Positions 1 to 64,000 of a DNA stretch of 64,000 bases are shown one piece after another. Source of the stretch: Roseibium sp. (GTDB lineage: Bacteria > Pseudomonadota > Alphaproteobacteria > Rhizobiales > Stappiaceae). Location: positions 1-64,000 of the forward strand of contig JAEPNV010000016.1 of assembly GCA_017643215.1 (NCBI GenBank). The letters run 5' to 3'. The translations under genes and the position numbers were made by a program. Every line of letters starts with the position of its first letter. The stretch's first letter is position 1. The notes under the pieces were generated by a model. That model did no database searches. It saw only the letters and a program-made list of their open reading frames with translations, and was not told the DNA's origin.

Positions 1-2071
1 CAAACACCAGGTCGCAGGCGGCCTTGAACGCGATCCCGTCAAAACCGGGCGCCATTGGCCGATACAGGGGATCACCCGCATTCTGGCCGTCCACGACTTC
101 CGCCATCTTCTTCATTGCGGCCATGACCTGGTCGCGGCTGACAACACCATGATGCAACCAGTTGGCAATGTGCTGGGCGGAAATCCGGCAGGTCGCACGG
201 TCCTCCATCAAGCCGACATTGTTGATGTCCGGCACCTTCGAGCAGCCGACACCCTGATCGATCCAGCGCACGACGTAGCCCAAAATGCCCTGGGCGTTGT
301 TTTCCACTTCGCGCAGGATCTGGGACTCGGTCCACTTCCGGAAGCTGGCCAGGGGGATCTCGAGCAATCCGTCCACATGCGCCCGGCGCCCGCCAGCCTT
401 CAGCCGCGCCTGAACCGCGAATACATCGACCCGGTGATAATGCAGAGCGTGCAGCGTCGCGGCCGTCGGGCTCGGCACCCAGGCACAATTGGCGCCCGCA
501 CGCGGATGCTCAATCTTGGTGTCGAGCATGTCGGCCATTCGGTCCGGCATGGCCCACATGCCCTTGCCGATCTGGGCTCGGCCGCTCAGGCCGCATTCCA
601 GCCCGATGTCGACATTCCGGTTTTCATAGGCAGTGATCCAGCCCTTCCGTTTGATGAAATCCTTACGGGAGAACGGCCCGGCTTCCATTGATGTGTGAAG
701 CTCGTCGCCCGTCCGGTCCAGAAAACCTGTGTTGATGAAGGCCACCCTGTGCCGGGCGGCGCGAATGCATTCCTTCAAATTGCCGGAGGTCCGCCGCTCC
801 TCGTCCATGATGCCGATCTTGACCGTGTATTGCGGCAGGCCGAGTACAGTCTCCACGTGGGTGAAGATCCGGTCGGTGAAGGCCACTTCCTCCGGACCAT
901 GCATCTTGGGTTTGACGACATAGACCGATCCGCGAACCGAGTTGCGGTTGCCTTCGGTCTTTTTCAGATCATGCATGGCGATGAGCACCGTGACCATCGC
1001 ATCCATCAGGCCCTCAAATCCCTCGCCGCCCTCAGCATCTTGGACAGCGGGATTGGTCATCAAATGGCCGACGTTCCTGACCAGCATCAGCGCCCGGCCC
1101 TTCACCGACACCGCGCCGCCGTCGGGCGCCGTGTAGGCGAGATCGGGATTGAGCGCCCGGGTGACGGTCTGGCCGCCCTTTTCGAACGTGTCGGTCAAAT
1201 CGCCCTTCATCAGACCGAGCCAGTTGGCGTAGGCCTGGACCTTGTCTTCAGCATCGACGCAGGCGACCGAATCTTCGCAATCCATGATCGCGCTAACCGC
1301 TGCTTCAAGGCGGACATCGGCCAGTCCAGCCTGATCACGCGCGCCTATCGCATCGGTGCGGTCGAACACCAATTCGACATGCAGGCCGTTGTTCCGCAAC
1401 AGCACCGCGTCCGGCGCCTTCGGATGGCCTTGGTAGCCCACGAATTTCTCAGGCTGGGCCAGCGGCAAATCGTCGATCAAAAGGGCGCCATCGTGAACAT
1501 AATAACGCCGCGCATCGGCGTGGCTGGCGCCATCGATTGGAAACGCCTCATCCAGGAACACACGCGCCCGCGCCACGACCCGGGCCCCGCGGCCCTTGTC
1601 ATAACCGCCCTTGGGGGCCGGAGATCCCATTGCGTCGGTGCCGTAGAGCCCGTCATAAAGACTGCCCCAACGAGCATTTGCCGCATTCAGCGCATACCGC
1701 GCATTGGTGATCGGCACGACGAGCTGCGGGCCGGCCACCTCCCCAATTTCCGGGTCGGTGTTGGTGGTTTCGATCTCAAACGGTTCGCCCTCGGCGACGA
1801 GATATCCGATCTCGTACAGGAAGGCCTTGTAGGCCTCATGATCGTGCGGCTGATTGGACCGCGCCTTGTGCCAGTTGTCGATCTTCGTTTGCAGATCCTC
1901 ACGCTTTTGCAAAAGAGCGCGGTTTTCCGGTCCAAAACCGTTTATCAGGTCCGACATCCCCCGCCAGAAAACATCCGCTTTAACGCCAGTACCCGGAAGG
2001 GCCTTTGCGTTTATGAACTCGTAGAGCACTTTGGCCACTTGCAACCCGTGAACGCCGACGCGGTCGGTCAT
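1..2071 (-). CDS. glcB: Malate synthase G, C-terminus beyond the left edge
   Basis: Condenses glyoxylate with acetyl-CoA to malate in the cytosol, closing the glyoxylate route. The minus-strand reading frame is open from an ATG at 2071 to the window edge, about 690 residues; the family is usually about 720, so some 30 residues are missing. It begins [20 protein letters not shown] and shows typical malate synthase G stretches such as [18 protein letters not shown] (acetyl-CoA/glyoxylate site), [20 protein letters not shown] and the late [20 protein letters not shown] region. A GAGGAA ribosome site lies 6-7 bases before the start. It is divergent from the exporter gene at 2364, with a 292-base gap in which I see no other gene. 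The plus-strand open frames over it are shadows. It could supply malate when catabolism in this window yields glyoxylate or acetyl-CoA, which is inference. Confidence 0.95.
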
Positions 2072-2363
2072 GTGATTTCCTCGTCTTTACCGGAACAGCT
2101 GATGATGCACTTGTGAGGGCGGGTCCCTTAAAGCCGTCTTTATTGTCCGGTCCGGCACTTGCGGTCAATGATTTGGCCAAGGCAATGAGTTTTTCTGAAT
2201 CGGACCGAAGCCGAGTGGGAGAGCGTATACCGTGCACAAAAGCCACGACGACCGGCCCTGCCCTTGTTTGGGTGCGCAATCTGGGTCATGTGGAAGGCCG
2301 GCTCAAACGCCGGCGTAACAATGCGCCACCACATGATGGCACAACGGGACACTGATCAACCAC

Positions 2364-3281
2364 ATGATCACCGCCACCTTGAACCTTGGAGGGCGCATTT
2401 ATGGCAATGCCGTCTTGCTGCTGATCCTGACCACCCTGTTTTGGGGCGGAAATGCGGTTGCGGGCCGGCTTGCGATCGGCGAGGTTTCCCCGATGGTCGT
2501 GGTCGCCCTGCGGTGGATCCTCGTCGCGGCGATCATGGCCGGCTATTTCTGGCCCCGGATCGTCGCCGAATGGCCGCTCATGCGTCCCTATCTTGGCCGG
2601 ATGGTGCTGATGGCCGTGTTCGGGTTTGTCGCCTTTAATTCGCTGTTCTACATCGCCGCCCATTCGACGACCGCCGTCAACCTGGGGATCATCCAAGGAT
2701 CGATGCCGGTCTTTGTGCTGATCGGGTCCGTGCTCGCGTTTGGAACAAAAGCACGGCCCCTGCAGGTCCTGGGAATCCTGGTGACGCTGATTGGCGTCGT
2801 TCTGGTCGCCTCCCAGGGCAACTTACAGGTCTTGCTGACCCTGTCGGTCAATCCCGGCGACGGGATCATGCTGGTCGCCTGCTTCCTTTATTCCGCCTAC
2901 ACGCTCGCGCTGCGATCCCGCCCGCAGGTCTCCGGGCTTGTCTTCTTCGCCGTGCTGTCCATCATCGCTGCTGTCACATCGCTGCCCGCGCTCGGTTACG
3001 AGATCGCCACCGGGACCGCCCAATGGCCGACGCCCAAGGGCTGGCTGATTGTGCTGTTCATCGCTCTGTTTCCCTCGTGCCTGTCACAGATCTTTTTCAT
3101 GCGCGGCGTGGAACTGATCGGCCCGGCGCGCGCGGGCGTTTTTATCAACCTGGTCCCGATCTTCGCGCCGATCCTTGCCGTTCTGGTGCTGGGCGAGCCG
3201 TTCCGGTGGCATCACGGCGCCGCGCTGGCGCTGGTTCTCGGCGGGATCTACCTGTCTGAGCGGCGGGCGGCGGGCCAGTAA
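2364..3281 (+). CDS. DMT-family (EamA) inner-membrane transporter
   Basis: A 305-residue, very hydrophobic protein with about ten predicted membrane segments in two repeated halves, as in the drug/metabolite transporter superfamily. The first half opens with AVLLLILTTLFWGGNAVAGR, the FWGGN-type motif usual for EamA domains. The second half starts around residue 150 and ends with the conserved small-residue and APILAVLVLGEP region before the last helix. Length fits the family. Such proteins export or import small metabolites, but the substrate cannot be read from sequence. No convincing ribosome site precedes the ATG, so the start is less certain than the identity. It stands alone, divergent from malate synthase and 66 bases ahead of the antiporter gene. 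Confidence 0.88.
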   Translation: MITATLNLGGRIYGNAVLLLILTTLFWGGNAVAGRLAIGEVSPMVVVALRWILVAAIMAGYFWPRIVAEWPLMRPYLGRMVLMAVFGFVAFNSLFYIAAHSTTAVNLGIIQGSMPVFVLIGSVLAFGTKARPLQVLGILVTLIGVVLVASQGNLQVLLTLSVNPGDGIMLVACFLYSAYTLALRSRPQVSGLVFFAVLSIIAAVTSLPALGYEIATGTAQWPTPKGWLIVLFIALFPSCLSQIFFMRGVELIGPARAGVFINLVPIFAPILAVLVLGEPFRWHHGAALALVLGGIYLSERRAAGQ

Positions 3282-3347
3282 CCAGGCTCACAAAAAAGCC
3301 ATTGGCAGTGCTTGGATTTGCCTTAAGCTGCGGGCACAGTGACCGCC

Positions 3348-5963
3348 ATGGAAACACCTGTTGTTGTGGGCGCCTTCGCGCTCTTGCTGATTACGATTTC
3401 ACTGCTGCAGCCTCTGGCCCGGCGGTTGGGCGTTGCCCCAAGCGTTTTGCTTGCGATGGTCGGCACGTTGATCGGCATCATGGCAATCTACCTGCTCTAC
3501 ACGCCGACAACGGACGCCTTCAATCCGATCGCAAACGTATTTGTTCATCTGCCGTTCGATTCGCAGATGATCCTCTATATTTTCCTGCCCATTCTTTTGT
3601 TCCAGACATCGCTGACGCTGGATGTTCGCCGGATCATGGAGGACATCGGTCCGATCCTGGTAATGGCCGTCTTGGCGGTCCTGGTCGCGACTGCGTTCAT
3701 CGGTCTTGCGCTCTATCCGCTCGCCGGTGTGCCGCTTGTCGCCTGTCTGCTGCTCGGCGCCATCGTGGCCACAACCGATCCGGTCGCCGTTGTGGCGATC
3801 TTCCGCGATATCGGCGCGCCGGCCCGCCTTGGACGGATTGTCGAGGGCGAGAGCCTTTTGAACGACGCGGCCGCCATCGTGCTGTTCGTGATCCTGCTTG
3901 GGATCCTGACCGGACGTTCGGAGCCGGATTTCGCACAGGCCGCCATCGCTTTCGCCCGGTCATTCGCCGGCGGTGTCCTGGTCGGCATCGTCGTTGCGCG
4001 GCTGTTCGTGCTGGTGCTGCCGATCATGCGCGATCTCCCGCACGCGCAAGTCACCTTGAGCCTTGCCCTGCCCTACGCGATTTATGTGGTCAGCGATCAA
4101 TTCGCGGATGTTTCGGCAGTGGTCGCGGTCGTGTGCGCCGGTATAGTTTTCAATCTTTACGGCCCATCACGGATCGCACCAGTCAACTGGACCTTCCTGC
4201 ACAATGTCTGGGATCAGATCGCGTTCTGGGCCTCGTCCCTTGTCTTTGTTCTTGCCGCAATCCTGATCCCGCGGCTGGTGGCCGGATTTGACCCGCTCGA
4301 TATTCTGCTGCTCGTCGTTGTCATCGTCTCCGCGCTGGCCGCCCGCGCGTTCGTCATCTTCGGCATTTTGCCCGCTCTCAGCCTGTTCGGGCGCGGCGAG
4401 GTGGTGGACAGAAAATTCAAGACCGTGATGCTCTGGGGCGGCATGCGCGGCGCGATCACTCTAACGCTTGCGCTCAGCGTCGCCGAGCACGCCGAGCTGT
4501 CGGACGATATCTCCAGTTTCGTCACCCGGCTGGCGACCGGATTTGTGCTGTTCACCCTGCTGGTCTACGGCACGAGCCTGAAGCCGCTCATTCGGGTCCT
4601 CGGTCTGGACAGGCTCAATCCGAGGGACCAGGCCTTGCGCAGCCAGTATCTGGCGCTGGCGCTGTCGGACGTTCAACAGAACGTCGCCACCGCCGCGCAT
4701 GATTATCAGGTCGACCCGACTATTGCGTCCCCTGTCATGGCGGACTACGCCGAACGGGCGACAGAGGCGGGCGACGGCGCGGCAGCGTCGGAAGGGCTAA
4801 TGGACAAGGACCGGGTGACGCTCGGGCTCATTGCGCTCGCCGACCAGGAACGCCAGCTTGTGTTGCGCCATTTTCATGAAAAGACGGTGTCCAATCGCAC
4901 CATCAGCATGCATCTGGCCGTGGCGGGCCGGATCGCCGACCTGACGCGGGCCGAAGGCCGAGCCGGCTACAACCGGGCTGGCCGCGCGCCGCTGAAATTC
5001 GGCTGGCAATTCCGCGTGGCGCAGTGGCTTCAGCGGCGGCTGCGCATCCATCGGCCGCTGGCGACACTGCTGGCAGACCGGTTCGAGTTCCTGCTGGTCG
5101 CGCGGATCGTCTCGCGCGAGCTGGTTGCGTTTAACCGCAGCCGTATCCGGCCATTGGTCGGCGCACGTGTCGGCGACATCCTGCATGAGACGCTGGCCAC
5201 ACGGCGTGGCGAAATCCTGCGGGCGATCGAGGCCATGCGCCTGCAATACCCAGACTATGCCGATGCCCAGGAGGCGCTGTTCTTAAAGCGAACCGGCCTC
5301 CGGCTTGAGGAAACCGCCTATGCGGAGGCACGCAACCAGGCCCTGATCGGGACCGAGCTTTACAACGATTTGCAGCGTGAGATCGGGCGCGTGCGTCAGG
5401 CAACCATGCTCCGGCCAAACCTTGACCTTCGCATGCAGACCGCCGATTTGCTTGCGCAGCACACGTTGTTTTCCGAACTCAGCGACAGTCGCCGGCGCGA
5501 TATCGCGAAAATGATGCGCTCGCGGTTCGCAACGCCCGGCGAAAGGCTCATCCGGCGCGGCGACAAGGGCGATGCCGCCTATTTCATCGCCTCAGGCGCT
5601 GTGGAAGTGCGCACCAACAACCACGCCCTGCGGCTAGGCCGCGGCGACATTTTCGGTGAAATCGCCCTTGTGACGGGCAAGCCCCGGAGCGCAGACGTCG
5701 TCGCGCTCGGATATTGCCAATTGCTGACGCTGTCAGCTGCGGATTTCCGCGCCCTGATGGCCAAGGCACCGGACCTCAAGGCCCATGTCGACGAATTGTC
5801 CCGGCGCCGGATCGATATGAACACGGCCGACGCAAAAAGCGCCGATGGACAGTCGCCGACCCTCCCGCCGGCGGAGGCCCCGCCGGACGATCAGGCCGCG
5901 ACGGAGCAAAGCGCCGACAACGCCTCCAACATGGCAGCTTCCGCCCCGAAACAGCAAGCGTGA
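3348..5963 (+). CDS. CPA1-type cation/proton antiporter with C-terminal cyclic-nucleotide-binding domain
   Basis: About 871 residues in three parts. Residues 1-430 form a 12-13 helix Na+(K+)/H+ antiporter of the NhaP/NHE type: the ATTDPVAVVAI motif holds the ion-binding Asp pair region, and GESLLNDAAAIVLF is the second signature. Residues 430-680 form a long soluble helical linker rich in charged residues. Residues 690-800 form a cyclic-nucleotide-binding domain with the phosphate cassette FGEIALVTGKPRSADV. The tail is Pro/Ala/Gln rich and looks disordered. The domain order resembles plant SOS1 and some bacterial NhaP-like antiporters. The cassette Glu and Arg needed for cNMP contact are present, so gating by cAMP or cGMP is plausible. 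A GTG nine bases upstream (3339) is an equally possible start; neither has a clear ribosome site. Confidence 0.88.
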   Translation: METPVVVGAFALLLITISLLQPLARRLGVAPSVLLAMVGTLIGIMAIYLLYTPTTDAFNPIANVFVHLPFDSQMILYIFLPILLFQTSLTLDVRRIMEDIGPILVMAVLAVLVATAFIGLALYPLAGVPLVACLLLGAIVATTDPVAVVAIFRDIGAPARLGRIVEGESLLNDAAAIVLFVILLGILTGRSEPDFAQAAIAFARSFAGGVLVGIVVARLFVLVLPIMRDLPHAQVTLSLALPYAIYVVSDQFADVSAVVAVVCAGIVFNLYGPSRIAPVNWTFLHNVWDQIAFWASSLVFVLAAILIPRLVAGFDPLDILLLVVVIVSALAARAFVIFGILPALSLFGRGEVVDRKFKTVMLWGGMRGAITLTLALSVAEHAELSDDISSFVTRLATGFVLFTLLVYGTSLKPLIRVLGLDRLNPRDQALRSQYLALALSDVQQNVATAAHDYQVDPTIASPVMADYAERATEAGDGAAASEGLMDKDRVTLGLIALADQERQLVLRHFHEKTVSNRTISMHLAVAGRIADLTRAEGRAGYNRAGRAPLKFGWQFRVAQWLQRRLRIHRPLATLLADRFEFLLVARIVSRELVAFNRSRIRPLVGARVGDILHETLATRRGEILRAIEAMRLQYPDYADAQEALFLKRTGLRLEETAYAEARNQALIGTELYNDLQREIGRVRQATMLRPNLDLRMQTADLLAQHTLFSELSDSRRRDIAKMMRSRFATPGERLIRRGDKGDAAYFIASGAVEVRTNNHALRLGRGDIFGEIALVTGKPRSADVVALGYCQLLTLSAADFRALMAKAPDLKAHVDELSRRRIDMNTADAKSADGQSPTLPPAEAPPDDQAATEQSADNASNMAASAPKQQA

Positions 5964-6076
5964 ATGAGCAGGATCGCCAGCGTCATCACGCTGCCCAGCC
6001 CCAAAGCCCCGATCAACCAGGGATCCTCGTTCACTTCTCTCAAGCTGGAGCTTGCAAACTGATAAACGGTTGGCAT
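5891..6076 (-). CDS. Small one-helix membrane protein, unrecognised
   Basis: A 61-residue frame starting at 6076 behind a strong ribosome site (GGGAGGA, 6-7 bases from the ATG). Residues 1-20 are polar (MPTVYQFASSSLREVNEDPW). Residues 21-41 form a likely transmembrane helix of Gly, Leu, Val and Ile followed by HACCFGAEAAM. It lies about 80 bases downstream of coxG on the same strand and its 3' end overlaps the last 73 bases of the antiporter gene on the opposite strand. The good ribosome site and the helix argue for a real gene. Short length and the antisense overlap argue for caution. I do not recognise a family. Confidence 0.45.
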   Translation of the reverse strand: MPTVYQFASSSLREVNEDPWLIGALGLGSVMTLAILLIHACCFGAEAAMLEALSALCSVAA

Positions 6077-6110
6077 GGCCGTCCTCCCAATTTCGTTTTT
6101 TTTCCGTTCA

Positions 6111-6139
6111 AGGGGCGGGCCCGACCGGCCCCCGCCCCT
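6111..6139. terminator. GC-rich stem-loop after coxG
   Basis: A perfect 9-bp inverted repeat (6111-6119 with 6131-6139, AGGGGCGGG/CCCGCCCCT) with an 11-base loop, 17 bases beyond the coxG stop. It could end or stabilise the cox transcript. There is no T-run on the coxG strand (an A-run follows instead), so it is not a textbook intrinsic terminator. Confidence 0.4.
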
Positions 6140-6156
6140 GAGACCTGTGCGCCCGA

Positions 6157-6726
6157 TCAGGCGGTGTCCTGGGCGACGTCGGTGTTGTCGCCCTTCTTTC
6201 CGCCGAAGAGGCCGCCCAGCCAGCCCTTCTTGGCTTCTGGCGCCGGTTCCACATCCGCCGCGCTCTCGGCCTCTTCGGCCTTGGATGGCGCGACGATTTC
6301 TCCGAACGCGGCAAAAAATTCACCGGCAAGCCGCTTGGCGGTCGAATCGATCAGGCGCGAGCCCAACTGCGCCAGCTTGCCGCCGATCTGCGCATCGACC
6401 TCATAGTGCAGAATCGTCGCGTCAGGACCGTCTTCCTCCAGTTGAACAGCCGCGCCGCCTTTCGCGAAACCGGCGACGCCGCCCGATCCCTCACCAACGA
6501 TCCGATAGGCGTTCGGCGGGTCCAGATCTTCCAGCGAAACCTTGCCGCCAAAGGTTGCCTTCACCGGACCGACCTTCAGTTTGACCTTGGCTTCCATCTC
6601 CGTGTCGGAGCTTTTGGTCAGCTCTTCGCAGCCTGGAATCGCGGCCTTGAGAACGTCGGGATCATTGAGCGCTTCCCAGACCTTTTGACGCGGGGCGTCG
6701 ATTTTCTGGCTGTCGGCCATCTTCAT
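6157..6726 (-). CDS. coxG: CoxG, SRPBCC-fold CO dehydrogenase accessory protein
   Basis: A 189-residue member of the CoxG/SRPBCC family. Residues 1-150 carry the family pattern: an IDAPRQKVWEALNDPDVL start, IPGCEEL, a KVKLKVGPVKATFGGKV strand pair, and LDPPNAYRIVGEGSGG. The C-terminal 40 residues are Ala/Glu rich and end in GWLGGLFGGKK, a short amphipathic piece that could touch the membrane. In cox loci CoxG is linked to anchoring of CO dehydrogenase to the cytoplasmic membrane, and some CoxG proteins bind the quinone that accepts its electrons. An AGGAG ribosome site lies 9 bases before the ATG. It is the last canonical gene of the locus, 29 bases after coxF. Confidence 0.9.
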   Translation of the reverse strand: MKMADSQKIDAPRQKVWEALNDPDVLKAAIPGCEELTKSSDTEMEAKVKLKVGPVKATFGGKVSLEDLDPPNAYRIVGEGSGGVAGFAKGGAAVQLEEDGPDATILHYEVDAQIGGKLAQLGSRLIDSTAKRLAGEFFAAFGEIVAPSKAEEAESAADVEPAPEAKKGWLGGLFGGKKGDNTDVAQDTA

Positions 6727-6755
6727 GAGCGTTTTCTCCTGCTTTAAGTGAGGTC

Positions 6756-7622
6756 CTAAGGCGAGCCGGTGCGGCGCTGGTCCTTGCGGCGGGCCTGGAG
6801 CATTTCGGCAAGGATCGAAAAAGCGATTTCCTCGGGCGTAATCGCCCCGAGGTCGAGCCCGGCCGGCGCCTTGATCTCCGCAAGTTTTTCGGCCGGAACG
6901 CCGTCGGCGGCGAGTTTTTCCGTCAGCGCGGCCGCCTTCTTGCGGCTGCCGACGAAGGCGAGGTAAACGGAATCGGCCGCCGTTGCAGCCTTCAGTGCGG
7001 CCGCGTCGCCAGCGCCTTGTGTTGCAACCACCAGATAGCGCTCCGCGTTCGACGCCGCGTTAAGGGCAAATCCCTCCACCCGGTTCTGGACGCCGGTAAA
7101 CAGTGGCTGGTCGCCGGATGCCGCGCAGACCGTGATATCGAACCCGATCTTTGGGCCGAGGTCCGCAAGGGCAACGGCGACCGGGCTTGCGCCAAACACG
7201 ACCAATTCCGGACGCGGCAGGACGGGCTCGACAAAGACATCCATCGTGCCCTGGCTCGGGCACATGTTTTTGGCAAAGCGCACGCCTTGGCGCTCTTCGC
7301 CGGCATTGACGCCCAGATCCGCGAGAAGATCCTCGGGCTGGATCGACACCAGCCGTGTTTCACCGTCGTGGAGGGCTTCGCGGGCCGCCTTCAGCACCGC
7401 GCCGCGCGCGCAGCCGCCGCCGATCCACCCACCGGCAATATCGCCGTCCGGTCCAATCACGGCCTTGGCGCCAGCTTTTGCCGCCGTCACCGAGATGGTG
7501 CGCACAACGGTGGCAAGGACATAAGGCCGTCCTTCGGCGCGCAGCCGGTTCATCAGGCTATGCAGATCTTGTTTGTCCGGCCGTCCGGGATCGGTGAGGT
7601 GGGCTGTGGCGGTCTGGTTCAT
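6756..7622 (-). CDS. coxF: CoxF, XdhC/CoxI-family cofactor maturation protein
   Basis: A 288-residue XdhC-like protein. The N-terminal XdhC domain (about residues 20-115) contains IGGGCARGAVLKAA, the family's G-G-C-x-x-G-A motif. A C-terminal Rossmann-type domain begins with ELVVFGASPVAVALADLGPK at about residue 140. XdhC-family proteins handle the molybdenum cytosine dinucleotide cofactor and its sulfuration before insertion into xanthine- or CO-dehydrogenase-type enzymes. Position between coxE and coxG suggests CoxF; CoxI belongs to the same family and cannot be excluded from sequence alone. A GGAG ribosome site lies 7 bases before the ATG. The gap to coxE is 15 bases, which implies one transcript. 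Confidence 0.88.
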   Translation of the reverse strand: MNQTATAHLTDPGRPDKQDLHSLMNRLRAEGRPYVLATVVRTISVTAAKAGAKAVIGPDGDIAGGWIGGGCARGAVLKAAREALHDGETRLVSIQPEDLLADLGVNAGEERQGVRFAKNMCPSQGTMDVFVEPVLPRPELVVFGASPVAVALADLGPKIGFDITVCAASGDQPLFTGVQNRVEGFALNAASNAERYLVVATQGAGDAAALKAATAADSVYLAFVGSRKKAAALTEKLAADGVPAEKLAEIKAPAGLDLGAITPEEIAFSILAEMLQARRKDQRRTGSP

Positions 7623-7637
7623 CAGGATCTCCGCATC

Positions 7638-8837
7638 TCACAGTTTGGCGAGATAGGGTTCAAGCGCGGCCAGGCTGTCGAGATTGTGGGCCGGTGCGAA
7701 CAGGTCGACATGGGGCAGCGCGGCGGCCATTCCGCCCGCGACCGGCTCGTACCCGTCCCAGCCAATCAACGGATTGAGCCAGGCGATCCGCTTGCAGCGC
7801 CGGCGCAACGCGGCCATTTCAGCGCCAAGCCGGTCCGGATCGCCGGTGTCGTAGCCGTCGGAGAGGATCATGACGCAGGTTCTGGAATGGATCACACGGG
7901 CGGCATGCCAGCGGTTGAAATCGGCCAGGGCCTCGCTGATTTTCGTGCCGCCGCCCATGCCTTGCGCCATCAGGCCCATCCGGTCGAGCGCCCGGGCCGC
8001 ATCGCGTTCGGACAGCGCGGAGGAGACATGCACAAGCCGGGTGTGGAACAAAAACGCTTCCGCCTCGCGGAAATTGTCCAGCATGCCGTGCACGAACCGG
8101 GTGAAGACGCCGGTGTAGTTGTTCATGGAGCCGGAAGCGTCGAGCAGGATCACCAGACGCAATTGACGCTGGCGCGGGCCTTTTTTGATCAACTCAATCG
8201 GCGTTCCACCATGGGCAATCGAATGGCGGATCGTGCGCCTGAGATCAAGGCGCGGGCCTTTGCGTTTTTGCCGGTCGCGCCGGGTCAGGCGCACGCGCAT
8301 GGATTTCGCCAGCCGCTCGGCCAGTTGATGGGCCTTTTCCATGGCATCGGGGTCATTGATGTTGCGGAAATCCACCTGGCCGAGGTTTTCTGCGATGCTG
8401 GCCCCTTCACGTCGGCCGGAAGGGGTGTCGCCGGTGTCTTCGTCCTCTTCGCCGGGCTGGCGTTCGACATCGCCGGCGATCGTGTCCTGTCTGGATCCTT
8501 GCGCATCCGTGAGCTCACGGATCGTCTTCATGGACTTTTTGGCGCTGGTGCCGGAAATCTTGATGCCGGATTTCACGCCCCGTTCAAACCAGAACGCGTC
8601 AAAGATCTCGTCAAACCGCTGCCAGTCGGACCGGCGCCCGCAGAACAGCGCCCGGTAGGCACGCTTCAAGCTGTGCCCGCGCCGCGCGAGCGGTGACTGC
8701 AAAAGTGCCAACGCATCCTTTGTTTCGGCAAGACCGACCTTGAAACCGCTGTCGCGCAGCGACCGCACGAAGCCGGCAAGCCGCATCCGGAGAGCGGCAC
8801 CGATATCGGCGGGGCTTTCAAGGACCAGCGGGCTCAT
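7638..8837 (-). CDS. coxE: CoxE, VWA-domain protein for CO dehydrogenase assembly
   Basis: About 399 residues. The N-terminal part (residues 1-190) is helical and basic. A von Willebrand factor A domain follows, with a complete metal site: LLDASGSM (DxSxS), the central Thr region and LSDGYDTGDPDRL. In Oligotropha, CoxD (AAA+) and CoxE (VWA) together build the bimetallic Mo-S-Cu site in CoxL, and this gene directly follows coxD. I start it at the ATG at 8837, with AGGTGG 8 bases upstream. An in-frame ATG at 8858 would add MARWRET and overlap coxD. The two starts cannot be separated with certainty. Confidence 0.92.
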   Translation of the reverse strand: MSPLVLESPADIGAALRMRLAGFVRSLRDSGFKVGLAETKDALALLQSPLARRGHSLKRAYRALFCGRRSDWQRFDEIFDAFWFERGVKSGIKISGTSAKKSMKTIRELTDAQGSRQDTIAGDVERQPGEEDEDTGDTPSGRREGASIAENLGQVDFRNINDPDAMEKAHQLAERLAKSMRVRLTRRDRQKRKGPRLDLRRTIRHSIAHGGTPIELIKKGPRQRQLRLVILLDASGSMNNYTGVFTRFVHGMLDNFREAEAFLFHTRLVHVSSALSERDAARALDRMGLMAQGMGGGTKISEALADFNRWHAARVIHSRTCVMILSDGYDTGDPDRLGAEMAALRRRCKRIAWLNPLIGWDGYEPVAGGMAAALPHVDLFAPAHNLDSLAALEPYLAKL

Positions 8838-8841
8838 CGTC

Positions 8842-9723
<882 letters not shown>

Positions 9724-9741
9724 GAATCCGTTTTTTCCTTT

Positions 9742-9850
9742 GTCATCCCGGAACGGCGCTTCGCCGAATCCGGGATCGGCGCGCCGCGATGGGTCCGATA
9801 AGGATAGGGGCACTCCGATCCCGGATCTCGCATGGCTCGTCCGGGATGAC
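9742..9850. repeat. REP-like nested palindromic element between coxL and coxD
   Basis: Two nested perfect inverted repeats. The outer arms are GTCATCCCGGA (9742-9752) and TCCGGGATGAC (9840-9850). The inner arms are ATCCGGGATCGG (9768-9779) and CCGATCCCGGAT (9815-9826). The whole stretch can fold into a cruciform or an mRNA stem-loop inside the cox transcript. Its shape matches short palindromic elements spread in rhizobial and related genomes. It may separate coxMSL from coxDEFG expression by protecting the upstream mRNA. Confidence 0.8.
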
Positions 9851-9912
9851 GAAAGAGCAAGTCTTACCGTCCGGCCGCGGGCCTGTGGCCCGCGGCCATT
9901 TACATGGGGTCT

Positions 9913-12333
9913 TCAGCCGTGGGCACCGAGGTCCTTGGCCGCCTGCCACACCCGCCAGGCATCGTGCGGCATCTGGATATGCGTTGATCCTAGGAACTGG
10001 AACGCATCGTTGACCGCATTGGAGAAAGCCGGCACGCCGCCGACATTCGGGCTTTCGCCGACGCCCTTGGCGCCGATCGGATGGTGCGGGCTCGGCGTCA
10101 CCGTGTGATCGGTCTCCCAATGGGGCGTTTCGACCGCCGTCGGCAGGAAGAAGTCCATGAAGGACGCGCCCATCACGTTGCCCATTTCGTCGTAGCGGAT
10201 TTCCTGACCCATCGCGATGGCGAAGGCTTCGGTCAATCCGCCGTGCACCTGACCCTCGATGATCATCGGGTTGATGCGTGTGCCACAATCATCGAGCGCG
10301 TAGAATCGCCGGGTGGTGGCCACGCCCGTGTCGACATCGATATCCATGACGCAGAAATAGGCGCCGAACGGATAGGTCATGTTGGGCGGATCATAGTAGC
10401 TGACCGCTTCAAGACCCGGTTCCATCGAAGGCGGCGGGGCATGATAGGCGGCCCAGGCGATTTCCTTCATGGATTTGCGCGCCTGCGGATTGCCCTTCAC
10501 CTGGAAGCCGTCAACATCCCATTCCAGGTCGTATTCGGAGACTTCGAGCATATGCGCGGCGATCATCTGCGCCTTGTTGCGGATCTTCCGCGCGGCAAGG
10601 GCAATGGCGGCGCCGGCGACGGGGGTCGACCGTGAGCCGTAAGTGCCCAGACCGTAGGGCGCGGTGTCCGTGTCGCCCTCTTCCACCATGATGTCATCGG
10701 CGGGAATGCCGATTTCGGTGGCGATGATCTGCGCCCAGGTCGTCTCGTGGCCCTGGCCTTGAGACTTGGTGCCCATGCGCGAGATCACCGATCCGGTCGG
10801 ATGGACGCGGATTTCGGCGCTGTCGAACATGGCGACACCCAGGATGTCACAGTTTTTCGACGGACCCGCGCCGACGATCTCGGTAAAGAACGTCACGCCG
10901 ATGCCCATGATTTCACGGGTTTCGCCGCGCTTGAAGGCTTCCTGCTTGGCCTTTTGCTCGGCGCGCAGCTCACGGTAGCCGATGGTGTCCATCGCCTTTT
11001 GCATGGCGGTGTGATAGTCGCCGCTGTCATACTCCCAGCCGAGCGCGGACTGGTAGGGGAACTGCTCGGGCCGGATGAAGTTCTTTATTCTGAGATCCGC
11101 CGGATCCATCTCCAGCTTCTGCGCCAGGATGTCCATGGCCCGCTCGATGCAATAGGCCGCTTCCGTCACCCGGAACGAGCAGCGGTAGGCGACACCGCCC
11201 GGTGCCTTGTTGGTGTAGACCCCGTCGACTTCCAGATGCGCGGTCGGGAAGTCGTAAGAACCGGTGACGATGTTGAAGAACCCGGCTGGCCATTTGGACG
11301 GGTCGGCGCAGGCGTCAAAGCCGCCGTGATCGGCCAGCACGTGCACTTTCAGTCCGGTGACCTTGCCGTCCTTGGTCGCGGCAATCTCCGTGGTCATGTG
11401 GTAGTCGCGGGCAAAGGAGGTGGTGGAGAGGTTCTCCATCCGGTCCTCGACCCATTTGACCGGCTGGCCTGTGACGATCGACGCGACGATCGAGCAGATG
11501 TAGCCCGGATACGCGCCCACCTTGTTGCCGAAGCCGCCGCCGATATCGGGCGCGATCACATGGATCTTGTGCTCCGGAATGGTGGAAAGCAGCGAGGCGA
11601 CGGTGCGGATCACATGTGGCGCCTGGAAGGTGCCCCACAAGGTCAGTTCGCCTTTGACCTTGTCCATCGACGCAACGCACTGGCAGGTTTCCAGCGGCGA
11701 GGGATGGGTCCGGTGATAGGAGATCATCTCCTTGATCGTCACGTCGGCCTCGGCGAACGCCTTGGCCGTTTCATCCTTATCACCGACATCCCAACAGAAG
11801 ATGTGGTTGTGGTGCTTGCGCGGACCATGTGCGCCTTCCATCTTGCCTTCCAGGTCCTCGCGCAGGACCGGCGCGTCCGCGTCCATCGCCTTGAAGGGGT
11901 CGACCAGGACCGGGAGTTCCTCGTACTCGACCTCGACGAGTTGGATCGCATCGTCGGCGATGTACCGGTCCTCGGCGACGACGAACGCGACCTCCTGGTT
12001 CTGGTAAAGTACCTTCCCGTCCGCCAGAACCATCTGGACGTCGCCGGCGAGCGTTGGCATCCAGGCCAGATTCACGCCCTTGAGGTCTTCGGCGGTCAGC
12101 ACCGCGATGACGCCGGGGATCTTCAACGCTTCCGATGCGTCGATCTTGGTGATCTTGGCATGGGGATACGGCGAGCGGACGAAGTCGCCGAACAACATAC
12201 CGGGCAGCTTGATGTCGTCGACATACTGGCCCTTGCCTTGCGTGAACCGGATGTCCTCAACGCGTTTGCGCTTGCAGCCCATGCCTTCCAGGGCGGCTTC
12301 GCGCTGTTCCCTGCTGGGGGTCATGTCATTCAT
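9913..12333 (-). CDS. coxL: CoxL, form I CO dehydrogenase large (molybdenum) subunit
   Basis: An 806-residue xanthine-oxidase-family large subunit that holds the molybdopterin cytosine dinucleotide and oxidises CO to CO2. The active-site loop reads VAYRCSFR, with the copper-ligand Cys at residue 385; AYxCSFR is the signature of form I, true CO dehydrogenases, whereas form II has AYRGAGR. The base Glu is in GVGES at residue 760. Further cofactor motifs are FQAPHV and [14 protein letters not shown]. Length and residue numbering run about three behind the Oligotropha enzyme (Cys388, Glu763, from memory). A strong AGGAGG site lies 8 bases upstream and the ATG overlaps the end of coxS by 4 bases, so the two are translationally coupled. 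The active complex is (CoxL-CoxM-CoxS)2. Confidence 0.97.
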
Positions 12334-12839
12334 TCTGCGGCCTCCTGAAAGTCACGGCCGTTCAGTTTCGCGGCGGCATACTGGATGGCTTTCACAATGT
12401 TCTGGTAGCCGGTGCACCGGCACAGGTTCCCGGCGATCCCGTAGCGGATTTCCTCTTCGCTCGGATCGGCGTTTTCCTTCAACAAGGTATGCGCGCGCAT
12501 GATCATGCCGGGCGTGCAGTAGCCGCACTGAAGACCATGCATCTGGCGGAAACCTTCCTGGAGCGCCGACAACGTACCGTCGGCGTTGGCCATGCCTTCG
12601 ACCGTGGTCAGCTCTGCGCCCGCGGCCTGTGCCGCGAATAAGGTGCAGGATTTCACCGACATGCCGTTCATTTCGACCGTGCAGGCGCCGCAATGCGACG
12701 TTTCACAGCCGATATGCGGGCCGGTGATGTTCAGCTCCTCGCGCAGGAAATGGATGAGAAGCGTGCGCGGCTCGACGAAACGCTGCACCTTCTTGCCGTT
12801 GACGGTCATGGTGACCGGAATTTGCTCGACTTCGCTCAT
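12330..12839 (-). CDS. coxS: CoxS, [2Fe-2S] small subunit of CO dehydrogenase
   Basis: A 169-residue subunit with two [2Fe-2S] clusters that carries electrons from the molybdenum site to FAD. The plant-ferredoxin-like N-terminal domain has [10 protein letters not shown] followed by a fourth Cys in SCTLFA. The C-terminal helical domain has CGYCTPGMI and [11 protein letters not shown]. All eight cluster ligands are present and the length is usual. GGAGG lies 9 bases before the ATG. It sits 15 bases after coxM and overlaps coxL by 4 bases. Confidence 0.96.
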
Positions 12840-12854
12840 GGGTCAGCGCCTCCG

Positions 12855-13721
12855 TTAGCCGTTCGCGCGGTCCGCGGCGCGGGCCAGGGCCCGTTCCAGC
12901 ATGACACCCGCCATCTTGGTTCTGTATTCAGCCGGCCCGCGGCCGTCAGAGGCCGGGGACGTGATCGCCTCGGCGGCTGCAACAGCGCGTTTCACCGTGT
13001 CGGCATCCAGAGGTGAACCGGTGAGGACATCGCTTGCCTGATCGGCAAACAGCGGTGTGTCGCCGACATTGGTCAGCGCGATGGAACAGGACGACACCGC
13101 CCCGCCGTCCATGGTGAGGATGACCGCGGCGGCCGCTGTTGCGTAGTCGCCGACCTTGCGCTTCAGTTTTTCGTAGGCGTAACCATGGCCGGCCGGCGGC
13201 ACGGGGATCTTCACAGCGGTCAAAATCTCCTCCGGCGCCAATGCCGTGAAATAGGCCGCTTCATAAAAGTCGCGCGCGGCAACCTCCCGGGTACCGTCAG
13301 GGCCGCTCAACACATAGCTGGCATTGAGGCATTGCATCAGCGCCGGCATGTCGTTGCCCGGATCGCCGTTGGCGACGTTGCCGCCGAGCGTGCCCATGTA
13401 CCGGATTTGCGGATCGGCGATGACCAGCGACGTTTCGCGGATGATCGGAAGTTTTTGCGCAAGCAGGTCCGATCCGATCAACTCATGCTGGGTCGTCATC
13501 GCGCCGATGACGATCGTGCCGCTCTCTTCGCGAATACCCTTCAGTTCGTCGACGCCACTCAGGTCGACCAGGTGTTCGGGCGCGGCCATGCGCAGCTTCA
13601 TCATTGGAATCAGGCTGTGACCGCCCGAAAGCGGCCGTGCGTCGTCGCCATGCGCCGCCAGAATTGCCACCGCTTCGGCAACCGACGACGGGCGATGGTA
13701 GGTGAATTCGCCTGGAATCAC
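12855..13721 (-). CDS. coxM: CoxM, FAD-binding medium subunit of CO dehydrogenase
   Basis: About 288 residues, a flavoprotein of the CoxM/XdhB type that passes electrons from CoxS towards the respiratory chain. The FAD-binding motifs are GGHSLIPMMKLR near residue 32 and TLGGNVANGDPGNDMPA near residue 110. I start it at GTG 13721 (read as MIPGEFTYHRPSS), because known CoxM proteins begin M-I-P-x-x-F-x-Y-x-R-P and a strong GGGAGGA site lies 7 bases upstream. The frame is open further upstream to 13844 but shows no family similarity there. It is the first structural gene of the coxMSLDEFG run, and the 467 bases before it probably hold the main promoter. Confidence 0.96.
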   Translation of the reverse strand: MIPGEFTYHRPSSVAEAVAILAAHGDDARPLSGGHSLIPMMKLRMAAPEHLVDLSGVDELKGIREESGTIVIGAMTTQHELIGSDLLAQKLPIIRETSLVIADPQIRYMGTLGGNVANGDPGNDMPALMQCLNASYVLSGPDGTREVAARDFYEAAYFTALAPEEILTAVKIPVPPAGHGYAYEKLKRKVGDYATAAAAVILTMDGGAVSSCSIALTNVGDTPLFADQASDVLTGSPLDADTVKRAVAAAEAITSPASDGRGPAEYRTKMAGVMLERALARAADRANG

Positions 13722-14188
13722 GTCTCGTTCCTCCCTCTTATGACCCGCACCGGTTTTGTCCTCCGGCCCGGCCCGTTCAACTGGCGGTGTGACCGCTTTC
13801 TGCCGGCCGCCACGGTGGGCGGCAATAGACCGGTAAGTCTTCAATCGACAACAGAATGGCGGTTACAGCGTGCCAGAGCGCTGGTCTCATGCGCCTTGGA
13901 CTAAGGGTGCTGAGCAGTGCGCTGCAGCAACAAGGTTTGCTGCACTAACACCGGCCGTATTGCACGGGATACGGCTTTTTGTGCATGAATTACGACAGGA
14001 TCACTGGCGCAACTGATGCACGAACTGCCTCAAATATGACTAGATTGCTCACTTTTTAACCGGCGCCGAAGTGCCACTCACGCCACAAATGCTTGATTTA
14101 TAGACAGTTACCCGGTCTGCCCATTGTGCGTGGCAGAACGTTCGCCAGGCAAAGTCTCCGATCGCCAGCGGAGCGCGGGTCGTCCCGC
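13722..14188. promoter_or_regulatory. cox control region between coxC and coxM
   Basis: A 467-base non-coding stretch before coxM. Its middle holds four copies of the pentamer TGCAC or its complement: 13941-13945, 13961-13965 and 13981-13985 (the last as GTGCA), exactly 20 bases apart, plus 14017-14021. GTGCAT (13981-13986) and ATGCAC (14016-14021) form an inverted repeat. LytTR regulators usually bind repeats spaced about two helix turns apart, and the neighbouring CoxC has a LytTR domain, so this is a candidate operator. That link is inference. I did not find a clear -35/-10 pair. Confidence 0.4.
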
Positions 14189-15493
14189 CTATTGGGCGGC
14201 GATGGTTAGGGCTGGATCGACGGTCCCGGCACGCGCCTCTGCGAGCCGCGCCTTGACGCGCGCCCATCTGGACCGGCTGACCGGAACCGCGTGCGCCATC
14301 GTGCCTTCCATGGTCAAAAGGCCTCCGTCGCCCGACCGCTTGTAGCCCGAGACCCGCGCCAGATTGACGATGTGACTGCGGTGCACGCGGGTGAAGAGTT
14401 TCGGATCGAGCCGCCGCTCCGCCTCGCTGATGGCCAACGGACAAAACAGGGCGCGCGTGCCATCGTAAACCCGCGTGTAGTGGGCATCGGCCTGGATTGC
14501 GACAATCTCGTGGGCGGGAACATGACCCTTCGTGCCGTCCCGCTCGATCGGCAGGGTGCGCAGTTCGGCGGACCGGCCGGCGGACCTTTCCCCGGGCGCG
14601 GCCTGGAGACCGGCAGGTCTTTTGTCCCCTGCGACTGCCGGAGACGAAGGTCCCGCCGGCGCCCCTCCCGCGCCAGCAGCGCCGGCGCCGCTTTTGGGCT
14701 CTTCGTCAGAGCGCGCGAGGATGTCTTGCGCCACTTGCCAACGATTGAGATCGCCGGTTCGCCCACTGGGAGTTTCCACATCCCGCTGCCCACTTTGATC
14801 TGGAACGAGCGCCAATAGAAACAGTCCGGACACGACAAATGCGACGATCGCCACCACAATGGCCAGAATGCCGGGGCTGACCGCGGGCGCGGTCACGTCC
14901 GCTGGTCCCACCGGCATCACCTGCAATCCGGCCATTGCCGTGTAGTGCATGGAGGCGATGGCCAACGCCAGGACCACGGCGGAAATGACAACAGGCGGCC
15001 GGCGGCCGGCCCCGAACACCAGCCAGAGCGCCAATCCGGCTGCATTGATCGAGATGAGGAAACTCGCAAACACGTAGATCAGGTCATGGGACATGTGCAG
15101 CGATTCATGCAGCGCATACATCCCAAGGTAATGCATGATCGAGATGCCCGACCCCATGACGAGTGCAGCAAGGCCAAGCCGCACGGAGGTCAAAAGACCA
15201 TTGCTGGCGGCAAACACGGCGACACCGACCACGAGCACGCAGATCAAAAACGACAGGAGTGTCGGCAGCACCAGGAAGTTGGCCGGCACCGGCAATTGTG
15301 CCGCCAGCATACCGACAAAATGCATGGACCAAATGCCAAGCGCCAATGTGATGGCCGAGCCGGCAAGCAGCATGCGCCGCAGGTGCTCCGGCGCATCCGC
15401 GAGCCGGGCGACCAGTTGCAAACCAACGTAACTTCCCTGAAAGGAGACAATCAGGGAGAGCGCGACAAGCCAGGGCTCGTGCGACACGCTCAT
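14189..15493 (-). CDS. coxC: CoxC-like MHYT-LytTR membrane sensor/regulator
   Basis: About 434 residues. The first 240 form seven or so membrane helices of an MHYT sensor, with three M-H-x-x-x-M repeats: SMHFVGMLA, IMHYLGMYA and SMHYTAMAG. Their Met and His residues are thought to bind copper and sense CO, O2 or NO. A Pro/Ala/Gly-rich linker follows, then a LytTR DNA-binding domain (about 325-420) with IVAIQADAHYTRVYD and FTRVHRSHIVNLARV. This architecture is that of CoxC/CoxH of Oligotropha, and the gene lies just upstream of coxM on the same strand. The start at 15493 has GGAGAGG 6 bases upstream; an extended frame to 15562 is less likely. It probably controls the cox operon. Confidence 0.88.
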   Translation of the reverse strand: MSVSHEPWLVALSLIVSFQGSYVGLQLVARLADAPEHLRRMLLAGSAITLALGIWSMHFVGMLAAQLPVPANFLVLPTLLSFLICVLVVGVAVFAASNGLLTSVRLGLAALVMGSGISIMHYLGMYALHESLHMSHDLIYVFASFLISINAAGLALWLVFGAGRRPPVVISAVVLALAIASMHYTAMAGLQVMPVGPADVTAPAVSPGILAIVVAIVAFVVSGLFLLALVPDQSGQRDVETPSGRTGDLNRWQVAQDILARSDEEPKSGAGAAGAGGAPAGPSSPAVAGDKRPAGLQAAPGERSAGRSAELRTLPIERDGTKGHVPAHEIVAIQADAHYTRVYDGTRALFCPLAISEAERRLDPKLFTRVHRSHIVNLARVSGYKRSGDGGLLTMEGTMAHAVPVSRSRWARVKARLAEARAGTVDPALTIAAQ

Positions 15494-15760
15494 GTTCGCC
15501 TCTCCTGCCTCACGGAGCTCTCCTCGATCACCGGCCGGCACCAACGCACATGGTGGAAGCACAAGATAAGCGATTGACAGCGCAAGGCCAAGTCCACCGG
15601 GTCCGGCACCGGGCCATGATTTGTCGCGGCGTCTTTAGGGTATAAACCCCGGGGCGCAGATGAAAAGAGACGCCAGCTTCGCCAATCCACAATTGATTTG
15701 AGAACCTCCACCCATGAACGGATATGGTGGCCGGACAACAGACCAACGAGGAAACAAGGC

Positions 15761-16513
15761 ATGTCACTTGCGGATAAAATCGTGCTCATCACCGGTGCAA
15801 GTTCCGGCATCGGCCGCGCGACGGCTCGGGCGTTCTTGAAAGCGGGAGCCCGGGTTGTGCTCACCGGGCGCCGCGAGGACAGGCTCCGCGACGCCGCCAC
15901 TGATGCCGCCCCGGGCGCAGCTCTTTGTCTTCCCTGTGACGTGTCGGACGCAGCCCAGGTGGACGCCCTCTTTGCCCGTATCGGCGAGACGTTCGGCCGT
16001 TTAGACGTCACATTCAACAACGCGGGCAACAACGTGCCGGCCGCGCCGATCGACGAAATCTCCGTCGAGGACTGGCAAAAGGTCCTCAATGTCAACCTGC
16101 ACGGTGCGTTTCTGATCGCCCGCGGATCGTTCGCGCTGATGCGCCGCCAGGACCCGCAAGGCGGGCGGATCATCAACAACGGCTCCATTTCAGCCCATGT
16201 GCCTCGGCCCGGCTCTGTGCCCTACACAACCACCAAACATGCCATCACCGGCTTGACCCGGACCCTGTCGCTCGACGGGCGCGCCTTCGACATTGCGTGC
16301 GGCCAGATCGACATTGGCAACGCCGCCTCCGAAATGACCGAACACTTCCAAACGGGTTTGCCGCAGGCCAACGGCTCGATCATGCCGGAACCGGTCATGG
16401 ATGTGGGCCATGTGGCGGACGCGGTTCTCAACATGGCGAACCTACCGCTTTCCGCCAACATTCAGTTCATGACCATCATGGCCACCAAAATGCCGTTCAT
16501 CGGACGGGGATGA
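15761..16513 (+). CDS. SDR-family NAD(P)-dependent oxidoreductase
   Basis: A 250-residue classical short-chain dehydrogenase: TGASSGIG at residues 11-18 binds the dinucleotide, NNAGNN stabilises the fold, a Ser in SISAHVPRPGS precedes the catalytic YTTTK. The Arg after strand 2 (TGRRED) suggests a preference for NADP. The substrate is not evident. The start at 15761 follows GAGGA by 8 bases; an open frame upstream to 15698 has no SDR similarity. It is divergent from coxC across 267 bases and convergent with the ankyrin gene. Confidence 0.88.
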   Translation: MSLADKIVLITGASSGIGRATARAFLKAGARVVLTGRREDRLRDAATDAAPGAALCLPCDVSDAAQVDALFARIGETFGRLDVTFNNAGNNVPAAPIDEISVEDWQKVLNVNLHGAFLIARGSFALMRRQDPQGGRIINNGSISAHVPRPGSVPYTTTKHAITGLTRTLSLDGRAFDIACGQIDIGNAASEMTEHFQTGLPQANGSIMPEPVMDVGHVADAVLNMANLPLSANIQFMTIMATKMPFIGRG

Positions 16514-16518
16514 CGTCC

Positions 16519-16555
16519 GGCGGGGGGGCAGGACGGAAACGTCCCCTCCCCCGCC
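16519..16555. terminator. Stem-loop between convergent genes
   Basis: A long hairpin: GGCGGGGG (16519-16526) pairs with CCCCCGCC (16548-16555), and an inner GGACG/CGTCC stem closes a GAAA tetraloop (16536-16539). It sits between the stops of the SDR and ankyrin genes, so it may end both transcripts. No T-run follows on either strand. Confidence 0.55.
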
Positions 16556-16575
16556 AACGGCCCTTGCGAGCGGCT

Positions 16576-18093
16576 TCACTCTGTTGCGGCCGCCCAGTCC
16601 TCAAGGAACGCGGCCATCTCCTGGTTTCCGCACTCTTCGATATAGTTTGGGTGCAACGTGGCGCCGGCCTCCAAAATGTGCCGCGCGCAGGAAATGTGAT
16701 CCCGTTCCTCCCGGTCGAGCCGATGTTCGGATCCGTGAATCACCGTGTCGAGCGCATCGCCGCCAAACGCGTTTTTCCAGTCAAGATCCGGATGGAGCGT
16801 TAAAAGAAAGGCAACAGCCTCCGGCAGGCCGGCCCAACCGGCGGCATGGAGCGGAATCAGGCCCATCTCGTCCGGCAGATTGGGATCAAGGCCTGCCGCC
16901 ACCAAGGCCTTCAGATGATCCAGCCGGTCCACCTGAAAGACGATCCGGGTCAAAAGCAGCCGGTCCTCGTCATTCAGGAGTGCCGGATCGATGGGGCGGT
17001 CGGGCCCCTCTCCGGCCACGCATTTGGCCAATTGTTCCTCGCCCTCGCTCAAGGCGGTCCGCGCGCCGTGTTCCGCCAGAAGGCCGGCGACTTCCTCGTT
17101 TCCGAAAATACGCGCGGTGGCATAGGGCGTATGCCCCCGCCACACGCGCGTGGCGTTGGCGCCATGGTCCAGAAGAAGCTGCGCAATCTCGGCCGGGCAC
17201 CAGCGGCGCGCCGCCTGGTGCAAGGCCGGAACCGTCTCGACGGGCTGGCCGCTTGGATGGTCCAACGCCGCCTCATCCGGATCCGCGCCCGCCTCCAGCA
17301 GCATCTTTGTCTTTTCAAACGACCGGAAATCGATCGCCCGAGCCAGCGCATTGGTCCCGGCCGGATTGGCACCGTGACGGATCAGAGCGCTGAGCGCGTC
17401 GGTATGGTCGAGTTCCGTCGCGTGGTAGAGGCTTTCATTGTCGTCCGGATTGGCGCCCTGCTCCAAAAGCCAGGTGCCAAGCAACAAGTTGTCGGCATGG
17501 CAGAGCGCGCCATAGAGCGCGGAGAGTTTATGGTCGGAACCGGGTTCGGCCGGATACCCGTCATCGACGCTGGCGCCATGGCGCACGAGCAGCGCGGCAA
17601 TGGCCAGCATGGCCGCCCGCTTCTCCGGTGAACGGTGTATCTCCTTGGAAAAGGCCAGATGCAAAATCGGAGTGCGCACCCCAATCACTCTGGTGGCGCT
17701 GTCCAAATCGCGGTCAATGGCGGCCCGCACCGCGTCCTCGTCATAAAGGGCAATCTGAATACCGAGATTGTGGCCGGCAAGCGCCGGATCACCGGCAAGC
17801 AATTCCGTCGTCCGCCAGTGCTGACCCTGATACAGGGCCATTTTCAGCCGCGCGGCGCGCTGGTCGCGGGACATGGCCGTCGTTTCCAGGGTGAATTTCA
17901 GCTTCGGCCAGCTCTCAGCACCGGCTTCCCGGGCAATGACATGCAAAAAGTCGGCGTGCTTGAGCGGCTGATTCGTCCCAATATGCGTGAAGACACGCGA
18001 TTGCGCGTCCTTGTCGCCGGACCGATAAGCCTTTTTCAGACGGCGCGCGGCTTTCCGGTGAACATCGAGCGTGGAATAGGGATCGGACAACAT
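16576..18093 (-). CDS. Ankyrin-repeat protein
   Basis: About 505 residues. The first 130 are polar and helical with no obvious repeat (SDPYSTLDVHRKAARRLKKAYRSG). From about residue 130 to the end there are degenerate ankyrin repeats of about 33-35 residues; clear ones include NEEVAGLLAEHGA, LPEAVAFLLTLHPDLD and the G-x-x-P-L-H-A-A-G-W-A-G unit near residue 430. No signal peptide, so probably a cytosolic protein-binding scaffold; the partner is unknown. The start at 18093 has GGGAGA 7 bases upstream. The frame remains open to 18222 without repeat similarity. Confidence 0.85.
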   Translation of the reverse strand: MLSDPYSTLDVHRKAARRLKKAYRSGDKDAQSRVFTHIGTNQPLKHADFLHVIAREAGAESWPKLKFTLETTAMSRDQRAARLKMALYQGQHWRTTELLAGDPALAGHNLGIQIALYDEDAVRAAIDRDLDSATRVIGVRTPILHLAFSKEIHRSPEKRAAMLAIAALLVRHGASVDDGYPAEPGSDHKLSALYGALCHADNLLLGTWLLEQGANPDDNESLYHATELDHTDALSALIRHGANPAGTNALARAIDFRSFEKTKMLLEAGADPDEAALDHPSGQPVETVPALHQAARRWCPAEIAQLLLDHGANATRVWRGHTPYATARIFGNEEVAGLLAEHGARTALSEGEEQLAKCVAGEGPDRPIDPALLNDEDRLLLTRIVFQVDRLDHLKALVAAGLDPNLPDEMGLIPLHAAGWAGLPEAVAFLLTLHPDLDWKNAFGGDALDTVIHGSEHRLDREERDHISCARHILEAGATLHPNYIEECGNQEMAAFLEDWAAATE

Positions 18094-18269
18094 GGCTTTT
18101 CTCCCGTCATCGCCCGATCGATCCGCTTGGCCGGGCACAGGTGAAAAACCGGTGTCGATATTGGTTGTCAGGGTGCTTGCGCTTTCCGCGGATCCGGCCG
18201 CCGCCCTCATCGGCCCGCTCAATCTGCCGGAGAGCCGCGGTCAAATCAAGCCGATGGCCATTGAGGTGC

Positions 18270-18578
18270 CTATCCGATGACTTCGCCAATCAGCATTTCC
18301 GGTTCGGTGTTCGTGTAGTTGGGAATGTCGGCGAGGATCGGCCCGGCCTTGGCCAGAGCCTTTTGAAGCGCATCATTGTCGGCGAACGTCATGGTCGCGA
18401 TGGCGTAGAAGCCCGCCGGCGCATCCGGTCCTCCGGCGATGCCTTTGGCCACAAGGGTCGAAACCAGTTCGTCGCCCATGTACTGGTGAACCAGCGGAAT
18501 GTGTTTGGCGGCGTAATAATCCTGGTCGAAATGCGTGCCTTCCCGCGCCGGATATAAAACCTGCAATGAAACAGCCAT
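18270..18578 (-). CDS. EthD-family small protein
   Basis: A 102-residue dimeric alpha+beta barrel-type protein of the EthD family. Typical features are VLYPAREGTHFDQDYYAAKHIPLV near the start, with the conserved His of the K-H-x-P-L segment, and the closing YTNTEPEMLIGEV strand. EthD proteins are small accessory or ring-handling proteins; the first one was found with a cytochrome P450 that degrades ethyl tert-butyl ether. No partner oxidase gene is adjacent, so the role is open. It lies 56 bases downstream of mnmD on the same strand. Confidence 0.8.
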   Translation of the reverse strand: MAVSLQVLYPAREGTHFDQDYYAAKHIPLVHQYMGDELVSTLVAKGIAGGPDAPAGFYAIATMTFADNDALQKALAKAGPILADIPNYTNTEPEMLIGEVIG

Positions 18579-18634
18579 GGACGTCCTCCTTCTCGCCGTT
18601 CAGCCTGCGTCCGCCATTTCGGGATTGCAAGGGA

Positions 18635-19420
18635 CTATGGTTGCCTGCGCCCGGTGACCATCTCGCGTTTTCCGGCAAAACCCGCGCGCTTTTCGACTGT
18701 GAAACCAGCAGCTTCCAGATTGCGCCGCACCCAGCCGGCAGCGGAGTAGGTCGCCAGCGTTCCATCTGGCGCGGTGAGCGCGCCCACCTTCCTAAGAAGA
18801 TCCGCCTCCCACAATTCCGGGTTCTTGGCCGGGCTGAAGCCGTCGAGAAACCAGGCTTCGACCGGCGCAATGCTGCATTCGGCAGCCATCTTGTGCAGAT
18901 CAGCGCCCTGTGCCGATTGCGGGTCCAATTGGAGCCCATCGATCAGCTCCCGCGCATCGCCAACCCCAAGACGCACGCTGGCGCCGGCCACGTCGAACCG
19001 GTTCCACCCAGGCTTCGGCGCCCAAATGGCGAGCAGCCGATCCGCCTCCTCCTGAAGCTCGGGAAAGGCGGCAAGGGCCCGTTCCAGCTGCGCCGTCGTC
19101 AACGGATAAAGCTCAAACGAAATGAATGTGAGATGCGGGCGGACGGTCAGCGGTTTAAGCGCCGACAGGGTTGCAAGAAAATTCAGTCCGGTGCCGAAAC
19201 CGAGCTCTCCGATCGTGAAAGCGGATCGTCCCTCAAATCTTGCCGGCAGGTCGTTGCCGCCCAAAAAGACATGCCGGGTTTCGGCAAGGCCGCCGGCGCG
19301 GGAGAAGTAAGTGTCATCAAACCGCGCGGCCCGAGGCACCTCTTCATCGATCCAATCAAGCTCCGGCGCCGATACGTCGCGGTCAGCGATTTTCCTTTGC
19401 CCTGTGGCCTCCGTCTCCAT
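18635..19420 (-). CDS. mnmD: tRNA 5-methylaminomethyl-2-thiouridine methyltransferase, stand-alone MnmC N-terminal half
   Basis: About 261 residues, matching the SAM-dependent N-terminal domain of bifunctional MnmC, which adds the final methyl group to the wobble uridine of tRNAs for Lys, Glu and Gln. Seen: the SAM-binding GELGFGTGLNFLATL near residue 72, the DTYFSRAGGLAETRHVFLGGN substrate region, and AWFLDGFSPAKNPELW near residue 188, which is diagnostic of the family. There is no C-terminal FAD domain. An FAD oxidase that could supply the missing half lies 71 bases away on the opposite strand. Confidence 0.87.
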   Translation of the reverse strand: METEATGQRKIADRDVSAPELDWIDEEVPRAARFDDTYFSRAGGLAETRHVFLGGNDLPARFEGRSAFTIGELGFGTGLNFLATLSALKPLTVRPHLTFISFELYPLTTAQLERALAAFPELQEEADRLLAIWAPKPGWNRFDVAGASVRLGVGDARELIDGLQLDPQSAQGADLHKMAAECSIAPVEAWFLDGFSPAKNPELWEADLLRKVGALTAPDGTLATYSAAGWVRRNLEAAGFTVEKRAGFAGKREMVTGRRQP

Positions 19421-19491
19421 TACACCCTCGTCAAGACCGCGTTCGATAGCGGTCTACGCGTAACTGATGACGCCCACAAGATGGCCCGACC

Positions 19492-20658
19492 TTGACTGGC
19501 ACCGCGCATTCCAATTCCTTCGACCTTGTTGTCATCGGCGCCGGTATCTTCGGATTGTCGATTGCCACTGCCGGCTTGAAAGCTGCGCTCAAAGTCGCCG
19601 TCGTGGAGAAGGACCGGGTGGGTGCCGGTGCCAGCGGCGGTCTGTTGGGGGCGTTGATGCCGCATATGCCGGCGCGCTGGAACCAAAAAAAAGAATTCCA
19701 GTTCCAGGCCCTTCACGGCTTGGAACATCATATCCAGTGCCTGGAAGCGGCGACGGGTGTCGCGACCGGATACCGCCGGTGCGGCCGGATTTTGCCATTG
19801 ACCACGCAAGACAAGCTCGACCATCACCTTGCACGGGCGGCGGAAAGCGCCGCCAGATGGCGCACCGTTGACGGCGGGTACTCCTATGAGGTCGAAGCTC
19901 CAGGAAGCCGCAGCAACTGGCTTGCGCCTGACGCCGCGCCATTTGGCATTGTGTACGAGACGCTGGCCGCGCGGGTGTCACCCCGGTCCTATCTCAAAGC
20001 ACTGGCCGCCTTTGTGCGAACGCACGGCACCCTCCTGGAAGGTGTTTCGTTTTCAGCTTTCGACGAGGCATCAGGGCGGCTGTCTACCGAGGGCCTGTCA
20101 CGGCCGATCGCCAGTAAAGCAGTCGTTCTGGCCCATGGTCATGACGCCTACCAGCCGATCGCGGACCTGACGGGCGACATGATCGGGCGCGGGGAAAAGG
20201 GCCAGGCCATTCTCTTGGACGGTGAGGGCCTGGCGGACCAGCCGGCGATTTACTGCGACGGCCTTTACGTCGTGCCGCATGACGACGGGAGCGTGGCGAT
20301 CGGCAGCACGGCCGACCGAGCATACCTGGACACCGCGCCGGATCCGGCGCGAACGGAAGAGTTGCTGCGGTGCGCGATCCGGTTCTGTCCCTCGCTGGCG
20401 GGCCGGGACGTCCGCGCCGCATGGGCCGGTATCCGGCCGCGATGCAACAAACGCGATCCGATGATCGGCCGCCTGCCCGACCGGTCCCACACCTATGCCG
20501 CCGTTGGTGGCTTCAAGATCTCCTTCGGCATCGCGCATTTGATCGCCGACGCGCTGATCGCCGAAATCGTCGGCTGGACGCCGGCGGTCGCGCTTCCGGA
20601 CAGCTTTCTGCCGGCACATCATTTCGGCGCGAAAGCCCTTTTGCCGGACGAAACCTGA
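19492..20658 (+). CDS. FAD-dependent oxidoreductase (DAO family), probable MnmC oxidase half
   Basis: A 388-residue flavoprotein with the N-terminal dinucleotide fold FDLVVIGAGIFGLSIA. A C-terminal ribbon follows with AWAGIRPRCNKRDPMIGRLP and GGFKISFGIAHLIADAL, the two glycine-rich FAD contacts of the DAO family. This matches the C-terminal half of MnmC, which oxidatively removes the carboxymethyl group from the modified wobble uridine before MnmD methylates it. Glycine-oxidase-like activity is the main alternative. The role is inferred from divergent placement 71 bases from mnmD. The start is unclear: the only upstream option giving a full Rossmann fold is TTG 19492, with no strong ribosome site. 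Confidence 0.7.
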   Translation: MTGTAHSNSFDLVVIGAGIFGLSIATAGLKAALKVAVVEKDRVGAGASGGLLGALMPHMPARWNQKKEFQFQALHGLEHHIQCLEAATGVATGYRRCGRILPLTTQDKLDHHLARAAESAARWRTVDGGYSYEVEAPGSRSNWLAPDAAPFGIVYETLAARVSPRSYLKALAAFVRTHGTLLEGVSFSAFDEASGRLSTEGLSRPIASKAVVLAHGHDAYQPIADLTGDMIGRGEKGQAILLDGEGLADQPAIYCDGLYVVPHDDGSVAIGSTADRAYLDTAPDPARTEELLRCAIRFCPSLAGRDVRAAWAGIRPRCNKRDPMIGRLPDRSHTYAAVGGFKISFGIAHLIADALIAEIVGWTPAVALPDSFLPAHHFGAKALLPDET

Positions 20659-20671
20659 CGCTTCTCAGCGC

Positions 20672-22171
20672 TCACCGGTTGGACAGCAGTGTCTCGAGCG
20701 CCTTGATCGTTTTTGGATCCAGCTTGCCGATCTGCTGTTTGAGATCGTTTGCGGCCGTCGCGGCATCCTTTGACGGCGCGACGGCCTTCGTCTGAGTGGG
20801 CGGCGGCATGGTGGCGGGATCCGGAGGGGTCACCGATACGGCTTGCGGCGCGGGATTGACCGGAGCAGGTGCAGCCATCACCGCCCCTTGCGGCCGCACC
20901 GCGGTCAGCGCCGCATCGAGGTTGTCGAACACAACCGTTTGCCCCGCCTCGGTCCGCTTCAAATTGCCCAGATCAACGGAGTTCATCTTGATCAGATCGT
21001 TGAAGGCGACATTGGCGAAGGTCGAGCCGCCGAAACTCCCGGACGCGATCGCCGCCAGACTCGGGTCCTGGTTTTCGTAGAAAACATTCTCGATCAGCAT
21101 GACTTCCTGGCGCTTGTCGGAAAAGGCGGCATATCTCTCGTTGATGTTGAACAGCGCGTTGTTGGAGGGATTTTCGACCAGGAGCGCGATCTCCGCATCC
21201 GCATACGGATTGTTGTCGATATCGATCACATCGCGAATGACGACGAGACCCCGGCCGGCCAGATCGCGCGCAAGGGTGGCGTTGCCGCGCTGAAGGGTCG
21301 GAAGAATGGGATCTCGTTCGGCGTTGTTGGTGAAGGTCGTGTAGTCATAGAAGTTAAACCGCGCGAGCGCGGCGGCCGTCTCATTGTTGGCCGGGCTCAT
21401 GGATTTGCTCGCGAGGCTGAGCGCCAGCCCGCATTCCATCAAACTGTGATGGTATTGCAGGACCATGGTCGAGATCGGGACCATTTCGCGTCCCAATCGG
21501 ATCGCCGATGCGGCGTCGGTCTGCAACGCGGCTTTGGAGACCGCGCTGTTTTTCATGTCTACGTAGTAGTAGGCCAGAACATCGAGCGCATCGGTCGTGG
21601 TGCCGGAAATGTCCGCGCCGATATAGGGCCCGTAGTACCGTTCCATGTACTTCACGGTTGAGCGGTCCAGAAGTTCCAGCTTGAAGATCCCGAGATCAGG
21701 GTGCTCCGTGAGTTCAAAATTTTGCACCGGACGCCGCGCCCGGTTGGCGCGGTTGAAGGCGAGCTGATTGCGCAGCCCGGCGCGAAAAACATTGACGGCC
21801 GTGACCGTGGGGTCCGCCCCGCCTCCGCCGAACTCAAAATATTCACCGACGAGCCGCAACATGTCGCCAATGGCAAACACATCCAAAATGGTGCCGTCCG
21901 AGTACAAATCGCCGCCGCGGACCTTTGCCGACGACAAGGCGCGGTTTGCGGATTTCGCCGCGTTCTGGTCAAGCTGAGATCCGGCGTTTTCATCGAGCGG
22001 GGGCAGCGCTTCCACCCAGCTCGTGAACGCAACCGCGAATGCGCTGGCGCCGGCACCGCCGTTTTCAAACATTTCGGCGCCCAGCACATCAAACATGGTC
22101 GAGATCTGCGCCGAGCGAAGCCGGTTGCGCGCGTCCTGAACCGCCTTTCCATAAATCACGATGGGCGCCAT
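20672..22171 (-). CDS. Unrecognised 499-residue protein
   Basis: I do not recognise this protein. It starts at ATG 22171 (MAPIVIYGKAVQDARNRLRS) with GAGGA 8 bases upstream and has no signal peptide or membrane segment. Residues 1-400 look like a folded soluble domain with many Asn, Asp and aromatic residues, for example GDLYSDGTILDVFAIGDMLR, YYGPYIGADISG and NINERYAAFSDKRQEVMLIEN. Residues 415-470 are Pro/Ala/Thr rich (linker), and the last 30 form a charged helix ending LETLLSNR. Codon usage resembles the neighbours. It is convergent with the FAD oxidase (13-base gap). An extended open frame upstream to 22279 is unlikely to be translated. Confidence 0.75.
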   Translation of the reverse strand: MAPIVIYGKAVQDARNRLRSAQISTMFDVLGAEMFENGGAGASAFAVAFTSWVEALPPLDENAGSQLDQNAAKSANRALSSAKVRGGDLYSDGTILDVFAIGDMLRLVGEYFEFGGGGADPTVTAVNVFRAGLRNQLAFNRANRARRPVQNFELTEHPDLGIFKLELLDRSTVKYMERYYGPYIGADISGTTTDALDVLAYYYVDMKNSAVSKAALQTDAASAIRLGREMVPISTMVLQYHHSLMECGLALSLASKSMSPANNETAAALARFNFYDYTTFTNNAERDPILPTLQRGNATLARDLAGRGLVVIRDVIDIDNNPYADAEIALLVENPSNNALFNINERYAAFSDKRQEVMLIENVFYENQDPSLAAIASGSFGGSTFANVAFNDLIKMNSVDLGNLKRTEAGQTVVFDNLDAALTAVRPQGAVMAAPAPVNPAPQAVSVTPPDPATMPPPTQTKAVAPSKDAATAANDLKQQIGKLDPKTIKALETLLSNR

Positions 22172-22330
22172 GGTCTGGTCCTCTTTACCCGGGAAGGAAC
22201 GGCCGGGGTGGCCACAAGAATGGACGCCGGCCCGAAGCGTTCGTGACGCGTATGGCGGAAAAAGCCGGCACCGGCCCAAGCTCGAAGGCCCGACGGTTCA
22301 AGCTGGCCTGCAAAAATGCGGCTCGTGCCG

Positions 22331-22516
22331 CTAACCGCCGACGATCAGAGAAAACAGGGTGTACAGGCCAAACATGCTGAGGCCCGCGGACCCCAGCACC
22401 AGCGCATTTTTAAGCAACAGAAGGCCGAGACCGCCAGATGTCCTGGTGCGCGCGCGCTGTTCCTTTTTGGAAGGGTCGGCCTTTGGAGCGGTCATGGCTG
22501 CAGCGGTTTTTGGCAT
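22331..22516 (-). CDS. Small membrane protein, unrecognised
   Basis: A frame of about 61 residues from ATG 22516. The first 28 residues are Lys/Arg/Ala rich (DPSKKEQRARTRTSGG). The rest is a hydrophobic helix or hairpin, GLLLLKNALVLGSAGLSMFG, then LYTLFSLIVGG to the stop. The positive-inside pattern suits a real inner-membrane protein. A second ATG at 22495 is possible. The ribosome site is weak for both. No family recognised. Confidence 0.45.
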   Translation of the reverse strand: MPKTAAAMTAPKADPSKKEQRARTRTSGGLGLLLLKNALVLGSAGLSMFGLYTLFSLIVGG

Positions 22517-22730
22517 CCAAAAGATCTTTCGGCCAAGGCTGAACGAGCGTTTAACGACTGTGACAGGCCGCTGGTTAACGGTTCGTGTACACGGACGACA
22601 AGCGGATAGGCGCATGATCCGGCAGTTTTTCCCATCCAGCCATTTCGTTTCCCGGCGGGCTGGCAAACCGCGCCGGATCGACTAACCTGCCGCGGTCCAA
22701 AACCGAACCAGAAAAGAGCCGGACAGTTGA

Positions 22731-23201
22731 ATGAGCCTTGAAAGCGTACACCAACACCTGAGAGACGTGGCCCCGGACCTTGATGTTGTCATCACAGAAG
22801 ACAGCAGCGCCACCGTCGACCTTGCGGCGGCCGCGCACGGCGTTGCGCCGGCGCAGATCGCCAAGACGCTCTCCATCCGGCTCCGCGACGACGTGTTTTT
22901 GCTGGTCGCGCGCGGCGACGCCCGGCTCGACAACAAGAAAGCCAAGGCGGCATTCGGCGGCAAGATCAAGATGCTCGGGATGGATGAGGTGGAGGAGATC
23001 ACCGGCCATCCGGTCGGCGGGGTCTGCCCGTTTGGTCTTGCGCGGCCACTGAAGATCTATTGCGATGTGTCGTTGAAGGCGTTTGACGAGGTCATCCCCG
23101 CTGCCGGTGCGACAAACGCCGCCGTCCGGATTTCACCAGCACGGATGGCCGAAATCACGAACGCCACTTGGGTGGATGTGTGCCAGGAGCCCACAGCCTG
23201 A
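22731..23201 (+). CDS. YbaK/ProX-type aminoacyl-tRNA deacylase
   Basis: A 156-residue single-domain protein of the YbaK superfamily, which hydrolyses mischarged tRNAs such as Cys-tRNA(Pro) or Ala-tRNA(Pro). The catalytic Lys is in AQIAKTLSIRL (about residue 45). The family loop HPVGGVCPFGL is intact, as is the C-terminal GATNAAVRISPARMAEI. Length is typical. It stands alone between a small ORF and a 337-base non-coding stretch. Confidence 0.88.
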   Translation: MSLESVHQHLRDVAPDLDVVITEDSSATVDLAAAAHGVAPAQIAKTLSIRLRDDVFLLVARGDARLDNKKAKAAFGGKIKMLGMDEVEEITGHPVGGVCPFGLARPLKIYCDVSLKAFDEVIPAAGATNAAVRISPARMAEITNATWVDVCQEPTA

Positions 23202-23295
23202 CCGGATTTAAGATCGACTTCAGATATGGACTAACCGCTGTCTGGTTAATTTTCAGGGCAAAATCTTCCCTATTGGTAACATGACCCTTGCCCAG

Positions 23296-23405
23296 CCTCA
23301 TCCTGAGGAGCCTGGCCCGCCAGGCGTCTCGAAGGATCGGAACACGGCCATGAATATGCCGCCCATCCTTCGAGGCTCCGCTTCGCGACGCACCTCAGGA
23401 TGAGG
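23296..23405. repeat. REP-like nested palindromic element
   Basis: It lies within the 337-base gap between the YbaK-type gene and the epimerase gene. The outer arms CCTCATCCTGAGG (23296-23308) and CCTCAGGATGAGG (23393-23405) are perfect complements. The inner arms are CTCGAAGGAT (23328-23337) and ATCCTTCGAG (23365-23374). Its family (CTCATCCTGAGG...TCGAAGGAT) is common between genes in Hyphomicrobiales. Nothing else is seen in the gap. Confidence 0.85.
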
Positions 23406-23538
23406 ACGATCGGGCGGTGGGTCCCGGTCAATTGCCATCCGTGCCACAAGGCGCCTCAAGCCCCAGAACCTTTTCATCATCAAGTTTTGTGTCTGACCTG
23501 AAAACAACTCGGATGGTCGTGGATTTGGATCCGATCGC

Positions 23539-24549
23539 TTACACTTGATAGTAGTCCCGATACCACGCGACGAATTGTTCGACCCCGTCCCGGATTCCCG
23601 TTCTCGGACGGTACCCCGTCAGGCTTTGAAGAAGCGATGCATCCGCCCATGTCGCGGGAACATCGCCGGGCTGAATGTCCATCAGGTTCTGTTTGGCGGT
23701 CCGGCCGGTCGCCTCTTCAATCGCCTCGATGAATTCCGTCAGCCGCACCGGTTCGGAGTTGCCGATGTTGACGATCCGCCACGGCGCCACCGGCGACAGG
23801 CTGTCGCCATCTTCAACCACGCCGTCGACCGGTCTTTGCGGGACGGCGTCGATCAAAAGCCGGATCGCCTCGACGAGATCCTCCACATAGGTGAAGTCCC
23901 GCTGCATGTTGCCGTGGTTGTAAACATCGATCGGTCGGTCTTCCAGGATCGCCCGGGTGAATTTGAAGAGCGCCATGTCCGGCCGGCCCCAGGGGCCGTA
24001 GACGGTGAAAAAGCGGAACATGGTCACCGGGAGGCCGAACAAATGCGCATAGGAATGGGCCATCGACTCCGTGGCCTTCTTCGTTGCCGCGTAAAACGAC
24101 ATCTGGTGATCGGCCTTGTCCGTTTCCCGGTAGGGCATCGTTTCATTGGCGCCATAGGCCGACGATGTGGACGCCAGCAGCATGTGCTCCGGGGGATGAG
24201 CCCGGGCGGCTTCGAGAAGCTCGAACGTGCCGCAGATGTTGCTCTCCAGATAGGCCCGCGGCGCTTCGATCGAATACCGCACGCCCGCCTGGGCGGCGAG
24301 ATGGATGACAATGGCAGGTGTCTCGCGGGCAAACAGCTCCATCAACACGTCCGGCGCTTCGACATAATCGTTCAGTGCGGTGAAGTGCTCGTACTGAAGC
24401 AGCATCTGCTGACGGCGCAGCTTCAGATTGACGTCGTAATAGTCGGTCAAGGCATCCAGGCCGAGCACCTTGAACCCGTCCTTCAACAGCCTTTGGCAGA
24501 GGAAGTACCCGATAAATCCGGCGGAGCCGGTGACCAGAACCGTTTTCAT
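23539..24549 (-). CDS. UDP-glucuronate 4-epimerase-like NAD-dependent epimerase
   Basis: About 336 residues, an extended short-chain epimerase. The N-terminal TGSAGFIGYFLCQRLL binds NAD, ALTDYYDVNLK is the nucleotide-sugar-epimerase motif, and the catalytic set is Ser/Thr of STSSAYGANETMPYRE with YAATKKA. The RFFTVYGPWGRPDMA segment is characteristic of UDP-glucuronate 4-epimerases such as rhizobial LpsL, which make UDP-galacturonate for surface polysaccharide. The start is ATG 24549; a GTG two codons upstream is possible. It follows the sulfate-activation genes after 200 bases on the same strand, so the two may serve surface polysaccharide synthesis together (inference). Confidence 0.87.
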   Translation of the reverse strand: MKTVLVTGSAGFIGYFLCQRLLKDGFKVLGLDALTDYYDVNLKLRRQQMLLQYEHFTALNDYVEAPDVLMELFARETPAIVIHLAAQAGVRYSIEAPRAYLESNICGTFELLEAARAHPPEHMLLASTSSAYGANETMPYRETDKADHQMSFYAATKKATESMAHSYAHLFGLPVTMFRFFTVYGPWGRPDMALFKFTRAILEDRPIDVYNHGNMQRDFTYVEDLVEAIRLLIDAVPQRPVDGVVEDGDSLSPVAPWRIVNIGNSEPVRLTEFIEAIEEATGRTAKQNLMDIQPGDVPATWADASLLQSLTGYRPRTGIRDGVEQFVAWYRDYYQV

Positions 24550-24748
24550 GAACACCTTTGGCGGGGCAATATCACCATGCCCTGCCTACCCGCATCAGGG
24601 CCGACAATCAATTGAAGATCGACCCGGCGGACGCGCACGGGATCGGCACGCGCGACGCCTCACCGGTCCAGGTTACCGGACCCTTTTGTTCAATCCGCGC
24701 GGGATTGTGGCCACACGATCGACCCCGAACATGTGGCCGTTGATCTGA

Positions 24749-26656
24749 TCAGCCGATCATCCCCTTGTCCTTGAGATATCCGATGACCTCATCGGCGACG
24801 TCTTCGGGATCGCGGCCGACATTGTTCAGATGGATCTCCGGGTATTCCGGGGCCTCATAGGGGCTGTCGATGCCGGTGAAGTTCTTGATTTCACCACGCT
24901 CGGCCTTGGCATAAAGGCCCTTTGGATCGCGGGTCTTGCACTCCTCGATCGGTGTGTCGACGAAGATCTCGATGAACTCGCCGTCGCCCATCAGTTCGCG
25001 CGCCATTTGCCGTTCTGAGCGGAACGGCGAGATGAACGAGACCAGCGTGATCAGACCGGCGTCGGTCATGAGCCTGGCCACCTCGCCGACCCGGCGGATG
25101 TTCTCCACCCGGTCCGCATCGGTGAAGCCGAGATCCTTGTTGAGACCATGGCGGACATTGTCGCCGTCCAGCGTATAGGTGTGCCGGCCTTCCAGATGCA
25201 GCTTCTTCTCCACGATCGAGGCAATCGTCGACTTGCCCGAACCGGACAGACCCGTGAACCACAGGACCGCCGGCGTCTGGCCGAGTTTGTCTGCCCGGGC
25301 CTGCCGGTCGATATCCAGCGCCTGCCAGTGGATGTTGGTCGCCCGGCGCAGCGCGAACCAGACCAGGCCGGCCCCGACGGTGGCGTTGGTCAGCCGGTCG
25401 ATCAGGATGAAGGAGCCGGTCGCCTTGTTGACCTCGTAAGGGTCAAAAGCGACCGGCGCGGCCGTTGCCAGATTGCAGAACGCGATCTCGTTCAGATCCA
25501 GCGTCTTGCCGGCCATATGCTCGAACGTGTTTACGTTGATCTTGTGCTTGATCTCCGTCACCGTCGCGGTCACCGTCTTGGCGCCGATCTTCAAGAGATA
25601 GGACCGGCCCGGCAACATCGGCTCGTCCGCCATCCAGATGACATGGGCCGCCATCTGGTCGGCGACATCGGGCCGGTCCGCGGGGGACGCCAGAAGGTCT
25701 CCTCTTGATATGTCGATCTCGTCGGCCAAGGTCAGGGTGACCGCCTCGCCCGCGCGGGCCTCCGATACGTTTCCTTCCGGAGCGATGATCCTTGCGACCC
25801 GTGAGGTCTTGGCCGGGCCGGCAACCACCAGCTCGTCGCCCACACTTACGCGGCCGCTGGCGATGGTTCCCGAATAACCGCGAAAATCAAGGTTCGGCCG
25901 GTTCACCCACTGGACCGGAAACCGGAACGGAGCGTCCAGCTCATGCTCGCCGACCTCGACCGCCTCCAGATGCTCGAGCAGCGCCGGCCCGTCATACCAC
26001 GGCATGCGGTCGCTTTTGACCGTGACGTTGTCGCCAAAGCGCGCGGACATGGGGATCGCCACCAGGCTTTCAAAGTCGAAGCCGTTCGCGAATTGCTCGA
26101 ACTCGGTCCGGATATCGTCGAACCGGTCCTTCGCATAATCGACCAGATCGATCTTGTTGACCGCCAGAACCACATGGCGGATCCCTAAAAGCGAGGCGAT
26201 GAAGGCGTGCCGGCGGGTCTGCACCATCAGGCCCTGGCGCGCATCGACCAGCAAGACCGCCAGGTCCGCGGTCGACGCACCGGTCGCCATGTTGCGGGTG
26301 TATTGCTCGTGGCCCGGCGTATCGGCCACTATGAACTTGCGCTTGTCGGTGGCAAAAAACCGGTAGGCGACATCAATCGTGATGCCCTGCTCGCGCTCGG
26401 CCTCCAGCCCGTCGACCAAAAGCGCCAGATCGATCTCGTCGCCGACGGTGCCGTGCTTGCGGGAATCCTTTTCCAAGGTGGCGAGCTGATCCTCGAAGAT
26501 CAGCTTGGTGTCGTATAACAGCCGGCCGATCAGGGTCGACTTGCCGTCATCCACGGACCCGCAGGTCAAGAACCGCAACTGGTCCTTGGCTTCCTGGGCA
26601 AGGACATAATCGGTCACCGCCTCTTCGGCGGACAAAATCCGTTCCGTGCCGGACAT
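24749..26656 (-). CDS. cysNC: Bifunctional sulfate adenylyltransferase subunit 1 / adenylylsulfate kinase
   Basis: A 635-residue fusion. Residues 25-445 are CysN, the GTPase subunit of ATP sulfurylase: G1 [10 protein letters not shown]3 [13 protein letters not shown]4 NKID. Residues 455-635 are CysC, APS kinase: Walker [12 protein letters not shown], then [15 protein letters not shown] and [10 protein letters not shown]. With CysD the enzyme makes APS and phosphorylates it to PAPS. This fused arrangement is that of rhizobial NodQ/CysN. It begins 2 bases after cysD, so it is translated from the same mRNA. PAPS serves cysteine synthesis or sulfation of polysaccharide. Confidence 0.96.
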
Positions 26657-26658
26657 GG

Positions 26659-27573
26659 TCAGAAATACCCCTCACGCTTTTTCTTTTCCATGGAAGCGGC
26701 CTCGTCCTGATCGATCAGGCGCCCCTGCCGCTCCGACGTGCGGGCAATCAGCATCTCCCTAACGATCGCCGGCAGGGTGTCGGCGTCCGATTCAATCGCG
26801 CCGGTCAGCGGATAACAGCCGAGCGTGCGGAACCGGATCATCTTGTCCTCCACCACCTCGCCCGGCAGCAGCTTCATCCGCGCATCATCGACCATGATCA
26901 GCATGCCGTCCCGGTTCACCACCGGGCGCCGCGCGGCCAGATAGAGCGGCACCATCGGGATGTTCTCCGTCAAAATGTATTGCCAGATGTCGAGTTCGGT
27001 CCAGTTGGAGAGCGGAAAGGCGCGGATGCTCTCGCCCTTGGCCACGCGCGCGTTGTAAAGGTTCCACAGTTCCGGACGCTGGTTTTTCGGATCCCAGCCA
27101 TGGCTGGCATTTCGAAAGGAAAACACCCGCTCCTTGGCACGGCTTTTTTCCTCGTCCCGGCGCGCGCCGCCAAAGGCCGCGTCAAAGCCGTATTTGTCGA
27201 GCGCCTGCTTCAGCGCCTCGGTCTTCATGATGTGGGTGTGCACCGACGAGCCGTGGTCGAACGGATTGATGCCCTTGGCGACACCGTCCTGGTTGGTGTG
27301 CACGATCAGATCCAGACCGAGCTTGGCCGCCGTTTCGTCCCGGAACGTGATCATGTCGCGGAACTTCCAGGTCGTATCCACATGAAGCAGCGGAAAAGGC
27401 GGCTTGGACGGGTAAAACGCCTTCATCGCCAGATGCAGCATCACGCCCGAATCCTTGCCGATGGAATACAGCATCACCGGATTGCTAAACTCCGCCGCAA
27501 CCTCCCTGATGATGTGAATGCTCTCAGCCTCCAAGCGACGAAGATTGGTCAATCGGGATTCAGGTAAGGACAT
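26659..27573 (-). CDS. cysD: Sulfate adenylyltransferase subunit 2
   Basis: A 304-residue PP-loop ATP pyrophosphatase: the [17 protein letters not shown] loop near residue 39 binds ATP, and the [28 protein letters not shown]-type region and closing [23 protein letters not shown] are diagnostic of CysD. With CysN it forms APS from sulfate and ATP. AGAGGC lies 5-6 bases before ATG 27573. It is the first gene of cysD-cysNC and follows cysQ by 82 bases on the same strand. Confidence 0.96.
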
Positions 27574-27655
27574 TCGTGCCTCTTTTAGAATGGCGTCTTG
27601 GGGCGGGATCCTGGATCGGATCGCATGTGGGCGCCCCTTTCAGCTTTGCAAGGAC

Positions 27656-28519
27656 CTATGTGTTCAGCATGGCCGGGATGGTTTCGTCGCCAAAGGCGAG
27701 AAAATGAGGATTGAGCAGGTCCGCCTTGGCCGCCTTGTCCGGCAGGGCATAGACGAGATCGCAGAGCTCTGGATACCTTAACGTTTTGCCGCCCGCCGCC
27801 CGAAGCACGGCATCGCCGGCGGCAATGTCCCATTGCATGGTGGGCGAAAGGCGGGGGTAGAAGTCGGCGCGGCCGCACGCCAGCCAGCACAGTTTCAGCG
27901 ACGACCCGACAGATGTGCGCTCAGCCGACGGCAACTTGCAGATCAGGGCTTCGGTCTCCGGCGAACAATGCGACCGGCTGGCGAGCACGGCAACGCCACT
28001 TGCCGGCGCGCGGCGGACGGTGATCGGCGCGGCACCGACGACTTCACCGTGCTCAACCCGGCCACAAAACGCACCAATTGGCCCCGAAGATGTCCCAGCG
28101 ATCGCACCGCCCCAATAGATCTCGCCGAGCGCCGGGGCCAGGACAACGCCAAAAACAGGCACGCCTTGGTCGATCAGGGCGATGTTCACCGTGAACTCGC
28201 CGTTGCGGCATAAAAACTCCTTGGTCCCGTCGAGCGGATCGACCAGAAAATACCGGTCCGCGCCGGGCGGAAGCTGACCGGCCTCAACGGCTTCCTCCGC
28301 CACAACCGGGATCTCGGGAAACGCGCGCGCAAGGCCTTCTAGGATCACCGCCTCGGCCCGTTCATCGGCGACCGTCACCGGTGACCCGTCCGCCTTCTGG
28401 GCGCTTTCCACCGGCCGATCATAAACGGCCATGATTTTTTCGCCGGCGGCCAGCGCCAACTGAATGACAAGATCGGCCGGGTCTGCGTGATCAGGCGCTG
28501 AGCGCGGATCAGCCGCCAT
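27656..28519 (-). CDS. cysQ: 3'(2'),5'-bisphosphate nucleotidase
   Basis: About 287 residues of the inositol-monophosphatase superfamily. It removes the 3'-phosphate from PAP, the by-product of PAPS use, and so suits its place beside the sulfate-activation genes. Metal-binding motifs are VAEEAVE (Glu), YFLVDPLDGTKEFLCRNGEFTVN (the DPLDGT core) and SPTMQWDIAAGDAVLRAAGG (third Asp). The start is ATG 28519 with an almost perfect AAGGAGGTG ribosome site 4-5 bases upstream. Transcription from here probably continues into cysD and cysNC. Confidence 0.92.
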   Translation of the reverse strand: MAADPRSAPDHADPADLVIQLALAAGEKIMAVYDRPVESAQKADGSPVTVADERAEAVILEGLARAFPEIPVVAEEAVEAGQLPPGADRYFLVDPLDGTKEFLCRNGEFTVNIALIDQGVPVFGVVLAPALGEIYWGGAIAGTSSGPIGAFCGRVEHGEVVGAAPITVRRAPASGVAVLASRSHCSPETEALICKLPSAERTSVGSSLKLCWLACGRADFYPRLSPTMQWDIAAGDAVLRAAGGKTLRYPELCDLVYALPDKAAKADLLNPHFLAFGDETIPAMLNT

Positions 28520-28854
28520 GGACACCTCCTTCGAAAAACCCCTCCGCGACACCAGCGCGATAAAACAATTGGATTGCCCAAAACAAGAAATATCGTCCTA
28601 CGAAAGCCGCCGCACGGGAAAAGACCCTTCTGCGAGCCCCTTTTTCGTTGCGCGTGAGCAAAACGCGCCACGGGCCGCGTCGACGCGTTCAACCGTTTAA
28701 ATCGAGCCTAAAATGCCGTTAGGGCAGCCTCAAAAAAGGTGGAAGTTGGCGCAATTTTATTCAAATTTTCGGCGTTAAGTTCATGAAAATGAAAAAGGTT
28801 TTTATCTAAAATTGTCATCGAACATAGGAATGCGCGACAAGGAGTGCCACAACC
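28520..28854. other. Divergent intergenic region between cysQ and the PilZ gene
   Basis: 335 bases without a convincing gene. The right third (about 28735-28830) is clearly more AT-rich than the surroundings, with runs such as CAATTTTATTCAAATTTTC, and probably holds the PilZ gene promoter; the left part would hold the cysQ promoter. No defined operator was seen. Confidence 0.5.
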
Positions 28855-29337
28855 GTGCAGGTTAAAGACGACACGATCACAGACGGGCCACAAGCCGATG
28901 CCAGGGCATCGGACCCGCGGATCCGGCGCACGCGTGTGTTGAAGAAAGGCAAAATCATCTTTCAACGCGGCCTGCGCAGCATTCCGGTCCTTGTGCGGGA
29001 TCTGTCGGAGGACGGCGCCAAATTGCAGTTCGACCAGCCGTATCTCCTGCCGCGAAGCTTCGATCTCCACATCGACCTGGAGGACTTTGAAGTCACGTGT
29101 GAGCGGCGCTGGAGTGAAGGCCTGATCCACGGGGTCGCCTTTATCGGCGAAAAACGCAAAGTGAGCCAGGACCGGGCGCAGGTTCTGAAATCCTCGGACG
29201 CGGTGACGACACACGATCGCGACGAACTGCCGACCCTGCATCCATTCAGCCGGGAACCGGAAGGCGCCAAGCCGGCGCCCGCCCCCGCCCGGCCGAAAAA
29301 GAACCCGACCGGCCCAGTGTTCGGCAAACGGCGATAG
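28855..29337 (+). CDS. PilZ-domain protein
   Basis: A 160-residue protein with a PilZ domain at about residues 24-110: the basic segment RRTRVLKKGKIIF and the DLSEDGAKLQF motif (D-x-S-x-x-G) that binds cyclic di-GMP. The arginine motif is close to but not exactly R-x-x-x-R. The last 45 residues are Pro/Ala/Lys rich and probably disordered. Likely a small c-di-GMP effector. The GTG start at 28855 has AAGGAG 10 bases upstream. No neighbour indicates its target. Confidence 0.78.
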   Translation: MQVKDDTITDGPQADARASDPRIRRTRVLKKGKIIFQRGLRSIPVLVRDLSEDGAKLQFDQPYLLPRSFDLHIDLEDFEVTCERRWSEGLIHGVAFIGEKRKVSQDRAQVLKSSDAVTTHDRDELPTLHPFSREPEGAKPAPAPARPKKNPTGPVFGKRR

Positions 29338-29719
29338 GTGCTTGCAAACCGCCCCTTCGGCCAGCCCGTGATGGGCGGCTTGCCGCGCGGAGAGGACGTT
29401 GGTCTCTTTGGCCTTCGGCCCGGCAGCCAGTCCTACAGGAACCCCTCCTCCGGTTTTTGGTTGCCCGCCCGCGTTGACGAGGGAGACGGGCGCGGTCAGA
29501 CGGTGCATGAATATGACGCGGAAACCGACCGCTACACCACATCCGGCACGGCAAAAATGAAGGAGCAAGGTGTTACGTTTATGCAGCCAGACGCGTTGCC
29601 TTCGAGGCGCTGCTGTGAGCCCCAACGCGGTGGCGGGATTATCAGACTGGTCCAGTGCTTCAGGAACTGCTCATACCTATTGACTGGTCAAGCCACCACA
29701 TGTGTGAACCTGACGTGGT
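29338..29719. other. Intergenic region after the PilZ gene
   Basis: 382 bases in which I recognise no gene. An open plus frame runs through it but has no ribosome site, no family and poor codon use. The stretch 29360-29470 is rich in short hairpins (for example GGCCTTCGGCC), so a structured RNA is possible but not identified. A TGAACC/GGTTCA inverted repeat (29705-29722) overlaps the stop codon of the GMC gene. Confidence 0.4.
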
Positions 29720-31321
29720 TCAGGCATCTTCCGTGATGAGGTCGCTGGCCTTCTCGGCCAGCATGGCCGTCGGGGCGTTGGTGTTGGAGCCGATCAGGCT
29801 TGGAAACACGCTGCTGTCACAAACCCGCAAACCCTCGAAACCACGGACCCTCAGGCGCGTATCGACCACGCTGTTGTTGTCCGATCCCATCCGGCACGTT
29901 CCGACCGGATGATATGACGTCCTGCAGTGCGTCCTGACAAATTCACGCAATTCGTCGTCGGTTTTGAGCGAACCGTCTGGAAGCACGACCCGGCGTACAT
30001 GTTTTGCAAGGGCTGGCTGCGTGAAGATCTCGAGACCAGTTTTGAGCCCCCGGACAGTGGTTTCCACGTCGTCCGGATGGCCCATGAAATTGGGATCGAC
30101 CAAAGGCGGCTCGTCGGGATCCTGTGACGCGAGCTGGATGGTGCCGCGCGCCTTCGGCCTCAGGCCATAGCAATTCAAAGTGATCCCGGACCGCCCGGGC
30201 GCGACGCCTCCCACGCCGTCCTCTGCCGATGCTCCGGCCAGGAAATGGAACTGAAGATCGGGCGTCGAATGGTCATCTCCCGAATACCAGAAGAGCCCTC
30301 CCTCCACGACGTTGCTGGCGACCGGACCGCTGCGGAACAAGGCGTATTGGAGCCCCGCCCAAGCGGCCATATGGGGCTTTTTGTATTTGTCGAGGCTTTG
30401 ATGCCCGGAAAGCTCGGCGACAAGGTCGATGTTCACGTGATCAGACAGGTTCGTTCCGACTTCGGCTACATCGGCCCGAACATCGATGCCGAGCGATTTC
30501 AAATGGTCGCCGGGGCCAATACCGGACAACATCAGCAGTTTTGGTGATCCGATCGCGCCAGCGGTGACGATGACTTCGCATTCTGCGTAGACGGATTTCT
30601 TCCGTCCGCGATGCCGGAATTCCACGCCCGTCGCGCGGTATCCATCAAAAAGCAACCGCTGACTGGCCGCCTGCGTCAGGATCGTGAGGTTCGGACGGCT
30701 TCTTGCCGGATCGAGATAGCCGCGGGCCGCCGAGCATCTTCGGCCCCCGACCACGTTTAACTGGTAGTAGCCGGCGCCAGCCTGCGTCGCGCCGTTAAAG
30801 TCGTGATTGTAGGGGATGCCGAGCTGTTGACAGGCCATGACAAAGGCCCGCGTCATGGGCTGAGGATTGGCGACGTTGGAGATCCCAAGCGGCCCATCTG
30901 TGCCGTGCCAGCAATCCGCCAGAGCCGTATTCCCTTCCGACTTCAGGAAATAAGGCTGCACGTCCTCGAACGACCATCCCGGGCATCCTTCCTCGGTGGC
31001 CCAACGGTCATAATCGGCGGGAACGCCGCGGGTAAAAACCTCGGCGTTTATCGAACTGCCGCCGCCCAGTACCCGCCCCTGTGCATAGGGAATTCGGCGG
31101 TTACCGGCGTGCTTCTGGGGTACGGTCGAATAGCCCCATGTCAGGCCTCCACCGGTCATCTTGGCAAAGCCGACGGGCATGTGAATGTAGGGATGCCAAT
31201 CGCGCCCTCCCGCCTCGAGCAGTAGGACGTTGTTGGCGGAAGATTCACTCAGGCGCGCGGCAAGCACACAGCCCGCAGTCCCGCCCCCGACAATGATGTG
31301 ACTATAGGCGGTCTGCGGCAT
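29720..31321 (-). CDS. GMC-family FAD oxidoreductase, cluster A
   Basis: A 533-residue glucose-methanol-choline oxidoreductase. The N-terminal HIIVGGGTAGCVLAARLSE binds FAD, GRVLGGGSSINAEVFTRG is the GMC signature 1, and TAGAIGSPKLLMLSGIGPGDHL is signature 2. The catalytic His pair region is SYHPVGTCRMG near residue 475, followed by the Asn of IGSNTNAPTAMLAEKA. It oxidises an alcohol to a carbonyl, passing electrons to a quinone or carrier. It is a clear paralogue of the cluster B protein at 59419 (shared LEAGGRDWHP, GFAKMT, VPQKH). It lies 9 bases after the TetR gene and ends the long minus-strand operon. Confidence 0.93.
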   Translation of the reverse strand: MPQTAYSHIIVGGGTAGCVLAARLSESSANNVLLLEAGGRDWHPYIHMPVGFAKMTGGGLTWGYSTVPQKHAGNRRIPYAQGRVLGGGSSINAEVFTRGVPADYDRWATEEGCPGWSFEDVQPYFLKSEGNTALADCWHGTDGPLGISNVANPQPMTRAFVMACQQLGIPYNHDFNGATQAGAGYYQLNVVGGRRCSAARGYLDPARSRPNLTILTQAASQRLLFDGYRATGVEFRHRGRKKSVYAECEVIVTAGAIGSPKLLMLSGIGPGDHLKSLGIDVRADVAEVGTNLSDHVNIDLVAELSGHQSLDKYKKPHMAAWAGLQYALFRSGPVASNVVEGGLFWYSGDDHSTPDLQFHFLAGASAEDGVGGVAPGRSGITLNCYGLRPKARGTIQLASQDPDEPPLVDPNFMGHPDDVETTVRGLKTGLEIFTQPALAKHVRRVVLPDGSLKTDDELREFVRTHCRTSYHPVGTCRMGSDNNSVVDTRLRVRGFEGLRVCDSSVFPSLIGSNTNAPTAMLAEKASDLITEDA

Positions 31322-31330
31322 GGTCTGTCA

Positions 31331-32008
31331 TCACTCGCGTCGAGCAATCTCCTCTTTCGACATGATGGACCGAAGCACGAAATCGACCATGAAGGCACGG
31401 CGTGTCGCCAGCGCGTCGTTTGACATGTGGTCGAAATTGTAGATCTGCGAGTTGGTGAAGCGGTTGTTCAGGTAATAAAAGCCAAGTGCGGCGATGGAAT
31501 GATTGAGTTGCAGTGGATCGATGCCTTCGCGCATCTCTCCGTTCTCCACACCGCTTTTCAGGATTGCCCTCACCCGCTCCAACAGCGCGCTGGTCCGGCG
31601 TTTCACGATCCCGGATTTTTTCAAATAGACCGCGCCCAGCAGGTTCTCCTGGTTCACTAGTGCAATGAAGTCCGGGTTGGCGACGTAGTAATCCCAGGTC
31701 GCCTCGACCAGCCTCTTGATCGCATCGAGGGGTTCGAGTTCTTCCAGCGGCAGCGCCTCTTCCATCTTGCGGATGCCGAGATAGGCTTCCTGCAGCACCG
31801 CGATGTAGAGGTCTTCCTTGGACCCGAAGTAGTGATAGATCATCTTCTTGTTGAGACCGGTTGGATCGGCAATGCCTTCGATCCCGGCGAGCGCAAAGCC
31901 CTTGTCCGCGAACTCGCGCTTGGCCGAGGCAAGCAAATCCGCCTTTGCCTGCTCCGCGTTGCGCCCACTGCGCCGCACCTTCGGTTTTCTGGCTGCTGTC
32001 TCGTTCAT
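31331..32008 (-). CDS. TetR-family regulator of cluster A
   Basis: A 225-residue TetR protein. The N-terminal helix-turn-helix spans about residues 20-65 (LLASAKREFADKGFALAGIEGIADPTGLNKKMIYHYFGSKEDLY in pieces), followed by an all-helical ligand domain with a TetR_C-type pattern (YYVANPDFIALVNQENL, GFYYLNNRFTN). Probably represses the cluster and is released by a pathway intermediate. The three matching palindromes at 35213, 40003 and 40925 are the likely operators. The start has GAGGA 8 bases upstream. Located within the operon after the permease genes, so it would be autoregulated. Confidence 0.9.
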   Translation of the reverse strand: MNETAARKPKVRRSGRNAEQAKADLLASAKREFADKGFALAGIEGIADPTGLNKKMIYHYFGSKEDLYIAVLQEAYLGIRKMEEALPLEELEPLDAIKRLVEATWDYYVANPDFIALVNQENLLGAVYLKKSGIVKRRTSALLERVRAILKSGVENGEMREGIDPLQLNHSIAALGFYYLNNRFTNSQIYNFDHMSNDALATRRAFMVDFVLRSIMSKEEIARRE

Positions 32009-32033
32009 GCTGGATCCTCATGGCCTTCGCAGC

Positions 32034-32885
32034 TCAGCCCTTGCTCGCGCCGAGCGTCAGACCGGCGATGAAATGCCTTTGCATTGCAAAAAACATCATG
32101 ACCGGTGGCAGCGCGGCAATCAACGACCCTGCCGCCAGGAGGTTGAATGAAGAGATATACTGACCCTTGAGTGTTGTCAGGCCGAGCGTGATTGGCCGTA
32201 GCTCATCGGACTGGATCAGGATGAGCGGCCAGAAAAAGTCATTCCAGATGAACGTGAACTGAAGGACCGCCAGGGCCGCAAGCGCAGGACGGACGAGCGG
32301 GACGATGATATGGACCAGAATCTTCCACTCACTCACGCCCTCGGCGCGCGCCGCTTCCACGAGCTCGAACGGCAACTCGGCGATGAAGTTGCGCATGAAG
32401 AACGTGCAGAATCCGGTCTGGAAGGCGATCTGGAACAAGATCACGCCCCAGTAGGTATCATAAACCCCAAGATCGAGCGTCAGTTGGCGCACCGGGATCA
32501 TGAGGATCTGGAAGGGCACGAAGTTTCCGGCGATGAACAGCGCAAGAAGGATAAAGCGCCCGCTAAACCGGTAAAGCGCCAAACCGGCTCCGGCCAGTGT
32601 CGACAGGAAAAGTGCGCCGACAATCGAAGGCACGGTGATGATGACGCTGTTCAAGAGGTAAACGCCAATCGAGGAAGACCCAAAGACGGCCGAGAAATTC
32701 TCGATGAAGGCCCACTCGGTCGGAATGCCCCAGTAGTTGCCGTAGTTCAGATCGGACAGCGAACGCCCGGCGGTCGCCACGATTGCGATCATCGGCAGAA
32801 GCCAGACTATCAGCGATATCGGCAGGGCCACCTTGTAGGCAATTTGCCGGGAGCGGCTCGAGTCCTGTATCGGGCGGGGAAACAT
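32034..32885 (-). CDS. Sugar ABC transporter permease, MalG/UgpE type
   Basis: A 283-residue inner-membrane permease of the CUT1 sugar family with six membrane helices. The EAA loop that contacts the ATPase reads EAARAEGVSEWKILVHIIVPLVRP near residue 190. The first helix segment is PISLIVWLLPMIAIVATAG. Its ATG overlaps the stop codon of the preceding permease by one base (TGATG). The partners are the permease at 32885, the binding protein at 33872 and the ATPase at 35724. Confidence 0.92.
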   Translation of the reverse strand: MFPRPIQDSSRSRQIAYKVALPISLIVWLLPMIAIVATAGRSLSDLNYGNYWGIPTEWAFIENFSAVFGSSSIGVYLLNSVIITVPSIVGALFLSTLAGAGLALYRFSGRFILLALFIAGNFVPFQILMIPVRQLTLDLGVYDTYWGVILFQIAFQTGFCTFFMRNFIAELPFELVEAARAEGVSEWKILVHIIVPLVRPALAALAVLQFTFIWNDFFWPLILIQSDELRPITLGLTTLKGQYISSFNLLAAGSLIAALPPVMMFFAMQRHFIAGLTLGASKG

Positions 32886-33811
32886 CAACGCGCTCCTTTT
32901 TCGTTCTTATTCAGCCGCATGAGGAACCACACGATGTAGACGTTCATGATCAGGAACAGCACCGTGGCGATCGCAGACGCGTAACCCATCCGATACCTGA
33001 AGATCGCGTTGTCATACATGTAGTAGGCCAGCACGTTGGAAGAGTTGTAGGGCCCGCCTTCGGTCATGATGGCGACAAGGTCGAATGACCGCAGCGCACC
33101 GATGACGGTCACAACGAGCGCGATGAATGTTGCCGCCTTCAACTGCGGCAGGATGATTTTCACGAGAAGCCGCCAGCCCTTGGCTCCATCCAGTCGTGCC
33201 GCTTCGATCATCTCCGGATTCACGCTGTTCAACCCGGTCAGATACAAGATCATGCAATAAGCGGTCTGCGGCCAAAGCCCGGCAACGATGATGCCGAAGG
33301 TCGCCCAGTTTTCATCCGCAAGGATTGGGGGAAGACTTACGCCAAGCGGATCGAGCAATGTCGCCAGCAATCCAAACGCAGGATCATAAAACCAGGCAAA
33401 GACCAGGCCGACGACGATTTGCGACACGACGAACGGGAAGAAGAAAAGCGATTTGACGAGCCTTATGCCGTAAACGTTCTGGTTGAGAAACAATGCAACG
33501 AACAGACCCAGAACCGGCGCCAAGAGAAAAAACACGAGCCAATAGATGTTGTTGACCAACGACTTCCAAAACACCGGATCGTCTAAAAGAAGCCGGTAGT
33601 TGTTGAATCCCACCCACTTTTTCGGACCGATCCCTTGCCATTCGGTGAAGGACAGAGCGATCGACTGAATGATCGGGTAGATCACAAAGATTGAGAACAT
33701 CGCGAAGGCCGGCGCGATGAAAACGAGCGGCATGATGAGCAGCTTGTGCTTTCGAAAAAAGGTTACTGACCTTTCCGCTCGGTGATCGGTCATGATCGTT
33801 ATCTCGGCCAT
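32885..33811 (-). CDS. Sugar ABC transporter permease, MalF/UgpA type
   Basis: A 308-residue permease with six membrane helices; the first follows the short basic leader (RKHKLLIMPLVFIAPAFAMF). The EAA loop is EAARLDGAKGWRLLVKIILP near residue 215. It pairs with the downstream permease to form the membrane channel. GGGAG lies 8 bases before ATG 33811. The gap from the binding-protein gene is 60 bases. Confidence 0.92.
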   Translation of the reverse strand: MAEITIMTDHRAERSVTFFRKHKLLIMPLVFIAPAFAMFSIFVIYPIIQSIALSFTEWQGIGPKKWVGFNNYRLLLDDPVFWKSLVNNIYWLVFFLLAPVLGLFVALFLNQNVYGIRLVKSLFFFPFVVSQIVVGLVFAWFYDPAFGLLATLLDPLGVSLPPILADENWATFGIIVAGLWPQTAYCMILYLTGLNSVNPEMIEAARLDGAKGWRLLVKIILPQLKAATFIALVVTVIGALRSFDLVAIMTEGGPYNSSNVLAYYMYDNAIFRYRMGYASAIATVLFLIMNVYIVWFLMRLNKNEKGAR

Positions 33812-33871
33812 CGTGATGCTCCCCGTGAGGTCGGGACCGGAAAGAGAGCTCCCGGCCCCATGCGCGTTTGA

Positions 33872-35104
33872 TCAGAGTCCGCCGTAAATGCGCGCGCGCT
33901 CGGATTCGATGCGCTCGAGGATCTGATCGATCCGGTCGGGATTCTTAAGGAACTCCTGGAAGCCCTGCATGCCGACGCGGGCCAGCGCGGGATCGGTGTC
34001 GCGATCATAGAACTGCATGATCCCGTCAGCCTTGCTGAGCTGGGCAAAGCCGCCCTTCGCAAAACGGTCGTCTTTGACCGAGGCGTTGACATTCGGCGGC
34101 AGCATATCGAGCGTCGCGGCCGTCTTGGTCTGCACATCCGCCTGCGCGGCGAAGGCAAGGAACAGACGAGCATCCTCCTTGTTTTTCGCATTGACGGGAA
34201 TGTGGAAGCTGTCGGTCGGCGCGTCCTCATAAATCCCGACTTCTGGGTCGATCGTCGGGAACGGGAACCACTCCACCTGCTTACGGACATCTTCGGGGAA
34301 CATCGACACGATGAACGGCGCGAGCAGATACATCGCCGCCTCGCCCTGGTTCATGAACGGCAGTGCCTCTTGGAACGAATAGCCGGCGTGGTTGTCGATA
34401 TAGAAATCCGCCTTGACCAGTTCGCCCCATTTCTCGAAGACGTTCTTCACGCGCTCGTCCGTATAGGCGACCCTGCCGTCCATCAGATCGGCATGGAATT
34501 CGACGCCGTTGATCCGAAGGTTCAGGAAGTCAAACCAGCCGGCTGCGGGCCAGAGGTTCTTCGTGCCGATCGTGACCGGGGTGATTCCGGCGGCGTTAAG
34601 CTGCGCCCCAACCTCAAGGAACTCCTCCCAATTCGTAGGAGTTTCCGTGATCCCCGCCTTTTCGAAAAGGTCCTTCCGATAGTAGAAACCCCAGGCATAA
34701 TAAGCGTAAGGAACACCGTACTGTTTGCCGTCGACCGAGGACGCACCGACCACGGCAGGCATGCTCTCATAGAGCCCCTCGGCTTTCCAAACGTCCGACA
34801 CGTCCTCCAAAAGCCCAAGGTCAACAAAGACCTTCATCCGGTTGCCCGCGTTCCAGGTGATGAGATCCGGGGCATCTGAAACCAGGAAGTTGCGCATCGC
34901 GGTTTTGAAGGCTTCGTGGTCGTAAAGGTTGAACTTCACGTCAATGTCGGGATAGGCCGCCTCGAAGTCGGCGATTAGGTCTTCCATCGCCTGTTTCTGC
35001 GCCGGGTCCGACGTGTTCGCGTTCATCACCAGATCGCGCGCAGAAGCTGTCGTTGCAAAGGCTGCCAGTGCAACTGCGCATACGGCCGTCTTGAAGTGTC
35101 TCAT
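33872..35104 (-). CDS. Periplasmic sugar-binding protein, cluster A
   Basis: A 410-residue extracellular solute-binding protein (family 1, CUT1 type). Signal peptide: MRHFKTAVCAVALAAFATTASA, cleaved before about residue 23. The mature part has the family pattern DLIADFEAAYPDIDVKF, PDLITWNAGNRMKVFVDLG, YGVPYAYYAWGFYYRKDLFEKAGI and MNQGEAAMYLLAPF. Many Trp and Tyr residues suit a sugar or polyol ligand, but the ligand is unknown. AAGGAAGG lies 5 bases before the ATG. A TetR-type palindrome at 35213 lies 109 bases upstream, suggesting its own regulated promoter. Confidence 0.92.
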   Translation of the reverse strand: MRHFKTAVCAVALAAFATTASARDLVMNANTSDPAQKQAMEDLIADFEAAYPDIDVKFNLYDHEAFKTAMRNFLVSDAPDLITWNAGNRMKVFVDLGLLEDVSDVWKAEGLYESMPAVVGASSVDGKQYGVPYAYYAWGFYYRKDLFEKAGITETPTNWEEFLEVGAQLNAAGITPVTIGTKNLWPAAGWFDFLNLRINGVEFHADLMDGRVAYTDERVKNVFEKWGELVKADFYIDNHAGYSFQEALPFMNQGEAAMYLLAPFIVSMFPEDVRKQVEWFPFPTIDPEVGIYEDAPTDSFHIPVNAKNKEDARLFLAFAAQADVQTKTAATLDMLPPNVNASVKDDRFAKGGFAQLSKADGIMQFYDRDTDPALARVGMQGFQEFLKNPDRIDQILERIESERARIYGGL

Positions 35105-35212
35105 TGTCCTTCCTTTCCCTAGAAGCGGCCGCAGATTGCGCGCCGATGTCTTGGCCGATTGATCCGACCATTCCCGAGCCCATTCGAGCGGGCTAGAAGC
35201 TCAATTTTTTTA

Positions 35213-35228
35213 AACTCACTGGTGAGTT
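35213..35228. promoter_or_regulatory. Putative TetR operator 1
   Basis: The palindrome AACTCAC-TG-GTGAGTT has 7-base perfect arms and a 2-base centre. It lies upstream of the binding-protein gene and just touches the stop codon of the MaoC gene. The same core recurs at 40003 and 40937. Confidence 0.65.
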
Positions 35229-35727
35229 ACTTTCCACTTGCAAAGCCCTGATCCTTTTCCCTTATGCGCATCAAAAGCGCGTTTCTTCCGGCCTGTACCG
35301 TGATGCCGTTTTGGTTCGTTACATCGAACCCCAGCTGGACGACGCCCCGGTCACCGCTGGAGGTGACGCGCATGTCCTCAACCAAAATGGTCGCGCCGAT
35401 ACTGTCGCCAGCCACAATAGGCGCCTTGAACGACCATTCATTCCAGCCGAGCGATGCGACCGCCTGCAGCTGTACTTCGGCGCGGTTCTTCAATCCGTCG
35501 GCAAGGCAAAGGCCCAGCAGACCGTGAGCGATCCGTCCCGGAAAACCCTGTTCACGGGCGAATTCGTCATCCATGTGGACGTCAAAGAAGTCTCCAGACA
35601 GCCCTGCGAAAGCCACGATGTGCGACTCTGTCACAGTAATCCGTCCCGTCCGGAAGAATGCTCCGACATGAAGGTCGTCATAGTACGCCTTGCCCGCCGG
35701 CAACCGTGATTGCTGTGCGTCCATCAT
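35227..35727 (-). CDS. MaoC-family acyl-CoA hydratase
   Basis: A 166-residue single hot-dog-fold hydratase. The catalytic Asp/His region is FAGLSGDFFDVHMDDEFARE near residue 43, with FPGRIAHGLLGL as the conserved helix. R-specific enoyl-CoA hydratases use this motif as G-D-x-N-P-x-H; here it reads GDFFDVH, so the Asp and His are kept but the Asn-Pro is not. It would add water to, or remove it from, a CoA thioester made by the CoA-transferase of the cluster. Its ATG overlaps the end of the ATPase gene by 4 bases. Confidence 0.85.
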   Translation of the reverse strand: MMDAQQSRLPAGKAYYDDLHVGAFFRTGRITVTESHIVAFAGLSGDFFDVHMDDEFAREQGFPGRIAHGLLGLCLADGLKNRAEVQLQAVASLGWNEWSFKAPIVAGDSIGATILVEDMRVTSSGDRGVVQLGFDVTNQNGITVQAGRNALLMRIREKDQGFASGK

Positions 35728-36851
35728 GCCGCTGCTGCCCGTGTCCGGATCGCTCCCGCGGATGTGCTCAGCGTCCGGCCCTGATCATCGAAGAGGTGAC
35801 AGTAGTCATCCTTGACAAGGGCGGTCACCGCCATTCCGGACCGGGGCGGCGTTTCGCTCTCGGCCTTGAGGATCACCTCCTGTGACGCATTCGTCCTGCC
35901 ATAGACGTAGGCGATCCCGCCGAGGTTTTCGACGACATCTACTAAGACCTTGAGGCCTGCGCCACCGGGCGTTCCAAGGAAATGCTCCGGCCGGATACCG
36001 ATTGTCACGGCTTGTCCAGGCGCGACCTGCGCGCCTTCGCGGAGCGGAATGCGAAGGATGTGGTCAGGCGCGTCCGGAACCGAGACCCGGGCTTCACCGT
36101 TCGTGCCATCGACGACCTGAGCCTTCAGGAAGTTCATCTGTGGCGACCCGATAAACCCGGCTACGAAACGGTTGTCAGGCGACATGTAAAGATCGAGCGG
36201 CGAGCCGATCTGCTCGACCACACCATCGCGCAGAACGACAATCTTGTCGGCCATGGTCATCGCTTCGACCTGGTCGTGGGTGACGTAGATCATGGTCGCG
36301 CCGATCTCGTTGTGCAGCTTCGACAATTCGACTCGCATCTGAACCCGAAGCTCGGCATCGAGATTTGAAAGCGGCTCGTCAAACAAGAAAACCTTGGGTT
36401 CACGCACGATGGCCCTGCCGATCGCCACGCGCTGACGCTGGCCGCCCGACATCTCCTTCGGCTTGCGATCCAGAAGATGGGTGATCTGCAGGATTTCGGC
36501 TGCCCGCTTCACGCGTTTTTCGACAACGCTCTGGGGGGTCTTTGCCATCCGCAGGGCAAAGCTCATGTTTTCGGCGACCGTCATGTGCGGGTAAAGCGCA
36601 TAGGACTGAAAAACCATCGCGGTTCCCCGTTCCGAGGCTTCGACATCGCTCATGTCCTCGTTGCCGATCAGCAATTGACCAAACGTGATTTTTTCCAGTC
36701 CGCAGATCATCCGCAGCAGCGTGGACTTGCCGCAGCCGGAAGGACCGACGAACACCACGAATTCACCATGCTTCGCTTCGAGATCGACGCCCTTGATGAC
36801 GTCAATCGGACCGAAGGATTTGCGCACGTTCTTCAGGATTACATCAGCCAT
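35724..36851 (-). CDS. Sugar ABC transporter ATP-binding protein, UgpC/MsmK type
   Basis: A 375-residue ATPase. Walker A is GPSGCGKSTLL near residue 37, signature MSGGQRQRVA near 133, Walker B VFLFDEPLSNLD, switch His in YVTHDQVEAMTM. The C-terminal 130 residues form the regulatory TOBE/OB domain typical of MalK-like subunits. Powers the importer made of the genes at 32034, 32885 and 33872. It is separated from its permeases by the MaoC and binding-protein genes, so uptake and catabolism are interleaved in one operon. Confidence 0.93.
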   Translation of the reverse strand: MADVILKNVRKSFGPIDVIKGVDLEAKHGEFVVFVGPSGCGKSTLLRMICGLEKITFGQLLIGNEDMSDVEASERGTAMVFQSYALYPHMTVAENMSFALRMAKTPQSVVEKRVKRAAEILQITHLLDRKPKEMSGGQRQRVAIGRAIVREPKVFLFDEPLSNLDAELRVQMRVELSKLHNEIGATMIYVTHDQVEAMTMADKIVVLRDGVVEQIGSPLDLYMSPDNRFVAGFIGSPQMNFLKAQVVDGTNGEARVSVPDAPDHILRIPLREGAQVAPGQAVTIGIRPEHFLGTPGGAGLKVLVDVVENLGGIAYVYGRTNASQEVILKAESETPPRSGMAVTALVKDDYCHLFDDQGRTLSTSAGAIRTRAAAA

Positions 36852-36881
36852 GTGCCTGCTCCTTGATTGATTGAACCAGCA

Positions 36882-38381
36882 TCATGCGCCCTCGACCCAG
36901 CGTTCCGACTGCCTGCCGACCTGGAGATGGACGGATTTCAATTCTGTATATTCCTCGACCCCGTAGCGGCCGGTTTCGCGGCCATTTCCGGATTGCTTGA
37001 ACCCACCTAGCGGGAGTTCCGGAAACCCTTGAAGCGCCGAGTTCACCCAGACGCGGCCAGCCCTGATCCGCCGCGAGCAGGCAAGCGCTGTCGAGAGATC
37101 GTTGGTCCAGACATAGGCCGCGAGCCCAAAGTCCGAGTCATTGGCAAGGCGGATCGCCTCATCTGCCGTCTTAAAGGACATGACCGAAAGAACCGGACCG
37201 AAGATCTCTTCGCGCGCCACGCACATATCGGGTGTAACATTGGCGAGGACCGTGGGCGGATAGAAAAGTCCGGAGTGGTTTTCGGGGTCACCGCCGCAGA
37301 CGATATCAGCTCCCTCACGCACCCCGTCCCGCACCAGCTCCGAGATCCGGTCGTACTGTGCCTGGTTGATGATCGCGCCGATCCGCGACGCTGGATCCAG
37401 GGGATCGCCCATCCGAAGATCCTCGAGCCGTTCGGCGAGGCGGTTCTGAAATGCCTCGGCGATCCTCGCCTCGACAAGCAGCCGCGATCCCGCGATGCAG
37501 CATTCGCCCATGTTGATGGTCGCCGCCTTGATCACGCCGTCGACGGCAGCATCCAGATCACAATCAGCGAAGACGAGCGAGGGGGATTTGCCGCCAAGTT
37601 CCAGCGAGAGCTTCTTGATATTGCCCGCCGACGCAGCGATCGTTGCGCGCCCCACACGGGTCGATCCGGTGAAGGCCACCATATCAACGTCATTGCTGTC
37701 GATGATTGCCTGTCCGACCGGATCGCCGGTGCCGGCGATGATATTGCAGACGCCGTCGGGCAAACCGGCTTGCTTCAGGTAGCGGGCCAGCATCAGAGCC
37801 GTTCCGGACGTGAATTCGCTCGGCTTCACCACCACCGAACAGCCTGCCGCCAACGCGAAGGGCAGCCGCTCGGAGAGGATCAGAAGCGGAAAATTCCATG
37901 GGGTGATGATGCCCACCACGCCAATCGGTTCCCGCAGAACGAGGCCGAGCATCGACTGCCCAAGCGTGTTGTGGCTGTCGCCCGACAACATGCGTGCCGC
38001 ACCAGCGGCGTAGTCCCAAAGTTCGGCTGCGAACATCACTTCGCCGCGCGCCGCATCAAGTGGCTTGGAGGTCTCGAGCGTTTCGACCAGCGCCAGTTCC
38101 TCGGCATTCTGCCGGATCAAGCGCGCGACGTCCCGCAGAACCCTTGCCCGCTCACCCCCGTATTCAAACGCCCAATGGCCGGCATCGAAACTGTCACGCG
38201 CGGCCGTTATTGCGGCCTCGGCATCCGCCCGGGTGGATGCCGGGTAGGTGCCTACCAATCGACCATGCGCCGGGCTTTCTCGTTGAATGACACCGCCATC
38301 GGCCGCGCCATTGAACACACCGGCGATGAAATTCTGATGTGTGATAGGCGCCTCGAAGAGGCGGTTCGCGAGATCAAGCAT
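36882..38381 (-). CDS. NAD(P)-dependent aldehyde dehydrogenase, cluster A
   Basis: About 499 residues. The cofactor-binding TPWNFPLL, the FTGSTRVGR turn, the general-base Glu in LELGGKSPSLVF, and the nucleophile Cys in GECCIAGSRLLVE are all present, as is EIFGPVLSV near the end. It oxidises an aldehyde to the acid. It resembles the cluster B enzyme at 51363 closely (shared SHNTLG, MLG-V-L-EPIGVV, AGCxxVVKPSE, and the unusual double Cys in GECC). I start it at 38381, overlapping the CoA-transferase end by 8 bases; an upstream start at 38450 is possible but adds no family sequence. Confidence 0.92.
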   Translation of the reverse strand: MLDLANRLFEAPITHQNFIAGVFNGAADGGVIQRESPAHGRLVGTYPASTRADAEAAITAARDSFDAGHWAFEYGGERARVLRDVARLIRQNAEELALVETLETSKPLDAARGEVMFAAELWDYAAGAARMLSGDSHNTLGQSMLGLVLREPIGVVGIITPWNFPLLILSERLPFALAAGCSVVVKPSEFTSGTALMLARYLKQAGLPDGVCNIIAGTGDPVGQAIIDSNDVDMVAFTGSTRVGRATIAASAGNIKKLSLELGGKSPSLVFADCDLDAAVDGVIKAATINMGECCIAGSRLLVEARIAEAFQNRLAERLEDLRMGDPLDPASRIGAIINQAQYDRISELVRDGVREGADIVCGGDPENHSGLFYPPTVLANVTPDMCVAREEIFGPVLSVMSFKTADEAIRLANDSDFGLAAYVWTNDLSTALACSRRIRAGRVWVNSALQGFPELPLGGFKQSGNGRETGRYGVEEYTELKSVHLQVGRQSERWVEGA

Positions 38382-39969
38382 GACCGGCAACCGTTTTTGA
38401 AAGGGGAGCGTCGCCGATTTCAGGCTGATCACCCGAGAAACACTGTGCACCCATCAACGTGAGATCCGGCGCGATCGCGGGCTTGAACGCCATACGATCC
38501 AAAACATGCCGCTCAAGGTCGATGCCCGGCGCGATCTCGACGAGTGTCAACCCGCCCTCTGTCAACCGGAACACGGCGCGCTCGGTTACATACAAAACCG
38601 GTTTGCCTTGCTTCAGAGCCGAGGGGCCGCAGAAGGTGACCTCGCGCACGCGTTCGACGAATTTTGGTATGCGGCCATCGCGCTCAATTGAGAGTTGCCC
38701 GTTGTCCGACCGAACGGCCAGGCCGCTGGCCTCGAAGGTGCCGCAGAACACAACGGCCTTGGCCCCTTGCGAGATGTCGACGAAGCCGCCCGGACCAACA
38801 ACGTCTTGCCCCAAGCGCGACACGTTCACGTTTCCCACGGAATCGATTTCTCCAGAGCCCAGAAAGGCGATATCGATGCCGCCGCCGCTATAAAAGTCAA
38901 ACTGATCGGTCGATCGCATGATGGCGCTCGGAGACGCTGCCGCGCCGAACAAGGGTCCGTCGATCAGCTGTCCGTTGTGGATGCCCTGTTCAACTGTCAG
39001 CCATATGTCCTTGAGCCGGGCCTGCGCCGTCAGCACCGCCGCAATGCCGCCGGGAATGCCAAACCCGAAATTGATGGATTGCCCTGTTTGGATCTCGTCG
39101 GCAGCGCGGCGCGCAATGATCGCGCGCGCGCCGGTCGGTAGCGACAGCCCCTCGAACTTCGCGGCAATGGCGTCTCCGGAACCCGGCAATCCGGCGAGGC
39201 CCGGCTCATAGCCCCCGACATGTGTCTGGGGCTGGTTGGGAGCCAGAACCACCCGATCCACAAGGACGCCGGGCACCTGGACCAGACGGGCAAGGCACTC
39301 ATTCGCTTTCCGTATCTCCCGAACCTGCGCCAAGACGCGCCCGCCGGAGTTCTTCGCGGAAAGCGCTACGGCATTTGCATCGAGGTCGCCGGCTTCTTCG
39401 GCACAGGAGATGTTGCCCTGTTCGTCGCAATAGGTGCCGCGCACGATTGCGATGTCGGGCCGGATCGGCAGGTACCGGATGTATTCTTCGCCGCCGAGCG
39501 CAACGATCTCGCTCAATGGCTCGACCGCCCTCGCCGCATCGTTTGCAGCCCCGCCACCGAAACGGGGATCATAAGCGGTGTTTAAACCCGTTCTGGTAAT
39601 GAGGCCCGGCCGGTTCGCCCCGCTCTCTCGCAGCGACAATGAAATCACGCCAGACGGCAGGGTGAATGCCTCGATCAGGTTTTCGCGCGCAAGCTTCTGC
39701 ATGCGGGGAGACCACGACCAGTGGCCGCCGATCACGCGACGAACCATACCCTCATGGGCGAAGCGATTTACGCCCCGTTCTTTTGCATCACCGACACCCA
39801 AGGCGTGAACCAAGACCAGATCGCGCGGGTGACCCGTTGCCAGGAACCGCGCCTCGATAGCGGCAAAGATCTCATCCGCCTCAAGCATGCCGCCGCCGTT
39901 TCCGGTGATCGCGATCGTGTCGCCATCTCTGATGCACTGGGCGGCTCGGCTGGCCGAAACTTCGATCAC
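38374..39969 (-). CDS. Single-chain family I CoA-transferase, cluster A
   Basis: About 531 residues with both CoA-transferase halves in one chain, as in YdiF-type acetate/propionate CoA-transferases. The first half starts DGDTIAITGNGGGMLEADEIF; the second carries the catalytic Glu327 in TVEQGIHNG and ends with VVFCGTFEASG and GLTLVEIAPGIDLERHVL. It would move CoA from acetyl-CoA or a similar donor to an acid made by the pathway. I start it at GTG 39969 because GGAGG lies 5 bases before it; the ATG at 39981 has no ribosome site. It is the first gene of the minus operon and follows putative operator 2. Confidence 0.9.
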   Translation of the reverse strand: MIEVSASRAAQCIRDGDTIAITGNGGGMLEADEIFAAIEARFLATGHPRDLVLVHALGVGDAKERGVNRFAHEGMVRRVIGGHWSWSPRMQKLARENLIEAFTLPSGVISLSLRESGANRPGLITRTGLNTAYDPRFGGGAANDAARAVEPLSEIVALGGEEYIRYLPIRPDIAIVRGTYCDEQGNISCAEEAGDLDANAVALSAKNSGGRVLAQVREIRKANECLARLVQVPGVLVDRVVLAPNQPQTHVGGYEPGLAGLPGSGDAIAAKFEGLSLPTGARAIIARRAADEIQTGQSINFGFGIPGGIAAVLTAQARLKDIWLTVEQGIHNGQLIDGPLFGAAASPSAIMRSTDQFDFYSGGGIDIAFLGSGEIDSVGNVNVSRLGQDVVGPGGFVDISQGAKAVVFCGTFEASGLAVRSDNGQLSIERDGRIPKFVERVREVTFCGPSALKQGKPVLYVTERAVFRLTEGGLTLVEIAPGIDLERHVLDRMAFKPAIAPDLTLMGAQCFSGDQPEIGDAPLSKTVAGHA

Positions 39970-40002
39970 TCTAACCTCCATCTGGGGGGCTGATCTTTAA
40001 TT

Positions 40003-40018
40003 CACTCACTGGAGAGTT
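40003..40018. promoter_or_regulatory. Putative TetR operator 2
   Basis: CACTCACTGGAGAGTT, one base short of the perfect arms of the other two sites at position 11 (A for T). It lies 34 bases upstream of the CoA-transferase start, beside a TATATAAC-like -10 box on the minus strand (around 40017-40024), so it would block that promoter. Confidence 0.6.
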
Positions 40019-40072
40019 ATATACAAACGGCGCACCTGTCAATCGCTTTGAAGTGCCCGGCTTCAAGTTTTT

Positions 40073-40891
40073 TCAATCCCACGTCGGCGCATAGGAAACG
40101 ACGTTTGCATTGCTGATGCGATAACCGGTGGCCGTGAGCGCATCGACCTGTCGCATTTCTTCGGGATTGAGTGAAAAATCCATGATGTCGAAATTCGCGC
40201 GCATGTTCGCACAGCGCGTGGACATCGTATTCATTGTGACGTCTTTTTGCAGGATCCATCGTAATGTAACCTGCGCGGCGCTCTTTCCATGGCGCTCACC
40301 GATCTCTTCAAGAAGCGGATATTTGAAAATCTCGCCCCGTGCGATGGAACAATAGGAAGACAACGGAATGCCCGTCTCCGCAGATGCCGCTAAAAGTTTT
40401 TCCTGGTTCAACAGAGGATGAAATTCGACCTGATTGACGGTCACGGGAACATCCATCACAGCCACGGCTTTTCGCATCATGGCCGTCGTGTAGTTCGAGA
40501 CACCCACACGGCGCGCATATCCCAAACGATGCGCCTCTTGCAGCAACTCAAGGGAAGGCTCCACCGGGTCGTCGCCTGGTGGCCAGTGCAAAAGAAGCAC
40601 GTCGATGACGTCCAGCTTTAGATCGCGCAGGCTTTGTTCCACCGACGGCATGAACCGCGCTGCAACCATATTGTCAGGCAGAACCTTGGTGGTGATGAGA
40701 AGATTGTCGCGCGGAATATCGAGGCTCGACAGGACCGCACCCAAGTCCGCCTCGTTGCCGTACCATTGCGCGGTATCAAACGCGCGATATCCAATCTCAA
40801 CCGCATCGCGGACGGCCGCGGCCAGCACCTCTCCCTTCAGTGGGAATGTTCCAAAGCCGCGCTGAAACACGCTCTGATTATAGACAGACAT
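40073..40891 (-). CDS. Aldo/keto reductase
   Basis: A 272-residue AKR-fold reductase. Catalytic residues: Asp and Tyr in GYRAFDTAQWYGNEADLG, Lys in LLITTKVLPDN, His in VLLLHWPPGD. The NADPH-binding end is LRWILQKDVTMNTMS. Reduces a carbonyl, or oxidises the reverse way, in the cluster A pathway; the substrate is unknown. GAGGGG lies 6 bases before ATG 40891. It is divergent from the Dabb gene with the third operator between them. Confidence 0.9.
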   Translation of the reverse strand: MSVYNQSVFQRGFGTFPLKGEVLAAAVRDAVEIGYRAFDTAQWYGNEADLGAVLSSLDIPRDNLLITTKVLPDNMVAARFMPSVEQSLRDLKLDVIDVLLLHWPPGDDPVEPSLELLQEAHRLGYARRVGVSNYTTAMMRKAVAVMDVPVTVNQVEFHPLLNQEKLLAASAETGIPLSSYCSIARGEIFKYPLLEEIGERHGKSAAQVTLRWILQKDVTMNTMSTRCANMRANFDIMDFSLNPEEMRQVDALTATGYRISNANVVSYAPTWD

Positions 40892-40924
40892 ATAAACCCC
40901 TCAATTCATGCGGATCGCATTTTC

Positions 40925-40960
40925 CCCTTGATAACTCACTCACTGGTGAGTTATCAAGGG
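40925..40960. promoter_or_regulatory. Putative TetR operator 3, two overlapping palindromes
   Basis: A perfect 15-base inverted repeat, CCCTTGATAACTCAC (40925-40939) and GTGAGTTATCAAGGG (40946-40960), with spacer TCACTG. Inside it sits the core found at the other two sites, CACTCACTGGTGAGTT (40937-40952). It lies between the divergent AKR and Dabb genes and could control both. Confidence 0.7.
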
Positions 40961-41007
40961 CGCAAGAGCAAATAGTTGTGTTGCGCGACCGACAAGAAGG
41001 CACGGAT

Positions 41008-41319
41008 ATGATCAGGCACCTCGTCTTTCTCAAATACTCCGAGGACGTCACCAAAGATTCGAGGGATGCGCTCATGCGCGACCTCGAGGCGCTCAAGAAT
41101 GAGGTCCAAGGGATCGAGACCTTTTGTGCCCGACCGAACATGTCCCCGGAAACACCGCTCATCCATGGGTTCAAGGAGATGTTTTGGTTCGATTTCCGGG
41201 ATGCGCAAGCGCGCGATGCGTATCTCGCCAACGAAACCCACAAGGCGATCGGCGCGCGCCTCATGGCCAGCCTCGACGGCGGAGTGAATGGCATCTTTGT
41301 GTGCGATGTCGAACTCTAG
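41008..41319 (+). CDS. Dabb (stress-responsive A/B barrel) domain protein, cluster A
   Basis: A 103-residue dimeric alpha+beta barrel protein. It begins MIRHLVFLKYSEDVTKDSRD, with the family's His-x-V-x-x-K/R start, and ends with the G-V-N-G-I-F-V-C-D-V strand. Members are small enzymes or metabolite-binding proteins, such as olivetolic acid cyclase. A second Dabb protein lies at the matching place in cluster B (61008), also next to an SDR and DUF993 gene, so it has a specific step in the pathway. First gene of the plus-strand operon. Confidence 0.88.
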   Translation: MIRHLVFLKYSEDVTKDSRDALMRDLEALKNEVQGIETFCARPNMSPETPLIHGFKEMFWFDFRDAQARDAYLANETHKAIGARLMASLDGGVNGIFVCDVEL

Positions 41320-41332
41320 GTCCGCACCGGAG

Positions 41333-42109
41333 ATGAGCACATCGCGACCCATAGCCCTTGTGACCGGGGCAAGCAGGGGCATCGGCCGGGCCATTGCGCT
41401 TGAACTGGCCCGCAACGGCTTTGACCTGGCCGCAAACGACCTCTCTCATTCGAACGACCTGGAAACCGTCGTCGCCGAAATCAAGGCAAATGGTGTGGAT
41501 GCGCTCGCCCTGCCCTTTGATGTGAGCGACCTCGGCTCGCATGAGATTGCTCTGACCAACATCGAAAACGGCCTCGGTCCGCTGACAACGCTCGTCAACA
41601 ATGCCGGCGTCGGGGTCATGCACCGCGGCGATCCGCTTGACGTCAGCGAAGCGAGCTTCGAGCGCTGCATGACAGTCAACGCGAAAGCGCTTTTTTTTCT
41701 TTGCCAGGCAGTCGCGCGGCGGCTTCTGGCGCAGACGAGGGATCCGGCGCGGCCGCGATCAATCATTAACATCACCTCGTCCAATGCCACTGCGGTCGCG
41801 GTGCCGCGCAGCGAGTATTGCGCATCCAAGGCTGCCGCCGCGATGATTTCAAAGTGCTTCGCGGCGCGGCTGGGCCCTGAAGGAATTGCCGTTTATGACG
41901 TCCAGCCCGGACTGATCGAAACCCCGATGACCGAAGCCGTCATCGACGGTTACAAGCAGCGCGCGGCCGATGGCCTCTGCCTGTTTCCATGGGTAGGCAA
42001 GCCCGAAGATGTCGCCCAAGTCGTTGCGAGCCTTGCAACCGACCGGCTCCCCTACACCACCGGACATGTCATCTCAGTCGATGGCGGCATGCTCGTCCCC
42101 AGATTCTGA
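41333..42109 (+). CDS. SDR-family oxidoreductase, cluster A
   Basis: About 258 residues of the classical short-chain dehydrogenase type: TGASRGIG binds the nucleotide, NNAGVG and the catalytic set Ser-x(n)-YCASK are present (PRSEYCASKAAAAMI), and the C-terminal GHVISVDGGM is typical. Paralogue of the cluster B enzyme at 58650, with which it shares the EYC-SKA active site, QPGLIETPMT/RPGIIETGMT and the same length. An ATG at 41306 overlapping the Dabb gene is the other start option; neither has a good ribosome site, which suggests translational coupling. Confidence 0.9.
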   Translation: MSTSRPIALVTGASRGIGRAIALELARNGFDLAANDLSHSNDLETVVAEIKANGVDALALPFDVSDLGSHEIALTNIENGLGPLTTLVNNAGVGVMHRGDPLDVSEASFERCMTVNAKALFFLCQAVARRLLAQTRDPARPRSIINITSSNATAVAVPRSEYCASKAAAAMISKCFAARLGPEGIAVYDVQPGLIETPMTEAVIDGYKQRAADGLCLFPWVGKPEDVAQVVASLATDRLPYTTGHVISVDGGMLVPRF

Positions 42110-42120
42110 AAGATGTCCCT

Positions 42121-43269
42121 ATGAAGATCTCCCTCCCTGATACAAGAGGCCACCTGGCAGAGTATCGATTGGTCGGCGAGCCGGTGGCGCCTGTCTCAAT
42201 GACGCCAGACAGCGCACGCGTCGTCTACTCCGCGGCCCATGTCGTCCGCGATCCCTTCGCCGACGTCGATCTTTCAGGGCCGGCGGCGATAGACTGGGAT
42301 GCGACCCTTGCCTTTCGCGGGCATCTGGTCGGACTGGGGTTGGGCGTGGCCGAAGCGATGGACACCGCGCAGCGCGGCATGGGGCTCGACTGGCTAAACG
42401 CGCTAGACCTGATCCGCCGCACGAAATCCGCATTCCCCGACGCCTTGGTCGCCAATGGCTGCGGGACAGATCATGTTGATCCGGCTGACGTTGAGACATT
42501 GGATGACGTCATTGGCGCATATCTCGCACAGGTCGAGGCCATACAGTCTGCTGGCGGGCGCATCATCCTGATGGCGAGCCGCGCGCTCTGCCGGGCCGCG
42601 CGCGGCCCAGAAGACTACGCGAAAGTGTACGGCCGCGTATTGAACGCCTGCGACGCGCCGGTGATCCTGCATTGGCTGGGCGAGATGTTCGATCCCGCGC
42701 TCGCGGGATATTGGGGCGCGGCGGATTTTGCCTCGGCGCTCGACACGGTCCTGGACATCATCAAGGACAATGTCTCGAAGGTCGATGGCATCAAGGTCTC
42801 GCTGCTCGACGCCCAAAAGGAAATCGAAATGCGCCGCCGGCTTCCGCCGCCGGTCCGCATGTTTACTGGGGATGACTTCAATTATCCCGAACTGATCGCC
42901 GGAGACGATGAAGGGTTCAGCCATGCGCTTCTGGGAATTTTCGATCCCCTTTCCGTGCACGCCGCAAGCGCCGTGCAGAAGCTGACCGCGGGAGACCGCA
43001 CGGGCTTCCGCGCCATTCTCGACCCGACCGTTCCGCTGGCCCGGCACATCTTCCGGGCGCCGACGCACTATTACAAGACAGGTGTTGTCTTCCTTGCCTG
43101 GCTGAATGGTCACCAATCGCATTTCACGATGATCGGCGGGGCCGAAGCGATGCGATCGCTGCCCTATTTCGTCGAGTGCTTCAAAAAGGCCGATGCCTGC
43201 GGCGCCCTCGCCAAACCCCATCTTGCCGTCGAGCGCATGCAATCCCTTCTCCGTCTTTATGGGGTGTAG
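42121..43269 (+). CDS. DUF993-family TIM-barrel protein, cluster A
   Basis: A 382-residue protein of the DUF993 family, distantly like dihydrodipicolinate synthase. Function unknown. Conserved with the cluster B copy at 61353: GLGVAEAMDTAQRGMG, GGRIILMASRA, VILHWLGEMFDPAL, YWGAADF, KVDGIKVSLLD, FTGDDFNYPELI and FLAWLNGHQSHF. Lys225 in GIKVSLL sits where DHDPS-type aldolases keep the Schiff-base Lys (GIK-E-A), so a retro-aldol or related lyase reaction is my best guess. It starts 11 bases after the SDR stop, and the sugar isomerase gene follows after 5 bases. Confidence 0.88.
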   Translation: MKISLPDTRGHLAEYRLVGEPVAPVSMTPDSARVVYSAAHVVRDPFADVDLSGPAAIDWDATLAFRGHLVGLGLGVAEAMDTAQRGMGLDWLNALDLIRRTKSAFPDALVANGCGTDHVDPADVETLDDVIGAYLAQVEAIQSAGGRIILMASRALCRAARGPEDYAKVYGRVLNACDAPVILHWLGEMFDPALAGYWGAADFASALDTVLDIIKDNVSKVDGIKVSLLDAQKEIEMRRRLPPPVRMFTGDDFNYPELIAGDDEGFSHALLGIFDPLSVHAASAVQKLTAGDRTGFRAILDPTVPLARHIFRAPTHYYKTGVVFLAWLNGHQSHFTMIGGAEAMRSLPYFVECFKKADACGALAKPHLAVERMQSLLRLYGV

Positions 43270-43274
43270 CCGGG

Positions 43275-44123
43275 ATGCGGGATTTTTCCGAAGACACGTC
43301 TGCACTTGCTCTCAATACCGCGACGCTGGGACATAACCTCGACGGTTACGGCGCAGGTTGGCCCCTGGAGCGCGTGATCGATACCTGCGCATCCCACGGC
43401 TTCGGCGGGATCGTGTTCTGGCGCCGCGAGATCGGCACGAACGCGATTGAGATCGGCAATCGGGTCCGCGCGGCCGGAATGCATGTCACCGGGCTTTGCC
43501 GGACCCCGTATCTCGTCGGCTCCGGGCGGCCCGATGCGTGGTTCGACGAAACCCGCGGGAGCATCGACATGGCTGCCGCTCTGGGAACAACGGTTTTGAC
43601 GGTGGTCACCGGCGGCACAGAGCCCGAAACAAAGGGCACGATCGAAACGAAGAAGGTTCTTGCCGAGCGGCTCGCCCGGGTGAGCGACTACGCGGCGGCC
43701 GGTGGGGTCCGCCTCGCGCTCGAACCGCTCAACCCGATGTATGGCGGCAACCGTACGTGCCTGATGACGGTGCGCGACGCGTTGAACGTCTGTGAGATGG
43801 TCGGCCATGACGCCCTGGGCATCGCCGTCGACGTCTATCATGTGTGGTGGGACAGCAATCTGAAGGAAAGTTGTAAAGCCGCCGGCAGCCGTATCATCGG
43901 CTATCATCTGTGCGACTGGCTCGAGAACACGTCGGACATGCTTTTGGATCGCGGGATGATGGGAGACGGCGTTGCCGACCTGAAGGCAATCCGCGACGCG
44001 GTCGAATCCGCAGGCTATGCGGGTGCCTGCGAAGTCGAGATCTTCTCGAGCGACAGATGGTGGAAGGCCCGGCCGGACCGCGTGCTGAGGACAATAGCCG
44101 ACCGGTTCAAGACCGTGTGCTGA
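43275..44123 (+). CDS. Sugar-phosphate-isomerase/epimerase-like TIM barrel
   Basis: A 282-residue xylose-isomerase-like TIM barrel of the AP-endonuclease 2 superfamily. Metal-ligand candidates are Glu in VRLALEPLNPMYGGN, Asp/His in GIAVDVYHVWWDSNL, His in IIGYHLCDWLENTSD and the late Glu in CEVEIFSSDRWW. Could be an isomerase, epimerase, dehydratase or 3-keto-glycoside deglycosidase, since all occur on this fold. Start at ATG 43275, five bases after the DUF993 stop. No equivalent lies in the visible part of cluster B. Last gene of the plus operon. Confidence 0.87.
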   Translation: MRDFSEDTSALALNTATLGHNLDGYGAGWPLERVIDTCASHGFGGIVFWRREIGTNAIEIGNRVRAAGMHVTGLCRTPYLVGSGRPDAWFDETRGSIDMAAALGTTVLTVVTGGTEPETKGTIETKKVLAERLARVSDYAAAGGVRLALEPLNPMYGGNRTCLMTVRDALNVCEMVGHDALGIAVDVYHVWWDSNLKESCKAAGSRIIGYHLCDWLENTSDMLLDRGMMGDGVADLKAIRDAVESAGYAGACEVEIFSSDRWWKARPDRVLRTIADRFKTVC

Positions 44124-44563
44124 GTGGCGCAAGGAGCCTCTCTCAGCCGTCGATGATGCTCGGGCGTTAACAGTCTCAACGGTCGGCTGGTGTTCCCTGA
44201 CCTTGCGTGCCCTTGAAATTGTTGAACAACGCGCCGGTCAAGAGGCATGCTTCGAAAAAATGCACGACGATGTGTGGCCGCAACAACAACATGCGATGCA
44301 TATGGTCTCGAGCAGCTCATTGAACATACGACCTAAACACCACCATCCATAATGTGTCCACTTAGCCTTCTTGTCATGCGATCTGGCGTGTTCCAGACGG
44401 CTTTCAGGACGGACAGGCAATGGCGAAGACAGAGATTTTTGGGGCCCGGCGCCGCAAAATCCGCACCAACGACACCTACCAGCAAAGCAGAGACAGCGTA
44501 AACCCCTGTTAAACCTAACGTTTATCAGACAAACAAAGGCAGTTGTCGCAAAATCCGGAGAAT
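44124..44563. other. Intergenic region between cluster A and tRNA-Gln
   Basis: 440 bases with no gene I can support. Codon-like stretches exist in the frame that includes 44230-44340, but they lack a start and match no family I know. CAGCCG/CGGCTG (44144-44149 and 44184-44189) is a weak inverted repeat after the isomerase gene. Confidence 0.4.
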
Positions 44564-44638
44564 TGGCTGGGGTGGCTGGATTCGAACCAGCGCATGGCGG
44601 TACCAAAAACCGCTGCCTTACCGCTTGGCTACACCCCA
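44564..44638 (-). tRNA. tRNA-Gln (anticodon TTG)
   Basis: A 75-base cloverleaf including encoded CCA. Acceptor TGGGGTG pairs with CACCCCA, the anticodon stem GCGGT/ACCGC encloses the loop TTTTGGT with anticodon TTG (reads CAA), and the T arm holds GGTTCGAATCC. Confidence 0.97.
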
Positions 44639-44926
44639 AGGCCGTGGGGACGCTGTATAGCGAGGCGGTGGGCGAAGCGCAAGCCCTCCCGTGACCGGCC
44701 AAAGCCCGCGCGCGGCGGGTTATCCAATGCCCGATTTCGGGCCGCGCTCGCGTCCTTCCGAACCGGCCGCGAACGGCGAAAAGAGACACGCGCCGGACAC
44801 CGTCTTGGGTCTTGCAGCCGCGGTCAAGCGGTGCTACACCGCCCGTCACCGGCAGGCTTTTCGTGGCCCGCCTTCCCGAGGGCCTTCCTCCACGAAAGGC
44901 TCCGCCGCACACGCGGCACAACGGTT

Positions 44927-45003
44927 CGGAGTGTAGCGCAGCCTGGTAGCGCACCTCGTTCGGGACGAGGGGGTCGGAGGTTCGAATCCTCTCACTCCGA
45001 CCA
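44927..45003 (+). tRNA. tRNA-Pro (anticodon CGG)
   Basis: A 77-base cloverleaf with encoded CCA. Acceptor CGGAGTG pairs with CACTCCG, anticodon stem CTCGT/ACGAG around TTCGGGA with anticodon CGG (reads CCG), T arm GGTTCGAATCC. The 288 bases between it and tRNA-Gln hold no gene I can support. Confidence 0.97.
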
Positions 45004-45171
45004 TTTTCCTTTTCTTTCAATAATTTAGATCGATTTCTGTGACTGGCTGGACGGGTGTCGCGGCAGATGCCATGCCGCCTGCCGCCGGTCCCGCGGTTTG
45101 GCGTCCGGCCGCGCTTGCGGCCCGTGTGCTATCGGCGATGCGGAGGCGTTGCGCGGGGCCCTTCCCACCCC

Positions 45172-46599
45172 TCAACCAAAATGCAGGCTCTTGACCTCCT
45201 GATAGTCCTCAAGGCCCATCATCCCGCCCTCGCGGCCGTTGCCGGAGGCCTTGTAGCCGCCAAACGGCGTGCCCCAGCCAAGGCCAGCGCCATTGACATG
45301 GACGGCGCCGGCGCGCAGACGGCAGGCGACCCGCTCGGCCCTATCCGGATCGCCGGTCTGGATATAGGCGGCAAGGCCATACTCCGTGTCGTTGGCGATG
45401 CGGATGGCCTCGGCCTCGTCCCCGGCCGGCAGAATCGACAGGACCGGGCCGAAGATCTCCCGGCGGGCAATTGCCATGTCGTTGGTGACATCGGCAAAAA
45501 CCGTCGGCCGCGCGTACCAGCCCCGGTTGAGGCCCGGCGGCCGGCCAAGCCCGCCGGCCACCAGCCGCGCGCCCTCCTCCAGTCCGATGCCGATCATCGC
45601 CTGCACCCGGTCCCACTGAAGCTGATCGAACAGCGGACCGATGTGATCGCCCTCGCGCCTCGGATCATCCACCCCGGTGTTGTCGGCCGCGTCGCGGGCG
45701 ATCTCGACCACCTCGTCATAACAGGCGCGCTCGACAATCAGGCGCGTCGGCGCATCGCAGGACTGTCCGGAATTCAAAAAACACTCGGCGACCGACGCCC
45801 GCACGCGGTCCTCCAGCGCCGCGCCGCAATCGGCAAAGACCAGATTGGGCGATTTGCCGCCCAGCTCCAGCGTCACCCGCTTGACGGTGTCGGCGGCCGA
45901 TTTCATCACCGAGATCCCGGCGCGGGTGGAGCCGGTGAACGAGACCATGGCAAGGTCCGGGTGGCGGGCGAGCGCATCGCCGACCTCCGGCCCGGTGCCG
46001 TAAATGAGCGCAAAGGCGCCCGCAGGCACGCCAGCGGCGTGCAGGATCTCCGCATAGATGCGGGCCGACAGCGGCGTGTGTTCCGACGGTTTCAGGATCG
46101 CCGGACAGCCTGTGGCCAGCGCCGGCAGGACCTTCAGCGCGATCTGGTTGACCGGCCAGTTCCACGGCGTGATGAGGCCCACCGGCCCGATCGGCTCGCG
46201 CACCAGCATGTCTCCGTTGCCAAGCCGTTGCCGCTCCTCTTGGCCTTCGAGGGCGTCCAGGAACCCGTCCAGATGGCCGATCCCGGCCTCGGCCTGCTGT
46301 TCGCGCGCCATCGTGATCGGCGCGCCCATTTCGGTGCTGATCGCCTTTGCCAGATCCTCGTGGCGCTCTGCCGTTTTCGCCCGGATCGCGCGCAGGAGCG
46401 CAAGACGGTCGGCCTTGCTCCACGCGGCGAAGGTCTCGAACGCGCGGGACGCGGCCTGTGCGGCCCGGTCGATATCGGCCGTGGTGCCTAGAGCGAGTGT
46501 GCCGATCTCCTCGTCTTCCGCCGGGTTCATGATCGGCATTTCGCCCGTCCCCAGCGGTGCCACCCAATCGCCATCGATATAGAACCGGTCGAGCTTCAT
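45172..46599 (-). CDS. NAD(P)-dependent aldehyde dehydrogenase
   Basis: About 475 residues, another aldehyde dehydrogenase but of a different branch from those at 36882 and 51363. Motifs: TPWNWPVNQIALKVLPAL, FTGSTRAGISV, LELGGKSPNLVF with the base Glu, the nucleophile in NSGQSCDAPTR, and REIFGPVLSI. The start is 46599 with GAGGAG 7-8 bases upstream; an ATG at 46614 overlaps the previous gene. Co-transcribed with the hydroxyacid dehydrogenase gene that ends 11 bases before it. It probably oxidises an aldehyde released in cluster B. Confidence 0.92.
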   Translation of the reverse strand: MKLDRFYIDGDWVAPLGTGEMPIMNPAEDEEIGTLALGTTADIDRAAQAASRAFETFAAWSKADRLALLRAIRAKTAERHEDLAKAISTEMGAPITMAREQQAEAGIGHLDGFLDALEGQEERQRLGNGDMLVREPIGPVGLITPWNWPVNQIALKVLPALATGCPAILKPSEHTPLSARIYAEILHAAGVPAGAFALIYGTGPEVGDALARHPDLAMVSFTGSTRAGISVMKSAADTVKRVTLELGGKSPNLVFADCGAALEDRVRASVAECFLNSGQSCDAPTRLIVERACYDEVVEIARDAADNTGVDDPRREGDHIGPLFDQLQWDRVQAMIGIGLEEGARLVAGGLGRPPGLNRGWYARPTVFADVTNDMAIARREIFGPVLSILPAGDEAEAIRIANDTEYGLAAYIQTGDPDRAERVACRLRAGAVHVNGAGLGWGTPFGGYKASGNGREGGMMGLEDYQEVKSLHFG

Positions 46600-46610
46600 A
46601 ACGCTGCTCC

Positions 46611-47570
46611 TCATTCGGCGGCGGTGCGGTGGGGAAGAACGATCTCGTAGCCCTCCTCCTCCGGCTCATCGTCAACCAGTTCGGCGGGAAAGCCCTCCGC
46701 CAGGACCTTGAGGCCGGTCGGTTCCTCAAGCCGCTCGATGATCCGGTCAGACTGAGCGCGGTCGCCATAGCGCTGCTGGCCGTCCGCCATCACCTTGATG
46801 ATGAGCGGCGACAGTTCCAGCGGCACCTGATGGTCGTCTGCGAGTTTTTGGAAGAGGCCAATATCCTTTTGCACCAGGTCCATGGTGAAATTGACGTCCC
46901 GCGTGCCCGACAGAATGAGCTGGGATTCGGTCTCGTGGACAAAGGACGTGCCGGAACTGATCCGGATCGCCTCATAGGCCGTGGCCAGATCAAGGCCGGC
47001 GGCCTTCATCGTCGCCAGCGCCTCGCACAGTGAAACCAGATTGGCGGTGGCCAGATAGTTGGTCATCACCTTGAGCTTGGACGCCGATCCCAAAGGTCCC
47101 GTGTGCAGGATGCGCCGGCCGAGGCGCTTCAAAAGCGGCAGAACGTGCACCACCGCCGCCCGGTCGCCGCCGGCGAAAATCGAGATGTTGCCGGTCGCCG
47201 CGCGGTGGCAGCCGCCCGAGACCGGGCATTCGACGGCCTGGCCGCCCTTTTCGGCGACCAGGCCACCAAGCCGGACGATCTCGTCGGCATCGGTGGTCGA
47301 CATTTCCACCCAGGTTTTTCCGGCCGTGATCTCCGGCAGCATCTGGGTGACCACGGCATTGGAGGCGGCCGGGCTCGGCAGGCAGGTGATCACAACGTCG
47401 GACGTGCGCATCAGCGCCGCTGGATCGCCGCTGGCCTTCGCGCCGCGGGCCTCAAATCCGGCAACCAGCCCGGGATCAAGGTCATGTACGCTCAGATCCA
47501 CGCCGTTGCGCAAAAGACTGCCGGCAAGTTTGCCGCCGACGTTCCCCAGTCCGATAAACCCGACCTTCAT
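46611..47570 (-). CDS. Beta-hydroxyacid dehydrogenase (3-hydroxyisobutyrate / tartronate-semialdehyde reductase family)
   Basis: About 319 residues. GFIGLGNVGGKLAGSL binds NAD(P), CPVSGGCHRAATG forms the substrate loop, and the catalytic Lys is in GSASKLKVMTNYLA near residue 168. The C-terminal 40 residues (EEPTGLKVLAEGFPAELVDDE...) exceed the usual family end. With the glycerate kinase at the right edge, reduction of tartronate semialdehyde to glycerate is a reasonable guess; hydroxyisobutyrate or another beta-hydroxyacid is equally possible from sequence. Divergent from the Gfo/Idh gene; start 47570 chosen at the Rossmann N-terminus. Confidence 0.87.
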   Translation of the reverse strand: MKVGFIGLGNVGGKLAGSLLRNGVDLSVHDLDPGLVAGFEARGAKASGDPAALMRTSDVVITCLPSPAASNAVVTQMLPEITAGKTWVEMSTTDADEIVRLGGLVAEKGGQAVECPVSGGCHRAATGNISIFAGGDRAAVVHVLPLLKRLGRRILHTGPLGSASKLKVMTNYLATANLVSLCEALATMKAAGLDLATAYEAIRISSGTSFVHETESQLILSGTRDVNFTMDLVQKDIGLFQKLADDHQVPLELSPLIIKVMADGQQRYGDRAQSDRIIERLEEPTGLKVLAEGFPAELVDDEPEEEGYEIVLPHRTAAE

Positions 47571-47944
47571 CCGTTTCTCTTTCTGATTCTCTGGCGATCC
47601 GCGCGTGAGCGTGTCGGCGCCGCTGGTGCCTGATCCCGGCATGTTTACCGCGACCACGCTAACTCAGTTTTTCGCCGGGCGAAATCAGGTTTGAGGGCCG
47701 CTGACACGTCCCCTTTTTCCATTGGACGGACCGGCCCGCGCGCCCACTCACCGTGACGGGACCGGCAAGCTGATCTGGGAACAAGGCCGCGTCCAAAGGC
47801 GTCTCTGGCCGCTTTCAGCATGCTGCATCGGCCAATTGGCGCGGCCATCGGTGCCAAATTGTCGCCGCAGTCGTAACATTTTTGAATTTTATTTCTTTAT
47901 TTCAATGCTTTATAATTTTTTTGATGTCCGAATAAAATTGTGAC

Positions 47945-47973
47945 TTGACAGTCTTGGAACGTTCCATTAAAAC
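47945..47973 (+). promoter_or_regulatory. Predicted sigma-70 promoter of the cluster B operon
   Basis: A perfect -35 hexamer TTGACA (47945-47950), a 17-base spacer and the -10-like TAAAAC (47968-47973). The first operator fills the spacer. It would start transcription near 47980, about 40 bases before the Gfo/Idh start codon. Confidence 0.65.
47955..47966. promoter_or_regulatory. LacI-type operator O1
   Basis: Perfect 12-base palindrome TGGAACGTTCCA with a central CG, as in LacI/PurR-family sites. It lies between the -35 and -10 boxes, so a bound repressor would exclude RNA polymerase. The likely repressor is encoded at 62522. Confidence 0.75.
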
Positions 47974-47983
47974 GATTTAAAAA

Positions 47984-47999
47984 TTTGGAACGATCCAAA
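47984..47999. promoter_or_regulatory. LacI-type operator O2
   Basis: TTTGGAACGATCCAAA, nearly palindromic with a central CG and the same TGGAACG half as O1. The two centres are 31 bp apart, three turns of the helix, so both dimers would lie on the same face. Confidence 0.72.
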
Positions 48000-48018
48000 G
48001 ATCGGTTGGGAGGATGAC

Positions 48019-49020
48019 ATGCGTTGGGGCCTCGTTGGCGCGAGCCGGATTGCATCCAGTTACATGATTGACGCGCTCCGCGCGCAAGATGGCGCCGACG
48101 TCGTGGCGGTTTTGAGCTCCGATGCGGCGCGCGGCCGGGACTTTGCCGGAACGCACGGCATCGCCCACAGTTTCACCGACCTCGACGCGCTCCTGACTGA
48201 GGCCGATGTCGATGCGGTCTACATTTCCACCACCAACGAAAAGCACCATCGCCAGGCCATGGCGTCAATCGCCGCCGGCAAGCATGTCCTGTGCGAAAAG
48301 CCGCTCGCCATGACGCTGGTCGATGCCGGCGAGATGGTCCGCGCCGCGGCGGCCCGGGGCGTTGTCTTTGCCACCAATCATCACCTGCGCAACGCCGGAT
48401 CGCATCTGGCCATCAAGGCGCTGATCGACGGCGGACGGATCGGCAATGTCCTGAGCGCCCGGGTGTTCCACGCCGTCAACCTGCCCGAGCACCTGCGCGG
48501 ATGGCGGATCAACGATGCGGCCGCCGGCGGCGGCGTCATTCCCGACATTGTCGTCCATGACGCGGACACGATCCGGTTTCACCTGTCCGAGGATCCGGTC
48601 GATGTGATTGCAAAGGCCGGAACGTCAGGGCTCGGCGAAGGCGTCGAGGACAGCGTCATGTCGGTCTGGTCGATGCCCTCCGGCGCCATGGTGCAAACCC
48701 ACGAGAGCTTCACCCATGCGTTCGCCGGAACCGGCATTGAGTTCCATGGCACCAAGGGATCGATCTTTGCCCGCAACGTCATGACCCAGCAACCGACCGG
48801 CGAGATCTGGCTGGTCGACGAATCCGGACGGCACGACATCACCTTTGACAGCCACAATCTCTACCACCGCTCGATGGGCCTGTTTCACGGTGCCGTCAAA
48901 GGTACGGGACGGCCCTCGGCCGACGGACCTGACGGGGTGAAATCGCTCGCGGTTGCGCTCGCGGTTTCAGAAGCGGCCCAGACCGGCCAAACCGTGTCGG
49001 TCGACTACGGAGGTTTTTAG
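48019..49020 (+). CDS. Gfo/Idh/MocA oxidoreductase resembling 1,5-anhydro-D-fructose reductase
   Basis: A 333-residue NAD(P)-dependent sugar dehydrogenase. RWGLVGASRIASSYMIDAL is the nucleotide fold, the catalytic Lys is in HVLCEKPLAMTL near residue 98, and TNHHLRNAGSH and GGVIPDIVVHDADTIRF follow. From memory these segments match the 1,5-anhydro-D-fructose reductase of Sinorhizobium over most of its length (STTNExH, TNHHLRNA, RVFHAVxLPxHLxGWR, RNVMTQxPxG), closer than other family members I know. That suggests an anhydro-sugar or 2-keto-sugar substrate, but identity needs a proper comparison. First gene of the long plus operon; AGGA 5 bases upstream. Confidence 0.85.
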   Translation: MRWGLVGASRIASSYMIDALRAQDGADVVAVLSSDAARGRDFAGTHGIAHSFTDLDALLTEADVDAVYISTTNEKHHRQAMASIAAGKHVLCEKPLAMTLVDAGEMVRAAAARGVVFATNHHLRNAGSHLAIKALIDGGRIGNVLSARVFHAVNLPEHLRGWRINDAAAGGGVIPDIVVHDADTIRFHLSEDPVDVIAKAGTSGLGEGVEDSVMSVWSMPSGAMVQTHESFTHAFAGTGIEFHGTKGSIFARNVMTQQPTGEIWLVDESGRHDITFDSHNLYHRSMGLFHGAVKGTGRPSADGPDGVKSLAVALAVSEAAQTGQTVSVDYGGF

Positions 49021-49022
49021 CG

Positions 49023-50597
49023 ATGGCCTCCAAAATCGTATCGATGGACGACGCAGCGGGCCGGATCAAGGACGGCGCGGTGGTCACGGTTTCCTCCTCC
49101 TCCGGTCTGGGCTGCCCCGACAAGATGCTCGAAGCCATCGGCGCCCGGTTCGACCGGGAAGGCCACCCAAGAGGCCTGACGACGCTGCACCCGATCGCCG
49201 CCGGCGACATGTACGGCATCAAGGGCATCGACCACATCGCCAAGGATGGCCTGCTCTCGACGATCATCGCCGGCTCCTATCCCTCCGGTCCGTCCTCGCT
49301 GCCGATGCCGGAGATCTGGCGCATGCTGGTCGACAACCGGGTCGCAGCCTACAACGTGCCCTCCGGCATCCTGTTCGACATGCACAAGGACGTCGCCGCC
49401 CGCCGGCCGGGCGTGATGACCAAGGTCGGGCTCGACACGTTCGTCGACCCGATCCGCCAGGGCTGCGCCATGAACGATGCAGCAGCCCAAAAACCCATCG
49501 TGTCGCGGCTGGAGTTTGGCGGCGAGACCTGGCTGCATTTTCCCAATATCGTGCCGGATGTGGCGATCATCCGGGCAACCACGGCGGACGAGCGCGGCAA
49601 CCTCACCTATGAGCACGAGGGCGCCTATCTCGGCGGCCTGGAACAGGCGATCGCCGTGCGCAATCACGGCGGGCTGGTGATCGCGCAGGTCAAACGCGTG
49701 ACCGCCGCCGGCTCGCTGCGCCCGCACGACGTACGCGTGCCCGGGCATCTGGTTGACCTTGTCGTTGTCGATCCCGACCAGCGCCAGACCACCGAGACCG
49801 ACTACGATCCGGCAATTTCCGGCGAAATCATGCGCCCGTGGTCAAGCTTTACGCTGGCCGAACACGGCATTGAGAAGGTTGTCGCGCGCCGGGCGGCGAT
49901 GGAGCTGAAACAGGGGCAGACCGCCAATCTCGGCTTCGGAATTTCCGCCATGGTGCCGCGGGTGCTTCTGGAAGCCGGCCAGGAACAGGCGGTGACCTGG
50001 GCAATCGAACAAGGCGCGACCGGCGGCATGCCGCTCACCGGATTTGCCTTCGGCTGCGCGTCGAACGCCGATGCCTATGTCCCCTCCCCGCAGCAATTCA
50101 CCTATTTTCAGGGCGCCGGTTTCGACGTTTCGTTCCTGTCGTTCCTGGAAATCGACCTTGACGGCAACGTCAACGTCTCCAAGCTCGGCAAAAAGCCGTA
50201 TCTAACCGCCGGCTGCGGCGGCTTCGTCGATATCACCGCGCATGCGAAAAAGATCGTCTTCTCCGGGCTGTTCGAAGCCGGCGCGGATGTGGAATTGACC
50301 GACGACGCACTGACGGTCAAATCCCCGGGCAAGTTCACCAAGATGGTCGATGCGGTCGAGCACGTGACCTTCTCCGGTCTCCGGGCCCGCGAGACGGGGC
50401 AGGACGTCCTTTACATCACCGAGCGCTGCGTCATCAAACTCACCGACAGCGGATTGATCGCGACGGAAATCATGCCGGGCATCAATCCCGGCCGGGACAT
50501 CGTCGATGCCTCCAACGGCCGGGTCCGGGTCGCCAATGATGCGGTCGAAATGCCCAAGACGCTGTTGCGTCAGGCACCGATGGAGCTCGCCCTGTGA
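49023..50597 (+). CDS. Single-chain family I CoA-transferase, cluster B
   Basis: A 524-residue two-domain CoA-transferase, paralogue of the cluster A enzyme. The catalytic Glu329 is in WAIEQGATGGM. Shared landmarks are FGGGGAAND/QGCAMNDAAA-type region, PDVAIIRATTADERGN, a mid-chain L-V-D-x-V-V-x-x-P-x-Q-x-Q segment and the KVSKLG/GGFVDI ending. It activates a pathway acid as its CoA ester. It begins 2 bases after the Gfo/Idh stop and overlaps the enoyl-CoA hydratase gene by 4. Confidence 0.9.
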   Translation: MASKIVSMDDAAGRIKDGAVVTVSSSSGLGCPDKMLEAIGARFDREGHPRGLTTLHPIAAGDMYGIKGIDHIAKDGLLSTIIAGSYPSGPSSLPMPEIWRMLVDNRVAAYNVPSGILFDMHKDVAARRPGVMTKVGLDTFVDPIRQGCAMNDAAAQKPIVSRLEFGGETWLHFPNIVPDVAIIRATTADERGNLTYEHEGAYLGGLEQAIAVRNHGGLVIAQVKRVTAAGSLRPHDVRVPGHLVDLVVVDPDQRQTTETDYDPAISGEIMRPWSSFTLAEHGIEKVVARRAAMELKQGQTANLGFGISAMVPRVLLEAGQEQAVTWAIEQGATGGMPLTGFAFGCASNADAYVPSPQQFTYFQGAGFDVSFLSFLEIDLDGNVNVSKLGKKPYLTAGCGGFVDITAHAKKIVFSGLFEAGADVELTDDALTVKSPGKFTKMVDAVEHVTFSGLRARETGQDVLYITERCVIKLTDSGLIATEIMPGINPGRDIVDASNGRVRVANDAVEMPKTLLRQAPMELAL

Positions 50598-51361
50598 GCG
50601 CGCTGCATCTGATCCGGCACGGCACGACGGCCGAGTTGCGCCTGGACAATCCGGCCAAGCTGAACGCGTTCACCGTAGACATGCTCTCTGCCCTGGAGGC
50701 CCACTGCGCGGAACTGGAGCGGGACGCGGATATTCTCGCGGTCGTGATCACGGCGGAAGACAGCAAGGCGTTTTGCGCCGGCGCCGATATCGTTGCCTGG
50801 TCCGAACTGGAGCCGTGGGACTTCGCCCGGCACTGGGTGCGCGATGGGCACAGGATCTTTGATCGCCTGGCGCGGCTCAGCAAGCCGACGGTCGCGGCAC
50901 TTGGCGGGCATGCGTTTGGCGGCGGGTTGGAATTCGCCGCCGCCGCCGACATCCGTGTCATGGCGCCCGGCGCCACCCTTGCCCTCCCCGAGGCCGGCGT
51001 CGGTATCGTGCCCGGCTGGTCCGGCACGCAGCGTCTGATCCGGCTGTTGGGCGAACCACTGGTGAAGGAGATGGCCCTTTTTGGCCGCCGTGTTTCAGCA
51101 GACCGAGCTTTGGCGACAGGATTCATCGCTGCGATCGCGGACGATCCGCGCGCGGAAGCGTTCGAGATCGCCGGACGGCTGTCCGGCACATCACCGCGCG
51201 CCGTCGAGGTCGCGAAATACATGATCCACGCGGCTGCCGGCGAAGACCGCGGCGCCATGATCGAAACCCTAGGCGCGGGCATGATCGGGCCATCGGCCGA
51301 CCGGACCGAAGGTGTTGCCGCGTTCCGCGCCAAACGCAAACCCAGTTTCCCGGGGGCCTGA
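50594..51361 (+). CDS. Enoyl-CoA hydratase/isomerase (crotonase family)
   Basis: A 255-residue crotonase. The oxyanion hole is formed by FCAGADI and GGHAFGGGLEFA. Both catalytic Glu positions of true hydratases are kept: the Glu in GGGLE and the one in LALPEAGVGIVPGWSGTQRL. Hydrates or dehydrates the CoA ester formed by the preceding enzyme. GTG start overlaps the transferase stop (GTGA). It occupies the position that a MaoC hydratase holds in cluster A, an example of unrelated enzymes filling the same slot. Confidence 0.91.
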   Translation: MSALHLIRHGTTAELRLDNPAKLNAFTVDMLSALEAHCAELERDADILAVVITAEDSKAFCAGADIVAWSELEPWDFARHWVRDGHRIFDRLARLSKPTVAALGGHAFGGGLEFAAAADIRVMAPGATLALPEAGVGIVPGWSGTQRLIRLLGEPLVKEMALFGRRVSADRALATGFIAAIADDPRAEAFEIAGRLSGTSPRAVEVAKYMIHAAAGEDRGAMIETLGAGMIGPSADRTEGVAAFRAKRKPSFPGA

Positions 51362-51362
51362 C

Positions 51363-52895
51363 GTGACCGACCTGACTGTGATTTCCGCCGCCCGCGCCAC
51401 ACTTCCCGACACGCCGTTCGCCGCGCGGCACTTGATCGACGGCGTGTGGTGCGACAGCGCCGACGGCGCGACCTTTGATCGTGTCTCCCCGTCCCATGGG
51501 CACGTGGTGACCAAGGCCGCCAAAGGCGGCGCGAAGGATGTCGCGCACGCGATTGAAGCGGCCCGGCTCGCATTCGACGCCGGCACCTGGTCGCGGTCGA
51601 GCGGCAAGGACAGGGCGGCGCTCCTTTTGAAGGTCGCCGATCTGATCGACCGCGAGTGCGAGCGGATCGCAATGATGGAGACGCTTGAATCCGGCAAGCC
51701 GATCAGCCAGGCGAAAGCGGAGATCGAGGGCGCGGCCGACCTTTGGCGTTATGCGGCGGCGCTCGCACGGACCATGCACGGCGAAAGCCACAACACACTC
51801 GGTGACAACATGCTGGGCGTGGTGCTGAAGGAACCAATCGGGGTCGTGTCGATCATCACACCGTGGAATTTTCCGTTCCTGATCGTTTCGCAAAAACTGC
51901 CCTTCGCGCTGGCGGCCGGGTGCACGGCGGTGGTCAAACCGTCCGAGATGACCCCCGCGACCACTGTCATTTTGGGCGAGTTGCTGGTCGAGGCCGGACT
52001 GCCGGCCGGCGTCGTCAACATCGTCCTGGGCTATGGTGAGCCGGTGGGCACGGCGATGACGACCGACAGCCGGGTGGACATGGTCACATTCACCGGCTCA
52101 ACCGGTGTCGGCAAGGCAATCGTCAAGGCCGCGGCGGCCACCTTGAAGAAGGTGTCGCTGGAGCTCGGCGGCAAGAACCCGCAAGTGATCTTCCCGGACG
52201 CGGATCTCAATAGTGCGGTCGACGCGGTGGTGTTCGGCGTTTACTTCAATGCCGGCGAATGCTGCAATTCCGGCTCGCGCATCCTGGTGCATGAAGACAT
52301 TGCCGAAGACTTCATCGCCCGCACGGTGGCCCTTTCGCGGGACGTTCCGTTCGGCGATCCGCTCGACCCGGACACCAAGGTCGGCGCGATCATCACGCCA
52401 CAACACCAGGAAAAAATTGACAGTTACGTGAAAGAGGCGGCCAAATCAGGGGCTCAGGTCCGGCTCGGCGGCGCACCGCTGTCCGTGGCCGGCCTTGACG
52501 GGCAGTTCTATCAGCCGACCGTGGTCGCCGATGTCACCCGAGACATGCCCATCGCCCGCGAAGAGGTGTTCGGACCGGTGCTGTCAGTTCTGACGTTCTC
52601 GTCGCTGGAGGAGGCGATCAGCTTGGTGAACGACGCGGAATACGGACTGTCGGCGGGCGTGTGGAGCGAAAATGTTCACACCTGCCTGGAATTTGCCCTG
52701 CGCGCCCAGGCCGGGACGGTTTGGACGAACACCTGGATGGACGGGTATGCCGAACTGCCGTTCGGCGGGGTAAAGGAAAGCGGTCAGGGCCGGGAGCTCG
52801 GCCGCTACGGATTGGATGAGTTTCTCGAGGCAAAAACGGTGACGATGCGGATTGGCCGCACGCGCGCGCCTTGGGTTCAGCCGCGAACGGACTGA
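51363..52895 (+). CDS. NAD(P)-dependent aldehyde dehydrogenase, cluster B
   Basis: About 510 residues. TPWNFPFLIVSQKLPFA, FTGSTGVGKAIV, the base Glu in LELGGKNPQVIF, the nucleophile in GECCNSGSRILVHE and EVFGPVLSVL are intact. Closest relative in the window is the cluster A enzyme at 36882, including the double Cys. The start is GTG 51363, one base after the hydratase stop; a frame open to 51312 overlaps that gene and is less likely. The acid it makes is a candidate substrate for the CoA-transferase. Confidence 0.92.
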   Translation: MTDLTVISAARATLPDTPFAARHLIDGVWCDSADGATFDRVSPSHGHVVTKAAKGGAKDVAHAIEAARLAFDAGTWSRSSGKDRAALLLKVADLIDRECERIAMMETLESGKPISQAKAEIEGAADLWRYAAALARTMHGESHNTLGDNMLGVVLKEPIGVVSIITPWNFPFLIVSQKLPFALAAGCTAVVKPSEMTPATTVILGELLVEAGLPAGVVNIVLGYGEPVGTAMTTDSRVDMVTFTGSTGVGKAIVKAAAATLKKVSLELGGKNPQVIFPDADLNSAVDAVVFGVYFNAGECCNSGSRILVHEDIAEDFIARTVALSRDVPFGDPLDPDTKVGAIITPQHQEKIDSYVKEAAKSGAQVRLGGAPLSVAGLDGQFYQPTVVADVTRDMPIAREEVFGPVLSVLTFSSLEEAISLVNDAEYGLSAGVWSENVHTCLEFALRAQAGTVWTNTWMDGYAELPFGGVKESGQGRELGRYGLDEFLEAKTVTMRIGRTRAPWVQPRTD

Positions 52896-52944
52896 CGTTT
52901 GGCGGAATTTTTGAAGGTCTTACGCAACCAAGGGAGGAGACCAA

Positions 52945-54189
52945 ATGCGTAAACTGGCAACTTCAATGACGGCATTGGCAACACTGTTCATTGCCACACA
53001 AGCCCAGGCGGAGGACGTGGAAGTCCTGCATTGGTGGACGTCCGGCGGTGAAGCCGCCGCACTCAACGTCCTCAAAGGCGATCTCGAAAGCCAGGGCATC
53101 GGCTGGCAGGACATGCCGGTCGCAGGTGGCGGCGGAACGCAGGCCATGACCGTGCTGCGCGCACGGGTCACCGCCGGCAATCCGCCCACCGCCGTCCAGA
53201 TGCTCGGCTTCGACATTCTCGACTGGGCCAAGGAAGGCGCGCTGGCCGACCTGAACATCCTGGCCGGCATGGAAGGCTGGGACGCAGTGGTGCCCGAAGC
53301 CCTGCAGCAATTCGCCAAGCATGACGGCAAGTGGGTGTCCGCCCCGGTGAATGTCCACTCGACCAACTGGGTGTGGGCCAACAAGGCTGTGCTGGACGAG
53401 CTCGGCATCGCTGTTCCGACCACGTGGGACGAGTTCGTGGCCGCTCTTGAGGCCGTCAAGGCCTCTGGCAAGACCGCCATCGCCCATGGCGGCCAGGCCT
53501 GGCAGGACGCAACGGTCTTCGATGCCGTCGTCATGTCCACGGGCGGGCTCGACTTCTACAAGAGCGCCTTCATTGATCTGGATGAGGATGCCCTTGGCTC
53601 CGACACCATGAAGGAAGCGTTCGACCGGATGGGCGTGATCCGCTCTTATGTGGACGACAACTTCTCCGGCCGTGACTGGAACCTGGCCACCGCCATGGTC
53701 ATCAACGGCGATGCCGCGTTCCAGATGATGGGCGACTGGGCCAAAGGCGAGTTCCTCAATGCCGGCAAGGTGCCGGATCAGGACTTCCTGTGTTTCCGGT
53801 TCCCCGGCACGCAGGAGCAAGTGACGTTCAACGCCGACCAGTTCGCGATGTTCGCGCAAGGCCCGGAAGTCGGCAAGGAACAGGCCGCTCTGGCGACCGC
53901 GATCCTGTCGCCCTCTTTCCAGTCGGCCTTTAACGTCGTCAAAGGCTCGGTGCCGGCGCGGACCGATGTGTCGAACGAAGCATTTGATGCTTGCGGCAAA
54001 AAAGGCATGGCGGATCTGAAAGCAGCGGCGGCCAGCGGCAACCTCGTCGGGTCCATGGCCCATGGCCACGCCAACCCGGCCTCCGTGAAAAACGCGATCT
54101 ATGACGTTGTCACCGCTCACTTCAACGGCGAGTACGACAGTGCTGCCGCCGTCGATGAACTTGTGACCGCGGTTCAGATCAACAAGTGA
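52945..54189 (+). CDS. Periplasmic sugar-binding protein, cluster B
   Basis: A 414-residue CUT1-type binding protein. Signal peptide of about 22 residues ([20 protein letters not shown], cut after QAQA). Mature part: [55 protein letters not shown] and [17 protein letters not shown], a pattern close to glucose/mannose-type binding proteins. It shows no close relation to the cluster A binding protein. A strong GGGAGGAG site lies 6 bases before the ATG. A stem-loop follows the stop. Confidence 0.93.
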
Positions 54190-54199
54190 TCGACCGGAC

Positions 54200-54227
54200 G
54201 GAAGGCGGCCTCGCGCGGCCGCCTTCC
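54200..54227 (+). promoter_or_regulatory. Stem-loop after the binding-protein gene
   Basis: A perfect 11-base stem, GGAAGGCGGCC (54200-54210) and GGCCGCCTTCC (54217-54227), with loop TCGCGC. In ABC operons such hairpins stabilise the binding-protein mRNA so that it outnumbers the permeases. No T-run follows, so full termination is unlikely. Confidence 0.7.
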
Positions 54228-54247
54228 ACCCCGCCAGGAGATCCGAA

Positions 54248-55150
54248 ATGCCTTCATCTGCGACGGCGACCCGCCCCGGTCTTGCCGACCGGCTGCGCGA
54301 TGCCTTGCCCAAACTCGTCCTGAGCCCAACAGTCGCGATCGTTGCGATCTTTGTCTACGGGTTCATTGCCTTCACCCTCTACCTGTCCTTCACGGACAGC
54401 CGGATACTTCCCACCTTCGGCTGGGTGGGCTGGCAGAACTACGAAAATCTGTTCCGGATCCGCGCTTGGGACACAGCGGTCAACAACCTGATTGTGTTTG
54501 GCGTTTTGTACATCGTGGTCTGCTGCGCGCTTGGGCTGCTCCTGGCCATTTTGCTGGATCAACGTATCCGGGCGGAAGGATTTATCCGCACCATCTACCT
54601 TTATCCGATGGCGCTCAGCTTCATCGTCACCGGGGTCGCCTGGAAATGGTTCCTGGACCCGGGCATCGGCCTGGAGGCCGTGGTCCGCGGCTGGGGGTTT
54701 GAGAGTTTCACCTTCGGCTGGATCAAGGACAGCGATATGGCGATCTACACGATCGTGATCGCCGCCGTCTGGCAAACCTCCGGGTTCGTGATGGCCATGT
54801 TCCTGGCAGGCCTGCGCGGGATCGACAGCGAGATGATGAAGGCAGCGCAGATCGACGGCGCTTCGACCTTCGCGCTCTACCGGCGGATCGTGATTCCGCA
54901 GCTTCGGCCGGCTTTCATGTCTGCCTTCGTGGTGCTCGCGCATATGGCGATCAAGTCCTATGACTTGGTCATCGCGCTCACCGGCGGCGGGCCGGGCACA
55001 GCCACCGAGCTGCCCGCAACCTTCATGTATTCCTACACGTTCACACGCAACCAGATGGGCATCGGTGCGGCATCCGCGGTCATCATGCTGATGACGATCG
55101 CCGCGATCATCGTCCCCTATCTCTGGTCTGAACTTCGGGAGAAGAAGTGA
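54248..55150 (+). CDS. Sugar ABC transporter permease, MalF/GtsB type
   Basis: A 300-residue CUT1 permease with six membrane helices, beginning SPTVAIVAIFVYGFIAFTLYLSF. The EAA-type loop reads KAAQIDGASTFALYRRIVIP near residue 200; the first Glu is replaced by Lys, as in many GtsB proteins. Works with the next gene, the binding protein and the ATPase. Its stop overlaps the following ATG by one base. Confidence 0.92.
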   Translation: MPSSATATRPGLADRLRDALPKLVLSPTVAIVAIFVYGFIAFTLYLSFTDSRILPTFGWVGWQNYENLFRIRAWDTAVNNLIVFGVLYIVVCCALGLLLAILLDQRIRAEGFIRTIYLYPMALSFIVTGVAWKWFLDPGIGLEAVVRGWGFESFTFGWIKDSDMAIYTIVIAAVWQTSGFVMAMFLAGLRGIDSEMMKAAQIDGASTFALYRRIVIPQLRPAFMSAFVVLAHMAIKSYDLVIALTGGGPGTATELPATFMYSYTFTRNQMGIGAASAVIMLMTIAAIIVPYLWSELREKK

Positions 55151-56052
55151 TGACCGCCATTTCCGAAAACACAGCTGCCGCCGCCGAACCGCGCCGCGCC
55201 AGCGCCTTCAATCCGGCTCGTGTCGTGCTCTACGCGCTGCTTGCCCTCTTTTGCATCTACTACCTGCTGCCGCTCTATGTGATGGTGGTCAACTCGCTGA
55301 AGCCGCTGTCGGAAATCACGGCCGGCGGCATGATGGCCCTGCCCGGCGACTGGACGATCGCGCCGTGGCAAAGTGCCTGGTCGTCGGCGCAGGTCGGCGT
55401 CGAGGCAACGGGTCTGAGGCCCTACTTTGTCAACTCGATCCTGATGGTCGTTCCGGCTGTCGCCCTGTCGACGATCCTGGGCGCACTCAATGGCTACGTG
55501 TTGACCAAGTGGCCGTTCCGCGGCGCGTCGATCCTGTTCGGCCTGCTGCTGTTCGGCTGCTTCATTCCGTTCCAGATGGTGTTGATCCCGATGGCGCGCA
55601 TGCTCGGCCTGATGGGGCTCGCCGGGTCCGTGCCCGGGCTCATCTTCGTGCACCTTGTCTACGGCATCGGATTCTCGACGCTCTATTTCCGCAATTACTA
55701 CGCGGCCTTTCCGACCGAACTGGTGCGGGCCGCGCAGATCGACGGCGCCGGGTTCTTCACCATCTTCTGGCGGATCCTGCTGCCGTCCTCCGGCCCGATC
55801 GCGGTCGTCTGCATCATCTGGCAGTTCACCAACATCTGGAACGACTTCCTGTTCGGGGCCTCGTTCTCCGATTTCGACAGCCAGCCGATGACCGTGGCCC
55901 TCAACAACCTCGTGCAGTCTTCGACGGGTGTGAAGGAATACAACGTCCATTTCGCCGGTGCGATCATGGCCGCGCTCCCCACTCTTCTCGTCTACATCGT
56001 TGCCGGGCGCTTCTTCGTCCGCGGCCTGATGGCCGGGTCCGTGAAAGGATAG
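55150..56052 (+). CDS. Sugar ABC transporter permease, MalG/GtsC type
   Basis: A 300-residue permease with six membrane helices (first helix VVLYALLALFCIYYLLPLYV). Its coupling loop is RAAQIDGAGFFTIFWRILLP near residue 195. Starts at ATG 55150, one base inside the stop of the previous gene; a GTG three bases upstream is also in frame. Confidence 0.92.
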   Translation: MTAISENTAAAAEPRRASAFNPARVVLYALLALFCIYYLLPLYVMVVNSLKPLSEITAGGMMALPGDWTIAPWQSAWSSAQVGVEATGLRPYFVNSILMVVPAVALSTILGALNGYVLTKWPFRGASILFGLLLFGCFIPFQMVLIPMARMLGLMGLAGSVPGLIFVHLVYGIGFSTLYFRNYYAAFPTELVRAAQIDGAGFFTIFWRILLPSSGPIAVVCIIWQFTNIWNDFLFGASFSDFDSQPMTVALNNLVQSSTGVKEYNVHFAGAIMAALPTLLVYIVAGRFFVRGLMAGSVKG

Positions 56053-56056
56053 GACT

Positions 56057-57166
56057 ATGGGTTTTCTCGACATCAACAAAGCCACCAAAGCCTATGGCGC
56101 CGTGCAGGTGCTGCATGAAACCAACATCTCGGTGGAAGAAGGCGAATTCCTGGTTCTCGTCGGACCGTCCGGGTGCGGCAAGTCCACGCTGCTCAACATG
56201 ATCGCCGGTCTTGAGGACATCACCACCGGCGAGATCGCCATCCGCGACCGCAGCATGAACGGCGTCAAGCCGGCGGACCGGAACATCGCCATGGTGTTTC
56301 AGTCCTACGCGCTTTACCCGAACATGACGGTCAAGGGGAACATCTCCTTCGGCATGGAAATGCACGGCATTGCCAAGGCCGAACGCGAGAAGCGGATTTC
56401 CCAGGTCGCGGATCTTCTTCAAATCACGCACCTTCTTGACCGCAAGCCGGGTCAGCTTTCCGGCGGTCAGCGCCAACGCGTCGCCATGGGCCGGGCTCTT
56501 GTCCGCGAGCCGGATGTCTTCCTGTTCGATGAGCCGCTGTCGAATCTCGACGCCAAGCTCCGCGTCGACATGCGGACGGAAATCAAGAAGCTTCACCAAA
56601 AGCTTGGCACCACGATTGTCTATGTGACCCACGATCAGATCGAGGCCCTGACCCTGTCGACGCGGATCGCGGTGATGTTCGGCGGCTACGTCCAGCAGCT
56701 CGGCACGCCGAAGGAAATCTACGACAATCCGGCCAACATGTTCGTCGCCGGTTTCATGGGCTCGCCCTCGATGAACCTGTTCCCGGCCAAGGTCGTGTCG
56801 GCAAACGGCGTTCCGGCCGCGGAAGTGCGGCTCGCCGACGGCAATGCGGCGATGATCCCGTTCGCGAGCGGGCGCATGAACGGCAATGACGGCCGGGACA
56901 TCATTTTGGGCATCCGGCCGGAGGCCATCACCGACCGCGACGGGGCGGACCGCAATTCGGACGCGGTCCATATCGTCGACATGCCGGTCGAGGTAACTGA
57001 GCCCGCCGGATCCGACACCTTCGTCGTCAGCCAGATCGGCGGCAAGGACGTGACCGGACGGTTCCGCGCGGATGTCGCCGTCAACGCCGGCCAGCGGTTC
57101 CCGTTCGCGTTCAACATGGAAAAGGCGGTCGCCTTTGATCCGCAAAGCGAACAGCGGATCGCCTGA
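56057..57166 (+). CDS. Sugar ABC transporter ATP-binding protein, MalK/UgpC type
   Basis: A 369-residue ATPase: Walker A GPSGCGKSTLL, signature LSGGQRQRVAMG, Walker B VFLFDEPLSNLDAKLR, switch His YVTHDQIEALTLS, and a C-terminal regulatory OB domain (residues 240-369). Energises the cluster B importer. Four bases after the permease. Confidence 0.94.
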   Translation: MGFLDINKATKAYGAVQVLHETNISVEEGEFLVLVGPSGCGKSTLLNMIAGLEDITTGEIAIRDRSMNGVKPADRNIAMVFQSYALYPNMTVKGNISFGMEMHGIAKAEREKRISQVADLLQITHLLDRKPGQLSGGQRQRVAMGRALVREPDVFLFDEPLSNLDAKLRVDMRTEIKKLHQKLGTTIVYVTHDQIEALTLSTRIAVMFGGYVQQLGTPKEIYDNPANMFVAGFMGSPSMNLFPAKVVSANGVPAAEVRLADGNAAMIPFASGRMNGNDGRDIILGIRPEAITDRDGADRNSDAVHIVDMPVEVTEPAGSDTFVVSQIGGKDVTGRFRADVAVNAGQRFPFAFNMEKAVAFDPQSEQRIA

Positions 57167-57168
57167 CG

Positions 57169-58653
57169 ATGTTTGACGGGCCGGACATCGTGATCATCGG
57201 GAGCGGCATGGGCGGCGCCAGTCTGGCGGCCGGCCTTGCCCCGACCGGTGCCAGGATTACGATCCTGGAGCGCGGATACCCAATCCCGGATGACGCGCCG
57301 GCCCGCGATCCCTGGCGGATCTATACAAACAGCGCTTTCCGGTCCAAGGAAACCTGGCTGGACGAAACCGGCCGACCGTTCGAACCGGGCAACTATTACA
57401 ATGTCGGCGGCAACTCCAAGCTCTATGGCGCCGTCCTGATCCGTTACCGCGAAGCCGACTTCAAGGCGATGGAACACCATGACGGGGTCTCTCCCGCATG
57501 GCCATTCGCGTATGACGAACTCAAACCCTGGTACGACAAGGCCGAACAGCTTTATCAAGTGCGCGGCGATGTGGCCTCGGACCGCACCGAGCCGGCCCAT
57601 GGCGCGCCCTACCCCTTTCCGCCGGTCCCCGATGAACCGGCCATCGCGGACGCCCGCGCCCGGCTGGAACGGGTCGGCGTTCCGCCGTTCACCTTGCCGC
57701 TCGGCGTCGACATCGACCGGTGGCTTTCCGCCGGCCAATCCGGCTGGGACGGCTATCCCGATCAGCGCTGCGGCAAGATGGACGCTGAGACCTGCGGCCT
57801 CGCCGCGGCCCTTGCCCATGACAACGTCCAGCTCATCACCGGCGCCAAGGTCAAAAACCTTAAGATCGGGCGGGACAACCGTCGGATCGCGGAGGTCGTT
57901 TATGAAAAGGGCGGCGAGGAGCATACCCTCAAGCCGGATTTCTTCGCCGTGTGCGCCGGTGCGGTGCAATCGGCCGCGCTGCTGTTGCGGTCGGGCCTTG
58001 CCAACAGCACGGACCAGGTCGGCCGCCATTTCATGAACCACAACGCGACCGCCATGATCGCGATCGATCCGCGGTTCAAGAACGACGCGGTCTACCAGAA
58101 GACCTTTGGCATCAACGAGTGGTATCTGTCGGACGGCAATGGCGGCAAACCGCTCGGCAATGTCCAGCTTCTGGGACGGGTGACACCGGACATCCTGAAG
58201 ATCCAGGTGCCGCAGTTGCCCATGCCCGCCGCGCGCTGGATTTCCGGGCACGCGCTCGATCTTTATCTCATTTCAGAGGACCTGCCGGATCCCGAAAGCC
58301 GGGTGACCTTGAGCGGTGATAAGATCCAGCTTCGCTGGCGGCGGTCCAACATGACGGCGCACAAAAAGCTCGTTTCCAAGACCCGCAAAGCGCTGCGGGC
58401 GGCCGGCTTTCCGGTCGCGCTGGCGCGTTTGTTTGACGGCCGTGTACCGTCGCACCAATGCGGGACGGTCCGTCTTGGCGACGACCCGGCATCCTCGGTG
58501 CTCGATCCCGAGTGCCGGTCCTGGGACCATCCCAACCTTTTCGTGACCGACGCCGGCGCCCTGCCGACCTCCGCGGCGGTCAACCCGGCCCTGACCGTCG
58601 CCGCTCTGGCGCTCAGGGCCTCCAACACCATCACCAAGGACCTTGCGGCATGA
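57169..58653 (+). CDS. GMC-family FAD oxidoreductase, sugar-oxidase-like subgroup
   Basis: A 494-residue flavoprotein, distinct from the two paralogous GMC enzymes of the clusters. FAD fold: DIVIIGSGMGGASLAAGLA; GGNSKLYGAVLIRYREADF is the flavin loop; the catalytic pair region reads VPSHQCGTVRLGDDPASSVL with the second site in DAGALPTSAAVNPALTVAALA. The SHQCGT motif and overall plan resemble pyranose-2-oxidase and 3-ketoglycoside-forming sugar oxidases. A sugar ring hydroxyl is therefore the likely target (inference). No signal peptide. It lies between the ATPase gene and the SDR gene and overlaps the latter by 4 bases. Confidence 0.88.
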   Translation: MFDGPDIVIIGSGMGGASLAAGLAPTGARITILERGYPIPDDAPARDPWRIYTNSAFRSKETWLDETGRPFEPGNYYNVGGNSKLYGAVLIRYREADFKAMEHHDGVSPAWPFAYDELKPWYDKAEQLYQVRGDVASDRTEPAHGAPYPFPPVPDEPAIADARARLERVGVPPFTLPLGVDIDRWLSAGQSGWDGYPDQRCGKMDAETCGLAAALAHDNVQLITGAKVKNLKIGRDNRRIAEVVYEKGGEEHTLKPDFFAVCAGAVQSAALLLRSGLANSTDQVGRHFMNHNATAMIAIDPRFKNDAVYQKTFGINEWYLSDGNGGKPLGNVQLLGRVTPDILKIQVPQLPMPAARWISGHALDLYLISEDLPDPESRVTLSGDKIQLRWRRSNMTAHKKLVSKTRKALRAAGFPVALARLFDGRVPSHQCGTVRLGDDPASSVLDPECRSWDHPNLFVTDAGALPTSAAVNPALTVAALALRASNTITKDLAA

Positions 58654-59408
58654 ATAAAGTCGCGCTGATCACCGGCGGCCAGAAAGGCATCGGTTTTGGC
58701 ATCGCGGAAGCGCTCATTGCGGCCGGATACCACGTTGCCCTCGCATCCCGCAGCGCCGCCGACAGCCCGGACGTGCAGGACGCGCTGTCAAAACTGGGGC
58801 CCGACGCCCGCTACTATTCCCATGACATGCAGGATGTGGAGCGGCACGGCGCGCTGGTCGACCGGATCGAGGCCGACATGGGTCCCGTGACCGCCTTGGT
58901 GTCGAATGCCGGGGTGCCGGCCAAGGTCCGCGGCGACATGCTCGATATCGTTCCGGACAATTTCGATTTTGTGCTCAACGTCAATCTGCGCGGCGCGTTT
59001 TTCCTCGCCCAAGAGGTCGCCAGGCGGATGATCGCACGCGCGGACGGCGCCTACCAGTCGATCACCTTCGTAACCTCGGTCAGCGCCTCGATGGTGTCCA
59101 TCGAGCGGGCCGAATACTGCATCTCCAAGGCCGGCGCGGCGATGATGGCCGAACTCTTCGCCGTCCGGCTCGCGCCGCACGGCATCGGCGTCTTCGAGCT
59201 GCGGCCCGGCATCATCGAGACCGGCATGACCGCCGGCGTCAAGGACAAGTACACCGCACGGATCGAGGGCGGCCTGGTGCCCGCGGCCCGGTGGGGACAG
59301 CCCGCCGATATCGGCGGGATTGTCGTCCCGATCGCCGAGGGCCAGATGGCGTTTGCCACCGGCTCGGCCATTCCGGTCGATGGCGGCCTGTCGATCCCGC
59401 GGCTTTGA
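58650..59408 (+). CDS. SDR-family oxidoreductase, cluster B
   Basis: A 252-residue short-chain dehydrogenase: TGGQKGIGFG nucleotide loop, SNAGVP in place of the common NNAG, and catalytic EYCISKAGAAMM. Paralogue of the cluster A SDR at 41333. ATG overlaps the GMC stop by 4 bases (ATGA), which implies coupled translation. Confidence 0.91.
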   Translation: MNKVALITGGQKGIGFGIAEALIAAGYHVALASRSAADSPDVQDALSKLGPDARYYSHDMQDVERHGALVDRIEADMGPVTALVSNAGVPAKVRGDMLDIVPDNFDFVLNVNLRGAFFLAQEVARRMIARADGAYQSITFVTSVSASMVSIERAEYCISKAGAAMMAELFAVRLAPHGIGVFELRPGIIETGMTAGVKDKYTARIEGGLVPAARWGQPADIGGIVVPIAEGQMAFATGSAIPVDGGLSIPRL

Positions 59409-59418
59409 GGACAGTGTG

Positions 59419-61011
59419 ATGGCGGAAGGCTACGATTTCATCATCATTGGCGGCGGCAGCGCGGGATCGGTCCTGGCGGCGCGCTTGTCGGAAAACCCGG
59501 ACGTATCCGTGCTCGTTTTGGAAGCCGGCGGGCGCGACTGGCATCCGTTTTATCATGTGCCCGCCGGCTTTGCGAAAATGACCAAGGGCATCGGCTCCTG
59601 GGGCTGGCACACCGTTCCGCAAAAGCACATGAAGGACCGGGTGTTCCGCTACACCCAGGCCAAGGTGATCGGCGGCGGATCGGCGATCAACGCGCAGATC
59701 TATACGCGCGGCAACGCCCGCGACTATGACGAATGGCGGCAGATGGGCTGTGACGGCTGGGGCTATGAGGACGTCCTGCCCTACTTCAAGAAGGCCGAAG
59801 ACAACGACACCTTCGAAAACCGGTATCACGGCAGGGGCGGACCGCTTGGCGTGTCGAAGCCCCGCGCGCCCTTGCCGATTTGTGACGCCTATTTCGAAGC
59901 CGCCGCCGAGCTCGGCATTCCCTTCAATGACGACCTGACCGGCGCGACACAAGATGGCGTCGGTTACTACCAGCTCACCCAGCGCAACGCCCGGCGGTCC
60001 TCCGCGGCGATGGCCTATCTGGCGCCGAACCGGGGCCGGTCCAACCTGACGGTCAAGACCGGGCTGCAGGTGCGGCGGATCGCCGTCGAAAACGGCCGGG
60101 CGACGGGACTCGAGTTGACCGACGGGACGCGTATCACCGCGGCCAAAGAGGTCATCCTGTCCTGCGGGTCCATCGGCTCGCCCCGCCTCTTGCAACTGTC
60201 GGGCATCGGCCCGGCCGATCATTTGAGCGGGCTCGGGATCAAGGTTGTTCACGATCAACCGGAGGTCGGCGCGAACCTTCAGGATCATCTCGACCTTTAC
60301 TGTATCAGCGAGGTGAGCGGCCCTTATACCTACGACCGCTACGCGAAGCTCCACTGGTCGGCGGTCGCCGGACTGCAATACCTTTTCACCAAGGGTGGAC
60401 CCGTGGCCTCCAGCCTGTTTGAGACCGGCGGCTTCTGGTACGCGAACAAGGAGGCACGCTCGCCCGACCTGCAGTTCCATCTGGGTCTGGGCACCGGCAT
60501 TGAATCGGGTGTGGCCGCCATGCCCGATGGCGGCGTCACGCTCAATTCATGCTACTTGCGCCCCCGCGCGCGCGGCACGGTCCGTTTGCAAAGCGCCGAT
60601 CCGGCCAAGGCGCCGCTCATCGATCCCAACTACCTGTCGGACCCGAACGACCGGGAGATGTCGATCCGCGGCCTGAAACTGACACAGGACATCCTCGCCC
60701 AGGGCCCGTTGAAGAAGTTCATCAAGGCCGAGCGGCTCCCTGGACCCGGCGTGAAGACGGACGACGAGTATTTCAACTTCATCTGCGAGCACTCCAAGAC
60801 CTCGCACCACCCGGTCGGCACCTGCCGTATGGGCCCTGATCCGAACGCGGTTCTCGACACACGCCTGCGCATGAACGGGATCGAGGGTTTGCGGGTCGCC
60901 GATGCGTCGATCATGCCGACCATCATCTCGTCCAACACCAATGCCGCGGCCATCATGATCGGCGAAAAGGCCGCCGACATGATCCGTGAAGACAACGGGA
61001 TAGCCTCATGA
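59419..61011 (+). CDS. GMC-family FAD oxidoreductase, cluster B
   Basis: About 530 residues, paralogue of the cluster A enzyme at 29720. FAD fold DFIIIGGGSAGSVLAARLSE, signature 1 AKVIGGGSAINAQIYTRG, signature 2 SCGSIGSPRLLQLSGIGP, catalytic His in SHHPVGTCRMGPD and the Asn region SSNTNAAAIMIGEKA. ATG 59419 has AGGA 7-8 bases upstream; a longer frame to 59320 overlaps the SDR gene. Its end overlaps the Dabb gene by 4 bases, so the two products are made together. Confidence 0.94.
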   Translation: MAEGYDFIIIGGGSAGSVLAARLSENPDVSVLVLEAGGRDWHPFYHVPAGFAKMTKGIGSWGWHTVPQKHMKDRVFRYTQAKVIGGGSAINAQIYTRGNARDYDEWRQMGCDGWGYEDVLPYFKKAEDNDTFENRYHGRGGPLGVSKPRAPLPICDAYFEAAAELGIPFNDDLTGATQDGVGYYQLTQRNARRSSAAMAYLAPNRGRSNLTVKTGLQVRRIAVENGRATGLELTDGTRITAAKEVILSCGSIGSPRLLQLSGIGPADHLSGLGIKVVHDQPEVGANLQDHLDLYCISEVSGPYTYDRYAKLHWSAVAGLQYLFTKGGPVASSLFETGGFWYANKEARSPDLQFHLGLGTGIESGVAAMPDGGVTLNSCYLRPRARGTVRLQSADPAKAPLIDPNYLSDPNDREMSIRGLKLTQDILAQGPLKKFIKAERLPGPGVKTDDEYFNFICEHSKTSHHPVGTCRMGPDPNAVLDTRLRMNGIEGLRVADASIMPTIISSNTNAAAIMIGEKAADMIREDNGIAS

Positions 61012-61331
61012 TCCGCCATATCGTCCTGGTCCGCTTCCGCCCCGATGTGTCCGAACAGACGATTTCGGCCCTCTTCCAAGAACTGCACGAGATCGAGGAC
61101 AAAATTCCAGGCTTGATCGCGATGACCTCGGGCCGCAGCGAGAGCCCGGAAAAGATCGAGCGCGGCTACATGCACGGTTTTGTCGTCGACTTTGCCGACT
61201 GGGACGCGCTGGCCGCTTACCAGGACCATCCCGATCACAACGCGCTCGGCGCCAAACTGGTCGCCAACGCGGTCGGCGGGCTTGACGGCATTCTGGTTCT
61301 GGACATTCCCGTCGCCGCGCGCGCGGCGTGA
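61008..61331 (+). CDS. Dabb domain protein, cluster B
   Basis: A 107-residue dimeric A/B barrel protein, counterpart of the one at 41008 (MIRHIVLVRFRPDVSEQTIS; DHNALGAKLVANAVGGLDGILVLD at the end, where cluster A has HKAIGARLMASLDGGVNGIFVCD). ATGA overlap with the GMC gene. The pairing with DUF993 in both clusters suggests that it acts on the same intermediate, either as a small lyase/isomerase or as a carrier. Confidence 0.88.
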   Translation: MIRHIVLVRFRPDVSEQTISALFQELHEIEDKIPGLIAMTSGRSESPEKIERGYMHGFVVDFADWDALAAYQDHPDHNALGAKLVANAVGGLDGILVLDIPVAARAA

Positions 61332-61352
61332 TCTCAACACACAGGTTTTTCG

Positions 61353-62516
61353 ATGCTCACCCTTCCAACCTATGACAACCGACTGGAACCTTACACGCTT
61401 ACCGGTGAGGCTCTGACGCCGCGCGCGCCGCAGGTGCCGCTCACACGTACCGCCTTCGCCGCGGCCCATGTCGTGTCGGATCCGCTGGCAGAGCGCGATC
61501 CGTGGGTCGGCTCGCCCGCTGTCGATTGGGAGAACACGCTCAAGTTCCGCCATTGGCTCTGGGACCAGGGCCTGGGGCTCGCCGAAGCCATGGACACGGC
61601 ACAGCGCGGCATGGGCGTGGATTGGAAGACGGCAAAGGAACTCATCGAACGCACCATGGCGGAGGCCAAGCGTCACCCCTTGAAGCCGCGCGTGGCGTGC
61701 GGTGCCGGCACCGATCAGCTGCCGCTTTCGGACCTGACGGACGCCGACAAAATCATCGCGGCGTACAGCGAACAAATGGAAGCGATCGAGGCGGCCGGCG
61801 GACAGGTCATCCTGATGGCCTCACGGGCGTTTCCAGCCATCGGCGCCGGCCCGGACACCTACCGGGATGTCTATGGAAAGCTGCTGACCCAGGCGTCCGA
61901 TCCGGTCATCCTCCATTGGCTGGGTGACATGTTCGACCCGGCGCTGAAAGGGTACTGGGGCGCCGACGATGTCGCCGCGGCCTCCGACGCGGTGCTGTCG
62001 ATCATCGAAACCCACGCCGGCAAGGTCGACGGCATCAAGATCTCCCTGCTCGACCAGGCCCATGAGGAAGCCTTCCGCGCCCGTCTTCCGAATGGCGTCC
62101 GGCTTTATACCGGGGACGACTTCAACTACGCCGATCTGATCCGGGGCGACGGGACGCATTACTCCCATGCACTGCTTGGCGCGTTCGCGGCGATCGCACC
62201 GGTCGCCAGCCAGGCGCTCGAGGCGCTCGCGAAGGACGATCTTGAAACCTATCACGCGCTGTTTGCGCCGACCGTGCCGCTCAGCCGGGAGATCTTCAAG
62301 GCGCCGACCCAGTTCTACAAGGCGGGGATTGCGTTTCTTGCCTGGCTTAACGATGCCCAGAGCCACTTCATCATGCCGGGCGGGTTTCAGTCGTCCCGCG
62401 AGATCACGCACTACGCCGAAGTGTTCCGGCTTGCGGACCAATCCCGGCTGCTGTCACGCCCCGATGTGGCGGAAGAGCGCATGGCGTTGCTCCTGCGCCT
62501 TCACGGGATCACATAG
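61353..62516 (+). CDS. DUF993-family TIM-barrel protein, cluster B
   Basis: A 387-residue paralogue of the cluster A DUF993 protein, about the same length and alignable end to end. Candidate Schiff-base Lys229 lies in KVDGIKISLLD. Other shared blocks are GLGLAEAMDTAQRGMG, VILHWLGDMFDPAL, YTGDDFNYADLI and FLAWLNDAQSHF. Reaction unknown; a DHDPS-like aldolase or hydrolase is plausible. 21 bases after the Dabb gene and 5 before the LacI gene. Confidence 0.88.
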   Translation: MLTLPTYDNRLEPYTLTGEALTPRAPQVPLTRTAFAAAHVVSDPLAERDPWVGSPAVDWENTLKFRHWLWDQGLGLAEAMDTAQRGMGVDWKTAKELIERTMAEAKRHPLKPRVACGAGTDQLPLSDLTDADKIIAAYSEQMEAIEAAGGQVILMASRAFPAIGAGPDTYRDVYGKLLTQASDPVILHWLGDMFDPALKGYWGADDVAAASDAVLSIIETHAGKVDGIKISLLDQAHEEAFRARLPNGVRLYTGDDFNYADLIRGDGTHYSHALLGAFAAIAPVASQALEALAKDDLETYHALFAPTVPLSREIFKAPTQFYKAGIAFLAWLNDAQSHFIMPGGFQSSREITHYAEVFRLADQSRLLSRPDVAEERMALLLRLHGIT

Positions 62517-62521
62517 GCGCC

Positions 62522-63529
62522 ATGAAAAAGCGGCCAACCATTCTCGATGTTGCCCGGCACGCGGGCGTGTCCAAATCCACCGTTTCCCTGGTTCTTCAGA
62601 ACTCACCGGTGGTCAGGGACACGACACGGCGCGACGTCGAGAAGGCCATGGCGGCGCTGAACTATGTCTACAACCGATCGGCTGCCGGTCTGCGCGGGGC
62701 GGCAACAGATCTCATCGGTCTCATCATCAACGACCTGAGGAACCCGTTCTTCACCGAATTCGCCGCGAGCGCGCAGATGGCCTTTGCCCGCAAGGGCTAT
62801 TCAACGGTCATCGCCAACACGGATGAGGATCCGGACATTCAGGTTCAGGTGATCGATTCCATGATCGAGCACGGCGTATCGGCCTTCGTCATCTCGCCGG
62901 CCTATGACGCGACACCAGCCGCGTTTGAACGCATCGAGCGGGCCGGCATCCCCGCCATGCAAGTGCTCAGGCAAATCGATCCGCGCACGGACGTGTTTCC
63001 GTTCGCCTCACTCGACTATGCCACAGGCGGCGCGGTGGCCACCCAGCATTTGATCGACCTCGGGTGCCGGCACATTGCCTTCATCGGCGGGCTGGAGGAC
63101 CGGCCGATCACGCTGGAACGCCGGTCCGGCTACAACCAGGTGATGGCCGAGCATCAATTCAAGACGACGCATCTGCCCGGGCGCCCGTCGCGGGCCTTTG
63201 GCCGGGACGCCGCTCTGGAGCTGAACTCGCACCACAAGAGCATCAATGCCGTCGTTTGCTTTAGCGATCTCGTTGCCCTCGGCATGCTGGCCGGTTTCGC
63301 GGAAATCGGAGTTCAAGTCGGATCGGACTTCCGGATCGTCGGATTTGACGATATTGAGGAGTGTTCGCTGGTCTATCCCCGGCTCAGCTCGGTGCGGTGC
63401 AATACCGCGCTGTTCGGCGAGGACACCGCCAACGCCATGCTGGATTGGATCGTCGACGACAAACGCCCGCCGGATACACAGCGCTACAAAGTGGACCTGA
63501 TTGCCCGGCAATCCAGCCTGGGCGCTTAA
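62522..63529 (+). CDS. LacI-family repressor of cluster B
   Basis: A 335-residue LacI/GalR regulator. Helix-turn-helix at residues 5-28 (TILDVARHAGVSKSTVSLVL), the hinge helix with RSAAGLRG, then a periplasmic-binding-like sensor (LIGLIINDLRNPFF... AFIGGLEDRPITLERRSGY, FRIVGFDDIEE). Most likely binds O1 and O2 at 47955 and 47984 and lets go when a sugar-like inducer binds. As a late gene of the operon it would repress itself too. Confidence 0.93.
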   Translation: MKKRPTILDVARHAGVSKSTVSLVLQNSPVVRDTTRRDVEKAMAALNYVYNRSAAGLRGAATDLIGLIINDLRNPFFTEFAASAQMAFARKGYSTVIANTDEDPDIQVQVIDSMIEHGVSAFVISPAYDATPAAFERIERAGIPAMQVLRQIDPRTDVFPFASLDYATGGAVATQHLIDLGCRHIAFIGGLEDRPITLERRSGYNQVMAEHQFKTTHLPGRPSRAFGRDAALELNSHHKSINAVVCFSDLVALGMLAGFAEIGVQVGSDFRIVGFDDIEECSLVYPRLSSVRCNTALFGEDTANAMLDWIVDDKRPPDTQRYKVDLIARQSSLGA

Positions 63530-63541
63530 GAGAAAACCAGC

Positions 63542-64000
63542 ATGTCACCAAACAACTTTCTGCGCGGACTTTTCGACAAAGCCGTCGCCGCCGCCGACCC
63601 GATGATCTGTGTGCCGGCGGCGCTTCCCGCCAAACCGCCGGGGCGGGTCGTCGTTGTCGGGGCCGGCAAAGCATCGGCGCGGATGGCCGAGGCGGTCGAA
63701 AGCACCTGGGGCCCGTGCGAGGGTCTGGTGATCACGCGTTACGGTTATGGCCGGCCTTGCACTGGAATCGAGATCGTCGAAGCCGCGCATCCGGTCCCCG
63801 ATGAACCCGGTCTTGCCGCGACCCGGCGGATGCTTGCGCTTCTGGACGGCCTTGGCGCAGAGGATCACGTTCTGGCGCTGATTTCCGGCGGCGCATCGGC
63901 GCTGCTCGTTCAACCGGCAGGTGACATCACGCTCGCGGAAAAGCAAAAGATCAACGCCGACCTTCTGGCGTCCGGTGCCCCGATTGACGCCATGAACACC
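63542..64000 (+). CDS. Glycerate 2-kinase (GckA/TtuD, MOFRL family), cut by the right edge
   Basis: The first 153 residues are visible; the family has about 420. RVVVVGAGKASARMAEAVE, TRYGYGRP, IVEAAHPVPDEPGL and the glycine loop ALISGGASALLVQPAG identify the N-terminal domain of the glycerate 2-kinase family, which phosphorylates D-glycerate to 2-phosphoglycerate. It follows the LacI gene by 12 bases and so belongs to the cluster B operon, linking the pathway to glycerate. The rest of the gene lies outside the window. Confidence 0.9.
   Translation, partial: MSPNNFLRGLFDKAVAAADPMICVPAALPAKPPGRVVVVGAGKASARMAEAVESTWGPCEGLVITRYGYGRPCTGIEIVEAAHPVPDEPGLAATRRMLALLDGLGAEDHVLALISGGASALLVQPAGDITLAEKQKINADLLASGAPIDAMNT

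Follow-up and report, generated by a model that had tools for sequence, protein, structure and literature searches.

In the part of PMC3369909 available to us, dihydrodipicolinate synthase (DHDPS) of Escherichia coli is described with a catalytic triad of T44, Y107 and Y133 and with K161 binding the substrate. Closest to the DUF993 (PF06187) proteins studied here is SMc04132 of S. meliloti, itself a DUF993 member, whose crystal structure (4dnh) was released in 2012 as that of a hypothetical protein under an entry title that states no function. SMc04132 keeps the motif GIKISLL and shows no basic difference from our two proteins; it also appears in a regulon table in the accessible part of PMC12542648. 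Our literature searches returned no paper on DUF993, PF06187 or 4DNH, with no biochemistry or phenotype found, and nothing related on the partner genes, 3JU2, SMc04130 or 3OQB. In 40 plasmid rows listed, the product names were "dihydrodipicolinate synthase family protein" (n = 11), "DUF993 family protein" (n = 1) and "hypothetical protein" (n = 1), with 27 lacking a feature name. These NCBI product names already imply a broad DHDPS placement, which is thus not new; new here are the active-site reading, a set of bridge proteins and a three-gene cassette.

The two DUF993 genes and their clusters

The stretch of DNA analysed here, 64,000 nucleotides in all (the window), carries two DUF993 genes on the forward strand, copy 1 (P0001, 42121..43269, 382 aa), a proposed class I lyase, and copy 2 (P0002, 61353..62516, 387 aa). 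Both match the PF06187 profile over its full length (588.9 and 575.4 bits, cut-off 24), and a search of the genome for PF06187 gave these two matches. The copies are identical at 192 of 381 aligned residues. The PF00701 profile matched neither at E ≤ 5, and NCBIfam models matched both far below cut-off only. An earlier note on this DNA had described a GIK-x-SLLD motif in the two copies, and the translations bear it out, with GIKVSLLD at residues 223–230 of copy 1 and GIKISLLD at residues 227–234 of copy 2. The lysine of this motif, the proposed Schiff-base residue, is Lys225 in copy 1 (codon 42793..42795, forward strand) and, by alignment of the copies, Lys229 in copy 2 (codon 62037..62039, forward strand). 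The motifs DDFNY, LHWLG and DTAQRG that the note had listed are likewise present in each copy.

A short-chain dehydrogenase (SDR) is encoded directly upstream of copy 1 (41288..42109, forward strand, PF13561/PF00106; these are ORF bounds and the true start may be later). Directly downstream is the gene of a xylose-isomerase-like TIM barrel of the sugar phosphate isomerase/epimerase type (43275..44123, forward strand, PF01261, start read from the sequence), whose best PDB match is 3ju2, "uncharacterized protein SMc04130". The Pfam scan of chosen ORFs in the window placed the other members of cluster 1 on the reverse strand: a GMC flavin oxidoreductase (29720..31321, PF00732/PF05199), a sugar-type ABC importer with two permeases, a binding protein and a MalK-like ATPase (32034..36851, including a MaoC-like gene at 35227-35727), an aldehyde dehydrogenase (36882..38450, PF00171), a CoA-transferase (38374..39981, PF01144) and an aldo/keto reductase (40073..40891, PF00248). 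Sulfate activation genes lie before this cluster (24749-28552), comprising a GTPase/APS kinase fusion, a PAPS reductase and an inositol-monophosphatase family member.

By the same Pfam scan, cluster 2 lies on the forward strand and begins with a Gfo/Idh/MocA dehydrogenase (48019..49020, PF01408), followed by a CoA-transferase, an enoyl-CoA hydratase family protein and an aldehyde dehydrogenase (49023..52895), a sugar-type ABC importer (52945..57166) and, upstream of copy 2, a short GMC oxidoreductase, an SDR and a long GMC oxidoreductase (57169..61011). A LacI-type regulator gene comes directly after copy 2 (62522..63529). The ORFs scanned between 48019 and 63529 included no isomerase-like gene. 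Beside this cluster, at 46611-47657, is a dehydrogenase of the 3-hydroxyisobutyrate/tartronate-semialdehyde/threonate type, whose scores stayed under the thresholds of the NCBIfam models listed.

The clusters at 29720-44123 and 48019-63529 are paralogous gene by gene, with identities of 52% for GMC, 52% for the ATPase, 50% for DUF993, 49% for the aldehyde dehydrogenase, 40% for SDR and 37% for the CoA-transferase. Such pairing would fit the duplication of one pathway or its acquisition on two occasions, possibly to handle two related substrates. Between them lie genes for tRNA-Gln (44564-44638, reverse strand) and tRNA-Pro (44927-45003, forward strand). tRNA genes are a usual kind of island insertion site.

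Fold, homology and the conserved lysine

An AlphaFold2 model of copy 1, made with 18 relatives, has a mean pLDDT of 90 and eight barrel strands, with Lys225 within strand 6 (residues 221–226). Its best fold match is 4dnh (58% identity by Foldseek, Z 53.4 over 378 residues), and from rank 2 to rank 39 Foldseek lists entries with dihydrodipicolinate synthase or DapA in their titles (E 3e-9 to 5e-8). The best DHDPS match, 3si9 (Foldseek E 3.3e-9), superposes at 2.4 Å over 285/294 residues (VIA Z 29.3). The modeled protein thus has the (β/α)8 barrel and C-terminal helices of the N-acetylneuraminate lyase (NAL)/DHDPS superfamily.

The direct profile match between DUF993 and DHDPS is modest at 55–82%. 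When hhalign compared DUF993 with 16 DHDPS-family proteins, it returned E 1.2e-4 (55%) with 19 DUF993 sequences and E 1.1e-5 (82%) with 169, as against E 0.14–0.45 for five sets of control proteins drawn from four families, of which two are likewise TIM barrels (one xylose-isomerase-like set, two of aldo/keto reductases, one Gfo/Idh and one SDR). The alignment paired K225 unprompted with the Schiff-base lysine of DHDPS, K161 in E. coli. Together with the strand 6 position in the model, this pairing agrees with the proposal in the earlier note that Lys225 occupies the place of the reactive lysine, a placement predicted from profile alignment and modeling. It bears indirectly on one of the two refuting outcomes named in that note, a lysine away from the barrel mouth. 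An HMM search of PDB sequences with the DUF993 profile A1 recovered 4dnh; even at E values as high as 10, no DHDPS appeared.

A chain of bridge proteins connects the two families. Protein L205 from an actinobacterial genome (L205:1399-2424) scores 24.4 bits against PF06187 (cut-off 24) and matches DUF993 profile A1 at 96% (E 4.7e-9). By BLASTP it also matches L217 (E 1e-9), which is a PF00701 protein at 155 bits, and the lysine is aligned at every step from DUF993 through L205 to L217. The model of L205, computed from an alignment of seven sequences that included three DUF993 proteins and one PF00701 protein, matches DHDPS at 3.8e-12 and 4dnh at 2.7e-11. In a 16-sequence alignment of DUF993, bridge and DHDPS proteins, four columns are invariant and the lysine is one of them. 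DUF993 is a divergent branch of the DHDPS/NAL superfamily, by fold and homology.

L205 and its relatives L215 and L216 form a small actinobacterial family between DUF993 and PF00701 (57–60% identical). L215 and L216 fall below the PF06187 cut-off, and for L215 Pfam gave nothing at E ≤ 5. The row for L216 in alignment A4 extends too far at the N-terminus and is truncated at the C-terminus. The frame upstream of L205 (542-1390) looks by eye like an isomerase-type barrel and has no Pfam match.

Wide loss of the lysine, which the earlier note had named as the other outcome that would speak against its reading, was not seen. Lys225 is invariant in all 169 of the 170 unique DUF993 sequences that reach the site; the remaining one is a truncated fragment with a gap there. 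The peptide seeds of the genome scan were of the TGDDFN and AEAMDTA types, and Lys225 lies outside them. Copy 1 has 12 lysines, 11 of which fell in scored columns of the 170-sequence alignment, and only K225 and K319 are invariant (169/169 each), the latter in a helix after the barrel. The invariance of Lys225 is weak evidence when taken alone, because K319 is invariant too and 75 columns are conserved at ≥ 98.5% in this set. With a median pairwise identity of 58% (lowest 40%, 3000 sampled pairs) and 15 clusters at 60% identity, the conservation test is fair, not deep.

The conserved columns are concentrated at the C-terminal ends of the barrel strands. Defining the strand-end zone ourselves as 2 residues before to 5 after the end of each strand, we found 27 of the 75 conserved columns within 64 of 380 positions (Fisher p 4e-6), the kind of clustering in the model that an active site would show. 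The conserved positions at the strand ends feature polar side chains, among them H40, D81, D117, H184, D251 and D252. D81 and T82 are present in 170/170 sequences, and L212, a divergent sequence with 43% identity to copy 1, retains the lysine and His184 with an altered DDFNY.

At the position of Tyr133 in strand 5, DUF993 has His184 (169/169), so the canonical tyrosine is absent. L205 and L217 have Phe at this position, which makes His184 special to DUF993 among the proteins compared. The GTTGE motif after strand 2 is replaced by DTAQRG. Thr44 was paired with T82 by both hhalign and MAFFT, whereas the DT motif found in DUF993 and the bridge proteins alike favors D81 as the counterpart of T44 and T82 as that of T45, a shift of one residue that makes the Thr44 position ambiguous. 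For Tyr107 the partner is L156 (hhalign) or R154 (MAFFT), neither of them a tyrosine. In TGDDFNY, the GDD aligns with the G-D/E-D motif that follows strand 7 in DHDPS. As Tyr133 and GTTGE are not kept, a pyruvate-type mechanism is not to be assumed; a lysine retained while its helpers are exchanged points to a Schiff-base lyase that takes a different substrate rather than to a pyruvate-dependent DHDPS.

Gene neighborhoods in other genomes

Gene context was tallied at 57 of 80 genome loci, those of at least 19 kb, with the 23 shorter loci omitted; the 80 are the best of at least 577 confirmed matches and so lean towards close relatives. Background was taken from 20 windows of 20 kb in four genomes, and genes were counted as lying in a row if neighbors among those recognized by 25 queries were no more than 400 bases apart. 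A row of dehydrogenase, DUF993 and xylose-isomerase-like genes occurs at 49 of these 57 loci, with a Gfo/Idh dehydrogenase in 31 and an SDR in 18. Within the same selection, the isomerase-like gene is present at 55/57 loci (0/20 in the background), Gfo/Idh at 37/57 (0/20) and SDR at 24/57 (2/20). Less frequent at these loci are CoA-transferase (19/57 vs 0/20), acyl-CoA dehydrogenase (18/57 vs 2/20), GMC (16/57 vs 0/20), aldehyde dehydrogenase (14/57 vs 0/20), enoyl-CoA hydratase (11/57 vs 1/20), glycerate kinase (8/57 vs 0/20), a second aldo/keto reductase (6/57 vs 1/20) and HIBADH (1/57 vs 1/20).

The trio follows an NMT1-type ABC transporter in Bradyrhizobium (locus L089) and a LacI regulator in Streptomyces (locus L112). 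The partner dehydrogenase at L089:8668-9834 has the PDB relative 3oqb, named only "Oxidoreductase". A PfkB-type carbohydrate kinase is encoded several kb from the trio at both loci (L089:497-1402 and L112:17149-18051). In Paracoccus, Sagittula, Octadecabacter and on plasmid pAO1, the clusters also contain varying sets drawn from a GMC oxidoreductase, an aldehyde dehydrogenase, a CoA-transferase, a glycerate kinase and an ABC importer; glycerate kinase is absent from the Sagittula cluster and CoA-transferase from that of pAO1. Mihasan and colleagues have reportedly worked on a sugar operon of pAO1. We found nothing on that operon in the portion of PMC10494377 that was accessible.

The DUF993 family is widespread. 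Among sampled genomes, matches above the PF06187 threshold occur in 40 of 150 from the window's order, in 36 of 398 from its phylum and in 24 of 296 from the phylum of a Streptomyces, this last figure including bridge protein L205.

A proposed reaction and its alternatives

We consider it likely that DUF993 proteins are class I (Schiff-base) lyases, whether the reaction is a retro-aldol cleavage or an elimination. This prediction, already put forward in the earlier note, gains support from the retention of the lysine across the family and from its DHDPS-aligned position. DUF993 is probably a retro-aldolase that acts on a keto compound supplied by the neighboring dehydrogenase. A Gfo/Idh or SDR dehydrogenase, whose gene lies immediately upstream, would make a ketone with which Lys225 would form a Schiff base (imine); enamine chemistry would then break a C-C bond, most likely by retro-aldol cleavage, with Schiff-base elimination as the second choice. 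The xylose-isomerase-like protein encoded downstream may isomerize or epimerize the substrate or a product. For the larger clusters, a possible route for a C3 product is release as glyceraldehyde and conversion by the aldehyde dehydrogenase and glycerate kinase to glycerate and then 2-phosphoglycerate. The partner genes suggest that the substrate is a polyhydroxylated compound that is oxidized to an acid and a CoA ester. From homology and context we infer the Schiff base, the retro-aldol cleavage, the order of steps and the substrates.

More specifically, we tentatively suggest that DUF993 could be a Schiff-base lyase on the NAL barrel in which the Thr-Tyr-Tyr triad has been exchanged for His184 and Asp81/Thr82. 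It would act on a keto-sugar or 3-keto acid, not a 2-keto acid, as part of an unrecognized three-enzyme sugar catabolic cassette with dehydrogenase and isomerase-like partners that is common to Pseudomonadota and Actinomycetota.

Inositol catabolism proceeds through a dehydrogenase and then a dehydratase, and some NAL relatives eliminate water. The partnership of Gfo/Idh and xylose-isomerase-like proteins resembles this pathway, and 5hwj, annotated as a keto-deoxy-D-galactarate dehydratase, is listed by Foldseek as a fold match at rank 40. A Schiff-base dehydratase or other eliminase, in which Lys225 forms the imine and water is lost with no C-C cleavage, is a sub-case of the lyase that we regard as rather doubtful: the aldehyde dehydrogenase (14/57) and glycerate kinase (8/57), present at a minority of the loci from the best 80 of at least 577 matches, suit the release of a C3 aldehyde better.

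It is unlikely that Lys225 is kept for substrate charge or for structure, and that, on this fold, acid-base or metal chemistry is the work of His184, Asp81 or Asp251. That the DHDPS triad is not kept would fit such a role, and H40, D81, D117, H184, D251 and D252 could bind a metal; however, the lysine is among only four invariant columns in the 16-sequence alignment of DUF993, bridge and DHDPS proteins, and the triad is not kept there. The reading as an ordinary DHDPS or pyruvate aldolase, which follows the NCBI product name and shares the fold, is very improbable and was rejected, since DUF993 has no PF00701 match and does not keep Tyr133 and GTTGE, and the genome separately carries six PF00701 matches, of which the best scores 300.9 bits.

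The Schiff-base lyase reading turns an unnamed family into a specific, testable hypothesis in sugar breakdown, built on one lysine, one unusual histidine and two partner enzymes. Structures have been solved for relatives of each of the three cassette members (4dnh, 3ju2 and 3oqb), so that a direct substrate search is possible; none of their listed names points to a reaction for the cassette.

DUF993 resembles DHDPS/DapA and the NAL superfamily (PF00701, including N-acetylneuraminate lyase, KDG aldolase and YagE) in its barrel, C-terminal helices and strand 6 lysine, and differs from them in length (∼380 versus ∼290 residues) and in giving no direct Pfam match. A parallel is DUF2090, which, in the part of PMC9007349 available to us, became an aldolase candidate in the same way, through a conserved catalytic lysine and pathway context. 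DUF2090 belongs to another aldolase family and its case includes fitness data, whereas that for DUF993 is built from sequence, fold and gene context.
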